Below, in pieces: positions 1 through 64,000 of a stretch of DNA of 64,000 nucleotides. A program made the translations under genes and the position numbers. This DNA comes from an uncultured Clostridia bacterium. GTDB lineage: Bacteria; Bacillota; Clostridia; Lutisporales; Lutisporaceae. The notes beneath the pieces are model-generated. The model was not told where the DNA came from. It saw nothing but the letters and a program-made list of their open reading frames with translations, and ran no database searches. The stretch is from contig CALGKJ010000123.1 in the NCBI GenBank assembly GCA_937930535.1, positions 1 to 64,000 on the forward strand. Direction: 5' to 3'. Position 1 is the stretch's first letter. Every line of letters starts with the position of its first letter.

Positions 1-299
1 CACTCTTTTAATAGCAATCACAAAGAAAAATAATTTCATATTATTTTGATAAGTTCAGTATTTCTTTCTATTTTAACCTGCTTATTAATATTGCCCTCTC
101 TACCAAATTATTTCAATATCTATTTTAACCTCAGTAATTAAATTTGTACCCAACACACATATAGCAGCTAATTACTACTTGGTTTATTCATATACATTAT
201 TCTAATAAATAGCTGACTAAATAGTTTCAAGAGTAAATAAAGGAATATTCATTATCTATGTTGTATTATACAGATATAAATTTATGGAGGTAGGACTTG

Positions 300-860
300 A
301 TGAAGTTTATTAGTAAAGAGGATAAGGACAAAATTAGTCAATTGAATCAAATATTTAGTACAAGCTATAGGAGTACCCCTTATGATTTTAAAAAGACTGA
401 AGATATTATTGAGGCTACAGTCATGGCTACAGCAGAGTTTATTGACTTTAATCATTATTTTAATACTTTATCAAATTTAAGTGAGCTATTTGATGAAAGT
501 ATTGAGGTTTTTAATCCAGCAGCTTGGATGAATCTAGGAAGAGAAGGGACTACCAATGTGAATGAGCTTGATAAAGCTGAAAAATATCTTGATAAAGCCG
601 AAGATGCATTCTTTGATTTATCAAACAAGTCCATCAAAAAATGCAAAGAAATGTGGCGCATAGTATTCTTTAAATCCCCAAAAGAGGTAATGGAGTATTT
701 TTTTGGTGAAGAACTAATAATAAATGAAAGTATATTTGAAGATATATTTAATGATGATAAATATGAGATTATTGAAAATATTGATTATGATGGTAACATC
801 CAGAATTCTGCAATGCAGTTTACAAAATACTTAAAGGAATACATTCAAAATAGAGATTAA
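300..860 (+). CDS. hypothetical protein
   Basis: 186-aa ORF; GGAGG ribosome-binding site just upstream of ATG at 300 (track start at 297 is an upstream TTG); no recognised family. Confidence 0.6.
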   Translation: MKFISKEDKDKISQLNQIFSTSYRSTPYDFKKTEDIIEATVMATAEFIDFNHYFNTLSNLSELFDESIEVFNPAAWMNLGREGTTNVNELDKAEKYLDKAEDAFFDLSNKSIKKCKEMWRIVFFKSPKEVMEYFFGEELIINESIFEDIFNDDKYEIIENIDYDGNIQNSAMQFTKYLKEYIQNRD

Positions 861-1028
861 TAGTCTTAAATTTTTAAGCGGTTAACGGTTAATAAAATAG
901 CTTTTTTAGTACTTACTCTAGTAGTAACAGATGGCACTATGTAAAACATTCTTTTATTTAGTTGATAATTTGAACAGAATAATGATTTAAATGCACCAAC
1001 GAATATTTACCATTATGTTCTTAGAAAT

Positions 1029-1074
1029 AATTATAAGAGAAGTCTCTTAGTATGAAGACTCTTCTCTTATAATT
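1029..1074. terminator. hairpin terminator, possibly bidirectional
   Basis: AATTATAAGAGAAG (1029-1042) pairs with CTTCTCTTATAATT (1061-1074); just 3' of the minus-strand toxin-antitoxin pair. Confidence 0.6.
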
Positions 1075-1079
1075 ACTTT

Positions 1080-1400
1080 TTATAAAATATTTTTATAGTT
1101 ACTTGCTCCATATAGAATACGCATAATAATAACTTGATGTTCTTGTTCATTTATTAGATAGAACACAATGTAGTTATCTATTATTAATTTTCTATAGCTT
1201 CGTTTTTTAAGTACTTCATCTGCTACAAAGCTACAGGAGTATGGAAATGTCTTAAGTCTTAGAATTTTATTTTCAAATTTGTCCATCAAATTGTCAGCTG
1301 CTTCGTAAGCAAAAAGGTTATTTGCAATATACTCATATATTTCGTCTAGATCATCTTCAGCCTTAGTAGTAAATTTTAAGCTATACTCCTTACCTTCCAT
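1080..1400 (-). CDS. RelE/ParE-family toxin
   Basis: 106 aa, ParE-like pattern (YSLKFTTKAEDDLDEIYEYI...RKLIIDNYIVFYLI...VIIMRILYG), overlaps the upstream antitoxin ORF. Confidence 0.85.
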   Translation of the reverse strand: MEGKEYSLKFTTKAEDDLDEIYEYIANNLFAYEAADNLMDKFENKILRLKTFPYSCSFVADEVLKKRSYRKLIIDNYIVFYLINEQEHQVIIMRILYGASNYKNIL

Positions 1401-1662
1401 GCTTTGATCTCAGCTTTCTAAAAACCTCTTCTCCATCCTTAAGTGGTGTTCCATCTTCAAGCTCTTTTTCTGCTTCAAATAATTTCTTATAAACTTCTAC
1501 AAGTGCCATTTTACGTTCATAAGTTTCAATACTCATTACTACTAAATCACCATAACCATTCTTAGTTATAAAGAGTGGTTCATTGCTTTTATGACATATT
1601 TCAGAAATCTCGTTTGTATTTCTTAGATCTGTTATTGGTCTTATTTGGGGCATTGTAATCAC
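1390..1662 (-). CDS. Phd/YefM-family antitoxin
   Basis: 90 aa, IRPITDLRNTNEISEICHKSNEPLFITKNGYGDLVVMS is typical Phd/YefM; directly upstream of the ParE-like toxin. Confidence 0.88.
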   Translation of the reverse strand: MITMPQIRPITDLRNTNEISEICHKSNEPLFITKNGYGDLVVMSIETYERKMALVEVYKKLFEAEKELEDGTPLKDGEEVFRKLRSKHGR

Positions 1663-1789
1663 CTCACATCCAATTATGCCTTAATTATGTCATAATTACG
1701 CACAAACTACAAGAGATTTTATATTATCAATAGTGTTCCTTAACCTTAAAGTTTCTATTGCTATTAGCCTGTCTAAATTTATTGGTCTG

Positions 1790-1854
1790 TTAATATTTTT
1801 CAGAGCCTACTGTTGTGCGGTAGACTCTGCCAAGTAGACTCTGAAAAATATTAA
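1790..1854. repeat. 65-nt palindrome with 16-bp perfect arms
   Basis: TTAATATTTTTCAGAG (1790-1805) and CTCTGAAAAATATTAA (1839-1854); loop carries a repeated TAGACTCTG. Confidence 0.75.
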
Positions 1855-1877
1855 TCTATGTAAATTTTGTTATTGCA

Positions 1878-2084
1878 CTAGCCTCTTATGCCTTTAAAAT
1901 TGTAGTTTCTCTTTTTTATTTCCTCATGTTCAGCCTTTACTGCCTTTTCGTAATCCTTGTCCTGTTTTTCTTTTTCACTACAACTTAAACATATACATTC
2001 CGTAGTGAACCTCGACATTATTCGACCTTTTTCCAAGGAGCCTCCACACCTGTCACAGAGCTTCTGTGTAAAAAATTTATCCAT
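1878..2084 (-). CDS. small CxxC zinc-ribbon-like protein
   Basis: 68 aa with CDRCGG...CICLSC motif pairs; abuts the GGCT gene. Confidence 0.55.
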   Translation of the reverse strand: MDKFFTQKLCDRCGGSLEKGRIMSRFTTECICLSCSEKEKQDKDYEKAVKAEHEEIKKRNYNFKGIRG

Positions 2085-2086
2085 GC

Positions 2087-2563
2087 CTACACCCTTTCTT
2101 CTAATTCAGATAAGCATTCTGAATATGCTGTTTGTAATTGCTTTAGGTCAATATTGTTTTCTTCGTAGCCTTTTGCTATGGTTGAATAATATGATTCCAT
2201 TGGGGTAGCTGCCATGTTGGTATACTGACTTGCCATAATGTACACCATTGCTTTTTTGGGTTTGCCATCAATAATGACTTCAACTGTCTCTTTAATATAT
2301 AGTTCTGGGAAAGCTTCGTAAAGATCTAATTCTCGCTCGCAAGCTTTAGTTATTTCCCACAATACAACTTCTACTAATTTGCCCTTACTTGGTTCTATAT
2401 TAGCAACCCCTTTATGTCGTCCCCTGAAAGTCAGCCTATAGTTTTCCAATATGCCCTTTCCTATAAGCTTAGCTTTTGGACACCTTTGCTTCATTCTGTC
2501 AACATTTGTGTTCGAACCATAACTTAAATATATCTTGGTTTTTCCTATGTTTATATTTTTCAT
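2087..2563 (-). CDS. gamma-glutamylcyclotransferase-like (AIG2/BtrG fold)
   Basis: IYLSYGSNTNVDRMKQRCPKAKLIGKGILENYRLTFRG is a GGCT signature; start placed at ATG 2563 (MKNINIGKTKIYLSYGSN); the longer track ORF overlaps the amidoligase gene. Confidence 0.85.
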   Translation of the reverse strand: MKNINIGKTKIYLSYGSNTNVDRMKQRCPKAKLIGKGILENYRLTFRGRHKGVANIEPSKGKLVEVVLWEITKACERELDLYEAFPELYIKETVEVIIDGKPKKAMVYIMASQYTNMAATPMESYYSTIAKGYEENNIDLKQLQTAYSECLSELEERV

Positions 2564-2694
2564 TGCATCGTTCTCCCTTATATAAGTTTTGTTTGCACCA
2601 AAGGGCACTGTAGCCCTTTGGTAGCTTTGTTTAATCTGAATAAACTCAATACGATTGGGGTAAACTCTTAGTATTAAACCACTTGTTTTTAAGT

Positions 2695-3603
2695 TCAAGC
2701 GGCTCTTGGTGTTCTCCAAGCACTGTCTCCCTCTAGGTGTTCCATAAGGTGCTGTCTGCAATTTTTATACTCGTCACCGATAAGCCCTAATCTTAGAAGC
2801 CAGCAACGGAACGTGTACTTTTCGTTGTCTGTTTGGGTTCTTTTTGCACTTGCACTTTTTTGCGTTAATGCTTGATGGCTTATCGCAAGGCACAGAACCA
2901 ACCAAGAGCGTATCCGACCACTATGCAAGCACCCATTGCAAATTCTAACTTCTAGTGTACCTTTCGTAAAGGTACTATGAAGATTAAGTCCGCTGTATCT
3001 ACTAGAGTGATACCTTTTGCTTCTGCTTTCCCAGCCATATTGCTCGTACCAAATATCTGCAAGCTGTTCCATGGTTTTTGGTTTTTTCTTATTTAAGAGT
3101 TGGAGGAAATTCTCATTAATTTTCTTGCAGTACTTCATTCTTGCTGGGTCTACCTGCAAGCTTTTGTATATTAAGTCTTCCTTTGATGCAACTATATTTA
3201 CTAGGTTTTTTATGGTGCTTGCTGTATGGTTCTTAGCGTCGATATGGATATGGCAACCACAGCCGAGGCTACTGCTACTTACGGCTCCTGCTTTCCTAAG
3301 CCTTCTTATTATTTCCTGCAGGGTTTCTATATCGTTGTCATAGTTCAATATTGGTGTAACCAGTTCTACGCTGTAGCTGTCATCCGCTGGTACAAGATTG
3401 CCTCCCTGCTTCTTCATTGTTGTAATGCTTCCATCTCTCATAACCTTCCATATTCTGTTATCCTGTGCGGTTATTTTATAGGTGTCATAACTATCGTAGG
3501 TTCTTTCAATTGTGCCTCCTAAAAAGCTTGCTACAACCTCTGCCGCCTTGGTTCTTGTAATTCCAGTTGCCTCAATTTCTACTCCACAGGCTTGTCCTTT
3601 CAT
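2695..3603 (-). CDS. amidoligase-family protein (COOH-NH2 ligase, glutamine-synthetase-like fold)
   Basis: GVEIEATGITR..., GCGCHIHIDAKNHT and LEVRICNGCLHSGRIRSWLVLCLAI motifs; next to GGCT as in known phage cassettes. Confidence 0.8.
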   Translation of the reverse strand: MKGQACGVEIEATGITRTKAAEVVASFLGGTIERTYDSYDTYKITAQDNRIWKVMRDGSITTMKKQGGNLVPADDSYSVELVTPILNYDNDIETLQEIIRRLRKAGAVSSSSLGCGCHIHIDAKNHTASTIKNLVNIVASKEDLIYKSLQVDPARMKYCKKINENFLQLLNKKKPKTMEQLADIWYEQYGWESRSKRYHSSRYSGLNLHSTFTKGTLEVRICNGCLHSGRIRSWLVLCLAISHQALTQKSASAKRTQTDNEKYTFRCWLLRLGLIGDEYKNCRQHLMEHLEGDSAWRTPRAA

Positions 3604-3767
3604 TGTTTGTTTCCCCTTTCAGATTGTGTTTATTACCTTTCGGTAGTGTACATATTAGCTCTGAAAGAAGTACATATCCAGTTATATATGACCAATAGTA
3701 TCTACAAATAACACAGCTAATACAGTAAGTAATACAGCTATTGTTTGTGTACTGTTTACAATTTCTA

Positions 3768-4601
3768 CTAGTTTTCTGTGCTTTGTGTTGGCAATCTCCT
3801 AAACGCTCCATTACCCTCAAGTCCTTTTAATAAGGTCTTTCTGATATCCCTATATTCTGCACCATTAAATCCTAGTCTTATCAGCCATACTCTCATTGTG
3901 AATTTGAAGTTGTCTGTATCTGTAGGCTTAGGGGATGCATATTTTAAGGCTTTTGCACTTTTACTTAGTAAAGTTATAAATTGAACGTATGCTTCTAATT
4001 TCTCTTGGTTCAGTTGGTCATTGTAGAATTTGAAGTCTATGGTTTTGTCACTAAAGTTGAATCCTATGCCTTGGCAGTGTTCTTGTTTTTGGGTTACTAC
4101 TTTCTTGAAGTCCTCCATGCTTTGTATTTGTGTGCTATTGATGGCTGTAATGAAGGCTGAATCTATAATGTCATAATCAGCCTCAAATACCTTTTTAACT
4201 AATATCTGTTTGCTGTAAACCATATTTATTAGGTTTCTCAAGCTTATGTAGGTGTGTCCATCCATTGGTATGCTAACTTCAAAGTTTAGTGGTTCTTCTT
4301 GCTCAGCGTCTTTATCTTCTGTACTTGGTTCTTCTAAGCTTGCAGGTGTTTCCTTATCCTCCACTGTAGAAGTATTTTGGCTAATTATCTCATCCGCAAC
4401 TAATTCCTTCTCATCATTGCCATTCATCAGCTTATCAAATTCAACTAACTCACCTTCTGATGTTGTAATAATTCCAACCCTGTCAATTATGTAATGCTTG
4501 CCATTTATATCTATCTGATATGCGAAACTCGGTGCGCCCATGTATCTTGCCTTTACACTAAAATGTGCTTCTAGTGTTTTTATCATTTCTTTTCTATTCA
4601 T
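3768..4601 (-). CDS. phage 'virulence-related'-type protein with amidoligase-like C-terminal tail
   Basis: MNRKEMIKTLEAHFSVKARYMGAPSFAYQI is typical of this phage family; C-terminus FTMRVWLIRLGFNGAEYRDIRKTLLKGLEGNGAFRRL matches the neighbouring amidoligase C-terminus. Confidence 0.65.
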   Translation of the reverse strand: MNRKEMIKTLEAHFSVKARYMGAPSFAYQIDINGKHYIIDRVGIITTSEGELVEFDKLMNGNDEKELVADEIISQNTSTVEDKETPASLEEPSTEDKDAEQEEPLNFEVSIPMDGHTYISLRNLINMVYSKQILVKKVFEADYDIIDSAFITAINSTQIQSMEDFKKVVTQKQEHCQGIGFNFSDKTIDFKFYNDQLNQEKLEAYVQFITLLSKSAKALKYASPKPTDTDNFKFTMRVWLIRLGFNGAEYRDIRKTLLKGLEGNGAFRRLPTQSTEN

Positions 4602-4825
4602 TGATAATACCCCCTCTGCTTTCGTTATTACATATATGCCCTACGGAACAAGTATTATCAAGTGTTTCTTAAACTTTATGCACATTTATTATGGCTGATA
4701 AAATAAAAAAGCATATAGCTGTATAATTGCTATTGCTTCTCTCATATATTTGTTCGTTATTTTATTACTACTATTCTCTAGTAGTTTCACGGCTACTAAA
4801 ATTTGAGCTGTCCAATACTTTACTT

Positions 4826-5314
4826 TTATATTTTATCCGATTCAATATTGATTTTATCAATTTTTCTACATCTGTACTCTCTTGAACATTCAATACTGCA
4901 AAATTTCCTGTTTTTATTGACGTAAGCCTTGAACTCTTTATTGCAGTGCTTGCAGGTCAATGTATACCATGTAATTTTATTTTTCTTATCACTATTCTCA
5001 TTCCACCATGTTCTTCTACATCTTTCACAGCAGAATATTGATTTTCTGCCCTTCCTTCTTTCGGTGTTTATTTCACTATCACACTGCTTGCATCTTGTAG
5101 GATAATTTTGTTCAATTATTTTAGGTTGTGGAATAACAGAATTTCCATACCCTAAATAACCACCCAAACCTTTACGATAACAATATTCTCTTACATAATC
5201 CCTTTTAAGATTTAACATTCTTGCAATACTCTTATATCCATAGCCTTTTTGTCTAAGTTTTAAAACTTTATTGCTTTTTTGCTGTTTTTGCATGTTTTTT
5301 GATGTTTTTTGCAT
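4826..5314 (-). CDS. HTH plus zinc-finger (CxxC) putative DNA-binding protein
   Basis: KVLKLRQKGYGYKSIARMLNLKRDYVREYCYRKGL (HTH) followed by CKQCDSE...FCCERCRRTWW and CKHCNKEF...FCSIECSREY clusters. Confidence 0.7.
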   Translation of the reverse strand: MQKTSKNMQKQQKSNKVLKLRQKGYGYKSIARMLNLKRDYVREYCYRKGLGGYLGYGNSVIPQPKIIEQNYPTRCKQCDSEINTERRKGRKSIFCCERCRRTWWNENSDKKNKITWYTLTCKHCNKEFKAYVNKNRKFCSIECSREYRCRKIDKINIESDKI

Positions 5315-5360
5315 GTTTTTGACCTCTTTTTTGCTTATTTTTCACCTAATTTTTTACAGT

Positions 5361-5518
5361 CCGACATGCCTCAAACCCAGTGTTTGCAACGGTTCACACT
5401 TTTTCTCGAATTTTACACCCCGGGGCCTCTGAATTATGCGATTGTTTACGTAAAGGTAGGCCCCGATGTAGGCGTTGCAAGGCTTAGAGGACTTTACCCC
5501 CCCTTACCCTTCGGACAC
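5361..5518. other. GC-rich block, candidate remnant cos/packaging site
   Basis: Non-coding GC-rich segment (minus strand GGGTAAGGGGGGGTAAAGTCCTCTAAGCC...CGGGGCCTACCTTTACGTAAAC...AGGCCCCGGGG) directly 3' of the HNH gene, where cos lies in many HNH/cos phages. Confidence 0.4.
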
Positions 5519-5590
5519 TTATACACAAATTATTAACAGCTTGTCAACAAGTTATTCACAACAATTATTAGTAGAGTTAATATATTTTTT

Positions 5591-5953
5591 CTAGTACTTG
5601 TATTCAACGTATCTATCCTCTGTCATAGTCTTTTTATCATGGCAACTCTTACAAAGGGACTGCCAGTTGTTTTCATCCCAAAACAGTGTCTTGTCACCTC
5701 GATGTGGTTTTATATGATCAACCACTGTAGCAGGTGTTATTGTTCCATTGTCTTTACACCTGACACACAAGGGGTTAGCTTTTAGGAATCTGCTTCTAGC
5801 TGTTCTCCATCTTCCTGTGTTGTATAAGTAACCATGGGGTCTGTTTGTTTTGTAATCCTTGGCTGTTTGCTTTTTATGTTTATCGCAGTAGCGTTCATGA
5901 GTTAGCTCTGGACAGTTTGGGTAACTGCATGGTTTTGGTGGTTTTCTTGGCAT
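5591..5953 (-). CDS. phage HNH endonuclease
   Basis: CVRCKDNGTITPATVVDHIKPHRGDKTLFWDENNWQSLCKSCHDKKT: HNH with CxxC ribbon. Confidence 0.93.
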   Translation of the reverse strand: MPRKPPKPCSYPNCPELTHERYCDKHKKQTAKDYKTNRPHGYLYNTGRWRTARSRFLKANPLCVRCKDNGTITPATVVDHIKPHRGDKTLFWDENNWQSLCKSCHDKKTMTEDRYVEYKY

Positions 5954-6165
5954 TAGTGTTTCACCTCTAGCTTCCCTTTGTAGTACGTTCTGGTAATATA
6001 TTCTATTAGCATTTTATTTAAAGTGAGTATTTTATCTATTGCTTTCTGCTGGTCTTGTTTGTATTGCTCTGTAGTTTTATAAAAATTACAACCATCACAT
6101 TTTTTAGTATTTAATGCTTTGCACCTGCCTTTCATATATGCAAAGCATGTCTTATTCTGATTCAT
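5953..6165 (-). CDS. small Cys-rich phage protein
   Basis: 70 aa, CFAYMKGRCKALNTKKCDGCNFYKT; ends where the HNH ORF begins. Confidence 0.6.
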   Translation of the reverse strand: MNQNKTCFAYMKGRCKALNTKKCDGCNFYKTTEQYKQDQQKAIDKILTLNKMLIEYITRTYYKGKLEVKH

Positions 6166-6289
6166 CCGTTGTCCTCCTCATTTTATCTAAAATAAAAAGC
6201 ACCTACCGTTTTTTTAACAGCAGATGCCTTAAAGTATATTTTTCTATGATACTATTCTAACACATGTGTTAGTAACAAAGGTAACAACT

Positions 6290-6709
6290 TTAAATTTTGC
6301 TTAAAAATCTATTTGCCATCATCTGAATACCCTTTTCTGTATTCCCACCGCCTATACTTACAGCTACCTGATTCCAACTCAATCCATTTATATATCTTAG
6401 CGATAAAATCATCCTCATTTGACTGTCCTCAATACCTTCCACAAATCTATATAATCTTTTAAGCTCATAAAAGCACTTTTTTAGACTTACTTCTAGCATC
6501 TCCTTAAGCTCCGCAAGCTCAACAGCATATTTGCCGGTTTTATCTGTTATTCCTGAAGCATGAGGCAGTCCTGTTATTCTTCCTGTAGTGGAAGCAGCAA
6601 TGCATTCCAGTTCTTCAATCCTCTTTTTTAGTAGCTCTATTTCCCGATTTAGATAATACAACTGTGATAATTCTTGCTTAGTCATAAGGTGACACCTCCA
6701 AGCTCTCAA
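6290..6709 (-). CDS. DUF1492/ArpU-like phage late regulator
   Basis: coiled N-terminus, then MRMILSLRYINGLSWNQVAVSIGG (sigma-region-4-like HTH). Confidence 0.7.
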   Translation of the reverse strand: MRAWRCHLMTKQELSQLYYLNREIELLKKRIEELECIAASTTGRITGLPHASGITDKTGKYAVELAELKEMLEVSLKKCFYELKRLYRFVEGIEDSQMRMILSLRYINGLSWNQVAVSIGGGNTEKGIQMMANRFLSKI

Positions 6710-6974
6710 GTATTGACTTTACTTCTTCTAAGCTTGTAACTTTGAAGGCTTTACCCTTTGCTTCTTTGATTCTTTGTATCGTTATTTCTTGTAACTTTGT
6801 AAGCATGCCTTTTTCAGTCTTAACCTCAAAGGCAAGGAACCTGCCATTAATACATGCAATAATATCAGGGATTCCTGATGTACTGTACATACCGCCATGC
6901 TGTTTCCAAGCAAAGCATTGGGGTACAGTCTTTAAATATTTTATTATTCTGTTTACTATATCTTTTTCTGCCAT
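6678..6974 (-). CDS. VRR-NUC domain nuclease
   Basis: FAWKQHGGMYSTSGIPDIIACINGRFLAFEVKTEKGMLTKLQ: canonical VRR-NUC. Confidence 0.92.
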   Translation of the reverse strand: MAEKDIVNRIIKYLKTVPQCFAWKQHGGMYSTSGIPDIIACINGRFLAFEVKTEKGMLTKLQEITIQRIKEAKGKAFKVTSLEEVKSILESLEVSPYD

Positions 6975-6986
6975 AATTACCTCACT

Positions 6987-7288
6987 TTTGACGGAATTAC
7001 GGAATTGACGAGTACATATATTATCTTTATTTTTATTACTCTTTTTTTGTACTTCTACTACTTATATATATTTTGGGGTTCTATATAAAGAAATAGAGAA
7101 AGCTGTCAATTCCGTCAAGTCGTCAAATTCTTAGAAATATTTGCTTATTTTTTGACGGAATTACGGAATTGACAAGTACATATATTATCTTTTTTTTATT
7201 ACTCTTTTTTTGCATTTCTACTATATATACATATTTGGCTTCTATGTAAAGAAATAGAGAAAGCCGTCAATTCCGTCAAGTCGTCAAA
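6987..7288. repeat. tandem pair of about 140-bp units, each bounded by 23-bp inverted repeats; candidate replication origin
   Basis: TTTGACGGAATTACGGAATTGAC at 6987-7009 and 7151-7173; GTCAATTCCGTCAAGTCGTCAAA at 7104-7126 and 7266-7288; AT-rich interiors. Confidence 0.8.
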
Positions 7289-9788
7289 TTTCCTGCATAT
7301 TTATTTTAATTCCTTTCCATGTTCTTCGTTTCCCAAGCCTGTCCACACTGCGTTTAATGGTAGGATAAGCACCTTCAATATCCTTGTTAAAATTCTTCTG
7401 TGATACTGGTGACAAACCTGCGTTGTGGCAATATTCCTTGTACTTGGTAAACAGATCTTCTCTTGTTACCTCACCACTAGCATCTAATACACAGTAGTCT
7501 TCTACGAAGGATAATACACTATTGCTGTCAATACGATAACGCTGAAGTTCTTCTTTTGTAGTCTCTGTTTCACTAAACTGATATTCATTGGCAATCAAGC
7601 GTTTTAAGCCTTCCACTGCAAACATGAATATTCCATCCGCTTCTTCTTTAAATTTATCTAATAGTCCTGCATCCTTTTTTTCAACAGGCACAGGCTTTGT
7701 AAATCGTATGATAATAAGCCTTCTGTAAAAACCCTCTGACTTATCTCCATAGTTTCTTGGAATAGAGTTGCAGGAGAATAAAAGCCTCGCATAAGGCTGA
7801 AAGCTGAATGGGTCTTTATTCTTCCTTTCAACGGTTAAAAAGTCCTCACCTACCAACGCTTTGAAAATGCCATTATCATCAATGTTCTTCGTAGGAAGGT
7901 CAGCGAATATATTAGCAAGCTTTCCGAATAGTTCTGCTGTTTTAAATCGTTCATTTAAGCTCTGCCATGGAACATTGCTTACATTTTGCTGACCTAGCAG
8001 TATTTCGTTTAGGGTAAGCAGCAGTTTTGATTTTCCTGCTCCCGGCTCACCAACAATTACAAAGCTTTTTTGAGCCTTGTTTATAGGCACTAGAAAATAT
8101 CCCAGCATTTCTTGAATCAATGGTATTTCATCTACTCCCAAGGATTCCTCTAAAAATTGCATAAAACGAGGACATTCTGCATCAGGTGTAAAGTTTACGT
8201 TCAACTGCACTGTCGACAAATATTCAGGCGTATGAGGTTTAAAGCTGTCATCCAATACATTGTACAGACCATTTTTCAAATTAATTATATATGGATTGCT
8301 GTTAATTTCTCTCAATGGCTTATTAATCTGCATTCTCCATTGTCCTTCTGCATCAGTGATATTATTTAAGCTTGTATATCTTGAAATCATAAAAGAACGC
8401 ACCATGTTCCTTGCTATTAAATCAGTGGTTTCTACATAAACGCCATTCTGATATGTATAGTACTGTTCTGCACTATAAAATGCATCAACCTCTTTTGCCA
8501 TATAGTCAGCTAATACACCTGGTAAGAATCTAAATCCTCCTCTTTCTGTCGGCTCATACCACTCTGGCACTTCTATACCTAACGCTTCAAACTTCGCATC
8601 CTTGCTTTCGCAATGCTTTTTATATATTTCCTTGTGAAGATTTAATAGAGGCTTGACATCTGAGGCTTTAAGTCTAAAGTAGTCCCTCAGTTCATAATTT
8701 ATAAAGGTTTCTGCTATTACTGATTCAATATTAAAAAGATACTCTGTTATAAAATCCCTTGCTGTCTGCATATCATCTACTGCTTGATTTTTAACCTCTT
8801 GCTCTCTTAAGAAAAATCTTAAGTCATCTACAAGCAGAGCCTTATAGCATAATGCCGCAGGTGCTTTGCAGCCGCAGGAGCCGTCCGCTAATTTGGGACA
8901 CTTGAAGCCTTTATCAGCAATGGTCTTGCAGGTAATGGGCTTTGTTCCACTTTCTAAAAAATGCTTTATTTTGTTCTGTGTTTCTTTTTCACTGTAAGCA
9001 GGATAGTCCTTTGAAAGCTTGTGTATTGCCTTGTCACCGCCTTCAAATACCGCTAAATTTGTAATCATAGCATACCAGTCATGTTCAGATAACGTAGCTG
9101 CATTGTTCTTGCAGTACTGTATAAATTCACATCTTCGTCCAACTAATACTAAGCCTTTACGAGTACCTGTTGTTGTATTATGTACAACAACCGATTCCTC
9201 ATCCTGTATAACAGGAAGCACTGCTTCAAGATCCTCCTGCGTATATCTCAGTTCAGGGTTAAACTTTATACATTCCACCATAAATGGTTCGCCTTTTCTA
9301 TGCTCAAAGCCCGGAAGTCTCAGCACCCTGCTTTCATTAATGCAGGTGCTGTCTCCGTTGAACTGTGCTATAAGTCTTTTTTGTATGCTTCTGAATTTTG
9401 ATACTTGTCCGCCTTTAGTCAGCCAGTATGTATGAAGTGACTTTTTAGTCCTCACTATCATACTAGGAGGAATGGGGAAGGCTTCTATTTTTTCAAGCTG
9501 CTCCTCAATGCTCAAGGTATCGCTTTCTACAAATTGAGCATTGATGCGTGTTATATCACTATCCTCTTGTCCACCGTAATTTACTACAAAGAATATTCCT
9601 CTGTTTTCCTCATTGTGTTTTTTTAGTGTATTGACCATTGATGCAATTTTACCAGCAGGAGATTCTAATTTATGTCCTTTAAAGGCAGTGCCTTTTTTAT
9701 CTGAGAATATCCTTAGACATACTGTTTCACTAGCATCAAACATAGGCTTTAGAAATTCCTCAATAGGAATATTAAGTGCTTTAAGCAT
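7284..9788 (-). CDS. phage P4/D5-type primase-helicase
   Basis: 834 aa with SFVIVGEPGAGKSKLLLTLNEIL (Walker A), D5-like LPTKNIDDNGIFKALVGEDFLTVERKNKDPFSFQPYARLLFSCNSIP, and an N-terminal primase-like region. Confidence 0.9.
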   Translation of the reverse strand: MLKALNIPIEEFLKPMFDASETVCLRIFSDKKGTAFKGHKLESPAGKIASMVNTLKKHNEENRGIFFVVNYGGQEDSDITRINAQFVESDTLSIEEQLEKIEAFPIPPSMIVRTKKSLHTYWLTKGGQVSKFRSIQKRLIAQFNGDSTCINESRVLRLPGFEHRKGEPFMVECIKFNPELRYTQEDLEAVLPVIQDEESVVVHNTTTGTRKGLVLVGRRCEFIQYCKNNAATLSEHDWYAMITNLAVFEGGDKAIHKLSKDYPAYSEKETQNKIKHFLESGTKPITCKTIADKGFKCPKLADGSCGCKAPAALCYKALLVDDLRFFLREQEVKNQAVDDMQTARDFITEYLFNIESVIAETFINYELRDYFRLKASDVKPLLNLHKEIYKKHCESKDAKFEALGIEVPEWYEPTERGGFRFLPGVLADYMAKEVDAFYSAEQYYTYQNGVYVETTDLIARNMVRSFMISRYTSLNNITDAEGQWRMQINKPLREINSNPYIINLKNGLYNVLDDSFKPHTPEYLSTVQLNVNFTPDAECPRFMQFLEESLGVDEIPLIQEMLGYFLVPINKAQKSFVIVGEPGAGKSKLLLTLNEILLGQQNVSNVPWQSLNERFKTAELFGKLANIFADLPTKNIDDNGIFKALVGEDFLTVERKNKDPFSFQPYARLLFSCNSIPRNYGDKSEGFYRRLIIIRFTKPVPVEKKDAGLLDKFKEEADGIFMFAVEGLKRLIANEYQFSETETTKEELQRYRIDSNSVLSFVEDYCVLDASGEVTREDLFTKYKEYCHNAGLSPVSQKNFNKDIEGAYPTIKRSVDRLGKRRTWKGIKINMQEI

Positions 9789-10209
9789 TTCCCTTCACCT
9801 CCTCACATCGTTCATTGAAGTATCTTATATGGATGTTCCGCTTTTTAGCCTTTTCAAGCTCTGTTTGCATATCCTTTGTAATTCTTGAACCAAAGCACCA
9901 TACCTCATTGCATTTATGCATCAGTATCATACTCATAAAAATTGCATTGCTTCTCTGTACTGAATCCTTGTGATCCATAAACTGAGAAAATAACAGTTGT
10001 GGTGCTATGGGTATGGCGTTTTTAGATACTGCAAAGCGTGAATAGCCTTTTGCCCTATTTATGTTAAAGTCTCTATCACCTGTAAAGGGTGAGCAGATAT
10101 AAATTAGTGGCTTGAATTTTGATTTCTTTTCTTCTTTTGTTATTGCTAGAAGTGCTTCATAAGCTGTGGGGTCATGATAGCCTTCTATGTTGTATTTATT
10201 TATACTCAT
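9781..10209 (-). CDS. DUF4406/nucleoside 2-deoxyribosyltransferase-like
   Basis: PLIYICSPFTGDRDFNINRAKGYSRFAVSKNAIPIAPQLLFSQFM. Confidence 0.75.
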   Translation of the reverse strand: MSINKYNIEGYHDPTAYEALLAITKEEKKSKFKPLIYICSPFTGDRDFNINRAKGYSRFAVSKNAIPIAPQLLFSQFMDHKDSVQRSNAIFMSMILMHKCNEVWCFGSRITKDMQTELEKAKKRNIHIRYFNERCEEVKGNA

Positions 10210-10223
10210 TTGTTCGTCCTCCG

Positions 10224-11018
10224 TTAAGCTGTTATTGATTCTTTTTCTATTATTGGTAAAATACCCTTCTTGTTTTTTAGTAAATCATATATAAATAATC
10301 TCCCCTTTTGCGTCCAATAGGTATTTATAGTACTTATATCTGCATCTACTATATGGGTTCTTGACTGAGTATACCCTTGAGCCGAGTAGGCTTGATAAAG
10401 CAGCCATGTTTTTCCCATTTTAAATTGAACACCAAGCTCGTGAAGAAGTTTGTTTAATGCTTTTCCTGACATCCCATAATCCTTAGCAATTTTACTGATT
10501 GGCATAGTGCTTTTATTTTGTAATATTAAATCATAGTAAGATGCTTTTGGCTTAAGCTCGCCTATAATCTGCTTGTTTTTAGCATTTTCAATTTCTAACT
10601 GCTTTCTCTTTTCTTTTTCAGCCTTTAACTGTGTAAAAAGCTTAATTCCATAATCAGGATTTGAAAGCATTTCATCAATTACCTTGTCTGTTGCATATAT
10701 ACCATGTTTTCTTATAGTTGGTAATACTTCATCAAAGACCCATCTTTCAAATTTCTCTGCTGAAGGCATTTTGGATTTTACAATCAAGCGAAACAAGTCT
10801 CCTTCAGAAATAAATTTCTTTTTCTGTTCACCGCCCGCTGAAGGGGTGAGGATTTCGCTCACCCCTTTGCAATGCGTTCGTATAGCTTCATGGGGATTAC
10901 TATATCCAAGCATTCTTGCACACTCTGCTGCTGGAAACAGCTCTTTTCCATCAACAACTAGAATCTCTATTTGCCCGAATTCTGTATTTTTAAATATTTG
11001 CAAATTATTTATACTCAT
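10224..11018 (-). CDS. phage antirepressor (Bro-N plus KilAC)
   Basis: IEILVVDGKELFPAAECARMLGYSNPHEAIRTHCKG (Bro-N) and a C-terminal antirepressor/KilAC-like region. Confidence 0.92.
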   Translation of the reverse strand: MSINNLQIFKNTEFGQIEILVVDGKELFPAAECARMLGYSNPHEAIRTHCKGVSEILTPSAGGEQKKKFISEGDLFRLIVKSKMPSAEKFERWVFDEVLPTIRKHGIYATDKVIDEMLSNPDYGIKLFTQLKAEKEKRKQLEIENAKNKQIIGELKPKASYYDLILQNKSTMPISKIAKDYGMSGKALNKLLHELGVQFKMGKTWLLYQAYSAQGYTQSRTHIVDADISTINTYWTQKGRLFIYDLLKNKKGILPIIEKESITA

Positions 11019-11057
11019 TTGTTCGTCCTCCGATTTTACTGTATATATTTCTGTAAA

Positions 11058-12986
11058 TTATTCTATATTCAATTCCTTCATAGTTCCGAAGCTCTGACCT
11101 ATAGAAGCTTCCGCTACTATTGGTACATCAAAGTCTTTAAATGGTTGTGTTTCCATGCACAGCTTTATATAATCAACAGCTTCTTCTACCTTGTCCTTCG
11201 GTACTTCAAAGACCAGCTCATCATGTATTTGAAGCAGTGGCTTCAACCAGTTTCTTTCTAAAAGTCCTGTGAGAATCCTAGCTATAGCAAGCTTTAGAAT
11301 ATCTGCTGCTGTTCCTTGAATAGGGGTGTTTAATGCACACCTTTGAGCAAAGCTCTTCTTTCCCCAATCATAGGAATTAATATCTGTCAAATATCTACGT
11401 CTTCCAAGGTAGGTTTCTGTATATTTTAAAAGCTCCGCTCTTTTTTTAACCTCTTCCTGCCACTTAGAAAGCCTTGGATAACCTGACTTTAAATTTGATA
11501 TTATCTTCTCGCATTCTGAAAGGGAGGTGTCTAATCCTGCCTTGAATTTTAGGGTTTTCTGCAAGCCCTTTGGAAACAGACCGAAGAATGTACCGAAATT
11601 GCAGTTTTTAGCAATAGTCCTTCGTTCCTTATAGTGCTCTGCATTTTTATCTACCGCTTGTTCAAAGGATATTCTGTATATAACACTGGTTGTTTGAGCG
11701 TGAATGTCACCGCCTGTACCATAAGTTTCAAGCATTGTGTTATCACGGCAATAGAAGGCTCCTACTCTAAGCTCTATTTGGGAAAAGTCCAATGATAACA
11801 GTACCTTGTCATATGGTGCAGTTATGAAGTCTCTGACACCTATAACGTCACCATCAGGTCTCGGCATGTTTTGCAGATTTGGCTTTCGGCTTACGAATCG
11901 TCCTGTTTCAGTTCCTAAAGGAAAAAGGTCTGGATGTATTCTGCCTGTTGCACTATTGATATGCTCAAGGTAGCCATCAATGTAGGTGGATTTTATCTTA
12001 CCCCATTTGCGGTACTCTTGAATAAGTTCAAATATCGAAGTAAGCTCATAACAGTTTTCTCTGCACCAATCTGTTAGTAATATCATTGCTTCATCATCCA
12101 CTGCGGCTTGATTTTTATCTGTTGTTTTTAGTACAGGTAATCCTAAGTCCTTATATAAATAGTTTTTGAAGGCGGCGGTAGATGCATTTGCTCCTATATC
12201 CACATCACCGATATGGAATGTTATATCATCCTTTAATTGCGATAGTTTTTGTCCAGCTTCCTTTTGCTTTGAGAGCATCAGTTCCTTATCCACTAACAAA
12301 CCGTTATGCTTCATAATTCCTACATACACCGATGTTGGTGATTCTATCTGTTCAACAATATAGCGGTGCTTAGGCATGAATTTATCGAACCAATTATTAA
12401 AGGTATGATACAGCCTTAAAGTGTAATCCGAATCGGCACATGCATAGCATATTGTTTCGCAATCCTGTGGGTCAAGCTCATCAAAATGTCTGCCTTTTGT
12501 TACTTCCTCAAACTTTGTCATTTCTATATCATACAGCTCAGGAACTAAGGTCTTAAGTCCGCTGTCTGACAGATTTCTGAATTCAGTATTGCTTTTTAAG
12601 GTCAACTGGCTTGCAGCAATGGTGTCATAACAAGGAGCTTGTACTACTATTCCCAAGTGATACAGAAACATAGCTTCAAAGCTTAAATTGTGTGCAATTT
12701 TAACTACGTTCTCATTTTCAAAAACCCATGCTTTTAGGTAATCAATTATTTGTTGAGGGTTCTCTGTATTTATGCCGACTTTATGATTAAGTGGTACATA
12801 TATGGCACTACCCTCTTCTACCGAAAAGCTTATTCCTACTATAACCGCCTTATGTGGGTCTAGTGCCACTTTAGTTTCATTTCTATATTTATCTATAGGT
12901 GCTGTTTCTATATCAAAGGCTATAACCTTACTGCCTTTGATGTATTTTTGCAAATCCTTTATGTTTGTTATACATTTATAACTCAT
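11058..12986 (-). CDS. phage DNA polymerase I-family (3'-5' exonuclease plus polA)
   Basis: VIAFDIETAPID (exo), LLSLDFSQIELRVGAFY (motif A), RRTIAKNCNFGTFFG, LLQIHDELVFEVP (motif C). Confidence 0.97.
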   Translation of the reverse strand: MSYKCITNIKDLQKYIKGSKVIAFDIETAPIDKYRNETKVALDPHKAVIVGISFSVEEGSAIYVPLNHKVGINTENPQQIIDYLKAWVFENENVVKIAHNLSFEAMFLYHLGIVVQAPCYDTIAASQLTLKSNTEFRNLSDSGLKTLVPELYDIEMTKFEEVTKGRHFDELDPQDCETICYACADSDYTLRLYHTFNNWFDKFMPKHRYIVEQIESPTSVYVGIMKHNGLLVDKELMLSKQKEAGQKLSQLKDDITFHIGDVDIGANASTAAFKNYLYKDLGLPVLKTTDKNQAAVDDEAMILLTDWCRENCYELTSIFELIQEYRKWGKIKSTYIDGYLEHINSATGRIHPDLFPLGTETGRFVSRKPNLQNMPRPDGDVIGVRDFITAPYDKVLLSLDFSQIELRVGAFYCRDNTMLETYGTGGDIHAQTTSVIYRISFEQAVDKNAEHYKERRTIAKNCNFGTFFGLFPKGLQKTLKFKAGLDTSLSECEKIISNLKSGYPRLSKWQEEVKKRAELLKYTETYLGRRRYLTDINSYDWGKKSFAQRCALNTPIQGTAADILKLAIARILTGLLERNWLKPLLQIHDELVFEVPKDKVEEAVDYIKLCMETQPFKDFDVPIVAEASIGQSFGTMKELNIE

Positions 12987-13051
12987 TAGCTTGTCCTTTC
13001 TGCTGCAAGCAGGGAACAGGCTTAAAACCTGTCCCCGATTAAAGCATCCTT

Positions 13052-13792
13052 TTACTTAAGGGGTTCTGCCTCATCAGCATATGTCATGGATAGTTCATCT
13101 ACTTCTGCATCTGATTCAAAGCCTATGTTTTCGCTATATGCTTTTACCTGCTCAGACAGTTTGTTTATTAGTATGAATTCCGCTTCTGTAAGAGTTCTGT
13201 CAATTGTAAACTGAGCTTGTGAATAAGGTATGCCTCCAGAGTTAACCACTTTTTTAAGTGAGAATTTTGTAACTACTGAATTTGACTTTCTTCCTCTTGA
13301 CAACAGACGCTTGATATATCTTGAAAATTCCTTCAAGGAGCCTGTTGGAAGTGAAAGCAGTAATGGGAATATTTCTCCTTCTCTTAATACATAGATTCTT
13401 CTTCTTTTTTTACATGCTTTAGAGCCGTTTTCTCCGCTGCCGAAGTGGTTATATGGACACTTATCACAGCTTCCTCCGGGATTGCCTTTGCCGATTAAGC
13501 CGTCAAAGCTGCTGCAATCAGGAGGATTGCTGCCGCCTGTGTACTTTTGATTGTAATATGCCTGTAAGGTATGGTGGTACAATATAACCGCTGTAAACTC
13601 TTTTACTGCATCAGGCTCGTTGGGGTCATCCCCAGGTATTTCAAATACGGTGCTTCCTGCTGATGGAATTTTGATTCTTTCAAAATCACCATCTAATCCG
13701 TTCAACTCTTCATGTATTGCATCCGACATATTAAATTGTGCCAAATTCTCAAAGCCTTTATTTTTTATTGTTAAGTCATTATTTTTACTCAT
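13052..13792 (-). CDS. conserved phage protein, possibly ssDNA-binding
   Basis: 246 aa, Cys motif CDKCPYNHFGSGENGSKACKKRRRIYVL; position between polymerase and helicase genes. Confidence 0.5.
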   Translation of the reverse strand: MSKNNDLTIKNKGFENLAQFNMSDAIHEELNGLDGDFERIKIPSAGSTVFEIPGDDPNEPDAVKEFTAVILYHHTLQAYYNQKYTGGSNPPDCSSFDGLIGKGNPGGSCDKCPYNHFGSGENGSKACKKRRRIYVLREGEIFPLLLSLPTGSLKEFSRYIKRLLSRGRKSNSVVTKFSLKKVVNSGGIPYSQAQFTIDRTLTEAEFILINKLSEQVKAYSENIGFESDAEVDELSMTYADEAEPLK

Positions 13793-13969
13793 TACATTTC
13801 CTCCAATTTTTCATTTAATTTATCAAAGTATCTTTTTCCCTTGCTCTTTGTATCCTTGAATCTATGTAAATTTGAGCTTATTTCCTAATTCATTGTTCCT
13901 TGTGCTTTATTCTTTATTCTTTGCTCTTAATTCCTTATTCTTCGCTCTTTGTTCCTTGCATCAGAGAAG

Positions 13970-14431
13970 CTATTTGGAAGCTTTTCTGACCCCGACTGAG
14001 GTCTTTTCAAAGACATTAACCAGTCCTGATAGCCAATCGGGTAATAAATCGTTGTTTTCAGATATCTGCTCTCTTACAAATGCTGCTAGACTATTGGCAT
14101 TAACTGTTTCAGTAACTAACGAACTAAATCCATTTGTTTTAAGTGCACTAAATAGCTCTTGCTTTTGATCAGCCTTAGCCGATGCGTAGGTCTTTGTGTT
14201 TAGATAAAATAGAATACCGCTTCTATTGAAGCTTTGTGTTTCAGTATCAATCATCATTTCTGACAGCTTGTATTCAGTTTCTTCAATGTCTAAATTGATT
14301 GTCTTAAGCTTGTCCTCGGTTGCTTTTTTGTTGTCTCGTAATTTCTTCAGCTTTTCTGCTAAATTAAACATCTCATTTTTCATCTGTTTCACCTCCCTTC
14401 GGTGAATGGTTACTTGATTACATTTTTCCAA
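13970..14431 (-). CDS. phage protein with coiled-coil N-terminus
   Basis: 153 aa, NLAEKLKKLRDNKKATEDKLKTINLDIEETEYKLSEMM; in the early operon. Confidence 0.5.
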   Translation of the reverse strand: MEKCNQVTIHRREVKQMKNEMFNLAEKLKKLRDNKKATEDKLKTINLDIEETEYKLSEMMIDTETQSFNRSGILFYLNTKTYASAKADQKQELFSALKTNGFSSLVTETVNANSLAAFVREQISENNDLLPDWLSGLVNVFEKTSVGVRKASK

Positions 14432-15750
14432 TTATCAATAATGGATTTGGCTATGTCCTCCTTTCTTCCTAGAGCTTCCATTACTGTTTCATCTATAGTT
14501 CCTTTTGCTACAAGATGAATGTATAGACATATGTTTCTTTGTCCTATTCTGTGGATTCTTGCCTTTGCTTGTATATAGTCTGCATAGTTGTATGATAAGC
14601 TGTAGAATACACAGGTACTTGCAGCAGTTAAGGTTATTCCCATTGAGGTTGTTTGGATTTGTCCTACAAATACCATACAGTCCTCGTCATTTTGGAATTT
14701 TTCTATTTCCTCAGCTCTATCCTTAACCTCGCCGCATATCATTGCATATTTGATTTTCTTCTTTTCCAGCAGCTTGCATATCTCTTTAATCTCAGGAATG
14801 AACCTAGCCATTATTACAAGCTTTTGTCCAATCTCAATGTGGCAGTCCACTATATCCTCAAGTGCTTCAAGCTTTGCCTTTGATATCTGCTCATAGCGTT
14901 CTGCTTCTTCATCCGGTCTTATAAAACCGCCTGTTATCTGCTGAAGTCTTAATATTCTCGTTAGTATGTTGGTAGCAATGACATCTCCCTTAGAAAGCTC
15001 CATGTAACTGTCCTTAACGAACTGCTTGTACAGCTTCATTGCTCTACTTTCAAGAGTTATATAGTGTGTTTTATTTATTGTATCAGGTAAATCAAGTGCT
15101 TCATCCTTTGTTACTCTGTATGCTATGGAATGAGCCTTTTCAATCAGTTCCTGCATGTTCTTATATCCTATTGGCTGATTGTAGTCTCCCAGTACTGCAT
15201 AATAGTTTTTAAAGGCATAGAAGGAAGCTCCGAATATGCTTTCATCAAGCATTTTGTATTGACTATATAAATCTAGTGGATTTTGAGTTATAGGTGAGCC
15301 GGTTAGAATCATTCTGAATTTGCATTGCTTAGATATTTTATGAATAGATTTACTGGACTTGGCGTTTGGATTTTTGATTCTTGTACTTTCATCCGCTACT
15401 ATAAAGTCTGGCTTCCACTGCATTATATCTGCCTCCAGCAGTGGAACACTATCATAATTTACTACTGCAATCTGCAGTCCATGATTTCTTATTTTGCTTA
15501 ACTGCTGTTTTTTCTTTTCACGGCTTCCTATTAAAACCTCTAGGGTATACGTAAAATCAGCAAACCTTGAAAATTCCTCTTCCCACACACTAACAATTGA
15601 TTTTGGTGCGATAACTAACAGCTTATTAATATGTCCATTAACATATGCTCTTCCTGTAATAGCTACAGTAGTGATACTCTTGCCGCATCCCATTTCCATT
15701 AAAAGTGCGTATCCTTTATCCATAAAGTTCACCTGCCTTGAATATTCCAA
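14410..15750 (-). CDS. SNF2-family DEAD/DEAH helicase, main part
   Basis: ALLMEMGCGKSITTVAI (Walker A), FIVADESTRIKN (DExx), GITLTAASTCVFYSLSYNYADYIQAKARIHRIGQ (motifs V/VI). Confidence 0.93.
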   Translation of the reverse strand: MEYSRQVNFMDKGYALLMEMGCGKSITTVAITGRAYVNGHINKLLVIAPKSIVSVWEEEFSRFADFTYTLEVLIGSREKKKQQLSKIRNHGLQIAVVNYDSVPLLEADIMQWKPDFIVADESTRIKNPNAKSSKSIHKISKQCKFRMILTGSPITQNPLDLYSQYKMLDESIFGASFYAFKNYYAVLGDYNQPIGYKNMQELIEKAHSIAYRVTKDEALDLPDTINKTHYITLESRAMKLYKQFVKDSYMELSKGDVIATNILTRILRLQQITGGFIRPDEEAERYEQISKAKLEALEDIVDCHIEIGQKLVIMARFIPEIKEICKLLEKKKIKYAMICGEVKDRAEEIEKFQNDEDCMVFVGQIQTTSMGITLTAASTCVFYSLSYNYADYIQAKARIHRIGQRNICLYIHLVAKGTIDETVMEALGRKEDIAKSIIDNWKNVIK

Positions 15751-16063
15751 GTGTCATACAGGCTCTGTTGTATGCTTCTATTTGATGGGAATATGGTACA
15801 GCCTTTATTGGCATTGGCTCTATTGGTATTGTCACCTCACTGTTTGTTCTGTTTGAAACTTGTATCTCTTTTAGTTTTTCTAAAAGCTCATCATCAAATT
15901 TACAGCCAAGCATATGTAAGAGCATCAAATTTTCTTTGTTGTATGGGACTATCCATACCTTGCTGTCAGCATCCCATATTCTATCAGGGATTTTTTTAAT
16001 AGCCGCTTTATGAACAAAGCTGTCATAGATTAAGATTGTATTGTTCGAGAATTTTGCTTGCAT
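15716..16063 (-). CDS. N-terminal part of the SNF2-family helicase, split by frame
   Basis: ends ...VPYSHQIEAYNRACMTLGIFKAGELYG*, the pre-Walker-A part of such helicases; continuation is in the adjacent frame. Confidence 0.65.
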   Translation of the reverse strand: MQAKFSNNTILIYDSFVHKAAIKKIPDRIWDADSKVWIVPYNKENLMLLHMLGCKFDDELLEKLKEIQVSNRTNSEVTIPIEPMPIKAVPYSHQIEAYNRACMTLGIFKAGELYG

Positions 16064-16325
16064 TTTTCCTTCTCCTGCTTTTTCGAATATTTTTGTTCAT
16101 TTCACATATGTCCTGCAAATTTTGTTCGTCACCTTGGTAAAAAAATAGCTTGTCTACAGTTGTACCGAAGAAATCTGCAATTTTCTTGGCTAGTGCAAAT
16201 CCCGGTGTTTTTCTGTTGTTTTCAATCATGTTTATGTAGTCCTTGCTTGTTCCTATTTCTTCTGCAAGCTCCTGCTGGGATAAGCCCTTTGACATCCTGT
16301 AGTATAAGAATAATTTATTCTTCAT
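16023..16325 (-). CDS. XRE-family regulator (Cro-like)
   Basis: YYRMSKGLSQQELAEEIGTSKDYINMIENNRKTPGFALAKKIADFF. Confidence 0.9.
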   Translation of the reverse strand: MKNKLFLYYRMSKGLSQQELAEEIGTSKDYINMIENNRKTPGFALAKKIADFFGTTVDKLFFYQGDEQNLQDICEMNKNIRKSRRRKNASKILEQYNLNL

Positions 16326-16414
16326 TTCTCAGCCCTCCTTTTCGTTCGTTGTTTTACATTATATCGAATACTTTTACATTTGTAAATAGGTAATTTGAAT
16401 ATTTTTTTCCTAGG

Positions 16415-16443
16415 TTGACATTAGTCGAACAATTTGTTATTAT
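16415..16443 (+). promoter_or_regulatory. sigma-A type promoter for the CI-like repressor
   Basis: TTGACA (16415-16420), 17-nt spacer, TATTAT (16438-16443); TCGAAYA-like half-sites in the divergent intergenic region. Confidence 0.75.
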
Positions 16444-16472
16444 ATTTGATATAGAAAGGTGAGGTGTATCTA

Positions 16473-16877
16473 ATGCTATTTGGTGACAGAGTAAAACAAC
16501 TTAGGCAGAATGCCAACATGACACAAGCTGAATTAGGTAAATTAATTGGTGTTTCAGATAGAGTTCTTGGTTATTATGAGTCTAATGAGAGATTCCCTAG
16601 AAAACAAGATGTTATTGCAAAATTATCTGAGATATTCAATGTATCCGTTGACTATCTTATTGGAACTGACGGTTCTTTTACAGAGGATGCGACTAATGAA
16701 TACGGACATATAGGGCATAAGCAAGCTCAGGGTGTGTTGAAAAATATAGAGATGCTTTTTGCCGGCGGCGAGCTTATAGAAGATGATAAGGATGAGGTGT
16801 TTAGGATAGTTTCTGAGCTTTACTTTGATGCTAAGAAAAAAAATAAAGAGAAGTACGGTAAGAAGAAACAAGAATAG
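16473..16877 (+). CDS. XRE-family repressor (CI-like)
   Basis: RVKQLRQNANMTQAELGKLIGVSDRVLGYYESNERFP; ATG 16473 preceded by AAAGGTGAGG (track start is GTG at 16464). Confidence 0.92.
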   Translation: MLFGDRVKQLRQNANMTQAELGKLIGVSDRVLGYYESNERFPRKQDVIAKLSEIFNVSVDYLIGTDGSFTEDATNEYGHIGHKQAQGVLKNIEMLFAGGELIEDDKDEVFRIVSELYFDAKKKNKEKYGKKKQE

Positions 16878-16921
16878 TAGTTATTGTTTTTATTATCCGC
16901 ACTTGTAAGGAGTGTGGGAAA

Positions 16922-17437
16922 ATGAACTGTTCAAAGATTTATAAATGTGCTGATAAACTAATAAAAACATTCGAGACAAGAGACCCATTTAAAATCGCAA
17001 AACACATAGGAATTGATTTAAAATATATGAAGCTTAGAAATATTAAAGGCTTATATACCTATATCCTTAGAAACAGATATATTGTTATTAATGACAGTAT
17101 TGACGAAATAAGTGCCAGAATCGTTTGTGCTCACGAAATCGGTCACGACCGCTTCCATAGAGGTCTTGGAATTAAGACATTTCAAGATGAGATGTGTATT
17201 CCTGTAAAGACTGCAAATCCTGAAATAGAGGCAAATTACTTTGCTGCCGAGTTTCTCATTTCAGATGCTGACCTTTTAGATTTACTGAATAAAGATTATA
17301 CATACAGCCAAATTGCCTCAGAGCTTGAAGTGCATACAGAGCTTGCTGTCATAAAGGCACAAATACTGAATAGTAAAGGACATAAACTGTCCATTCCCTA
17401 TATCCCAGCGGCTAACTTTTTGGGTAAGATAGGGTAA
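16922..17437 (+). CDS. ImmA/IrrE-family metallopeptidase
   Basis: VCAHEIGHDRFHRG (HExxH) and NYFAAEFLISDADLL. Confidence 0.95.
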   Translation: MNCSKIYKCADKLIKTFETRDPFKIAKHIGIDLKYMKLRNIKGLYTYILRNRYIVINDSIDEISARIVCAHEIGHDRFHRGLGIKTFQDEMCIPVKTANPEIEANYFAAEFLISDADLLDLLNKDYTYSQIASELEVHTELAVIKAQILNSKGHKLSIPYIPAANFLGKIG

Positions 17438-17473
17438 AATGAATCCCAGCATTTTGGTGCTGGGATTCATTTT
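17436..17473 (+). terminator. Rho-independent terminator
   Basis: AAAATGAATCCCAGCA / TGCTGGGATTCATTTT perfect 16-bp stem after the ImmA gene. Confidence 0.88.
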
Positions 17474-17523
17474 AATATATTTATATTTAACTATCTAAAA
17501 TACTGTAAGTATGGATAGAAAAG

Positions 17524-18399
17524 CTAACTGCTTCTTTCGTTTAATTCTTTTAATGTTACTCCATCCTCATTCTTCCACATTATTGGACCACTGGTTCTGT
17601 TACCTAGAATAAAGTCTGAAGCTGCTGATGGACTTGTAAATAAAATTTCTTGGGTAAACACATTATCAATAATTGTGCCATCTGATAAATATTGTTCACG
17701 AAGTTTAATGATATTCTTGCCAAGTGAGTTAACAGATAGCTGTTCTCTTATTACACTGCCTCTACATACCACAAAGCCTTCTGAGCTTTGAAATCCTTTT
17801 GCTGATAAACCATTTCTGTTTTTAATATATAGGTACTCTACTATATCTTCCCTTTCACCTGCATCTGTTTGTTCCATGCTATCTGGCATCAACAGCTCAA
17901 ATACCTTATGTCCTAATGCTGCTACAATAATTTTAGCATTATCAATAAATTCTTCCATCTCAGCAACTTCCGCTTCTGATATTACAGATTTCTTTGGTGA
18001 CTGACTATTCATAACAATATACCGATTCACTTCATTTGCTATTTCATAAAATCTGCTTTCTAGATATTTTATATGTGCTTTATTAAGATGATCGTCCTTA
18101 TTAATAAATACTACAGCTTCAGTCCAATAATCTTTATTGGCGTTTTGTATATGCTCCCCTAATCGATTTATTGCATCTTCTGTTTCTCCTATATATACAA
18201 CAGGTCTTCCGCTATCGCTATCATGCCCAAAAAGAAAGTAGACTGATGGTGCACGCAGCTCTTCTCGGTTCAAGCATTGCTTGTAATATGTTCTAGGTAT
18301 TTTATATGCCTTGCCTGTCCAATTGGAAAGCTCGCATATCCATCTACCGTTTGGAATACCGTCCATCATAAATATTTTTACACTTTTTCCTCGTCTCAT
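17524..18399 (-). CDS. GIY-YIG nuclease domain plus DUF4357-like C-terminus
   Basis: PSVYFLFGHDSDSGRPVVYIGETEDAINRLGEH (GIY-YIG) and C-terminal SAASDFILGNRTSGPIMWKNEDGVTLKEL (DUF4357-like). Confidence 0.85.
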   Translation of the reverse strand: MRRGKSVKIFMMDGIPNGRWICELSNWTGKAYKIPRTYYKQCLNREELRAPSVYFLFGHDSDSGRPVVYIGETEDAINRLGEHIQNANKDYWTEAVVFINKDDHLNKAHIKYLESRFYEIANEVNRYIVMNSQSPKKSVISEAEVAEMEEFIDNAKIIVAALGHKVFELLMPDSMEQTDAGEREDIVEYLYIKNRNGLSAKGFQSSEGFVVCRGSVIREQLSVNSLGKNIIKLREQYLSDGTIIDNVFTQEILFTSPSAASDFILGNRTSGPIMWKNEDGVTLKELNERSS

Positions 18400-18999
18400 A
18401 TTGCCCCACCCTATTAGATTTATAAAGTAGTGATATAATGTTTTAAGTATAACATAAGCTTCTTGTATTCATCCACAGAAAACGTAACACTCTTGCTATT
18501 GTCTTGTAAGTCAAAAATCAATAAACATCTAGTGCAATAAAGGAGTTCATTCCGAATCTCAGGAAAAAGAATGGTAAGAAGAATCCCGATATTTTAGGAA
18601 CTTAGATTTCCCTTTTCTGAATTCTTTTACGAACCCCATACTCTAGATATCTCTAATCTCTAACTATTTGAAGTGTATTAGTTACATAAGTTTTCCATAA
18701 TATATCATAGAAGCTATTTATTATATTATGGTTCTTGCCTGTCAAATCTAGCACTATTACCTTCTTAATAATAGCATTTCTACTTTAGAAGTAAGATATA
18801 CCTCAAGAAAATCCTCAATATGAGTGGATCCTGATGATCTTACAAGTTCAACTCTAATCTTATATTATTTGTTGTCCTTTTCCTTCACTTATTATATCAC
18901 CTTGTAATACTAGCAAAAACATACCCTCGATAGTCATATTGATCAATTATTGATAACACTCCCTAGAATAAACCACTAAATTCGTAGTAGCTAATTTGA

Positions 19000-20058
19000 T
19001 TAATCTTCATTATCATCTTTTAAAATTACTTCTGCTATAGCTTTCCCTAATAAAGGCGGAACTGCGTTCCCAACCTGCTTCATCTGAGATGATTTTGGAC
19101 CATATAATATGAAATCATCTGGGAAAGACTGCAGTCGAGCAGCTTCTCTTACCGTAATACATCTATTCAGATGGTAATGTGTAAATCTTCCTGAAGAAGG
19201 TGTATCAAATCTTGTAGTAATTGTTACAGTAGGTTCTTCAGCAACAATTCTAGACCAGGTTCCACTATATATGGATTTCGTTAACATTTCAGGTGGTAAA
19301 ACCTCTTTCCCCATACCAACAGGGATTAATTTTAGTTTCTCAATGGCTTCTTTTGAGTGCTTAGTAGAAACATGATTATAAAGCTTAACTGAGTTTTTTC
19401 TCATCATTTTCTGATAATTACTTAATGGTTCTATTCTATATTCTTGAACTTCCTCTCCTTCACCAGATGCGAGATACTCCAAATCACTTATAGCATCATA
19501 AGCAGTAGTTTTTATACCGTTGCCTTTTGGCAGTTCTGGTGGAGCGGCATTATGCTTTCCTAAAATAAATGCTCTTCTTCTATACTGAGGTACTCCAAAA
19601 TCAGCAGCATTTAAAACATTATAGGTTATTTGATATCCATTTTTATTAAAAATATTTTCTATTTCCTTTATAAACAGCCCATTTTCCGTAGTTATAAGAT
19701 TGGGTACATTTTCCATAAGGAAGTACTTGGGTCTTAAGTATTCAACAACCTTAAAATAATATCTGAAAAGAAAGTTTCTTTCATCATTAATTGTTTTTCT
19801 TGATCCCTTTTGTGAGAAACCTTGGCATGGCGGTCCACCTATTACAACGTCAATTTTGCTTCTATATTCTTTAAAAATTGTATCAACATCTAACTTTGTA
19901 ATATCTTCATTAATCATTCTAGTATCTTTATGATTTTTAGAATAAGCATGTGCAATATCAGTATCTATTTCATTAGCTACAGTTACATTGTAATTGGCTT
20001 CTTGAAACCCGTATGAGAGTCCACCTACTCCTGCAAATAAATCAACAATTTTCAACAT
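19000..20058 (-). CDS. C5-cytosine DNA methyltransferase
   Basis: VDLFAGVGGLSYGF, GGPPCQGFSQKGSR, FLMENVPN, QYRRRAFILG, ARLQSFPDDF...QVGNAVPPLL. Confidence 0.98.
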   Translation of the reverse strand: MLKIVDLFAGVGGLSYGFQEANYNVTVANEIDTDIAHAYSKNHKDTRMINEDITKLDVDTIFKEYRSKIDVVIGGPPCQGFSQKGSRKTINDERNFLFRYYFKVVEYLRPKYFLMENVPNLITTENGLFIKEIENIFNKNGYQITYNVLNAADFGVPQYRRRAFILGKHNAAPPELPKGNGIKTTAYDAISDLEYLASGEGEEVQEYRIEPLSNYQKMMRKNSVKLYNHVSTKHSKEAIEKLKLIPVGMGKEVLPPEMLTKSIYSGTWSRIVAEEPTVTITTRFDTPSSGRFTHYHLNRCITVREAARLQSFPDDFILYGPKSSQMKQVGNAVPPLLGKAIAEVILKDDNED

Positions 20059-20070
20059 AACAAACTCTCC

Positions 20071-20835
20071 CTACGCACCATTGATTACCTTCAGCTCATA
20101 TTTTTGACTTGTATGAACATCAGCGATTCTTTTAAGAGCTACATCAAAATAATCTTCTTGTAGTTCGATTCCAATAAAACTTCTTCCACATCTCTTTGAA
20201 ACAACCCCGGTAGTTCCACTACCCATAAATGGATCCATAACAACCTGACCTGGATTTGATAGTAATTCTATAAAATGTTGAATTACACTCTCAGGTTTCT
20301 GGGTTGGATGTCCACCGTACCTCTTTTCACTTTTTGGCGTAAGAGAACTCTCAATGAAATCATGAATGGCTAACGAATTGTTGTTAAAGGTTCCTGTTCT
20401 AGCCTGATTTACAAAGTACACCCATCCCTCCACTGAGTTAATAAAATGTAAATTCATGTTTCTAGGCATTGGATTAGTCTTATGCCATATTCCTGTTGTT
20501 TTATAATAAAACTTATTTTTTTCAGCAAGTCCGATAATTGTCTCTATTTTGATTAACGACATGAACATTATCATCGAACCGCCCTTTTTCAGAATCCTCT
20601 GTGATTCTTTTAAAAAACTATCCATGTGCTCAGTCCACTCTTCAAACTCCAGATCATCCCATCCTGCGTCTCCAAAAAAATTCTCTCTCATTTTTTTTAA
20701 ATTAGTATCACGATCACGCATAAAATTCCCAAGATTATATGGTGGGTCTGTTACTATCAAGTCAACACTATCATCTTTTAGGTTCTTCATCGTATCTATG
20801 CAATTTCCTTTAATTAACATCATATTGCTTTCCAT
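20071..20835 (-). CDS. beta-class amino-DNA methyltransferase (N6A or N4C)
   Basis: VDLIVTDPPYNLG (motif IV) precedes VMDPFMGSGTTGVV (motif I); GGHPTQKP. Confidence 0.95.
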   Translation of the reverse strand: MESNMMLIKGNCIDTMKNLKDDSVDLIVTDPPYNLGNFMRDRDTNLKKMRENFFGDAGWDDLEFEEWTEHMDSFLKESQRILKKGGSMIMFMSLIKIETIIGLAEKNKFYYKTTGIWHKTNPMPRNMNLHFINSVEGWVYFVNQARTGTFNNNSLAIHDFIESSLTPKSEKRYGGHPTQKPESVIQHFIELLSNPGQVVMDPFMGSGTTGVVSKRCGRSFIGIELQEDYFDVALKRIADVHTSQKYELKVINGA

Positions 20836-20850
20836 TTTCTGCTCCTTTAG

Positions 20851-22083
20851 TTAGATTAATAAATCGAGTAAATGAGTTTTAAATAAAGTCTCGTCTTTTG
20901 CAATAGATAAGTCTACCGCTCGTATCTTTAATTCTTTATTGGTTGAAACATTATAAAATTTATAGTCTCCTACTACATAGTCAGTCTTTAATGTCTTTGG
21001 ATACATAAGGACTGCCACATCTACTTTCGGAATAGCAGAGACATATGCGTTCATCTGATATACATCGGACTCCTTAGCGAACGATTTTATAACCTTCCAT
21101 TTTGTATCAACAACCATATTAAACCCTTTACTAGTATTTATCAAGATGTCAGGTTGAAGCTTAACTTTCTTTTTTGTTCCTGTTTTATCTGAAATCAAAT
21201 AATTCTTTCCTTCTTGGTATAATATCTTGGTTCCAAATATTTTTTTATATGATTTATAAATAAATACTTCAAAAATCTTGTTCATGTCAAACAACATTGA
21301 AGAAATAGAATTGTTACCATTGCTTAAACTTACTGTATACCCTTCTAAAAACAAGTTGCTATATTCAACTAATTCCTTTATTCTTGAATTAACTCGGTTA
21401 ATCTGTATATTAATATTTTCAAGCTGGTGTTCAGTAATTTTATCAATCTCTTCAAAATATACTAAGGTAGTATTCAATCGCTTTATATTTGAAAAATCTC
21501 TACTAACTTTTTTCATCTCAATAATCGTATATTTTATAAGTCGATTTACATCATTATCCACATCAAGTTTTGAATACTTGCAAAAAAATCTTGTTGGATT
21601 CATTGCATTCTTATTTATATGCTTTGAAAAAACAATGCTACCCTTGACTGTTGATATGTTCTTGGTAACTTTGCGATAAGAATACAACAAACCTTCTCTA
21701 ATATAATGTTCAAGCTTTTCTAAGTAATTCGATATTAGTATTTCTATTAATCCATTCTTAGAAAAGTCAACCTTTGCATTCACATTTTTCTTAGTAGGTA
21801 TATTATGAGCAACCTTAAACATATACAGTAATGTTTCTTTAATTTCAGCATCACTATATAAATCAGATACTTTGGGCAGTATTTCTAGCGAGAGTCCTGG
21901 TAGGCTTATTATTCCCACCCATTGCTGTGGAATAATATATCTGTTACCCCATTTAAAAATGCCTTTATTATTGATGTCAATTACTCGTATAGCTTCTACA
22001 TCTGCTTTAGAAATCTGTTTTTTTGCAACATCCCTTTTATTGCCAACGTATATTTTTTCATGTTCTAAAACAGTTAATATCAT
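20851..22083 (-). CDS. mcrC: McrC-like restriction subunit (PD-(D/E)xK nuclease)
   Basis: WVGIISLPGLSLEILPKV; TVKGSIVF; nuclease core LQPDILI...NMVVDTKWK; 4-nt overlap with McrB. Confidence 0.92.
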   Translation of the reverse strand: MILTVLEHEKIYVGNKRDVAKKQISKADVEAIRVIDINNKGIFKWGNRYIIPQQWVGIISLPGLSLEILPKVSDLYSDAEIKETLLYMFKVAHNIPTKKNVNAKVDFSKNGLIEILISNYLEKLEHYIREGLLYSYRKVTKNISTVKGSIVFSKHINKNAMNPTRFFCKYSKLDVDNDVNRLIKYTIIEMKKVSRDFSNIKRLNTTLVYFEEIDKITEHQLENINIQINRVNSRIKELVEYSNLFLEGYTVSLSNGNNSISSMLFDMNKIFEVFIYKSYKKIFGTKILYQEGKNYLISDKTGTKKKVKLQPDILINTSKGFNMVVDTKWKVIKSFAKESDVYQMNAYVSAIPKVDVAVLMYPKTLKTDYVVGDYKFYNVSTNKELKIRAVDLSIAKDETLFKTHLLDLLI

Positions 22084-23348
22084 ACAACTACTCCATCGTA
22101 TATTTTTACGATAGCATTTTTATAAAATCCTTTGTTTATGTAATACACTTTTTTTGCTTCTATTGCATACTCGCCAACAAAAGTTAATAACTTATCTATC
22201 TCAAGTTCCTCATGACAGTAGATTGCATTACTAACTAATGTACCGGTATCATCTATATCATTTAATACCATTTGAATTTTTTGCAAGTCATCAAAGAAGT
22301 ACTCTTCTAAAAGAGGAATTATTTTCTTTGCTAATATCATTTTGACATCTTCCCAACCACTTACCCTCATAAAAAAAGCATGCCCGATTATGTAATTACT
22401 ATCAAGTAACAACTCAATTCTCTTATTAATAACTTTTAATAGTTTGATTACATCAACTCCATCTATGTTTTTCGCATCTAAACCTCTAACCCTGAGAGCC
22501 TTATTTAATTCTTCATAATCACATGGGAAATTAATAAAATCAAATCTTCTCCTTAGTGCAATATCTATAGTTGCTATAGATTTGTCAGCGGAGTTCATTG
22601 TGCCTATTACATTAAGATTATTAGGTACAATGAAAGTGGTTTTAGAATACGGCAACACCGCTTCTAATTCACAGAATTGTCCCTCTCGCTTATCCAATTC
22701 AATCAAACTAATTAACTCACCGAAAATTTCAGATATATTTCCTCTATTAATCTCATCAATGAATAAGGCATATTGCTTTGATGGATTTTTCCTGGCAGTT
22801 TCACATATTCTCTTAAATATACCATCTTGAGGGTCATAAATTATTGTCTTGGTTACAGGGTCAACAGATGGTCTTATTCCTTCAATGAAATCTTCATAAA
22901 CAAACGATTGATGAAAGGTAACAAAATCATACCTTTTCTCAATCTTAGCATTTTTCATATACTTGATCATAAAATCCGAATCATATTCCAATAACTTTAG
23001 TCGATCAACAAACCACTTCCCCGTAGATTCAAAGAAAATGCGAGGTAATTTTCTTGAAACGCCCATTGGTGATTCTTCAATAGAGTGTTCTTCTAACACA
23101 TCAGATGCTGTACCAGTGTACCCTAAACCTAAAGTCATTATTTTATTAACAATATCAGATGACGTCATTGGATTGTTATTCTGTAAAATAACTAATGCAA
23201 TAAGTAACCAATCATCAGATTTTAGAGTATATGCTGCGCGTATATCCTTATCATCAATTTTATAGTCCGTATATTTTTCTATTTGTTTTTGCATGAAATA
23301 TGTTTTGCCTGTTCCAGGAGGACCATAATATATTACATTCTCAGCCAT
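22080..23348 (-). CDS. mcrB: McrB-like AAA+ GTPase lacking an N-terminal DNA-binding domain
   Basis: MAENVIYYGPPGTGKTYF (Walker A at the extreme N-terminus), YALFIDEINRGNISEIFGELISLIE, NVIGTMNSADKSIATIDIALRRRFDF. Confidence 0.95.
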   Translation of the reverse strand: MAENVIYYGPPGTGKTYFMQKQIEKYTDYKIDDKDIRAAYTLKSDDWLLIALVILQNNNPMTSSDIVNKIMTLGLGYTGTASDVLEEHSIEESPMGVSRKLPRIFFESTGKWFVDRLKLLEYDSDFMIKYMKNAKIEKRYDFVTFHQSFVYEDFIEGIRPSVDPVTKTIIYDPQDGIFKRICETARKNPSKQYALFIDEINRGNISEIFGELISLIELDKREGQFCELEAVLPYSKTTFIVPNNLNVIGTMNSADKSIATIDIALRRRFDFINFPCDYEELNKALRVRGLDAKNIDGVDVIKLLKVINKRIELLLDSNYIIGHAFFMRVSGWEDVKMILAKKIIPLLEEYFFDDLQKIQMVLNDIDDTGTLVSNAIYCHEELEIDKLLTFVGEYAIEAKKVYYINKGFYKNAIVKIYDGVVV

Positions 23349-24111
23349 TGCATTTCCTTCTCTCTATAGTTTTTAATCCACTTAGTATACTGTCTTCATT
23401 TTTTACTTTATAGTAGGTTGCCATATTATAAGCGGCTGCAGCAACTTCAAACTTCTTTTTTGATATGAATCCTACTTTTTCAAGGTAGTTTTCACTTCCA
23501 GGAATTCTAAGCTGATCTTTTCTAGGAGTACCACCTTCCAATCTTTCTCTAGCTTCATTGTAATTATAAGATAGCCCGTAATTATCTACTACTTCACACA
23601 AAAACTTGCCTACTGTTTTATTTTCACAATCTAGAACAACATACCTTATCGATCCAGTATTTTTATTTTTATCAATTGATCCTCTTCCGTCAAACATACC
23701 AGCTATAAAGCATTTTTTAACTTCTTTTGTCGATGCAAATAGTGCACTTTTCACCTCTGGAACCATATCCTCTAATCTTTGTCCATCTTTACTCCGAAAG
23801 AAAGTTCCAAATCCCATTAAACGATTAAATTTCCCTGAATCCAGCCCATTAGTTCTTATAGTTGATGCCATCAACGTCTGATTTGATATTTTTGCAGCCA
23901 AGGCTTTAACATGTTGAAAATGCTCTTCTAATTCTGCATTTGTTAAATATCCATTGTTATGTCTGACTGGAGCAATCCAGTATTTGTTTCCTTTTACAAC
24001 AACACTTTCATTAGCAGCAAAAATCCCTCCTAAAAAATATGCACTTTCATTAATCAGATACTTCGTTCCCATCTCTAAATCAATGTTCAAAATTGGATAT
24101 ATACTAGTCAT
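23341..24111 (-). CDS. LAGLIDADG-like protein, first gene of the McrBC/MTase operon
   Basis: two LAGLIDADG-like helices (YFLGGIFAANESVVV and CFIAGMFDGRGSIDKN); RBS GGAGGTG; overlaps the McrB ORF by 8 nt. Confidence 0.8.
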   Translation of the reverse strand: MTSIYPILNIDLEMGTKYLINESAYFLGGIFAANESVVVKGNKYWIAPVRHNNGYLTNAELEEHFQHVKALAAKISNQTLMASTIRTNGLDSGKFNRLMGFGTFFRSKDGQRLEDMVPEVKSALFASTKEVKKCFIAGMFDGRGSIDKNKNTGSIRYVVLDCENKTVGKFLCEVVDNYGLSYNYNEARERLEGGTPRKDQLRIPGSENYLEKVGFISKKKFEVAAAAYNMATYYKVKNEDSILSGLKTIERRKCNG

Positions 24112-24550
24112 TCCAACACCTCCAAAAATATTTAATGTCCGTTATTAAATTTTATCTATTACATTCTTTAACACTCAATTGATATTTTAATATAACTATT
24201 CTTATTTTGTATTTTCAAAGTAAGTCAATTCAATGACATGTCCTATCTAATTTTATCAATTATTTCTACTTAACCCATATAACATTATTTTGAGTATTAT
24301 ATCACAAAATAGCCTATTTGCATACAATTTGATATAATTCATCTCAAATCATCTACCCCTCACACCTTCGTAATATATTAATGCGGTGCGGACTTATAGG
24401 CCCATCTAAGTAAAAAACACACTGAACTAATTCCAAGGGAACATAAATTCAATATTCTTTTTTATCACTATTCTACTATTATTGTGTATAAATTGAAGGC
24501 TTTAAAAAATATACATTAAATTCAAATCGCCTTTATCTAAAAAATTATCA

Positions 24551-26377
24551 TTATATAAAATTAATAGCATATTTCTCTAACATAACTTCCTGATCATGTA
24601 ATAATATAAAATAATCTATGTTTTTCTTTAAAACCTTAAAGTCCTCTGCTGATAAATTTATTTTATAGGATTCGAGTACAGCTATTAAAGCTCGAAATAT
24701 ATAATCAATATAAAAACCATCAACAGTTTTATCTTTTAAATTGTTAATAGTCTGTTCTATTGCTGTAACAAGATTACATTTTGTCTTGTATTGTCTTAAA
24801 TTTAATTTTTCACATATATAATGAATGTCTACCTTTCCAGATTTATTTATGCACATTAAAATTGAGCTATATATCCCACAAAATGTCTCCTTATTAATAT
24901 AGTATCTATTTCTTGGATGATGATAATAAAATAATTGCAGCGCATTTGCAATTTCTAATAAATCTTTAATTGAGTTTACTTTTTTATCTTTTAAATATTC
25001 TATATATTTGAAATTACAATTTCTAATAAGATTATCTATCTCATGTCTCCTTTTATTTAGATTGTTAATTTTAGATTTTTTCCTCCCTAAAACTTTAGGG
25101 ATAAACTCATCAACTAGCCAATTATATGCAACTTGTGCATTCCAACTTTCTCTTTCATTGATTTTATTAAGATTCTCTTCTTGTAAGTCTTCAACTAGCT
25201 CCCATGTAATACAGATATCCCCTACTGCAGAATGTGGGTATAAAACTATATCTTCATCAAGTTCTGGATTAAAAAAAGCATGGAAACCAATATCATATTT
25301 ATTATGTTTTTTATTCGTATATACTTTTATATAAAATCTATTACTATCAAAAATATTCCATTCAGTATCTCCACTATCAACATCATGATTAAAAGCAAAA
25401 TCAACAAGTTTTAGCCATTGTACGGTCGTTAATGTTAAAAGTTTATAGTTATTTCTGCGTTTTGATAATGGATACTTATGTGTTTTTAATATATTCTCTA
25501 TATTCTTTATATGCTCTATATATTTATCTGCATAATCATCTATAACTTTACAGAATTTATGAATATCTTCAATGGACAACTTCAATTTATTATTACCCAA
25601 GTGAATATAACTATCTTCTAAATTAACAAATCTCTGGCTATTTGCTGAAGGTTGTTCAAATGTAATAAATCTTCTTGCACCATAGTTTGGATCCGTATGT
25701 AATCCAGAAAATAGCTCTGTTAAAATAGTCTTATTATCTAATAAAATCATACAATCTCTAACTTTTATTGTTCTAAAATATATTACACAGCTTGTTTCTG
25801 GATTATTGTATTTAGGTAATATAGCCTCTAAGCCAATTCTATTCACATACCTTTTATAAACCACTTCATTATCTAGCTCATATAATTTTTCAACTTCATC
25901 AAAGTCATTTTCTTCATTAGATATAAAACTAAAAATTCTTTCTACAATTCTTTGTCTTTTTTCTTTATCACGTTCTTCGTCTATATAAGATTTTAGCATA
26001 GAGCTATTTTTATCAAAATTCCTTAATCTTTTTAGCTTTTCTATTGCCTTTTCTATCAATGGAGCATTTTTTCTTGCTATTTCAAGAAAATATAATGTCG
26101 CAGCTAAACTAAATTCAGTATCGCTTTTTCGCCTATTCTCATTTTTACTTATAGACACAAGATTAAAAAGACTATCTAATTCAAAATTATCTTCAAGTCC
26201 ACAATCTTTAATAATTTTTTCAAACTTATCTTTTTTATTTTTATAAGACTTCGGTATTATATGATCAATCTCCATATCCTTAAATTCTAATAGATTGTCT
26301 GAATAACAACTCTTATGTTTATATACTTCCCATATGGCATATCTGACTAAGGGATTATTCTTATCAATTTTTTCCAT
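24551..26377 (-). CDS. large HNH-domain protein of unknown function, putative defence
   Basis: N-terminal HNH (RYAIWEVYKHKSCYSDNLLEFKDMEIDHIIPKSY...LDSLFNLVSISKNENRRKSD), about 520-aa C-terminus unrecognised. Confidence 0.75.
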   Translation of the reverse strand: MEKIDKNNPLVRYAIWEVYKHKSCYSDNLLEFKDMEIDHIIPKSYKNKKDKFEKIIKDCGLEDNFELDSLFNLVSISKNENRRKSDTEFSLAATLYFLEIARKNAPLIEKAIEKLKRLRNFDKNSSMLKSYIDEERDKEKRQRIVERIFSFISNEENDFDEVEKLYELDNEVVYKRYVNRIGLEAILPKYNNPETSCVIYFRTIKVRDCMILLDNKTILTELFSGLHTDPNYGARRFITFEQPSANSQRFVNLEDSYIHLGNNKLKLSIEDIHKFCKVIDDYADKYIEHIKNIENILKTHKYPLSKRRNNYKLLTLTTVQWLKLVDFAFNHDVDSGDTEWNIFDSNRFYIKVYTNKKHNKYDIGFHAFFNPELDEDIVLYPHSAVGDICITWELVEDLQEENLNKINERESWNAQVAYNWLVDEFIPKVLGRKKSKINNLNKRRHEIDNLIRNCNFKYIEYLKDKKVNSIKDLLEIANALQLFYYHHPRNRYYINKETFCGIYSSILMCINKSGKVDIHYICEKLNLRQYKTKCNLVTAIEQTINNLKDKTVDGFYIDYIFRALIAVLESYKINLSAEDFKVLKKNIDYFILLHDQEVMLEKYAINFI

Positions 26378-26646
26378 AGTCTACCTCTTTATATTCAAAG
26401 TAACTCAGTTATAATTTATATTATAAACATCATATCAAAATTTGTATATAATACCTTTTAATATACTATTTTTATTAACAATCTCAATGTAACTATAAAT
26501 TTTTTTACCAGCTTTTATTCTATTTCTGCAAAAAGATACACCTCTCTCATAAAAATTCATCGAATGTGTACATTCAATCCAAATTCCGCATATAACTCGA
26601 TAATCTCAAACAAGCACATCATCAAACTTAATACAAAAAAATATTA

Positions 26647-26670
26647 GAACCCTTTGAAATCAAAGGGTTC
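26647..26670 (-). terminator. Rho-independent terminator
   Basis: GAACCCTTTGA / TCAAAGGGTTC stem; on minus strand followed by TAATATTTTTTTG. Confidence 0.8.
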
Positions 26671-26680
26671 ACTATATATA

Positions 26681-27364
26681 TTAAAATTCTGATTTGACGG
26701 AAGCAAAATGGCATTTTACCATATTACTATAGCCCCCTAACCCAACAACCAAACTCCCATACCCCATACGCTTATTAATCAACAAATCCAAGAACTCGCT
26801 TATCTCCACAACATCCTTCGAGTGCAAATCATAACCGCTATACTCTATAACCTTATCTAATACCTTCTTTATCTCACTAATAAACCCAATGCTCCTATCC
26901 ATAATCACATACTCTTGATTAATCACCTGCTGTATACTTTTGAACAATCTGAAATATGACATAAGCTCACTTAATATAACATCATTTGCACCCTTTATAT
27001 CTCGCCTATCCATGCCTGTACAAAATCTTATTGTCTTTAGTGTTGTTTGAAGCTTAGTAAGCCATATACAGATGTCACTACACACTGCATAATTTTCTTC
27101 TTCACAATCACTGTACAAATAAATAACTGATGTAAAATCATTATGTATGCAGAAAGCTTTAGGATTATCAGCTATTATATTATCAATTTCCTTAGTAAAT
27201 AAATATGGCAAATCCTTTAACTTTTTATATCTTTCTTGGTACTTTAAGAAGTATACTCCAACGCTGATTGTTATAACCCTTGGGCTGTTTACAACACCTT
27301 GTAAGTTAGAGCATGTACACCTTTTAGAATAAATACTATATAAGCTGCTGCAATGCTGTGTCAA
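26681..27364 (-). CDS. hypothetical protein
   Basis: 227 aa from TTG start; terminator just downstream; no recognised family. Confidence 0.55.
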   Translation of the reverse strand: MTQHCSSLYSIYSKRCTCSNLQGVVNSPRVITISVGVYFLKYQERYKKLKDLPYLFTKEIDNIIADNPKAFCIHNDFTSVIYLYSDCEEENYAVCSDICIWLTKLQTTLKTIRFCTGMDRRDIKGANDVILSELMSYFRLFKSIQQVINQEYVIMDRSIGFISEIKKVLDKVIEYSGYDLHSKDVVEISEFLDLLINKRMGYGSLVVGLGGYSNMVKCHFASVKSEF

Positions 27365-27379
27365 CTTATCACCCTTCCA

Positions 27380-27514
27380 TTAGAATGAGTATTTACTTAA
27401 TTGTTCGTTTTCTTCACTACCTCTTGCTGTTTCCCTGCCCATTTCTCTATCCAGCTCCCTTTCAATCTCTACTGGACTTTTAGGCATTTCTATATCTGCA
27501 CGAACAGTAGCCAC
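27380..27514 (-). CDS. small ORF, 44 aa, Glu/Arg-rich
   Basis: GTG start 27514 preceded by AAGGAGG; translates to (V/M)ATVRADIEMPKSPVEIERELDREMGRETARGSEENEQLSKYSF; below the ORF-track cutoff. Confidence 0.6.
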   Translation of the reverse strand: MATVRADIEMPKSPVEIERELDREMGRETARGSEENEQLSKYSF

Positions 27515-27568
27515 GCAATATACCTCCTTAGAAAATATTTGCAAGTGGATTGTATTGTAGTTGTTTTG

Positions 27569-27672
27569 AAAAAGTGATACTATATGTGTATATATTCATA
27601 GGGAGAAACTTTGCCGAGTAATGCCCTATGGTATATGTATGGTGGCTGGAGCAATCCAGCCTATCACTTTTT
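27569..27672. ncRNA. candidate structured RNA, three-way junction
   Basis: P1 AAAAAGTGATA/TATCACTTTTT (27569-27579 / 27662-27672), P2 CATAGGG/CCCTATG (27597-27603 / 27624-27630), P3 GGCTGG/CCAGCC (27644-27649 / 27656-27661). Confidence 0.55.
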
Positions 27673-28042
27673 GCTGATTTATAAAGCTTCACCTCCTTGA
27701 AATTTATTACTACTAGCAATTACTTACAAGAATATATTACCCTATCAGTGATAAAATTCCAAGTTTCTTCATATACATTTATTGGTATATATATAAATTG
27801 TCTATTTAATTTAATCAATACTCCGTCTATAAATTTTTAATATGTTGTTCAAAACTCCACAATTTAGCATATAAAAATCCACATATTATTTACACAAATT
27901 AATATTCCATATTTTTCCTTAACCTTATTTATGCAAACATTTATACTCATAATATAAAAAGCTGTACCTTTGCTATATGATTAAAATAAAAAGAAGCTAA
28001 TCTATATAATAGAAAAGCTTCTCTTTATACCTTTAATATTTA

Positions 28043-28183
28043 TTATTTTACAGCTTCGTACTTTGGTACTATACATTTACCATAAGGGTCACTGTCATCC
28101 CACGCAAACGAAGTAGTTGTAGTAGCAATTAGTAAAACGAAAGATAAAACTACTACAAGTATGGGTTTACTTAGCTTTTTCAT
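28043..28183 (-). CDS. small exported peptide, Phr/NprX-like candidate
   Basis: MKKLSKPILVVVLSFVLLIATTTTSFAWDDSDPYGKCIVPKYEAVK (46 aa) with signal-peptide-like N-terminus, AGGGGG RBS, start overlapping the 3' end of the TPR gene; below ORF-track cutoff. Confidence 0.75.
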   Translation of the reverse strand: MKKLSKPILVVVLSFVLLIATTTTSFAWDDSDPYGKCIVPKYEAVK

Positions 28184-29441
28184 TGTATACCCCCTTATCT
28201 AATTCTTTGATTTTGAAGAAAATAAGTCCTCCGCACTCTGTCAAACCGCTTTTATAATCTTCATTAGTTGAAGCTTTCCTAAGTTCTATTATAATGTCAC
28301 CTAATTCATTTAAGCAAGGTATGTCATTTATATTTTCAATTATTGAACTTATTCCAATTAATACATCAGGCTTATGTACTATCTTTCCTTTTGTATCTAG
28401 AAGTATATTAAAGATACTTTTATATGATTTCTCATCTCCCATTGCTGCTTTAATCTCAGCTTGTGTTGCAACATATGTTAAATGCTTAACCAAATTATTT
28501 TCCTTTTCAGATATTACAATGGCTTTTTCTATATACTCAAGTGCATTTGAATAATTCTTTTTGCACTTATATGCAACAGCTATATTATTATAAATTGAAG
28601 CTATCGTTAATATATTTGCAAGGTCAGGATAATTTAGGGCATCCATATAATATTTTAATGCTTCATCATATTTTCTCTGCTTCTTGTAGGTTAGTCCAAT
28701 ATTAGCAATTGCACTGGACTTTGCACGATTATGCGTTGAATGTTCTTTTGCTTGTATAAAAAATTCCCTAGCATATGAATAATCTCTCTTATGCATGTAA
28801 GCCGAACCTCTCCTATAATAATAAAAAAACAATGTGTCATCATTAAGCCTATCCTTATGTATTTGCACAAGATTTCTTATATGCTTATACCTTTTATCTG
28901 CTTTTACGATAGAGTTTTCTCTTAACAAATCATCAGCATATTCACATTGAAAGAATACTAGCTTATTTATCTGTTTCTTTGGTAATGTTTCTATAGCATA
29001 TTCATAATATTCCATACAACGATCTATTCTATTTATGTTATAGTAGTTTCTTGCTTTTGCTCTATACATCAATGCCAGTTCTGTCTGCATATCTTCTTCT
29101 TTGCATTGTTCAATGAGATAATCAAATATTTGTTGGTTTTCTTCTTGGTCATACTTGCTTATATTATCAAAAATATTCTGTACATGGCTTTTTATTTGTT
29201 CTTGTTTGCTAACTAAGAGAGAAGGATAATCTACATCTAGTATAAAGGTCACTCTGCATCTAAAGGAATCAGATATTATGACCTCCTTACTTAGGTAACT
29301 AAGAAGGGTTGAAAATTTATTGGTAATATCGCTATGGGCTTTATAAAACTCTTCAACACTATTATACCTTTGCAGAATAGCATTTCGTATTTGAGGACCT
29401 TCTCCCAATATTTTAACATCCTTTAATGTAAGCTTACTCAT
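28167..29441 (-). CDS. RRNPP-like HTH/TPR regulator
   Basis: N-terminal HTH-like region and multiple TPRs (ANIGLTYKKQRKYDEALKYYMDAL, NNIAVAYKCKKNYSNALEYIEKAIVI); followed by an overlapping secreted-peptide gene. Confidence 0.8.
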   Translation of the reverse strand: MSKLTLKDVKILGEGPQIRNAILQRYNSVEEFYKAHSDITNKFSTLLSYLSKEVIISDSFRCRVTFILDVDYPSLLVSKQEQIKSHVQNIFDNISKYDQEENQQIFDYLIEQCKEEDMQTELALMYRAKARNYYNINRIDRCMEYYEYAIETLPKKQINKLVFFQCEYADDLLRENSIVKADKRYKHIRNLVQIHKDRLNDDTLFFYYYRRGSAYMHKRDYSYAREFFIQAKEHSTHNRAKSSAIANIGLTYKKQRKYDEALKYYMDALNYPDLANILTIASIYNNIAVAYKCKKNYSNALEYIEKAIVISEKENNLVKHLTYVATQAEIKAAMGDEKSYKSIFNILLDTKGKIVHKPDVLIGISSIIENINDIPCLNELGDIIIELRKASTNEDYKSGLTECGGLIFFKIKELDKGVYNEKAK

Positions 29442-29560
29442 ATTGCCCTAATCATCCTCCGTGTTAACTATTGCAGTGTATATTTTATATATAAATAATT
29501 ACAATCCAACTCAAATATAGCATATTTTACCACGTTTTTCAATGTTTAACGCAAATAAAA

Positions 29561-29597
29561 ACCTTATAACGACATTGAAATGTAATCGTTATAAGGT
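29561..29597 (-). terminator. Rho-independent terminator
   Basis: ACCTTATAACGA / TCGTTATAAGGT stem followed by TTTTTATTT on the minus strand. Confidence 0.85.
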
Positions 29598-29680
29598 ATT
29601 ATTTATCATTAATATTTATACTTTTAAACTGTTGCTTTATTGAAGCTATATGGAAAGCTCTCATATATATAATTCATATG

Positions 29681-30163
29681 TTAATTATTCGTTTGTACAT
29701 CAACAGCAAAATAATATATACCTGTCCCTTCCTCGTAACTAGCGGAGATACTGTAAATATATTTTCCTGTAGTACTTGGTGTAATAATGTTATGAATTTC
29801 TTTATTTACATCTTTAATTTCAAATAGCTTCTCGTAATTTCCATTATCAAGCATTTTTACAACCATATATGAATTTGGCTCATGTGGAAAACCAATTTTT
29901 AGTTCTGTATTAGGTAATGCAGACAAAGCATCTAAACTTTCAATTACATCATTATCATCAACATAATAATTGTACTTGCTCCTAAGTCTACTAGTATAGT
30001 AAAAATACGTTTTAATTGTACTAATCTCTTTATCGTTATACTTTACAATGGGGTTCTCTATTTGTATTTCATTAGAATTTGCTTTTATTATTAATATTGT
30101 GGCAGCTACTAATATTATGAGAACTATAACGGAAATCAATAGTTTATTTTTCATTACAAACAT
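29681..30163 (-). CDS. membrane-anchored hypothetical protein
   Basis: N-terminal TM (NKLLISVIVLIILVAATILII), 8 nt after the upstream secreted-protein gene. Confidence 0.6.
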   Translation of the reverse strand: MFVMKNKLLISVIVLIILVAATILIIKANSNEIQIENPIVKYNDKEISTIKTYFYYTSRLRSKYNYYVDDNDVIESLDALSALPNTELKIGFPHEPNSYMVVKMLDNGNYEKLFEIKDVNKEIHNIITPSTTGKYIYSISASYEEGTGIYYFAVDVQTNN

Positions 30164-30171
30164 CCCCTTAG

Positions 30172-31401
30172 TTATTGTGGTATTATATAGCTGTGACTGG
30201 TTTGAGGATATACTAGATAGATACTATGTTTGGTAGTGAAATTTCTCGTCATTGCAGAATATGTTGAAGATGTATAACTGGCATCAACATTATAAAAAGT
30301 GTTGCTATTGAATGAAGAAGCCATTTTTGAAGCACCTGAAATCGTTAAACCAGTAGAATAAGAAATGGTGCTTGACTGTCCACCTTGTACTGTAATATAT
30401 CCCATTGAGTAGCAGTCTGATAAATGAGCTACCGTGCACATTGATTCATATGTGTCATATTTATTAAGATACCCATCCCATGCTTTTGGAACGAGCTTAG
30501 TCATTTCACCCCATGTACTTATCCATAGTTGGTCATAATATTTGAAATTAGTCTTATATTCTCTATGGGTTCCTGAATAAGTACCATCTGCTAGAATACT
30601 CTTACAGCTTATTGTACTACCTGAACTATATGTTACTGCAACAACAGAACCCCCAGATAACTTGACAGTTCCATAGGATGATTGAGACATATCAAATGAA
30701 GATTGTACTCCATCACATATGTTAACATGTGCTATAGTAGTTTCTCTAGAGCCTAAAAATACTTCTGACTCCAGATGCCAAATAGGTACTTCATATTGGA
30801 TTATTTCACCTTTTCCAATTGAAGAAATATCAGTAGGCTGTAACTCATCTACCTCTTTTATATCCTTAGCTTTGAAATCTTTTGTATCACTGAATTTAGT
30901 TGTGCTTATTTTATTAGGAATATCGGTATCTCTTGTAAGAATTTCACTATCTAATAATGAGTTTACTTTTTTGATATCACTAACTCCGTATGATATTGTC
31001 ATACCTTCTGTAGCTACTTCCTCATTATTACCTGCAAACATTATATAGTGACAATCTATTATATTAACATTTTTGGATTTTAACTTTTTAACTAATTCTG
31101 ATTTATCATTAGATATTTTAAAATCTACTTGACCATTTTCATCGGTCTTGCCTAAAAATACATATTTGTTCTGATCTATAGAATAAATCTGTACATATCC
31201 ATTTACTAGCGGAGAACCATCAGATATAAAAACTGATAGTTTCTTTGTGTTCTTCTCTAATGAATTTTCATTATAAAATCCATCAGACTTTAGTTGCTGA
31301 TTTGTATCGTTTTGTGCTGCATAACTATATCCTGTCATAGATATAATCAATATAGCAGCAATTAATAATGAAATAATACGTTTTCTCATAAAGTACACCA
31401 T
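30172..31401 (-). CDS. secreted protein with Ig/CNA-B-like N-terminal region and unknown Ser/Thr/Tyr-rich C-terminus
   Basis: signal peptide MRKRIISLLIAAILIISMTGYSYAAQ; SPLVNGYVQIYSIDQNKYVFLGKTDENGQVDFKI resembles a prealbumin-like repeat. Confidence 0.6.
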   Translation of the reverse strand: MVYFMRKRIISLLIAAILIISMTGYSYAAQNDTNQQLKSDGFYNENSLEKNTKKLSVFISDGSPLVNGYVQIYSIDQNKYVFLGKTDENGQVDFKISNDKSELVKKLKSKNVNIIDCHYIMFAGNNEEVATEGMTISYGVSDIKKVNSLLDSEILTRDTDIPNKISTTKFSDTKDFKAKDIKEVDELQPTDISSIGKGEIIQYEVPIWHLESEVFLGSRETTIAHVNICDGVQSSFDMSQSSYGTVKLSGGSVVAVTYSSGSTISCKSILADGTYSGTHREYKTNFKYYDQLWISTWGEMTKLVPKAWDGYLNKYDTYESMCTVAHLSDCYSMGYITVQGGQSSTISYSTGLTISGASKMASSFNSNTFYNVDASYTSSTYSAMTRNFTTKHSIYLVYPQTSHSYIIPQ

Positions 31402-31895
31402 GTATAACGAAATCTTACAAAATTCATTATACTTTTTCCTTCTTAATTATTTTTTGTATAGTCATCTTCCATATATAGCAGTTCTTCTTAACTAACTACT
31501 ATTACCTTTTAATATCTTAGTGTAGCTCTATGTTATTTTGTAATAAATTAGATGGTCGCTAGATTATATATATTAAAATTAATTCTTCGTATGATTTATA
31601 AAGGCATAACATACTACATTCGATGTCCTTTCCTCAATTCACTCCTCTCAATTTATGCAAGCTTAAAGTCAGTAAATTACATTAAGTAGCATAATTATTT
31701 AGGTCGATTCCCATATCCTATAATATAATATCATAATATTCTTGTGGTGTAAATTAATTATCATATATGAAATAATAACCTATTACATCTAAGCTTCAAT
31801 GCTTTAATAAAATAATAGAATTATTAAATATTTATCTGTTGGATGCGAAGAAATATTTAACCTTATTCCTGTAAATAAGGTGCAAAACTCCTATA

Positions 31896-31928
31896 CAATT
31901 CCGCAAATACTCAATATTAGCGGAATTG
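31896..31928. terminator. hairpin terminator
   Basis: CAATTCCGC / GCGGAATTG stem followed by TTTT on +. Confidence 0.6.
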
Positions 31929-32029
31929 TTTTACCCCCCTAGGTCATTTTCTGTTGCAAACCTACGTACATGCAAACATAAAACACACTTACAAATTTCT
32001 ACAAAATCCGCTACACCTTTGATACCAAG

Positions 32030-33412
32030 CTATCTGCGACGTATCGACGCAACTGTCTCCACATGCCCTGTATGCGCAAACATATCCACAGGCTGCACCT
32101 CCACAACCCTATACCCCTTCTCATCCAAATACTTCAAATCCCTAGCCAAGGTAGATGGATTGCAGGATACATACACTACTCGCTCCGGCTTCATATCTGC
32201 TATAACGTCCAGTAGTTCTACACCGCAGCCTTTGCGTGGTGGGTCTACCACTATTACGTCTGCCGTTAGCCCTTTCTTATACAAATCTGGTATAACCTTT
32301 TCTGATTCTCCTAATATAAACTCTACGTTATCTACGTTATTTATCTTAGCATTCTGCTTTGCATTTTCTATTGCCTGTCCTACTATTTCAACGCCGTATA
32401 CTTTTTTAGCCTTTTGGGTTAGGAATAATGATATGGTTCCTATGCCGCAGTATGCATCTATTACTGTTTCGTTGCCTGTAAGAGCTGCATATTCCAGTGC
32501 CTTACCATATAGCACCTCTGTTTGTATGGGGTTTACCTGAAAGAAGGATAGCGGTGATATCTTAAATTTGAATTCACCAATATAGTCTGTTATATAGTCC
32601 TCGCCATATATGACTACATTTTTTTCACCTAGTATTACATTAGTTTGCTTGGTATTTATATTTAATACTATACTTTTCAAGTTTTGTATCCTGCTTGTCA
32701 GCATTTCTATAAGCACTTTTTCGTTGGGCAGCTTATTGCCGTTTATGACTAGGCAAACCATAACATCTCCGGTTTTAAAGCCTTTTCTGGTCATTATGTG
32801 TCTTAATAGACCTTTTCCTGTGGATTCATTGTATACACTTAAGTTATATTTTTTTATAAACTGCTTTACTATACCTATTACTTCATCGTTTAGCTCATCC
32901 TGTATAATGCATTTGCTGGTGTCTACTATCTGATGTGTGCGATTGGCATAAAAGCCTATTATTACATCTTCATTCATACCGATTGGGAATTGTGCTTTGT
33001 TTCTGTATCTCCAAGGCTCTTTCATTCCTATTGTATTATGTATTTTTATATCTTTTAGTCCGCCTATTCTTTCTATAGCATCCTTTACTGATTGTGTTTT
33101 CATTTCAAGCTGTTGTTCATAGGAAAGGTGTTGAAGCTGACAGCCTCCGCATCTTTTTACTATTCCGCACTTGGGCTCTACCCTTGAGATTGATGGCTTT
33201 ATAATGTTTAAAAGCTTTCCGAATCCGTAGGTTTTATGTATTTTTACTATCCTTATTTCTGCTTGCTCCTGTGGCAAAGCTCCTTCTACAAACACGGTGA
33301 AGCCCTCTATTTTACCTACTCCCATGCCCTCACTGGTTAAGCCGGTAATATCAATTATGTAATCTTGGTTCTTTTCCACCGGAGTTTTTGCCTCCATAAT
33401 TTGTTTTTCCAT
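32030..33412 (-). CDS. rlmD: 23S rRNA (uracil-5-)-methyltransferase RlmD (RumA/TrmA family)
   Basis: TRAM domain plus CGGCQLQHLSYEQQL; VIDAYCGIGTISLFL; VDPPRKGC; YVSCNPSTLARD. Confidence 0.95.
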   Translation of the reverse strand: MEKQIMEAKTPVEKNQDYIIDITGLTSEGMGVGKIEGFTVFVEGALPQEQAEIRIVKIHKTYGFGKLLNIIKPSISRVEPKCGIVKRCGGCQLQHLSYEQQLEMKTQSVKDAIERIGGLKDIKIHNTIGMKEPWRYRNKAQFPIGMNEDVIIGFYANRTHQIVDTSKCIIQDELNDEVIGIVKQFIKKYNLSVYNESTGKGLLRHIMTRKGFKTGDVMVCLVINGNKLPNEKVLIEMLTSRIQNLKSIVLNINTKQTNVILGEKNVVIYGEDYITDYIGEFKFKISPLSFFQVNPIQTEVLYGKALEYAALTGNETVIDAYCGIGTISLFLTQKAKKVYGVEIVGQAIENAKQNAKINNVDNVEFILGESEKVIPDLYKKGLTADVIVVDPPRKGCGVELLDVIADMKPERVVYVSCNPSTLARDLKYLDEKGYRVVEVQPVDMFAHTGHVETVASIRRR

Positions 33413-33965
33413 TTAGCTCTCTCCTCAAATCTATATGATCGCTTACTGCTTCTATCTTGGTATTCATCTTACTCATATTAATATTAATATCATTAAGCTC
33501 TTTTTTCAACTTTTTCTGCACTTTAATTATATCATCAATCTTTATGTGCAAATCTTCAAGTATGATTTCAGATTTTAGATTTATTAAATAGTCATTCTCC
33601 ATCTTAAGTCGATCCTTTTGCGACTCCCTATTCTGGCTCATCATAATTATGGGTGCTTGAATAGATGCAACACAAGCTAAAACAAGGTTTAGAAATACAA
33701 AAGGATATGGATCGAAGGGGCTTTGTAGAATCAGCTTGGTATTTACAATAGCCCATATAAGTACTATAGCTCCAAATACACCTAAAAACCACCAGCTGCC
33801 TGCAAACTGAGCCATTTTATCCGCAGCTTTTTGTCCTGTTGTAAGTTTTTTGCTTGACTCGGTATTAATGTTAAGTGATCGTTTGCCCCTGATTAATTCG
33901 TGTATTTTCTGTTCTCTTTCATCTTCATCATTTATTAGCAGTTTTGTAACCTCTTTTTCGTCCAT
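33351..33965 (-). CDS. DUF1003 membrane protein
   Basis: AGSWWFLGVFGAIVLIWAIVN...FDPYPFVFLNLVLACVASIQAPIIMMSQNRE. Confidence 0.92.
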   Translation of the reverse strand: MDEKEVTKLLINDEDEREQKIHELIRGKRSLNINTESSKKLTTGQKAADKMAQFAGSWWFLGVFGAIVLIWAIVNTKLILQSPFDPYPFVFLNLVLACVASIQAPIIMMSQNRESQKDRLKMENDYLINLKSEIILEDLHIKIDDIIKVQKKLKKELNDININMSKMNTKIEAVSDHIDLRRELNGKTNYGGKNSGGKEPRLHN

Positions 33966-34116
33966 TATATCACTCCTAACCTGTATTTAAAGTTGGTCTA
34001 CCCAACTTTACATCAGCAATCAATGAAAAGAAAGCAAGTCTCAGGAAGTGACCCTAGACAGACGCAGCTTTATTTTCATATTAAAGCTTTATATACTTTA
34101 GTATGAGCATTTTATC

Positions 34117-34146
34117 AAAAAAGACACACGGCAATGTGTGTCTTTT
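34117..34146 (-). terminator. Rho-independent terminator of the ABC operon
   Basis: AAAAGACACAC / GTGTGTCTTTT stem; T-run on minus strand. Confidence 0.85.
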
Positions 34147-34227
34147 GGATATAATCATCACAATTTATTTAAGATATAGGGTTTTTAGATTAAAATTTAG
34201 AAAATAAGCAACCATTTGCTGGTTATG

Positions 34228-35025
34228 TTATAGCGGTAATCTTTTCTTCCTAAAAACCAGCACAGCGGCAGTAAAAAGAATCATAATAGCAGCTATATAA
34301 ACAAGATTGACTCCCCATACTTTTGCACCACGAACTATTTCTACGCCATCATAAAAACCATAGATTGATAGCTTTTTCAAAATCTCAGCATCTGCCGAAG
34401 CACCTCCCAGCATATTCATAATCAGAAATGCTATAGGTATACCTGCACCAAAGCCGAGTGACAGCTTTGTTTCATTAAACAGGCAGGAAAAGAAAAAGCT
34501 AATCATCATTACAACCATATTAACAAGCATTGTAGTAAGGTTTAGTCTGAAAAAAGCACTAATATCAAGTGTATTGGGAAACATAAACGAGCTGACTAAA
34601 ACGCCAACGCCAAATAAAGCAGCAAATAACAGTGCAACAGAAGCCAGTGCATAGACTCCTTGTGTTATAATGATTCTAACTCTTGAGTTGGGAGTTGATA
34701 ACAGGTATACAAAGGAGCTGTTGTCTACCATTTTTGCTACCAGTCTATTACCAAGTATTATACAATAGACCATTGGAAAGCCAAACATAAGCAGTCCATA
34801 AAGCCAGCTTGCAAGGTAGCTCGTAAGATCTGTAACCATATCAGAAAAGCTCATAGCTTTCATAAGTTCTGGGGGAAACATCTTCAACATGGATGTTAAG
34901 GCTTCCATATCGTTAGGATTATACATTGAAATCATTATGGTCATATACATAGTTAATACACCAAAGAAAATAAGCAGCAGTGTCCAATTTTTCTTAAGTA
35001 CTGTTTTTAGCAATGTAAAGCTCAT
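34228..35025 (-). CDS. ABC-2 type permease
   Basis: six hydrophobic segments; directly downstream of ABC ATPase. Confidence 0.85.
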   Translation of the reverse strand: MSFTLLKTVLKKNWTLLLIFFGVLTMYMTIMISMYNPNDMEALTSMLKMFPPELMKAMSFSDMVTDLTSYLASWLYGLLMFGFPMVYCIILGNRLVAKMVDNSSFVYLLSTPNSRVRIIITQGVYALASVALLFAALFGVGVLVSSFMFPNTLDISAFFRLNLTTMLVNMVVMMISFFFSCLFNETKLSLGFGAGIPIAFLIMNMLGGASADAEILKKLSIYGFYDGVEIVRGAKVWGVNLVYIAAIMILFTAAVLVFRKKRLPL

Positions 35026-35027
35026 AG

Positions 35028-35915
35028 CTATTTGCCCTCCCTACCGTAAAACTGCATGAAGATATCTTCAAGAGACTGAGTTTTAACATCAAAATTTAAT
35101 ATAGTAAATTGTGCAGCCGCTTTAATGAAGCGGTCAATATTTTCACCCGTTACGAAAACCTCTATTGCATCATCTGCTGTATTGCATACCTCAAAACCCG
35201 CATTTTGAAGTAACTGAGAAGCAGAAGCGATGTCGGCAGGTTTGATAGTAAAACCTTTACGCTGTGAATTCTTGAGGGTCTGTACATCGGATTCCTTGAC
35301 AATTCTTCCATCCTTGATTATTAGTACATTATCACAGGTTTTTTCTACTTCCTCAAATATATGGCTGGACATTAAAATGGTTTTTCCTTTAGCTTTTTCC
35401 CTTAGAATAAGTTCAACAAATCTATTCTGCATAAGTGGATCAAGTCCGCTTGTTGGCTCATCCAAAATCAGCACATCGGGATTATGCATAAATGCCGTAA
35501 TGATTCCTAGCTTTTGCTTCATTCCCTTTGAAAATTTTTTGATTTTGCCCTTTGGATCCAGCTCAAACATTTCAATAAGCTGTTTCTGCCTATCCGTATC
35601 CTTTGTCCCCCTCATGTCATGCATAAATCTAAGAAATTCATTACCATTCATATCATCCAGAAAAGCAATTTCACCTGGTATATAGCCGAGAGTTTTTTGG
35701 ATTTCTGGTGCTTTGCTTGAACAATCAAGTCCACCAATAGTACAGCTTCCGCTATTGGGATGCATAAAGCCTAGCAGTGCACGAATAGTGGTAGTCTTTC
35801 CAGCTCCGTTGGGTCCTAAATACCCCATTACTTCGCCCTTTTTTACGGAGAAATCTAGCTCAAATACACCCTTTCCACTTGGATACTTTAGCGTAAGCTT
35901 TTTTACTTCAATCAT
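35028..35915 (-). CDS. ABC transporter ATP-binding protein
   Basis: YLGPNGAGKTTTIRALLGF, FSKGMKQKLGI, VLILDEPTSGLDPL. Confidence 0.97.
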   Translation of the reverse strand: MIEVKKLTLKYPSGKGVFELDFSVKKGEVMGYLGPNGAGKTTTIRALLGFMHPNSGSCTIGGLDCSSKAPEIQKTLGYIPGEIAFLDDMNGNEFLRFMHDMRGTKDTDRQKQLIEMFELDPKGKIKKFSKGMKQKLGIITAFMHNPDVLILDEPTSGLDPLMQNRFVELILREKAKGKTILMSSHIFEEVEKTCDNVLIIKDGRIVKESDVQTLKNSQRKGFTIKPADIASASQLLQNAGFEVCNTADDAIEVFVTGENIDRFIKAAAQFTILNFDVKTQSLEDIFMQFYGREGK

Positions 35916-35950
35916 AAAGAATCCTCCTTACAAAATTTTGTTCTAACATA

Positions 35951-36322
35951 TCAGCATTTTTCAGATTTTCTAGCTGTATCATCAAAATCCACTGATTTAT
36001 TTTTCATCTGTTTACCCCATTTTGCCAAAGATTCCAGTGCAGGTATTAAGTCTTTGCCTGCTTCTGTCAGTGAATATTCTACTTTCGGGGGAATCTCCAT
36101 ATATTGCTTGCGGCTAACCAGTCCGTAAGCTTCCATTTCATCTAAAACCTGAGATAGCATCATGTTTGTTATTCCATCAACTTTTCTTTTGAGTTCGTTG
36201 TAGCGCAAAATTCCATTTTGACTTAAAGCCCATATAATAGGAAGCCGCCATTTGCCTCCAATCAAATCCAAGGCATAGGTTAATGGACAAATGCTTTTAT
36301 TTTCAGTATCCTTATCATTCAT
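35951..36322 (-). CDS. HxlR-family transcriptional regulator
   Basis: CPLTYALDLIGGKWRLPIIWALSQNGILRYNELKRKVDGITNMMLSQ. Confidence 0.95.
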   Translation of the reverse strand: MNDKDTENKSICPLTYALDLIGGKWRLPIIWALSQNGILRYNELKRKVDGITNMMLSQVLDEMEAYGLVSRKQYMEIPPKVEYSLTEAGKDLIPALESLAKWGKQMKNKSVDFDDTARKSEKC

Positions 36323-36463
36323 TGTATTACTCCTTTAATCAGTTTTTTCTTACTTAGTCATAAAATACTGCATACTTGCGATAAATTTACTGTGTATTAT
36401 AATTATATCATAATTGATCAATTAGTTTTAATATCGACCAAAATTATCCTATATAAACTTGAC

Positions 36464-36688
36464 TTATAATAACGTGAGTTCGATAAAGAAAGGGTAGATA
36501 TTATTTCACTCACTGAATGTTTCGAGACAAAGAAATTCTAAATTTGCTACGGATTGCGTCAAAACTCGCTACGCTCAAACACTTGACACAATTACTCCTC
36601 CGCTGTATTAAGAATTTCTAAGTCTCTACACAAGGTTCGTTACACAATATCTACCCTTTCTTTCTTTGTATCGAACTCACGTTATAAT
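36464..36688. mobile_element. MITE-like non-coding element
   Basis: TTATAAT at both ends (36464-36470, 36682-36688) flanking terminal inverted repeats AACGTGAGTTCGATA...AAGAAAGGGTAGATATT; no ORF. Confidence 0.75.
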
Positions 36689-36715
36689 AGAACATTGATA
36701 AAAGGAGTGGACTGC

Positions 36716-37246
36716 ATGAATATAAAATATGAGGTTATATCCAATGAAAATATTGAATGCTGTAGGGATTTGTGCAACGAGCTTATGGTTTTTCAAAGGT
36801 CGAAGGCACTAATCAAGCCTGAATTGTTTGATAATATGAATTTTGATACACGTATGCTTCCTTCTATGAAAAGTGCAATACACAATTATGTTGTGGCTGT
36901 TAAGGACGATAATAAAATGGTTGGTTATGTGTACTCCAACATATCTCCAAAAGAAGCATACTCAAACAGCTTTGCTACCTTTTTTGATCTTACCTCTGTC
37001 AAAAAAAAGAATGTAGGTTGTTTATCCCAGTTTTATATTAGGGAGGAGTACAGAGGAAAGGGTGTTGGATCAGTACTTTTCGATATGTCAATGAATTGGC
37101 TGAGTCAATTTGATGATGTGAAGGACTATTTTATCTTCGTTTCAAATGGTAATGATGATGCCTTGGAATTTTATAAAAGTAAGGGATTTACTGTTAGTCA
37201 TAAAATATTGGATGGTTTTATAACTGTTTTACGAAACAAGCTATAA
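36716..37246 (+). CDS. GNAT acetyltransferase
   Basis: CLSQFYIREEYRGKGVGSVLFDMSMNWL...NDDALEFYKSKGF; start at ATG 36716 (MNIKYEV). Confidence 0.92.
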   Translation: MNIKYEVISNENIECCRDLCNELMVFQRSKALIKPELFDNMNFDTRMLPSMKSAIHNYVVAVKDDNKMVGYVYSNISPKEAYSNSFATFFDLTSVKKKNVGCLSQFYIREEYRGKGVGSVLFDMSMNWLSQFDDVKDYFIFVSNGNDDALEFYKSKGFTVSHKILDGFITVLRNKL

Positions 37247-37278
37247 CTATGTACTATTTTTTCTCACAGTCTAAATTA

Positions 37279-37317
37279 AATGCTGTATGCTGAGATAAAT
37301 TCTCCACATACAGCATT
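37279..37317 (+). terminator. Rho-independent terminator
   Basis: AATGCTGTATG / CATACAGCATT then GTTTTATTT. Confidence 0.88.
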
Positions 37318-37353
37318 GTTTTATTTAACTCAATCTTCCCTAAATCCTATACC

Positions 37354-38421
37354 CTATTCAAATATATACACACCATTTTTCTGAACAAGCCTTCCGTCTG
37401 CATAGATTTCTCCGCAGTCTCTAAGCTCCTTTATCATATCCCAGTGAACCAGTGATTTGTTGTCTCCGCCTGAGCCTTCATATGCGTTTCCAGCAGCAAG
37501 GTGTATGGTTCCGCCTATCTTTTCATCAAATAGTATATTCTTAATGAATTTCTTTATTCCGTAGTTAAGACCGATCCCGAACTCTCCTAAATATCTTGCT
37601 CCTGCATCGGTATCCAGCATCTTATTTAAAAATTCCTCGTTTTTATCAGCCTTGGCACTTACAATCTTTCCATCCTTAAATTGCAGTCTCACGCCGTCTA
37701 CCTGTACGCCGTATCTCATTGGAGGGAACTCGTAGTATATGTATCCATTTGCTGAATCAGTTATAGGTGCATAATACACCTCGCCATCAGGTATGTTGTT
37801 TTGACCGCTGCATTTTATTCCTTTTCTGCCTTTTATACTGAAGGTAAGATCTGTTTCACGACCTACTATTCTTACAGTCTCAGCTTTATCAAATATCTCA
37901 AGCACCTTGTTCATATCTTCATCCATCTTGTGATAATCTACCAAAGCAGCATCAAAAAGGAAATCCTCATATTCCTCCAAAGACATTTCAGCTTCTTGTG
38001 CAAAGGCGTTGCAGGGGAAATTTGTTACTACCCATTTCTTTTCCATAACTTTCTTCATCAATGGGCTTAAGCTTTTATTGTACTCCATATTCTTTTGTGA
38101 TGGTACATTTGACATGTTTTTTACGTTATCTGGTGCTTCTATAGCCAAAAACGCATCACATTTCTCGTATGCACTACCATATAAAGAATATATATTTTTA
38201 AGCTGTTCTTCACTAGCATTCTCTGCAAAGTATTTGTTATACTCTGGGAAAACAACATGTACAAATGCATTAGCTCCCTTTTGTATCGCCTTTTTGTATA
38301 CCTCATCTACAAGGGGCTTTCCATTATACTGGGTGCGTATAACAAGATTTTCTCCTGCCTTAAGCTCTAATGAGTGATCCAAAAGAATCTCAGCCAGTTT
38401 TTCTATTCTAATATCCTTCAT
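37354..38421 (-). CDS. M29-family aminopeptidase
   Basis: IRIEKLAEILLDHSLELKAGENLVIR...RYLGEFGIGLNYGI...IHLAAGNAYEGSGGDNKSLVHWDMIKEL. Confidence 0.93.
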   Translation of the reverse strand: MKDIRIEKLAEILLDHSLELKAGENLVIRTQYNGKPLVDEVYKKAIQKGANAFVHVVFPEYNKYFAENASEEQLKNIYSLYGSAYEKCDAFLAIEAPDNVKNMSNVPSQKNMEYNKSLSPLMKKVMEKKWVVTNFPCNAFAQEAEMSLEEYEDFLFDAALVDYHKMDEDMNKVLEIFDKAETVRIVGRETDLTFSIKGRKGIKCSGQNNIPDGEVYYAPITDSANGYIYYEFPPMRYGVQVDGVRLQFKDGKIVSAKADKNEEFLNKMLDTDAGARYLGEFGIGLNYGIKKFIKNILFDEKIGGTIHLAAGNAYEGSGGDNKSLVHWDMIKELRDCGEIYADGRLVQKNGVYIFE

Positions 38422-38532
38422 AATTTACCATTCCCTTCACATAATATTTTATGAGCATAAAATTTTATTAACAACAAATTATTCTATATAATTATATCGT
38501 TATAAGTATAGCATTTCAACAGCAAAAAAAGT

Positions 38533-38548
38533 ACACCCTTTCGGGTGC
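38533..38548 (-). terminator. Rho-independent terminator
   Basis: CACCC/GGGTG stem followed on the minus strand by ACTTTTTTT. Confidence 0.75.
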
Positions 38549-38612
38549 AAAATGATCAGTTACCTTTTTTATTAATTATTACCAATTTGTTGCTAATTTA
38601 TTCCAAAATAAA

Positions 38613-39029
38613 CTATTCCTTTGCTCGGAGGAATAACTCATACAGAGCAGGGTTAACCTTTTTTATGCTTATTGGTCTTTTTGAGCTGCTTATAAAGGCA
38701 TGTACTGTTTCACCCTCTGCCAATATTACTCCATCAGCGTCTCTAATGAGTGTATACAAAAAGGATATTTTTGCAGGGCTTAATTCCTTTATAGAGGTCT
38801 TTACTGTCAGCATATCGTCATACATTGCCGACTGCTTGTATCTACAGTGGTTTTCTATGACAGGCATTATTATTCCTTGGGCTTCCATATCCTTATATGT
38901 CATGCCGAACATTCTTAGGTAGTCGCTTCTGCCAACCTCAAACCATATATAGTAGTTAGCATGGTATACTACTCCCATTTGGTCTGTCTCTGCATACCTT
39001 ACTCTTAGCTTGCTCTCACAGAAATTCAT
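38613..39029 (-). CDS. acyl-CoA thioesterase (YbgC/FadM-like)
   Basis: RVRYAETDQMGVVYHANYYIWFEVGRSDYLR. Confidence 0.94.
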   Translation of the reverse strand: MNFCESKLRVRYAETDQMGVVYHANYYIWFEVGRSDYLRMFGMTYKDMEAQGIIMPVIENHCRYKQSAMYDDMLTVKTSIKELSPAKISFLYTLIRDADGVILAEGETVHAFISSSKRPISIKKVNPALYELFLRAKE

Positions 39030-39134
39030 TTACATCTACCTCCTGCATAAATGAAAAGTTGGTATACCCAGCTTTTCATATTAAATAGAGAATCAGATAT
39101 ATTTCTATCTGATTCTCCTTAAGCCCTAGTTTTT

Positions 39135-40889
39135 TTATAATACTCTTGTTACACCGCTGTATACCAACCCTCTGGCAGTATCCATGGTAACGATTTTGCC
39201 ATCTTTAAGGGTGCTTAATGCATATTTGACTCCCACAATAACAGGCTTGCCCAGTACTAGGGCTACTATAGCGGCATGGGAGGTTATTCCTCCTTCTTCT
39301 ACAATAAAGCCGGCAGCCTTTTCCATAAGTGCAACAGTTTCCTTATCTGTTGATTCAATAACAAGGATATCGCCCTCTTCCAGCTTGTGGCTGTCCTTTT
39401 CTATATCATTTATCAAGCAGACCTTACCGGAAACGGACTGATTTCCGACTCCGATTCCTCTGGCTATTACTTCTCCTACTATGTGAACCTTTATTAAATT
39501 CGTAGTTCCTGCTACCCCTGCTGGTACTCCAGCAGTTATTACTACCAAGTCTCCGCTTTTTATAAACTCCTGTGTAACTGATTCATTTACTGATAGATCA
39601 ATCAGTTCGTCAGTGTTGTCAAGGGCAGGTATTAACACTGAATATACGCCGAAGCTTAGGTTTAGCTTTCTTCTTACTCTTTCACAGCAAGTTGCCGCAA
39701 TAATGGGCGTCTTGGGTCTGAACTTTGATATCATTCTGGGTGTCGATCCCGAATGAGTAGGTGTAATTATAGCTGCCGCTCCCAAGTCCATAGAGGCTGT
39801 ACAGGAAGCATGACTTATAGCATTAGCGACTGTGATATTTCCTGTATCAGACAATTTTACACCCATACTTGCATAATCAAGTGACTTTTCTATTCTTTCA
39901 GCTATGGTCGACATCATGCTGATAGCTTCTAAAGGATATTTGCCTGCTGCGGTTTCGCCGGAAAGCATGATAGCATCTGTTCCATCCAATATAGAGTTAG
40001 CAATATCTGTTACCTCTGCTCTGGTTGGTCTTGGGTTTCTAATCATTGAGTCAAGCATTTGTGTTGCAGTAATTACAGGCTTCCCTGCATCATTTGCCTT
40101 TTTTATCAGCATCTTTTGGGTAAGAGGCATTTCCTCCGCTGCCAGCTCAACTCCCAAGTCACCTCTGGCTACCATGAGTCCGTCTGCTACTTTAAGTATT
40201 TCATCTATATTGTCAACACCCTCTTGGTTTTCGATTTTGGCTATTATCTGTATATGTTCTCCATTGTTTTCTTCAAGTATCTTTCTTATTTCGAGAACAT
40301 CAGAAGCCTTTCTTATAAAGGATGCAGCTATAAAGTCTACTTCGTTTTCTATTCCAAAAAGCAGATCCTTTATATCCTTTTCAGTAATTGCAGGAAGCTT
40401 GGAGGTTGCGCCTGGTATATTAACATTCTTTTTGTCTCCCAGTATACCTCCATTTACAACCTCGCATATTACATCAGTCTCAGTTTGATTTGTAACCCTT
40501 AGCTCTATCAGTCCATCAGCAATTAATATACGGCTTCCTGCTTTTACTTGCTGGGGAAGTTCTTTGTAGGTTATGCTGCAAATAGTGTTATCGCCTAGTA
40601 TGTCCTTTGTTGTCAGTGTGAAGCTTTGACCATTAACTATTTCTGCCTTACTATCCTTAAATACACCAAGTCTTACTTCAGGACCTTTAGTGTCCAGCAT
40701 AATGGCAACTGGTTTGTTAAGTTTTTGCCTTGCCTTTTTGATAAAGTCTATTCTGCTCTTATGTTCTTGGTGATCTCCATGTGAAAAGTTAAGCCTCGCT
40801 ACGTTCATACCAGCATCTACCAGCTTAAATATCATTTCTTCATTTTCACTGACCGGACCAATTGTACATACAATCTTCGTTTTTCTCAT
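39135..40889 (-). CDS. pyk: pyruvate kinase with C-terminal PEP-utiliser domain
   Basis: MRKTKIVCTIGPVSEN, MVARGDLGVE, and C-terminal VEEGGITSHAAIVALVLGKPVIVG. Confidence 0.98.
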   Translation of the reverse strand: MRKTKIVCTIGPVSENEEMIFKLVDAGMNVARLNFSHGDHQEHKSRIDFIKKARQKLNKPVAIMLDTKGPEVRLGVFKDSKAEIVNGQSFTLTTKDILGDNTICSITYKELPQQVKAGSRILIADGLIELRVTNQTETDVICEVVNGGILGDKKNVNIPGATSKLPAITEKDIKDLLFGIENEVDFIAASFIRKASDVLEIRKILEENNGEHIQIIAKIENQEGVDNIDEILKVADGLMVARGDLGVELAAEEMPLTQKMLIKKANDAGKPVITATQMLDSMIRNPRPTRAEVTDIANSILDGTDAIMLSGETAAGKYPLEAISMMSTIAERIEKSLDYASMGVKLSDTGNITVANAISHASCTASMDLGAAAIITPTHSGSTPRMISKFRPKTPIIAATCCERVRRKLNLSFGVYSVLIPALDNTDELIDLSVNESVTQEFIKSGDLVVITAGVPAGVAGTTNLIKVHIVGEVIARGIGVGNQSVSGKVCLINDIEKDSHKLEEGDILVIESTDKETVALMEKAAGFIVEEGGITSHAAIVALVLGKPVIVGVKYALSTLKDGKIVTMDTARGLVYSGVTRVL

Positions 40890-41019
40890 ATACACTCTCC
40901 CATTCATATAAACCGCTATAATCCTTTATATCAAACTGTTGTTTGCCTATATATAGAGAACCAAGTTGTTACTCTCGCTTATACAGCATTGGATAGTAAA
41001 CTTGGTTCTAAAATTTATA

Positions 41020-42288
41020 TTACTTTACGTTCCAAACTTCCAGCTTCTTTTCTATAAGCTTTTTCTCTAATCTAGCATATCTTGGAATACCATTTTCCAT
41101 ATTCAGTTTAACTTCACCCTTAATAAGCGGTGCTATGTAGTCAGTAACTTCCTTAGTAACGAAATTGCCTTCAGCGTTAATCCACTCTCTAGGAATCTTC
41201 TTTTCCTTGTTTGCTACATCATTTAGATCAACTAATTCTGTAGTACATTTGTATTCTGGATGATCCTGTCTCATCATTCCTACCATTTTGCCTGTATGAC
41301 CTTCTATAGCATAGCGTACTGCTGCTTGACCGCACATGTAGGATTCTTCATTATCTCTCAAGGATGCCAAGTGAGCTGCACATCTTTGTATTGAACTATA
41401 ATTTACTATTCTTACTTTTTTGCATATATTCTTTTGAACATATGATTGAAGATATTCACTAGCACCGCCTAATTGTACATGACCGAAGGAATCAACCGCT
41501 GCATTTTCTGTTGCCAGCTCTGAAAGGTATTTGCCTTCTTCGTTTTTAACACCTTCTGAAAATGCTACTACGCAGTAGTTATACTTTTCTATTGCAGCTT
41601 TTACATCCTTTTCAAACTTTTCTAATGAGAATGGTATTTCGGGTAAATATATGTAGTGTGGAGCTTCATCTTCAAATTCTTTAGCTAGTGCTGAAGCAGC
41701 AGTTATCCAGCCTGCATTTCTTCCCATTATTTCGCATACTGTTACTGTTGGATAATCGTAAACACGAGCGTCCAGACCTACTTCCTTTATGGATGTAGCT
41801 ATAAACTTCGCTACGCTTCCAAAGCCAGGTGTGTGGTCAGTTATTGGCAGGTCGTTATCTATAGTCTTAGGAACGCCTACTGATTTTAGCTCATAGCCTA
41901 CTCTTTGAGCATACTGGCTAACCTTGTTTGCAGTATCCATTGAGTCATTGCCGCCAATGTAGAAGAAATATCTAATATTATGTGCTTCAAAAACATCTAT
42001 TATTCTTCTGTAATCCTTTTCACTAGCTTCAATTGACTTAAGCTTGTATCTACAGGAGCCTAATGCAGAAGCTGGTGTCACCTTTAACAGCTCTATTTCT
42101 TCTGGTTTCTCGTCATTTAACAGAAAAAGATCCTCATTTAAAACTCCTGCTATACCATGTACTGCACCGAATACTTTGTCTATTTCAGCTGTTTTGAAAG
42201 CTTCTTGAATTACACCACATGCAGATGCATTTATTACGGAGGTAGGACCTCCAGACTGTGCTACTAAACAATTTCCTTTTAACGCCAT
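41020..42288 (-). CDS. 6-phosphofructokinase, PPi-type-like
   Basis: GGNDSMDTA, PKTIDNDLPITDHTPGFGS, CEIMGRNAGW. Confidence 0.9.
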   Translation of the reverse strand: MALKGNCLVAQSGGPTSVINASACGVIQEAFKTAEIDKVFGAVHGIAGVLNEDLFLLNDEKPEEIELLKVTPASALGSCRYKLKSIEASEKDYRRIIDVFEAHNIRYFFYIGGNDSMDTANKVSQYAQRVGYELKSVGVPKTIDNDLPITDHTPGFGSVAKFIATSIKEVGLDARVYDYPTVTVCEIMGRNAGWITAASALAKEFEDEAPHYIYLPEIPFSLEKFEKDVKAAIEKYNYCVVAFSEGVKNEEGKYLSELATENAAVDSFGHVQLGGASEYLQSYVQKNICKKVRIVNYSSIQRCAAHLASLRDNEESYMCGQAAVRYAIEGHTGKMVGMMRQDHPEYKCTTELVDLNDVANKEKKIPREWINAEGNFVTKEVTDYIAPLIKGEVKLNMENGIPRYARLEKKLIEKKLEVWNVK

Positions 42289-42339
42289 TATAATTCTCTC
42301 CTTTTTTCGTATATTTTATATTAAATTTAATAAAAAAAG

Positions 42340-43344
<1,005 letters not shown>

Positions 43345-43454
43345 TTAGTCCCACGTCTATAAAATAAATAGTCACATGCCCCCATGTGCCCCTAAAATTT
43401 TTTCAGCGTAGTTTTGGATGTACCCAAAAACCGGGTTTGTGACAATAAGCCCTA

Positions 43455-43652
43455 TTAATATCCTAGTTCACATAGAATATTATGGGCTTCTTCAACTTCA
43501 CCCTCTGGAACTAATACTTCAAAATAAACCTCGTCTTCTTCTGCTTTCTTACTTACGGGTTGAATTTTAACCAGCACTCCCTCTTGAGTTATAAGAGCAT
43601 TTAGTTTTTCTGCCAGCTTCTTTCCTTTAGCCAGATAAACTACAGTCCACAT
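43455..43652 (-). CDS. small conserved protein (DUF2007-like)
   Basis: 65 aa, MWTVVYLAKGKKLAEKLNALITQEGVLVKI...EEAHNILCELGY. Confidence 0.6.
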   Translation of the reverse strand: MWTVVYLAKGKKLAEKLNALITQEGVLVKIQPVSKKAEEDEVYFEVLVPEGEVEEAHNILCELGY

Positions 43653-43791
43653 TCCTGGTGCCTCCTTTGATTGGCATAAAGTATAAATGATATTTCCGCT
43701 AAAAACATTTTAATAGAAAAATATATTATTTTCAAGATATTTTGTCATATTATTGTGTGAGGAAATTGATAATTTCCTCACAATAATAATA

Positions 43792-46700
43792 TTAACTTTG
43801 TTTTACTGCAACACAATCCTCGCCCAAAGCATTCTTAAGCTCATTAATCAGATTATCACACAAGCTTATCCAATATTCCTTATCTGCCATCCTTACGCAG
43901 GGCTTCCCATTCCTTCTTAAGGCCTCATCCACCACATATACCGGTTGATTTCCCTTGTAGTTTGAAAGTACCTTTTTTATCTCCTCAAGTATCCCTGAGC
44001 GGCTTTCTGTATCTACCTTTATATAAAGCTTGCCTTTTTGCTTTTTTTCCATAGAAGTTATTCTGTCACATATTATTTTTGCATCTTCATCCTCACGTTG
44101 AGAAACACGTCCCTCTACTAATACAATATTGTCAGCTTTGAGAATATGTGAGCAATTATCATATATCTTAGGAAAAACTATAAGCTCTATTAAGCCATAC
44201 AAATCCTCCAGCTCCACAAAAGCCATCATTTTATTGTTTTTAGTGCTTTTTTGCTTTACTGATACTATTATACCACCCATTATGACTTTTTTTCCATCCA
44301 TATCATGATTAACCTCAATATATTCCTCACCCTCTGATTTTTCTTTTATCAAATCAGCAGTAGTCACAGATACTCTGTCTTTTAGTTCTTCCTTGTATTC
44401 CATAAGGGGATGACCGCTGATATATAGCCCCAGCATTTCTTTTTCCATTGCCAGCAGTACATTTTGAGGATATTCTTCTATATCTGGATAGATATTTTCA
44501 TTTACAGGCATACTGTCAAAGGAGTCAAAAAAGGATATCTGACCTTCTACATTATTCCTTTTTTGATCCTGTATGCTGTCCATAAGCTTCTCGTATACAG
44601 CAAGCAGCTTGCTTCTTTCTATATTAAAGCTGTCAAATGCACCGCACTTTATTAGACTCTCAACTGTACGCTTATTTATTACACCAATATCAACTTTTTG
44701 CAAAAAATCATATAAGCTGTCAAACTGTCCCTTTTCGTCTCTCGCTTTGATTATGGCTGCAATAGCATTTATACCTACATTCTTTACTGCTGCCAGCCCG
44801 AACCTTATCTTTTTGTCTTTTACAGTAAAGCTTATATGACTTTCGTTAATGCTGGGGGGCAGTACTTCTATCCCCATATTCTTGCTGTTTTGTATATACT
44901 CTGCAACCTTTTTACTGCTTCCCATAACACTGGTAATCAGTGCAGCAGTAAACTCAACAGGATAGTAATATTTCAGCCAAGCGGTTTGATAAGCTATAAT
45001 TGCATAAGCGGCAGCATGGGACTTGTTGAAGCCATACTTTGCAAACTCTGCCAGCTCATCAAATATCTTGCTGGCTGCATCTGCATCTATATTATTTCTT
45101 ACACAGCCTGATACTATTATTTTTCCATTTTCGTCTATTATACCATTAATAAAGTTTTGCCGCTCCTTAGCCATTACATCTGCCTTTTTCTTGGACATTG
45201 CTCGTCTAACCAGATCCGAGCGTCCCATAGAGTATCCTCCAAGGTCTCTGAATACCTGCATAACCTGTTCCTGATATATTACACAGCCGTAAGTAACCTG
45301 TAGAATATTCTCCAGCATAGGATGAATGTACTTAATAAGCGCAGGGTTGTTTTTGTTCTGAATGTATCTGGGTATCTGATCCATTGGTCCTGGTCTGTAT
45401 AGTGAAATACCCGCAATAATATCCTCCAGACAATTTGGCTTTAATTCCTTCATAAACTGAGTCATTCCGCCGCTTTCCAACTGGAACACCCCATAGGTTT
45501 CTCCATCGGATATCATTTTATATACATTTACGTCATTATAGGACAGTCTTTCTATGTCAGGTACTTCCTCGCCTCGGTTTTTAATCAGCTCCAGCGTATT
45601 TCTTATTACTGTTAGTGTTCTCAGCCCTAAAAAGTCCATCTTCAAAAGTCCCAGTTCTTCAAGTGTTCCCATTGGAAACTGGGTTGTTATTACATCATCA
45701 TTCATTTGCAATGGAACATACTCTGTTACAGCTTTTTTAGATATTACAACCCCTGCTGCATGTGTTGAGGAGTGACGAGGCATACCCTCCACAGCCTTAG
45801 ACATGTCTATCAAGTACTTTACATCCTCATCGTCCTCATAAAGCTTTCTAAGCTCACCATTTACCTCTAAAGCCCTTTCAATCGTCATACCCAGCTCAAA
45901 GGGTATTTTTTTAGCTATCAGGTCAACATTGGCATAGGGTATATTAAGTGCCCTTCCTACATCTCTTATGGCTGCTCTGGCTGCCATTGTACCAAAGGTA
46001 ATTATCTGGGCAACCCTTTCCTTGCCGTACTTTTCAACTACATAGTCTATAACCTCCTGTCGTCTTTCGTAGCAGAAATCCACGTCAAAATCAGGCATGC
46101 TTATCCTCTCGGGATTCAAAAACCTTTCAAATATCAGATTAAACTCAATAGGATCAATATTGGTAATCCCCAAAGCATAGGCTACAAGACTGCCTGCTCC
46201 TGAGCCTCTGCCGGGGCCTACCATTATTCCGTTATCCTTTGCAAATTTTACATAATCCCACACAATAAGATAATAGTCAGCGTATCCCATCTTGGTGATT
46301 ACAGAAAGCTCATACTCTGCTCTTTCTCTTATTTCATCAGTTATGGTATCATATTTTTCCTTTATGCCTTCATAACACATATGTCTGATATAGGTATCCG
46401 AATTAAAGCCTTCTGGAACCTCATAAGCAGGAAGGTGAACCTGTCCGAATAAAAAATCCATATTGCATTTTTCTGCTACTTCCATTGTATTGGCTAATGC
46501 TTCTGGAACATATTTGAAAAGCTCATACATTTCATCAGGTGATTTCAGATAAAATTCATCACCTTGAAATTTTAATCTTGCTTCATCCTCTACATTTTTT
46601 CCTGTTTGAATACACAGTAAAATGTCCTGTGCCTTGCTGTCCTCACGGCTGACATAATGTACGTCATTTGTTGCTACCAGCTTTATGCCTGTCTCCTTTG

Positions 46701-47277
46701 AAAGCCTCACCATGTCAGGATTTATCATAGCCTGTTCTCTTATGCCATGATCCTGAAGCTCCAAATAAAAATCCTCACCGAATATGTTCTTGTAATCTAG
46801 TGCCACCTTTTTAGCATAATCATAGTTTCCGTTCATCAGATTGCTTGCAACCTCACCTGCAAGACATGCACTTAGAGCAACAAGACCCTTGGAATGTTTT
46901 TTTACAAGCTCCAAATCCACTCTGGGCTTGTAATAAAAGCCTTCGGTAAAAGCATTTGAAACAAGCTTTATCAGGTTGTTGTAGCCTTCTATATCCTTTG
47001 CAAGCAGCACTAGATGGTACTGACTGGCATCAAGCTTTGGATCCCTGTCCTTAGCCGTTCTCGTGGCAACATATACCTCACAGCCAATTAAGGGCTTAAC
47101 ACCATGCTGCTTGGCTTTTTTATAAAAATCAACCACGCCATACATAACACCATGGTCAGTAATAGCTATAGACTTCATACCCAGCTCACTGGCTCTTTTT
47201 ACCAGTTTTTCCACTCTGGCAGCTCCGTCCAGCAAGCTGTACTCGGTATGCACATGCAAATGTACAAAATCCTTCAT
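43792..47277 (-). CDS. dnaE: DNA polymerase III subunit alpha
   Basis: PHP domain MKDFVHLHVHTEYSLLDGAARVEKL; PDFDVDFCYERR; GVIYQEQVM; start moved to MKDFVH. Confidence 0.98.
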   Translation of the reverse strand: MKDFVHLHVHTEYSLLDGAARVEKLVKRASELGMKSIAITDHGVMYGVVDFYKKAKQHGVKPLIGCEVYVATRTAKDRDPKLDASQYHLVLLAKDIEGYNNLIKLVSNAFTEGFYYKPRVDLELVKKHSKGLVALSACLAGEVASNLMNGNYDYAKKVALDYKNIFGEDFYLELQDHGIREQAMINPDMVRLSKETGIKLVATNDVHYVSREDSKAQDILLCIQTGKNVEDEARLKFQGDEFYLKSPDEMYELFKYVPEALANTMEVAEKCNMDFLFGQVHLPAYEVPEGFNSDTYIRHMCYEGIKEKYDTITDEIRERAEYELSVITKMGYADYYLIVWDYVKFAKDNGIMVGPGRGSGAGSLVAYALGITNIDPIEFNLIFERFLNPERISMPDFDVDFCYERRQEVIDYVVEKYGKERVAQIITFGTMAARAAIRDVGRALNIPYANVDLIAKKIPFELGMTIERALEVNGELRKLYEDDEDVKYLIDMSKAVEGMPRHSSTHAAGVVISKKAVTEYVPLQMNDDVITTQFPMGTLEELGLLKMDFLGLRTLTVIRNTLELIKNRGEEVPDIERLSYNDVNVYKMISDGETYGVFQLESGGMTQFMKELKPNCLEDIIAGISLYRPGPMDQIPRYIQNKNNPALIKYIHPMLENILQVTYGCVIYQEQVMQVFRDLGGYSMGRSDLVRRAMSKKKADVMAKERQNFINGIIDENGKIIVSGCVRNNIDADAASKIFDELAEFAKYGFNKSHAAAYAIIAYQTAWLKYYYPVEFTAALITSVMGSSKKVAEYIQNSKNMGIEVLPPSINESHISFTVKDKKIRFGLAAVKNVGINAIAAIIKARDEKGQFDSLYDFLQKVDIGVINKRTVESLIKCGAFDSFNIERSKLLAVYEKLMDSIQDQKRNNVEGQISFFDSFDSMPVNENIYPDIEEYPQNVLLAMEKEMLGLYISGHPLMEYKEELKDRVSVTTADLIKEKSEGEEYIEVNHDMDGKKVIMGGIIVSVKQKSTKNNKMMAFVELEDLYGLIELIVFPKIYDNCSHILKADNIVLVEGRVSQREDEDAKIICDRITSMEKKQKGKLYIKVDTESRSGILEEIKKVLSNYKGNQPVYVVDEALRRNGKPCVRMADKEYWISLCDNLINELKNALGEDCVAVKQS

Positions 47278-47459
47278 AAACTTCAACCCTTCAATAACAA
47301 AATAGCACATAGGCTTTTCCATATGTGCTTATGATTAACTCGTTGCTTTAGTTAATTATTCTCTCTATTAATATAATATATTAAAAGTCACCTGACTTCA
47401 ATAGCGAGTATATTAAACTGAAAAGACTCCTCCCTTTTCAAAGGAAGAAGTCTTTTAAT

Positions 47460-48806
47460 TTATTTTTTCAATCTGGCTGTCAGTTCTTCACGAAGCTTCT
47501 CATAGCCCGGTTTACCTAAAAGTGCAAACATGTTTCTCTTGTATTCTTCAACGCCCGGTTGATCGAATGGGTTTACTCCCAGCATGTATCCGCTTATGCC
47601 GCAAGCCTTTTCAAAGAAGTATACCATTTTTCCATAGTAATACTCATTTGCTTCTGGTACATTTAATACCATTATTGGTACACCGCCATCCTGATGAGCA
47701 AGCATAGTACCTTGGAAAGCATTTTTATTAACATAATCCATAGTTTTGCCGCTGATAAAGTTTAAGCCGTCAAGATTATCCTCATCATTTAGTATTTCTA
47801 TTTCTTCCTTTGGCTTCTCTATGTTTATTACTGTCTCAAACATGTTTCTTGTTCCATCCTGCAAAAACTGTCCTAGTGAGTGCAGATCAGTGGAAAACTG
47901 CATTGAAGCAGTGAATATTCCCTTGCCGTCCTTGCCCTCGCTTTCACCGAATAGCTGCTTCCACCACTCTGTAAAGAAGGTAAGAGCAGGCTCATAGCCT
48001 ATTAATACTTCTATAGCTTTGCCTTTGCGATATAGCAGATTTCTCACAGCAGCATACTGATAGCATGGGTTATTTTCAAGCTCTGTATTTTTATATTCTT
48101 CCCAGGCATCTGCAGCTCCCTGCATTACTTTTCTTATGTCTATTCCAGCAACAGCTATAGGCAGCAAGCCTACTGGCGTAAGCACTGAAAATCTTCCGCC
48201 TATATCATCAGCTATAACAAAAGATTCATAGCCCTCTGCTGTTGCCAATTGCTTTAATGCGCCTCTCTTAGCATCAGTTATAGCATATATTCTTTTAGCC
48301 GCTCCTGATTTTCCGTATTTTTCTTCCATATAAGCTTTTATCAATCTGAATGCAATTGCAGGCTCAGTTGTTGTACCAGATTTGGAAATTACGCAAACAC
48401 TTATTTCCTTTCCTTCAACAACCTCCATTAAATGCTTGTAATATGTACTGCTTATGTTACTGCCAAGGAAGTAAACTTCTGGAACGTTTCTTTTGGACTT
48501 GGAAAGTAAGTTTTGGAAGGAATGACCGAGAAGCTCTATGGCTGATCTGGCACCTAGATATGATCCCCCTATACCTATAACCAACAAAACATCTGAATCC
48601 TTTTTTATCCTTTCAGCGGCTCCTATAATTCTCTCAAATTCCTCTTTATCATAATTTATGGGCTGATCCACCCATCCTAAAAAATCATTGCCTGCTCCTG
48701 TTTTGTTGTGAAGCATGTTGTGAGCCAGCTTTATTGATTCTTTGATATTATCGATTTCGTGATTTTTAACAAGGGTATTTGTATAATCTAATACTAATTT
48801 ACTCAT
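47460..48806 (-). CDS. pgi: glucose-6-phosphate isomerase
   Basis: [53 protein letters not shown]. Confidence 0.98.
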
Positions 48807-48909
48807 GTTTGTCCTCCTATCTATGGATTATCTATATATGGGTTATCTATATATGCCTATTGTGTACACATCTTCTGCATTATATATATATCAGCTTTAA
48901 TAAGCTCTA

Positions 48910-49869
48910 TTATCTTCCAAGAAAAGCTGCGCCAATAATACCTGCTTCATTTCCCAGTTGTGCAAGTGTAATATCTCCGTATTTTACGTTGGCATTAAAT
49001 ACGTACTTTTCTGTCTGCTTTTTAACTAAATCCAAAAGATACTGTCCGGCTTTTGCCACTCCGCCGCCTAAAGTAATCACGTCTGGATCTAACATATTAT
49101 AAATATTAATAATTCCGATTGATAAGTACTTAACCATTCGTGTAACTACTTCTATGGCAACTTCATCTCCTGACTTAGCTGCATCAAATACCATTCTGGC
49201 ACTTATATAGTCTGTGTTTCCCTTGCACATTTCAATTAAAGTAGTATTTGTTCTGCCTTCCTTTATAAGCTGTGCTGCATACTTGTTTATTGCAGTAGCT
49301 GATGCAAAGGTTTCAAGGCAGCCATTTTTACCGCAGTTGCAGCTATAAAAATTTTCGCCAACTATCATATGCCCAATCTCTGAGCCTGCACCGTGGCTTC
49401 CGCTGTATACCTTGCCGTTTATTATTATTCCACCGCCGATTCCTGTACCAAGAGTTAAAAATACAGAATTGGGAACTCCCTTTGTTGAGCCAAACAGGCT
49501 TTCCGCCAAGGCAGCTACCGTTGCATCATTCTCAATATTAACAGGTATACCAAAACGAGCTTGCAAACGTTCAGCTAAAGGTACATTTTCCCATGCAAGG
49601 TTTGTACAGTATATGACATTTCCTGTCTTAGAATCAGTTAAACCCGGAATACCTATACCAATTGACTGTATATTATTTATATTCATATCAGCCTTAGCCA
49701 GCAAATTATTCACAAGTCCTGTTATATCATTTACTATGTGTTCAAAGCCTAACTGTACATTGGTTGCACAGAAGTCCTGAAGAATAATGCTTCCATTGTC
49801 ATTAACTATACCTGCTTTAATTGTTGTTCCACCTAAATCAATTCCCAGTAACATTTCATCACCTCTCAA
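48910..49869 (-). CDS. glk: ROK-family glucokinase
   Basis: LLGIDLGGTTIKAGIV; LTLGTGIGGGII; CNCGKNGCLETFAS. Confidence 0.95.
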   Translation of the reverse strand: MRGDEMLLGIDLGGTTIKAGIVNDNGSIILQDFCATNVQLGFEHIVNDITGLVNNLLAKADMNINNIQSIGIGIPGLTDSKTGNVIYCTNLAWENVPLAERLQARFGIPVNIENDATVAALAESLFGSTKGVPNSVFLTLGTGIGGGIIINGKVYSGSHGAGSEIGHMIVGENFYSCNCGKNGCLETFASATAINKYAAQLIKEGRTNTTLIEMCKGNTDYISARMVFDAAKSGDEVAIEVVTRMVKYLSIGIINIYNMLDPDVITLGGGVAKAGQYLLDLVKKQTEKYVFNANVKYGDITLAQLGNEAGIIGAAFLGR

Positions 49870-49929
49870 AGTTTAAAAAAATTTATATATGTAACGATAA
49901 AATATTTATCGTGACTTTTATTTGCTTAT

Positions 49930-51051
49930 CTATATATCATCAATAACATCATTAATTATTATTGTATTATACTTAGTTAGATCTATTTCATACATATCCT
50001 TAAGGTCATTTCCATATTCATCCTTGATTATACGAATGATTGGTCTGTTAGGATATTTTTTATTTACATCAACTACAATGGCTATTTGTCCTGTATTTAA
50101 GCTTACGCAGCTTCCCGAGGGATAAATAGATATATGCTCAATAAAGTTTCTTACTATTTCATAATCAAACTGGTGATGTCCCATTCCAACCAGATACTCT
50201 ACTGTATCATTAATATTACTTCTTTTTTTGTAAACCCTGTCAGAGGTCATTGCATCGTAGACATCTGCTATTGCAACTATTCTGGAAAACTCATGTATCT
50301 CATCCCCCTTAAGCCCCAAGGGATATCCTGTCCCATTATACCTCTCATGATGAGTTAATGCTATATAGCTTGCGTAGGTACTAAGCTCCATGCTTTTTTT
50401 CAGTATTTCATATCCATGTCTGCTGTGCTGCTTGATTATTTCGTATTCCTCAGGAGTTAATTTTGAGGGTTTGTTCAGGACTTCGTTAGGAATCTTTACC
50501 TTTCCTATATCGTGCAAAATCGCACCTAATGCAAGCTGCTTAAGCTTTTCCTTGTTAAAGCCTAGGGATACACCTGTTATTGTAGAAAGCACGCAAACGT
50601 TTGCACTGTGATAAAAAGTGTAATTGTCTGATGTTTTCAGGTCTTGAAGATTAATTATTGCATCCTCTACACATAAAAGCTCGTCAACAATTTTACCCAC
50701 TACATTTCTGATTGGCTTTACATCAAAATTATTACCATACTTTAAATTATCCATGGCATTTTTTATAGCAATACGCGCCTCAAACCTTGTTTCATCTGCT
50801 ATTACGTCACTAACCAAAATATCATGGCTTATTTCATCCTCTATGTATATTTCCGTTACCCCTAATTCCTTAAACTTGTTTATATATGACTCCTTCAGCT
50901 TAATGCCCGCATTAAGCAGAATATTGCCATCACTGCTATATATAGTTCTGGCCAGCATCACTCCGCTACTTAGCTTGTCTACATTTATCCTTCGCATTTT
51001 TATCCCTCCGAAAAATATATATGCAGCATTTATAATATTTAATCTCCACAT
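49930..51051 (-). CDS. HD-GYP domain phosphodiesterase-like protein
   Basis: LGAILHDIGKVKIP, HSRHGYEIL, THHERYNGTGYPLGLKGDEI. Confidence 0.95.
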   Translation of the reverse strand: MWRLNIINAAYIFFGGIKMRRINVDKLSSGVMLARTIYSSDGNILLNAGIKLKESYINKFKELGVTEIYIEDEISHDILVSDVIADETRFEARIAIKNAMDNLKYGNNFDVKPIRNVVGKIVDELLCVEDAIINLQDLKTSDNYTFYHSANVCVLSTITGVSLGFNKEKLKQLALGAILHDIGKVKIPNEVLNKPSKLTPEEYEIIKQHSRHGYEILKKSMELSTYASYIALTHHERYNGTGYPLGLKGDEIHEFSRIVAIADVYDAMTSDRVYKKRSNINDTVEYLVGMGHHQFDYEIVRNFIEHISIYPSGSCVSLNTGQIAIVVDVNKKYPNRPIIRIIKDEYGNDLKDMYEIDLTKYNTIIINDVIDDI

Positions 51052-51189
51052 ATAAACTATAGATAACCAACTCTAAAACTCAAAATACTTTTCGTTAAGA
51101 GTTGCTAATCTCTTAATAAATGCTGGAAGAGTATAAATTTTTCCATTTACTATATATTATCATAATATTTGAGAATATTAAAACAATTA

Positions 51190-52155
51190 TTATCTATCTT
51201 TTTCGCCATGTTTCGCCTTTAAAGAAGCTGCCAGCTCATCAAGCTTTCTAAGCCTGTGATTTACACCTGACTTTCCGATTGGAGGATTAAACATTTCTCC
51301 CAGCTCCTTTAGACTGGCATCTGGATATTTTAGCCTCAGCTCTGCGATTTCAGTCAGACTAACAGGGATTTTATCCATGCCTATTTTACTGATAATATAA
51401 TTTATATTTTCGTTCTGACGCATTGAAGCGTTAACTGTCTTACTGAGGTTGGCAGTCTCGCAGTTAACTATTCTATTAACATTGTTTCGCATCTCTTTAT
51501 ATATTCTGACATTTTCAAAATTCAAAAGTGCGTTGTGAGCTCCTATTATATTAAGAAAGTCTACTATTTGCTCTCCCTCTTTTAAATATACTACATAATT
51601 ACCTTTTCTATCTACTACCTTTGCATTTAATTGGTAGCTGTTTATAAGCTTCTTTAGATCCTCTGCATATGTTTCGCTGCTAGTAACCAACTCTAAGTGA
51701 TACGCCTTTTCTGGATCACTAACTGAGCCGCTGCCTAAAAAGGCTCCTCTCAGATATGTTTTTTTGCAGCAGTTTTTTCTTAAAAGCTGGCTTGGCAGTT
51801 TATAATTAATTCTGATTTTATCATCATTTTGTGATAATATCCCTACTGCTTTTAAAATATTCTCTGAACCCAGATCATGATCGATATAAAGCATATAATT
51901 ATTATTTTTTTTAAGCTGCTTGTTTTTTCTTACTATAACCTTTGTATTAACATCAAAGTTTCCCTTAAGAAGGGTAAACAATCTTCTGGCGATTGAGGCA
52001 TTTTCAGTTGACAGCTTTATTCCGATATTTCTTGAGCCCTGTATCTGCATTGTTCCCGTCATCTTCATCAATGCAGATAGTTCCGCCATCTGACAGCATT
52101 TGCTTTCAAGTATGATTTTGGAGATTTCGTTTTTAGCAATAGAGGAAAACGTCAT
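51190..52155 (-). CDS. whiA: WhiA sporulation/cell-division regulator
   Basis: MTFSSIAKNEISKI; LRGAFLGSGSVSDPEKAYHLE; C-terminal HTH PDASLKELGEMFNPPIGKSGVNHRLRKL. Confidence 0.97.
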   Translation of the reverse strand: MTFSSIAKNEISKIILESKCCQMAELSALMKMTGTMQIQGSRNIGIKLSTENASIARRLFTLLKGNFDVNTKVIVRKNKQLKKNNNYMLYIDHDLGSENILKAVGILSQNDDKIRINYKLPSQLLRKNCCKKTYLRGAFLGSGSVSDPEKAYHLELVTSSETYAEDLKKLINSYQLNAKVVDRKGNYVVYLKEGEQIVDFLNIIGAHNALLNFENVRIYKEMRNNVNRIVNCETANLSKTVNASMRQNENINYIISKIGMDKIPVSLTEIAELRLKYPDASLKELGEMFNPPIGKSGVNHRLRKLDELAASLKAKHGEKDR

Positions 52156-52168
52156 ATATACACCTCTT

Positions 52169-52738
52169 TTACCTAATAGTACCTAAAGAGTTTATAGGCC
52201 ATATTCTGAAAACAGCCTTGCCCATTAAATTTTTTTTATCTACAAAGCCCACTGTATCAGCACGACTGTCTCTGCTATGAGGTCTATTATCTCCCATCAT
52301 AAAATATTCATTCTCAGGCACCTTCCAGATATTCTGCCCGTAGCTGTTGGTTTCAGCTTCTGTATATTTGGGTTCAAGCATTTTATCATTTATATATACG
52401 CTGCCGTCTTTTATTTCAACAGTTTCACCAGGCAAGCCAATGATTCTCTTTATTAACAGCTTATTTTCATATTCATCCTTAAAAACAACTATATCTCCCC
52501 TGCTTGGTTTACCAAGGGTATAGCTGATTTTTGAAATAACCAGCATATTTCCTTCATGCAGAGTAGGTTCCATTGATATTTGATTTACTATTGCCATTTG
52601 AAACACAAAGGTTCTAAGTACAAATGCTATTATTAGCGCAGATGCAATCCATTTAATCCATGATATAAGCTCTTCCTTGGCATTTTGCGTAGATTTGTCC
52701 TCGTTGTTTTTGTCTATATTGTTGTTAAACTCTTCCAA
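52169..52738 (-). CDS. lepB: signal peptidase I
   Basis: ISMEPTLHEGNMLVISK; RGDIVVFK; LLIKRIIGLPGETVEI; YFMMGDNRPHSRDSR. Confidence 0.97.
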   Translation of the reverse strand: MEEFNNNIDKNNEDKSTQNAKEELISWIKWIASALIIAFVLRTFVFQMAIVNQISMEPTLHEGNMLVISKISYTLGKPSRGDIVVFKDEYENKLLIKRIIGLPGETVEIKDGSVYINDKMLEPKYTEAETNSYGQNIWKVPENEYFMMGDNRPHSRDSRADTVGFVDKKNLMGKAVFRIWPINSLGTIR

Positions 52739-52740
52739 GA

Positions 52741-53841
52741 CTATCTCTCCTTCTCAATGTTCTTCTTGCTTTTTTTCAATTTGCCATTTATATAGTAATA
52801 ATCTATCAATCTCTTTTTATCCTTTGCCAGCCGTTCTTCGTTGACCAGCCCAAAGATACATTCCGCAAGAGCATTATAGTTGTGCCTCAGGTATCCGTTT
52901 TCCACGCTTACATAGTCACCCTCTACCACTCTCGTACCTGTTTTATTAATATTGTCATAATCAACCTCAATGGGGGAAGCATTCTCTGTTTTGTATTTTT
53001 CTATCAGCACATCCGGAACTCTGCCATTGTTTGCAATAACATAATCAATTTCGATTGCAGGCGCATGTTCCTTTATAGCTTTTATATGCTCTGACAAGCT
53101 GTATCCTATAGTCTCTCCCTTCTGGGTCATTATGTTGCTGACATACACCTTTAAGGCATCTGACTTATTAATTGCCTTTACTACATCCTTAATCATCAGA
53201 TTAGGAATGATGCTTGTATATAAGCTTCCCGGACCTAATGCTATAACGTCTGCATCCATAAGCAGCTCAAGAGCCTCTGGTATTGCCTTGCAGTTAGACG
53301 GACGCAGAAACACCCTGTTTATCTTTTGGTTAAGCTGCTGCTGCTTTATGGGAATCTGGGACTCGCCCTTTGTTATGCTTCCATCATCAAATTCAGCGTA
53401 TAGTACTACATCAGATAAAGTCACAGGCAGTACCTTACCTGTAACAGCCAAAACATTGCTTATTTCCTTAACAGCTTGGTCAAAGCTGCCGCATATATCA
53501 TTTAATGCGGCAATAAAAAGATTGCCAAAGCTTTGTCCCCTTAATGCACCTTCCTTGAATCTGTAGTGCATCAGCTTTTCCATTATTGGCTCAGTGTTTG
53601 CAAGGGCCATAATACAGTTTCTGATATCTCCCGGCGGCAGCATTCCCATATCCTCTCGGAGTATTCCCGAGCCGCCTCCATCATCGGATACTGTAACTAT
53701 AGCAGTTATATTGGATGTATATCTCTTTAATCCTCTAAGCAAGGTTGAAAGACCTGTTCCGCCTCCGATAGCCACCACCTTTGGACCCCCTGAGAATATA
53801 CGGCTTTCTTTTAATAAACTCTTAAATGCCTTTTTTTTCAA
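52741..53841 (-). CDS. yvcK: YvcK/CofD-like gluconeogenesis factor
   Basis: VVAIGGGTGLSTLLRGLKRYTSNITAIVTVSDDGGGSGILR. Confidence 0.97.
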   Translation of the reverse strand: MKKKAFKSLLKESRIFSGGPKVVAIGGGTGLSTLLRGLKRYTSNITAIVTVSDDGGGSGILREDMGMLPPGDIRNCIMALANTEPIMEKLMHYRFKEGALRGQSFGNLFIAALNDICGSFDQAVKEISNVLAVTGKVLPVTLSDVVLYAEFDDGSITKGESQIPIKQQQLNQKINRVFLRPSNCKAIPEALELLMDADVIALGPGSLYTSIIPNLMIKDVVKAINKSDALKVYVSNIMTQKGETIGYSLSEHIKAIKEHAPAIEIDYVIANNGRVPDVLIEKYKTENASPIEVDYDNINKTGTRVVEGDYVSVENGYLRHNYNALAECIFGLVNEERLAKDKKRLIDYYYINGKLKKSKKNIEKER

Positions 53842-53886
53842 ATGGCAACCCCCCGCTACTACTTTGTATTATGTATTATAAATTTT

Positions 53887-54750
53887 CTACCTATAATCCT
53901 CTTCGATATCTCTATGCTCAGTTATGACTCTATGGTTATTTTCCTTAAGCTTTTTACTAAGCAGATTTACCATTGTCACCGAACGGTGTCTTCCGCCTGT
54001 ACAGCCTATAGCAATAACCAACTGAGTTTTGCCTTCTTTTATAAAATGAGGAATCAAAAACTCTACCATATCAATAAGCTTATTCATAAAGTCTGTAGCT
54101 GCCGGCCATTTCATTACATATTCCCTTACACCTTCGTCATTTCCGCTGAATTTCTTCAATGTTTCCACATAAAATGGGTTGGGTAGAAACCTAACGTCAA
54201 ATACCATATCTGCATCCAAGGGGATACCGTATTTAAAGCCAAAGGATACTACGTTTATAAAGAGTCCTTCGCTTTTTCCTCCTTCAATAAATATATGCCG
54301 GATTTCTTCTTTTAGCTCTGATGAACTCATATTGGTGGTATCAATAATATAATCTGACTTTTCCTTTATACTTTGCAGCTTTCTTCTTTCTGCCTTTATG
54401 CCCCTTATTATCCTGCCGTCTACTGCAAGGGGGTGTCGTCTTCTGCTTGCCTTATACCTTTTTATCAGTGTTTCATCAGATGCCTCCAGAAAAAGTATCT
54501 CATAGTTAAAGCCTGCCTGCTGAACCTCATCAAGGCTGGACTGAAGCTGATCAAAAAACTTTCCGCCTCTTATATCAGTTACTACTGCTACATTTTCATT
54601 GGCACCCTTGCTTTGACTGCACATTTCTGCAAACTTTACTATAAGTGCTGGAGGTAGATTATCCACGCAGAAGAAACCCAAATCCTCAAGAAATCTAATG
54701 GATTGACTCTTTCCAGCCCCTGAGAGACCTGTAACTATAATAAACTTCAA
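53887..54750 (-). CDS. rapZ: RNase adapter RapZ
   Basis: FIIVTGLSGAGKSQSIRFLEDLGFFCVDNLPP; IGCTGGRHRSV; TTG start 54750 preceded by AAGGAGG. Confidence 0.96.
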   Translation of the reverse strand: MKFIIVTGLSGAGKSQSIRFLEDLGFFCVDNLPPALIVKFAEMCSQSKGANENVAVVTDIRGGKFFDQLQSSLDEVQQAGFNYEILFLEASDETLIKRYKASRRRHPLAVDGRIIRGIKAERRKLQSIKEKSDYIIDTTNMSSSELKEEIRHIFIEGGKSEGLFINVVSFGFKYGIPLDADMVFDVRFLPNPFYVETLKKFSGNDEGVREYVMKWPAATDFMNKLIDMVEFLIPHFIKEGKTQLVIAIGCTGGRHRSVTMVNLLSKKLKENNHRVITEHRDIEEDYR

Positions 54751-54775
54751 TTTAATTACCTCCTTACCGTCTCTT

Positions 54776-55528
54776 CTATTGTACCGCATTTATGATTTGA
54801 CTGCTATCTAAGCCTGCATCTATTGCAACTTTTATGCCATTAGAGAGATTGCCTACATCATTGGGGCTGTGGGCATCACTGTTGATTACAAATTTTACGC
54901 CTTCATTAGCCGCTGCTTTTACAAAATCTACACTCATCTCATTATTTTTTGAGTTTATTTCCAGAGCAGTACCTGCTTTTTTAGCTTCTGCTGCAACTAT
55001 TGTGGTATCTATATTTATACGTGCATTTGGATGAGTTATTATATCTATATTATATCTTCTTATAGCTTTAACCATAGCCTCTGTATTGCTTTTTCGCACT
55101 CCCTTTATAAGGTTGGGCAGTACCCTTTCTATGTAGTTTTTGCCGTATATTTTTGCCGCTTCTTTCAGATTTTTAGGAAGCACCATCATGTGATAGCCTA
55201 CCAATAAAATATCAAGGTGCTTTCTGATATTATCATTAATATCTATGTCGCCCTCAGTGCTTATGATGTTGCATTCCATTCCCAGCAGAACCTTTATACC
55301 CTCGCAGCTTTCATTTATTTTGTCAATCTCCTGCCGCATTTTTATTATATTATGAGGCTTAACACCGAATGTAAAATGTCTAATGCCGTGGTCTGTTATT
55401 GCAATCTCCTTCAATCCCTTTTTCCTTGCAGCCATTACATTATCCATTATACCACCCTTACCGTGACTATAAATAGTATGCGTATGATAATCTGCAAATA
55501 GTTTTATCAATTGCTTCACTCCATTCAT
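54776..55528 (-). CDS. PHP-domain phosphoesterase
   Basis: DYHTHTIYSHGKGGI; ITDHGIRH; INSDAHSPNDVG. Confidence 0.93.
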   Translation of the reverse strand: MNGVKQLIKLFADYHTHTIYSHGKGGIMDNVMAARKKGLKEIAITDHGIRHFTFGVKPHNIIKMRQEIDKINESCEGIKVLLGMECNIISTEGDIDINDNIRKHLDILLVGYHMMVLPKNLKEAAKIYGKNYIERVLPNLIKGVRKSNTEAMVKAIRRYNIDIITHPNARINIDTTIVAAEAKKAGTALEINSKNNEMSVDFVKAAANEGVKFVINSDAHSPNDVGNLSNGIKVAIDAGLDSSQIINAVQ

Positions 55529-55696
55529 CCTTGGAAGTATAGAGAAACAACTTCATAATTTAATATTTCCAGTTGTTTCTCCCATATACTAGTATAATAC
55601 CTCTCTAAACACAAAACATGCAAATTACTGATGCTTATAATAGACTTGACTATAAAAAAAGCCACTTCCCTACAGAAATGACTTTATATACATCAG

Positions 55697-56716
55697 CTAG
55701 CATGATTTCCGTATTATCAGTCTTGGTTTTAAATATAGCGGTTCGTTTTTTACAGGCTTTTTAGTAAAGCTTTTTATGACATATTTTACAGCCTGTACCC
55801 CAAGTTCGCTGATATTTTGAGTAACACTGCTTAACTCTGGGGTAATAAAGCTGCATAAATATATATTATCATATCCCATTACGGCTACCTGCTCAGGTAT
55901 GGAATAGCCCCGCTCCAGCAGCGCTTTAACCGCACCAATAGCCATTAGGTCATTGGCTGCAAAAAGTGCTGTAAAATTTCTTTTTCTTTCCAATAAAGCT
56001 ATACAGGCATCATATCCGCCTTTTATATCATCGGAAGCGGCACAAACCTCTAATGTACTGTCAAAGCTTAACCTATTTTGCGCCAAAGCCTTTATCATGT
56101 TTTCTCTTTTGATTATGCTAGGATACGAATCTGCGTAGCCATTGATATAGGCAATAGCCTTGTGCCCTTTATCTATAAGGTGCTGAACTGCTAAAGCAGT
56201 ACCCTCAGCTTCGTCTGTCAGTATACAGTAAATATTATCATGCTTTACATAGTGATTGGTAAGCACTACAGGGACACTTTTGCTTGCTCTTATTATGTTT
56301 TCATCACTATCTGCATTTGTCAGACGTCCCCCTGAAAAAATTATTGCATCTACCTGCTTTTTTAGAAAAACGTCTATGTATTTTTTTTCCTTATCTATAT
56401 CATTATCACTGTTGCCAAGTATTATTGTATAGCCTGCATTTGATGCTGTTGTCTCGATTGCTTTTACCATTTCACCATAAAAAGGATTGTTTATATTAGC
56501 TATAATCACTCCTATGGTTTTAGTAGACTTAAGCACCAAGCCTTGAGCAAGAGCATTGGGTGTATACTCCATATCCCTTATAATATTAAATATCTTTTCT
56601 CTTGTAGAAGGCTTAAGCATATTAGGAGAATTTATTGCCCTTGATACAGTTGTGATAGATACACCTGCTGTTTTAGCTATGTCATATATATTAATATCTT
56701 TTTTCAATTTACCCAT
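55697..56716 (-). CDS. LacI-family transcriptional regulator
   Basis: NIYDIAKTAGVSITTVSRAINSP plus periplasmic-binding-like domain. Confidence 0.97.
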   Translation of the reverse strand: MGKLKKDINIYDIAKTAGVSITTVSRAINSPNMLKPSTREKIFNIIRDMEYTPNALAQGLVLKSTKTIGVIIANINNPFYGEMVKAIETTASNAGYTIILGNSDNDIDKEKKYIDVFLKKQVDAIIFSGGRLTNADSDENIIRASKSVPVVLTNHYVKHDNIYCILTDEAEGTALAVQHLIDKGHKAIAYINGYADSYPSIIKRENMIKALAQNRLSFDSTLEVCAASDDIKGGYDACIALLERKRNFTALFAANDLMAIGAVKALLERGYSIPEQVAVMGYDNIYLCSFITPELSSVTQNISELGVQAVKYVIKSFTKKPVKNEPLYLKPRLIIRKSC

Positions 56717-56903
56717 CCTCTCGTATAGATAACCAACAAAGCAGTATTTAACGAATGGTCATTTCCTAATAAATTAACTAGAATAAATACCAAAATTCCC
56801 GAAACGACATTTAAATAATTGTTTGTATAATTATACCTTAGCTTACTAACTTATGCAATATATATGCCACACTTAATTAAAGTTATTAAGCCATAAAAGT
56901 AGT

Positions 56904-56942
56904 AAGCTGTTTAAACAGTTGCAGCAACTATTTAAACAGCTT
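56904..56942. terminator. hairpin 3' of murB
   Basis: AAGCTGTTTAAACAGTT / AACTATTTAAACAGCTT imperfect stem. Confidence 0.55.
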
Positions 56943-56947
56943 TGCTT

Positions 56948-57862
56948 TTAAAATTCCCCTAATATTTTTACTTCTGTTTCAAGCTTAACTGCAAATTTAT
57001 CATAGACTGTATCCTGTACATATCGTATTAAGCTGTACACGTCCTCAGCAGTAGCCTCTGCTGCATTTACTACAAAACCACAGTGCATTGGAGATACTTG
57101 AGCACCGCCCATCTGAAAGCCCTTAAGCCCTGCATCCTCAATAAGCTTTCCTGCAAAATAGCCCTCTGGTCGTTTAAAGGTGCTTCCTGCACTTGGTAAA
57201 TGAAGGGGCTGCTTTGTTTTTCTTTTATTTGCCAAATCAGACATTATTTCATTTATCTGCTGCTGTTCCCCATGCTTCAGCCTCATTGCACAGCGAATAA
57301 CTATATACCCCTTTTGCTGAACAATACTATGTCTGTACCCAAACTGCATTTCAGAATTATTTAATCTGATTAGCTTGTATTCCGAGTCTATCAGCTCCAC
57401 CCACTCAACAATATCCTTCATCTCGCCGCCATATGCACCTGCATTCATTGCTAAGGCTCCTCCTAGAGTTCCGGGTATACCGCTGGCAAACTCCAGCCCT
57501 GTAAGGGTATTTTTAGCTGCCTGTCTTGACAGGGTTGATAATAATACACCACACTCAGCTATAATTTCCTCGCCTTTAATTTCTACATGATTAAACTTTT
57601 CTGCAAGCTTTATTACTGCTCCTCTTATACCTTTGTCTGATATCAGCAGATTAGATCCGTTTCCTATTAAATAATACGGAATATTTTGTTCTTGCAGATA
57701 TCTTAAAGCCCGTATCAGATCTTCTGCATTATCAGGCTCTATAAATATATCAACAGGTCCCCCTACTCTGAAGGAAACATGCTCCTTCATAGGTACACCA
57801 TAGCTGATGCCTTTTATATTCAGGCTTATTGAATCATAAGCTTTATTTTCCATATGTGACAA
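56948..57862 (-). CDS. murB: UDP-N-acetylmuramate dehydrogenase
   Basis: VSFRVGGPVDIFIEP; YYLIGNGSNLLISD; GSTFKRPEGYFAGKLIEDAGLKG. Confidence 0.97.
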   Translation of the reverse strand: MSHMENKAYDSISLNIKGISYGVPMKEHVSFRVGGPVDIFIEPDNAEDLIRALRYLQEQNIPYYLIGNGSNLLISDKGIRGAVIKLAEKFNHVEIKGEEIIAECGVLLSTLSRQAAKNTLTGLEFASGIPGTLGGALAMNAGAYGGEMKDIVEWVELIDSEYKLIRLNNSEMQFGYRHSIVQQKGYIVIRCAMRLKHGEQQQINEIMSDLANKRKTKQPLHLPSAGSTFKRPEGYFAGKLIEDAGLKGFQMGGAQVSPMHCGFVVNAAEATAEDVYSLIRYVQDTVYDKFAVKLETEVKILGEF

Positions 57863-58027
57863 TTAAACTACCCCCTGTATCAATCACACTCGAATTATAT
57901 ATTTATTGCAACTCTTCTATATTATACAATATTATTAACAATATGCTAACTTTTAGTTCAAAATTTTTTCAACTAAAAGTCTCTAAGCTCTTTAGGAGAA
58001 ACAACTGTAGAAGCTGCACTTGCACTT

Positions 58028-59374
58028 TTACCGTTCATGCATGTATCGTTCTACTAATACCTTTGCATCCGATAGTGCCTGCTCCGGGGTTAACTCTCCC
58101 ATAATTGCAGACTTTATTCTGGATTGCAGAACAAGATCTATTTCATCCCAATTGTACAGCTTTGGTAAAGGTTCAGCATAGCCAAGGCTTTGCTGAATTA
58201 TGTACATTTCCTTATCATTTCTATATAAATTGCTGCCTGACTTTCTTACAGGAAAGTACCCGAAGCTTGCAAGCTCCTGCTGGTTTTCCTTTGCTGTAAG
58301 ATGCTTTATAAACTCTATGCACTTTTCTCGCTTTTTGTCATTTTCCTGCTTAAATACCCCATAAGAACAGATGTTGGAGCTTATTGTAATTGGTATTTCT
58401 GCGTTTCCTGTAGGGAAATTGGCAACGGTAAAGTTAAGCTCATGTATGTGCTGAATATTCCTAAGGTAAGGTATTGCCCATGATCCAGCAGTATAAACCG
58501 CTGCCTTTTTCTTAAGAAAAGATGTCCATGCCTCGTTTTCATTCATTTTCCCAAATTCGGGATGTGCTACATTATATGTGTGCTTAAGATCCCATAGTTT
58601 TCTTAAGCCTGATAAGGCTTCTGGGTAGTCAAAGCAGTACTCCCCATTTTCTCTATTTACAAACTGTGCTCCGTCTGACATTATGATCCCATATGCATTA
58701 TAATAGCCCGGCTCGATAAAAGAGTTAAAGCCATAGACATCCGGCCCTCCCTTACCATTTGTATCATAGGTTAGAGCCTTTAATGCAACTAAAAACTCCT
58801 CATAGGTCCAGTTTCCGCCCTCTGGCAGAGCTACACTTCTTTCAGTAAACATATCAGTGTTTAAAAGCAATGCATATCCTGTTGTCATCCATGGAAGCCC
58901 ATACATCCTTCCATTATATGTTACAGAATTTATAGCGTTATCTGTAAAATCTGCTTTTTCCTCCGAACTTATATATGTATCCAGCTCCTCCAGCACAGCC
59001 TTGGATATAAAATAAAAGTCACTGCCCACAGGAGCAATATCAGGATATGCACCGGTTTTTGCAGCAGCCTTAAGTAAGGTAGGTCCATTTGACCAATCCA
59101 ATTCTCTAAGGTCTATATAGACACCGGGATTTTTTTTCTCAAATTCCCTAATCTTTCTTCTTATCCATCCGTATCTGGAGCCATTACTTGTGTCCAGTCT
59201 GGGAAAATCCCAAACAGTTATTACCCCTCGCCAAGGTATATCCTTTTCCATATCCTTATAATGCTTATTATAATCAACCTTGTTTTCTTTAAAGAAAGAA
59301 GGCGCATAAAATATAAAAAATATCATTATTGCGCATAAAAAAAGAGTAAACGCTCTTTTAAGGATCATCTGCAT
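58028..59374 (-). CDS. extracellular solute-binding protein (sugar ABC type)
   Basis: N-terminal TM/signal; ITVWDFPRLDTSNGSRYGWIRRKIREFEKKNPGVYIDLREL; GLPWMTTGYALLLNTDMF. Confidence 0.9.
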   Translation of the reverse strand: MQMILKRAFTLFLCAIMIFFIFYAPSFFKENKVDYNKHYKDMEKDIPWRGVITVWDFPRLDTSNGSRYGWIRRKIREFEKKNPGVYIDLRELDWSNGPTLLKAAAKTGAYPDIAPVGSDFYFISKAVLEELDTYISSEEKADFTDNAINSVTYNGRMYGLPWMTTGYALLLNTDMFTERSVALPEGGNWTYEEFLVALKALTYDTNGKGGPDVYGFNSFIEPGYYNAYGIIMSDGAQFVNRENGEYCFDYPEALSGLRKLWDLKHTYNVAHPEFGKMNENEAWTSFLKKKAAVYTAGSWAIPYLRNIQHIHELNFTVANFPTGNAEIPITISSNICSYGVFKQENDKKREKCIEFIKHLTAKENQQELASFGYFPVRKSGSNLYRNDKEMYIIQQSLGYAEPLPKLYNWDEIDLVLQSRIKSAIMGELTPEQALSDAKVLVERYMHER

Positions 59375-59434
59375 CCCCCCAGATAAGCTTTTACTCTATA
59401 TATATTCTTTACAAGCTGGTATATACTTAAATTT

Positions 59435-60166
59435 TTATTCGCAGTACTCTATTTTCTTTCCCTTGCTGCGCAGAAACTCCACAAGCTTTTTGGGATCTGT
59501 ATGCATAACAAGCTCCTCCGGCATACCTACCTCTTCAAATAAGCTGAGTACCTTTTCAAACCTGCCAACATCAAAGCATATATGTGAGTCGCTTCCAACT
59601 GCAAGCTTTATACCCTTTTGCTTGGCTGCCATAGCTATTTTCTTGCAGTTTTCGGCACTTCCCTTTCTTGCTACCGCAAAAGAGGCATTATTAATCTCGA
59701 TTAAGGTATTTGTATCTGCGGCACATTGTATAACCTTATCAATGTCTATAGCAAACACTGGATTACCTGGATGAGCAATAATATCTACCAAAGGATTCTG
59801 CATAGCCCCAATCATGGCTCTTGTGTTTTCTTCAACACTTCCGGCAGGTATGCATATATCATGGAATCCTGCAATAACAAGCTCAAGCCTTTCCAAAATG
59901 TTGTCGGGAACATCCAGCTTTCCGTTCATATCTATAACGTTTGCTTCTACACCCTTCAGCACCCTTACACCATATATATAATCCGGGATAATTCTCATAT
60001 TTACCAGATGCAGTAAATTGGGTCCTCCTAAAACTGAAGGTCCATGATCAGTCATGGCAATCATTTTTAATCCTTTTTGATTAGCACATTGTGCTATTTC
60101 CGTTATTGTGCTGTATGCATGTCCACTGGAAATCGTATGACAATGGGTATCAACAAGCAATTGCAT
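59435..60166 (-). CDS. PHP-domain phosphatase (YcdX-like)
   Basis: LVDTHCHTISSGHAYSTITEIAQCA; MTDHGPSV; IAHPGNPVF; VGSDSHICFDVG. Confidence 0.95.
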   Translation of the reverse strand: MQLLVDTHCHTISSGHAYSTITEIAQCANQKGLKMIAMTDHGPSVLGGPNLLHLVNMRIIPDYIYGVRVLKGVEANVIDMNGKLDVPDNILERLELVIAGFHDICIPAGSVEENTRAMIGAMQNPLVDIIAHPGNPVFAIDIDKVIQCAADTNTLIEINNASFAVARKGSAENCKKIAMAAKQKGIKLAVGSDSHICFDVGRFEKVLSLFEEVGMPEELVMHTDPKKLVEFLRSKGKKIEYCE

Positions 60167-60189
60167 TTTTTCACCCTCTAATTAAAAGT

Positions 60190-60471
60190 TTATCTTTGGT
60201 TGTTATCGTCATTGTTAAAGTTATTATTATTATTATTTGTATAGCTATTATCAAAATTGTTATTATTGTTATCATAAAACTCTATGGGCTCCTCTGGAAT
60301 TATAAAGGATGCTATTACATAGGCAAGCACTCCAGGCAGTATTCCTGGAATAGTTACCAGTACCCAAACCAACCTTATTATTGTTACGTCAATATTAAAA
60401 TAATTTTCCAAGCCTCCGCATACGCCGGCTAATGTTTTCTTAGTCCTTGACCTGTAAAGCTTCTTATTCAT
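60190..60471 (-). CDS. PspC-domain protein with poly-Asn tail
   Basis: KKLYRSRTKKTLAGVCGGLENYFNIDVTIIRLVWV; tail DNNNNNFDNSYTNNNNNNFNNDDNNQR. Confidence 0.92.
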   Translation of the reverse strand: MNKKLYRSRTKKTLAGVCGGLENYFNIDVTIIRLVWVLVTIPGILPGVLAYVIASFIIPEEPIEFYDNNNNNFDNSYTNNNNNNFNNDDNNQR

Positions 60472-60585
60472 ACTACTACCTCCAAATATTATATATCTTA
60501 CTGTTTATTATAGATTAGCAACTGGAAAATTTTAATTCTGAAGTTGTTTATCTATAAGAATATACGAAACATTAATAAAAATGTT

Positions 60586-62445
60586 TTACGTTCTGAAAAA
60601 ATTATATATTGTTTCAGCTATTTTTTTATTTATTCCCGACACAGAGCTTAATTCCTCCTGTGATGCCTCTTTTATTTTTTTCAGGCTTCCAAAATGCTTT
60701 AAAAGCTCTTGCCTTCGTGTATCACCTATGCCGGGGATTTCATCCAGAGCTGATTTAACTGTAGACTTGCTTCTTAAGCTTCTATGATAGCTTATTGCAA
60801 ATCTATGAGCTTCATCCTGTATGTGTGTGATCATCCTAAAGGCATTTGTGTTAATTGGAATAGACTTTTCTATCCCGTTATATATAAGTCCTCTTGTTCT
60901 ATGCTTATCATCCTTCACCATGCCGCATACAGGCAGCTTGATGTCCAGCTCCTTTAATACACTTAACGCCGAATTTACCTGACCGATACCTCCATCTATC
61001 ATAATAAGGTCTGGAAATGCAGAAAACTTGCCTGCTTCATATTCTTTTCCAGCTTCATCCAACTGTTCACGTTCCTTAAGTCCATGTACAAACCTTCTGG
61101 TAATAATCTCCTTCATGCTTTGATAATCGTCAGCACCCTCCACATATTTTATCTTGAACCTTCTATAATCCCTGTTTTTAGCCTTGCCTGCTTCAAATAC
61201 AATCATAGAACCAACATTTTCTACTCCCTGTAAATGAGAAATATCGTACGCCTCAATACGCATTGGCGGCTTTTCCAGACCAATATACTCTGCAAGCTCT
61301 CTGCATGCACCCAAGGTTTTGTCTATGTCACTTTTCTGCTTCTCTATATAAATACTTAGAGTATCCTTGGCATTTTTCTCTACCATTTCGATAAGCTTCT
61401 GCTTTTCTCCTCTTTGCGGAACAGTAAGCTTTACCTTGCTGCCTTTTTTATCCGCCAGCCATCTTTCAATAATATTCATCTCGTCTACTTCATCCTGAAG
61501 CACAATTTCCTTTGGTATAAATACCTCATCATTATAAAACTGCTTCAAAAAGCCCCCCAATATTTCGTCTGCATCCTCATATGCACTGTCAGTCAGGAAA
61601 AAATGCTCTCTGCCAATAAGCTTTCCACCACGAATAAAAAATATCTGCACACAGGCATCTTCGTTTTCTCTGGCAAAAGCGATTATATCCTTATCCTCCA
61701 TTGAAGCTGTTATTATTTTTTGCTTTTCGCCTATTTTTCTAAGAGAGTTTATGTTATCTCTGATATCTGCTGCCCTCTCAAAATCCAAATTTTCAGCAGC
61801 ATTATGCATTTTTTTTTCTAAATCTGCTACGATTTCCTCCTGTTTTCCATCCAATACCATGCAAACAGATTTTACCGCTTCCATGTACTCATTTCTATCC
61901 ACATTTCCCTGACATGGTGCCATACATTTTCCAATATGATAGTTAAGGCAAGGTCGTTCAATTTTTTTTGATTTTTCCAGATTCTTATTGCAATTCCTTA
62001 TAGGAAACATCCTTTTTAAAACTTCAAGAGTTCTGTTAACTGCTCCGCCGTCAGTATATGGACCAAAGTACCTTGCACCATCTTTTTTGATCTCTCTGGT
62101 TGTCTGCAATCTTGGGTACTCCTCATTTACTGTAACTTTTATATAAGGATATGACTTATCGTCCTTCATTAGCACATTATATCTTGGTCTGTGCTTTTTT
62201 ATCAGATTACATTCCAGTATAAGGGCTTCAAGCTCTGTATCCGTAATAATATACTCCAAATCCCTTATTCTGTATACCATCTGAGCCACCTTCGGATGTT
62301 TGTTGGAGGCGTGAAAATACTGCCTGACTCTGTTCTTAAGGTTTATAGCCTTTCCTACGTATATTATTTCGTCATATTCATCCTTCATTATATATACGCC
62401 GGGTTTTTCCGGCAGGTTTTTTAGTTTATCCTCTAAAGAAAGCAT
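60586..62445 (-). CDS. uvrC: excinuclease ABC subunit C
   Basis: LPEKPGVYIMKDEYDEIIYVGKAINLKNRVRQYF; IEAYDISHLQG; LIMIDGGIGQVNSA; C-terminal HhH. Confidence 0.98.
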   Translation of the reverse strand: MLSLEDKLKNLPEKPGVYIMKDEYDEIIYVGKAINLKNRVRQYFHASNKHPKVAQMVYRIRDLEYIITDTELEALILECNLIKKHRPRYNVLMKDDKSYPYIKVTVNEEYPRLQTTREIKKDGARYFGPYTDGGAVNRTLEVLKRMFPIRNCNKNLEKSKKIERPCLNYHIGKCMAPCQGNVDRNEYMEAVKSVCMVLDGKQEEIVADLEKKMHNAAENLDFERAADIRDNINSLRKIGEKQKIITASMEDKDIIAFARENEDACVQIFFIRGGKLIGREHFFLTDSAYEDADEILGGFLKQFYNDEVFIPKEIVLQDEVDEMNIIERWLADKKGSKVKLTVPQRGEKQKLIEMVEKNAKDTLSIYIEKQKSDIDKTLGACRELAEYIGLEKPPMRIEAYDISHLQGVENVGSMIVFEAGKAKNRDYRRFKIKYVEGADDYQSMKEIITRRFVHGLKEREQLDEAGKEYEAGKFSAFPDLIMIDGGIGQVNSALSVLKELDIKLPVCGMVKDDKHRTRGLIYNGIEKSIPINTNAFRMITHIQDEAHRFAISYHRSLRSKSTVKSALDEIPGIGDTRRQELLKHFGSLKKIKEASQEELSSVSGINKKIAETIYNFFRT

Positions 62446-62554
62446 TTGGGATACCTCCCGTATTCAAAATTTGATTTTTAGCAAAATATTATATATAATC
62501 GTTTTTAGAGACAAAATCATAGCAGCTTAATTAATAAAGAAAAGAGGTATTTTA

Positions 62555-63232
62555 ATGTCCAACTCAATGAAAACACTATTATTTTTAATATCCTTGCTGG
62601 TTATATTCACATACTTTACTTTAACCAGCGGCTTATCTCTGTACATAGTTGAAAATACATCTGGAATTTCTACCTATTATTTGATTAATTTCGTTACACT
62701 GCTGGGCTTTATTGCAATGCTTTATACTCAAGCTATAGGCAGAATCGTCTATACCAGAAATGCACTGAAAAAGCTGAATGTTATCAGCGTAATACCAATA
62801 CCTACTCGCAGAGTAATAGATAGACTGGTAGTATATTCCTTCCCTTTTGTAATAACCATAATGCCCATAATCACCAACAGAGCCATTTCATTAAGTGATG
62901 TTACTACAATAGTTAGTCTTCTGATATTTATTATTATAGTTGAAATACTTTTTTATTTAAATAGCAAGACTATGAAATTATTTGTAACAAATAATGGATT
63001 TGTAATAAAGGGCATTGACATAAGACTTGATACTCCTTTTCCTAGCAATTATAAAAACCCATCAGGTTATTATCCCTTTGAAAGAATTATAAGCTTTATG
63101 GATATGAATGACAAATTTGTACTTTATCACTCCTATGATGCAGGCTTTATTGAAGTATCAGCAGACAGAGAGGAGCTGAACAAGCTTAAGGGACTGCTGA
63201 TTTCCAAGAAAGTAATAGAAAAAAGAAGGTAA
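62555..63232 (+). CDS. membrane protein of unknown function
   Basis: several predicted TM segments; RBS AAGAGG upstream. Confidence 0.7.
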   Translation: MSNSMKTLLFLISLLVIFTYFTLTSGLSLYIVENTSGISTYYLINFVTLLGFIAMLYTQAIGRIVYTRNALKKLNVISVIPIPTRRVIDRLVVYSFPFVITIMPIITNRAISLSDVTTIVSLLIFIIIVEILFYLNSKTMKLFVTNNGFVIKGIDIRLDTPFPSNYKNPSGYYPFERIISFMDMNDKFVLYHSYDAGFIEVSADREELNKLKGLLISKKVIEKRR

Positions 63233-63240
63233 GAAGTTTA

Positions 63241-63305
63241 TTGCACAGTTCTATGTCAAATGCTATAATATGGATGTGTTAGTATAATTGTACTAACATG
63301 TCCAT
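63241..63305 (+). promoter_or_regulatory. sigma-A promoter with overlapping operator-like inverted repeat
   Basis: TTGCAC (63241-63246), 17 nt, TATAAT (63264-63269); ATGGATGTGTTAGTA-TAATTG-TACTAACATGTCCAT IR at 63270-63305. Confidence 0.75.
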
Positions 63306-63329
63306 AATTTGCATAAGGGGTAATAACAT

Positions 63330-64000
63330 ATGAGTAAGCTAAAACTAGAGGATGTTAAGCTGCTAGGGCAAGGTGCTCAGATTAAAAAAGAAATACTGAA
63401 AAGATATAAAAGCATCAGGGATTTTTATAATTCTAATGATATTTCTGTGGGATATAATACCGTACGTGTGTATTTATATACAGATGTCATAGACTCTCCC
63501 ACCTTTAAATGTACCATGACCAGAATATTTGATATGGATTATAACTCTCTGTTTTTATCTAAGCAGGAGCAGATCACGCTTCACGCTCAAAGCATATATG
63601 ACAATATAAAGGAATATGATGAGGAAGCCGACCAAGAGACATTTGATTATCTGCTGGAGAAAAGTAAAACGGAAAATATGGTTGAAGAAATAGCAATGAT
63701 GTACAGAGCAAAAGCCAGAAACTACTATTATACAAACTGGATAGACCACTGTATAGAATACTACACCTATGCCATAGATGCCTTGTCTTGGAATCAAGTA
63801 AATATGAAGGTATACTTCCTTTGTGAGCTTGCAGATGTTCTGACAAGAGAAAATATGATGGAAAAAGCTGAAACTAAGTATAAATATATAACGAACCTAG
63901 TGGGTCTGCATAAGGAAAAGCTTGATAATAACACATTATACTGCTACCATTATTGGCGAGGCATACACTATATGTATACAGATGTATATAGCTCTGCCAG
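63330..64000 (+). CDS. RRNPP-like HTH/TPR regulator, truncated by window end
   Basis: open frame to window end, MSKLKLEDVKLLGQGAQIKKEILKRYKSIRDFY...LFLSKQEQITLHAQSIYDNIKEYDEEADQETFDYLLEKSK...MYRAKARNYYYTNWIDHCIEYYTYAIDAL; paralog of 28167..29441; absent from ORF track. Confidence 0.85.
   Translation, partial: MSKLKLEDVKLLGQGAQIKKEILKRYKSIRDFYNSNDISVGYNTVRVYLYTDVIDSPTFKCTMTRIFDMDYNSLFLSKQEQITLHAQSIYDNIKEYDEEADQETFDYLLEKSKTENMVEEIAMMYRAKARNYYYTNWIDHCIEYYTYAIDALSWNQVNMKVYFLCELADVLTRENMMEKAETKYKYITNLVGLHKEKLDNNTLYCYHYWRGIHYMYTDVYSSA

Follow-up and report, generated by a model that had tools for sequence, protein, structure and literature searches.

A LAGLIDADG-fold protein as the probable specificity subunit of an McrBC-derived restriction-modification system in an uncultured Clostridia bacterium

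Analysis of the window, the whole 64,000-nt stretch of contig CALGKJ010000123.1 from an uncultured Clostridia bacterium, revealed an operon of five genes on the minus strand. The first gene (23341..24111) encodes a 256-aa protein with a two-repeat LAGLIDADG fold, recognized by Pfam (LAGLIDADG_3/Hom_end), AlphaFold2, and Foldseek, which is the predicted specificity (DNA-reading) subunit. It is followed by genes for a 422-aa McrB-type AAA+ NTPase without an N-terminal DNA-recognition domain (22080..23348; PF07728; PDB 6ut3 (McrB), E 8e-49; Foldseek matches to McrB structures) and an McrC-type subunit with the PD-(D/E)xK nuclease motif PD...DTK (20851..22083; PF10117, E 4e-65). The last two genes encode an N6-adenine/N4-cytosine DNA methyltransferase with a DPPY motif (20071..20835; PF01555, E 5e-43; PADLOC MTase_II, E 8e-61) and a C5-cytosine DNA methyltransferase (19000..20058; PF00145, E 4e-79; TIGR00675). 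The 8-nt overlap between the LAGLIDADG and McrB ORFs, both on the minus strand, had been described in an earlier note on this DNA and was confirmed by the coordinates. To that description we add the two downstream methyltransferases, an insert of approximately 100 residues in McrB, and the intact PD...DxK motif of McrC. Promoter-like sites across the operon were no more frequent than expected by chance.

The restriction operon adjoins prophage lysogeny genes. A prophage early region (4826-17437) contains genes for a phage DNA polymerase, primase, helicase, anti-repressor, VRR-type nuclease, HNH endonuclease, repressors, and an ImmA/IrrE-like peptidase. The gene immediately past that of the C5 methyltransferase encodes a GIY-YIG/DUF4357 protein (17524-18399), which matched the PADLOC candidate defence family PDC-S14 (E 5e-109). 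Upstream of the operon and in the same direction, a 608-aa protein (24551-26377) showed an N-terminal GmrSD_C/HNH domain just above the cut-off and is a possible further defence nuclease. The rlmD gene of the window (32030-33412) is located about 8 kb from the operon. In a viral contig carrying a copy of the operon (L003), that copy starts shortly past the 3' end of an rlmD-like 23S rRNA methyltransferase gene (positions 1-153), on the same side as in the window. The rlmD 3' end may thus be a shared integration hotspot; no integration-site repeat of 15 nt or more was found at the rlmD 3' end in the first 31.5 kb of the window. A small excisionase/MerR-like HTH gene, possibly the regulator of the operon, heads it in L003 (413-655) and in a Lachnospiraceae bacterium (L008, 5158-5352).

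Repeat 2 of the 256-aa protein, taken by itself, narrowly exceeded the Pfam cut-offs (LAGLIDADG_3, 23.1 vs 22.5 bits; Hom_end, 22.0 vs 21.1 bits), and LAGLIDADG_3 was matched by five of the seven homologues at E<=0.1. Structure prediction was among the checks proposed in the earlier note, and the AlphaFold2 model, built from a seven-row alignment, showed two successive LAGLIDADG-type repeats (mean pLDDT 86.8, pTM 0.89), in each of which, as in the superfamily, the LAGLIDADG helix is followed by beta strands and helices. All 34 PDB matches returned by Foldseek at E<=0.001 were either WhiA or LAGLIDADG proteins (the PI-SceI and TliVMA inteins and I-DmoI). The lowest E value was 6e-6 with a probability of 1.00, and the TM-scores were moderate (0.37-0.50 on the query). 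The two-repeat LAGLIDADG fold is therefore well supported, and the relationship is distant. The protein is basic (pI 8.7-9.2), and Pfam gave no match to an HTH domain in it.

The two helix motifs quoted previously are present at residues 27-37 (LGGIFAANESV; 24001..24033, minus strand) and 136-146 (IAGMFDGRGSI; 23674..23706, minus strand). Alignment with LAGFVDGDGSI of I-CreI placed N34 of repeat 1 and R143 of repeat 2 at the metal-binding position, so that neither LAGLIDADG helix of the window protein ends in the catalytic acid that characterizes homing endonucleases. Among the six complete homologues, Arg occupied this position of repeat 2 in all six. In repeat 1, L007 had Glu, L008 had Asp, and the other four had Asn (N,N,N,E,D,N in the family alignment); E35, which adjoins the acid position of repeat 1, was invariant. 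Canonical double-strand cleavage by the LAGLIDADG family requires one acid per repeat, and as repeat 2 always carries Arg, such cleavage by this protein is unlikely judging from its sequence. The previously claimed loss of the catalytic acids thus stands for repeat 2, from which it is clear, whereas in repeat 1 two homologues have kept an acid. An active homing endonuclease was rejected on the Arg of repeat 2.

McrB begins MAENVIYYGPPGTGKT, with Walker A from residue 9, and its Walker A, Walker B, and NxxD motifs are intact. Upstream of its ATG there are five open codons, none of them a start, and the six related loci have 1-13. A cryptic N-terminus read from another start was therefore rejected, as the 1-13 open codons in the seven loci included no ATG, GTG, or TTG; with at most five open codons upstream in the window, there is no hidden N-terminal domain, which agrees with the earlier note in placing Walker A at the extreme N-terminus without a recognition domain. 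Between Walker A and the AAA+ core, McrB contains the insert (residues 31-137; 22938..23258, minus strand), for which the AlphaFold2 secondary structure predicted a helix-helix-hairpin (winged-helix-like) arrangement at modest confidence (pLDDT 74). The insert was present in all seven McrBs and absent from the Tg McrB alignment, and a Pfam search with it yielded no credible match. Homologues of the insert were detected in long-N-terminus McrBs of unrelated bacteria (L011, L013, and L014; E 1e-8 to 4e-6), so by sequence comparison the insert is not the replacement for the lost N-terminal domain; a role in DNA contact is possible.

Members of the LAGLIDADG family were reached by way of the adjacent McrB, a single viral contig, and a weak match in one genome. 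With the window protein as query, the viral contig (L003, 82% identity) and one contig-end fragment were recovered, and the contig bearing the fragment was identical in layout to a Romboutsia maritimum contig (L009). Scanning 84,980 species genomes by way of McrB added Herbinix (L006), an uncultured Clostridiales bacterium (L007), the Lachnospiraceae bacterium (L008), and Kurthia huakuii (L010). Direct searches for the LAGLIDADG protein in GTDB contigs, plasmids, and phages gave no matches. The same five genes were present in all seven loci (window counted), with both methyltransferases in each and the LAGLIDADG gene immediately upstream of McrB; in L009 the contig end cuts the LAGLIDADG gene, and the gap to McrB is about 350 nt. 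The methyltransferase genes come first in L007 and L008, yet the LAGLIDADG-McrB-McrC block is unbroken, which places the LAGLIDADG gene between the M and R genes. Since McrC has kept an intact PD...DxK motif in 7/7 loci, the system has another nuclease. The presence of the five genes, methyltransferase pair included, in all seven loci points to a McrBC-derived, modification-blocked restriction-modification system of the LlaI/BsuMI/LlaJI type rather than a methyl-dependent McrBC.

Co-occurrence with an N-terminally truncated McrB, as anticipated in the earlier note, was complete in the loci found. The seven LAGLIDADG-associated McrBs had Walker A at residues 8-12, and a LAGLIDADG gene stood beside the short McrB of the family in 7/7 loci and beside a long-N-terminus McrB in 0/31. 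In these 31 loci, with Walker A at residue 196 or later as counted from longest-ORF starts (some N-termini are possibly overestimated), neither phmmer nor the family profile detected a LAGLIDADG gene. Helicobacter marmotae (L026) was an exception, with Walker A at residue 16, no LAGLIDADG gene, and another methyltransferase gene just upstream; other exceptions were L035, where the ORF starts near a contig end, and L043, where the motif was not found. A LAGLIDADG domain fused to the N-terminus of the longer McrBs was also considered, and the family profile found none. Across 391 class-level and 399 phylum-level genomes, the family profile matched only in the window genome and a Romboutsia-type genome, the plasmid searches found no member, and in the samples searched a family gene was never found away from McrB. 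The family is therefore rare, and across everything searched it is tied to the short McrB. Since the seven loci are related, this co-occurrence is not phylogenetically independent and does not represent seven separate events. Two further McrBC loci were observed. In L007 (11671-14774), the LAGLIDADG system is immediately followed by a second McrB/McrC pair, which has a long N-terminus and a WYL-type regulator-like gene ahead of it. The window genome also has a second McrBC (contig C2, L056 709-4181), whose McrB measures 809 aa and which is not accompanied by a LAGLIDADG gene.

Several observations bear on DNA reading. The identities of the LAGLIDADG protein and of McrB across locus pairs were closely correlated (r 0.97). 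The predicted beta face (saddle and loops) of the LAGLIDADG protein showed a mean identity to three divergent members 0.17 higher than that of the outer helices, with 15 of 4000 permutations as extreme, and the strongest conserved part of the beta saddle was the basic stretch YNYNxARERLEGGxPRKxQLRI; conservation of the beta strands may be due to packing and not to DNA contact. Both methyltransferases were well conserved across the loci, which fits one shared target. Together, the divergence, conservation, and methyltransferase data are consistent with, and not proof of, site reading by the LAGLIDADG protein. In LlaJI, specificity is set by the McrB-like subunit R1 alone (PMC1459862), and a McrB without that part should therefore need a reader from elsewhere. 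WhiA, which has lost its metal-binding residues, binds DNA through an HTH, and its LAGLIDADG surface is altered (PMC3781837); the fold is therefore no guarantee of DNA reading.

On this evidence the LAGLIDADG protein is likely to be the specificity subunit. We give a probability of about two in three to the reading that it confers specificity in trans, without cutting, on a modification-blocked restriction-modification system that derives from McrBC and adjoins prophage genes. We lean only slightly towards the view that this domesticated and catalytically dead protein, acting in trans, is the sole sequence-specific reader of the McrBC-type motor; as far as we know, it would then be the first specificity subunit derived from a homing endonuclease in any restriction-modification system. 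In the proposed mechanism, the LAGLIDADG protein would use its beta-sheet saddle to bind a single unmethylated site, probably an asymmetric one, without cutting and would recruit the McrB ring to that site; McrB would then activate or translocate using a nucleotide (GTP by analogy), and McrC would cut. The host's copies of the same site would be protected by one methyltransferase per strand. The earlier note had proposed a separate McrBC specificity subunit that loads McrB and McrC, and the fold, the dead site, and the co-occurrence favour this proposal, in which both DNA recognition and loading are inferences. The proposal is modified in two respects, as the split design is not new and the presence of two methyltransferases in every locus means that the complex should act on unmethylated sites and not as a methylation-dependent McrBC. 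It is the methyltransferase pair that suggests restriction of unmethylated DNA at the methyltransferase site.

The main rival reading, which we consider unlikely, assigns DNA reading to the winged-helix-like insert of McrB and leaves the LAGLIDADG protein to act as an accessory clamp, an assembly factor, or an inhibitor. The presence of the insert, with its predicted helix-helix-hairpin, in all seven McrBs agrees with this reading, and Bell et al. 2024 (PMC11090510) considered that an insert in the GTPase domain of an McrB probably serves as a specificity domain. However, McrBs that have long N-termini and other partners also contain homologues of the insert, Pfam offers no credible match for it, and its conservation does not exceed that of the LAGLIDADG protein (identity to divergent members, 0.34 vs 0.39).

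Genes for C proteins often sit just ahead of the R gene and overlap it, and the LAGLIDADG protein could likewise be a C protein- or WhiA-like transcriptional controller of the restriction genes. The position between the M and R genes in L007 and L008 would suit such a role, for which WhiA, a regulator with a dead LAGLIDADG domain, offers a precedent (PMC3781837). We nevertheless regard a controller as improbable, more so than a reading insert, given that the protein has no HTH domain match, that a small HTH gene is already present upstream of the operon in L003 and L008, and that McrB would be left without an N-terminal reader; the title of O'Sullivan 1995, as cited in PMC7680126, also attributes LlaI restriction to three genes. 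Least probable is that the protein actively cuts or nicks DNA, for instance as a homing endonuclease that hitch-hikes in the operon. The Foldseek result, the acid kept in repeat 1 of two members, and the invariant E35 are in its favour, whereas the metal ligand of repeat 2 is replaced by Arg throughout, McrC has its own nuclease site, and the place beside McrB has stayed fixed over large divergence, in contrast to what sporadic insertion would produce.

If a non-cutting LAGLIDADG specificity subunit is the correct reading, the LAGLIDADG fold would join DUF3578, YTH, EVE, and B3 among the DNA readers of McrB motors, and a meganuclease fold would have turned into a recruiter for another nuclease. 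With the reader separate from the motor, site-specific loading of the McrB ring would become testable, and engineered LAGLIDADG scaffolds might offer a route to retarget a motor nuclease. In the open-access literature searched, no paper was found that links LAGLIDADG proteins to McrBC systems, and the term does not occur in PMC11090510.

Comparison with LAGLIDADG proteins revealed that the window protein shares the two-repeat fold of PI-SceI, I-DmoI, and I-CreI (Foldseek probability 1.00 to PI-SceI and I-DmoI), whereas its family lacks the repeat 2 catalytic acid and has no intron or intein context. WhiA (DUF199), which was among the Foldseek matches, is similar in being a non-nuclease bacterial protein with a degenerate LAGLIDADG fold. 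It differs as a chromosomal regulator with a C-terminal DNA-binding HTH, whereas the window gene is fixed in a restriction operon and its product has no HTH match; LAGLIDADG_WhiA remained below the cut-off for the window protein (15.0 vs 23.2 bits). The core-genome part of the window contains a WhiA-like gene (51190-52155) with GSG where the active motif has GDG, and its product is a non-catalytic LAGLIDADG protein by sequence.

The window system resembles E. coli McrBC (type IV) in its AAA+ McrB, its PD-(D/E)xK McrC, and the conserved motifs, but E. coli McrB carries an N-terminal methylcytosine reader and its system has no methyltransferases; with Walker A at residue 9 and two methyltransferases, the window system is not a methyl-dependent type IV McrBC. 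The McrBC relatives LlaI, BsuMI, and LlaJI cut unmethylated DNA, and a methyltransferase pair protects the host (PMC2614495); the window likewise has a McrB-like NTPase, a McrC-like PD-(D/E)xK subunit, and a methyltransferase pair. LlaJI (pNP40, with a Helicobacter pylori homologue) also combines a McrB/McrC-like restriction part with two methyltransferases and restricts unmethylated DNA (PMC1459862). However, LlaJI R1 has its own N-terminal DNA-binding (B3) domain (PMC7680126), in contrast to the separate LAGLIDADG protein predicted as the reader here, and the LlaJI methyltransferases are both C5, whereas one of the window pair is N6/N4.

The restriction cassettes of LlaI and BsuMI comprise three ORFs and encode McrB-like proteins of 337 and 343 aa (PMC1459862), and the window shares with them a short McrB-like protein, a three-gene restriction part, methyltransferases in the operon, and a separate third subunit encoded upstream. 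On Lactococcus plasmid pUCCL629C there is a locus of the LlaI type (L057), where a 252-aa upstream ORF that seems to be frameshifted accompanies genes for a LlaJI-family nuclease and for an AAA protein of 337 aa, whose Walker A lies near residue 9. The upstream ORF of LlaI (LlaIA) differs from the window subunit: it had no match in Pfam, it showed no similarity to the profile of the LAGLIDADG family, and hhalign with a single LlaIA sequence gave a probability of 0.2. PF09563 (RE_LlaJI), the family of the B. subtilis nuclease partner, which matched in the B. subtilis control, had no match in the window genome, where McrC belongs to PF10117; hence, at the sequence level, the window system has the same design as the LlaI/BsuMI/LlaJI class and a different nuclease lineage. 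A split system on a Nostoc plasmid (L064 2124-6234) comprises a 406-aa upstream protein with a weak NurA match, a short 381-aa McrB-like AAA protein, and a LlaJI-family nuclease. The idea that LlaIA or this Nostoc third subunit is a hidden LAGLIDADG homologue found no support. The split design is thus already established by LlaI, BsuMI, and the Nostoc system, with a third subunit that varies between systems. A short McrB with a separate subunit being known from LlaI and BsuMI, of whose third subunits LlaIA is the one compared by sequence, the new part of the window system is the LAGLIDADG fold of its third subunit.
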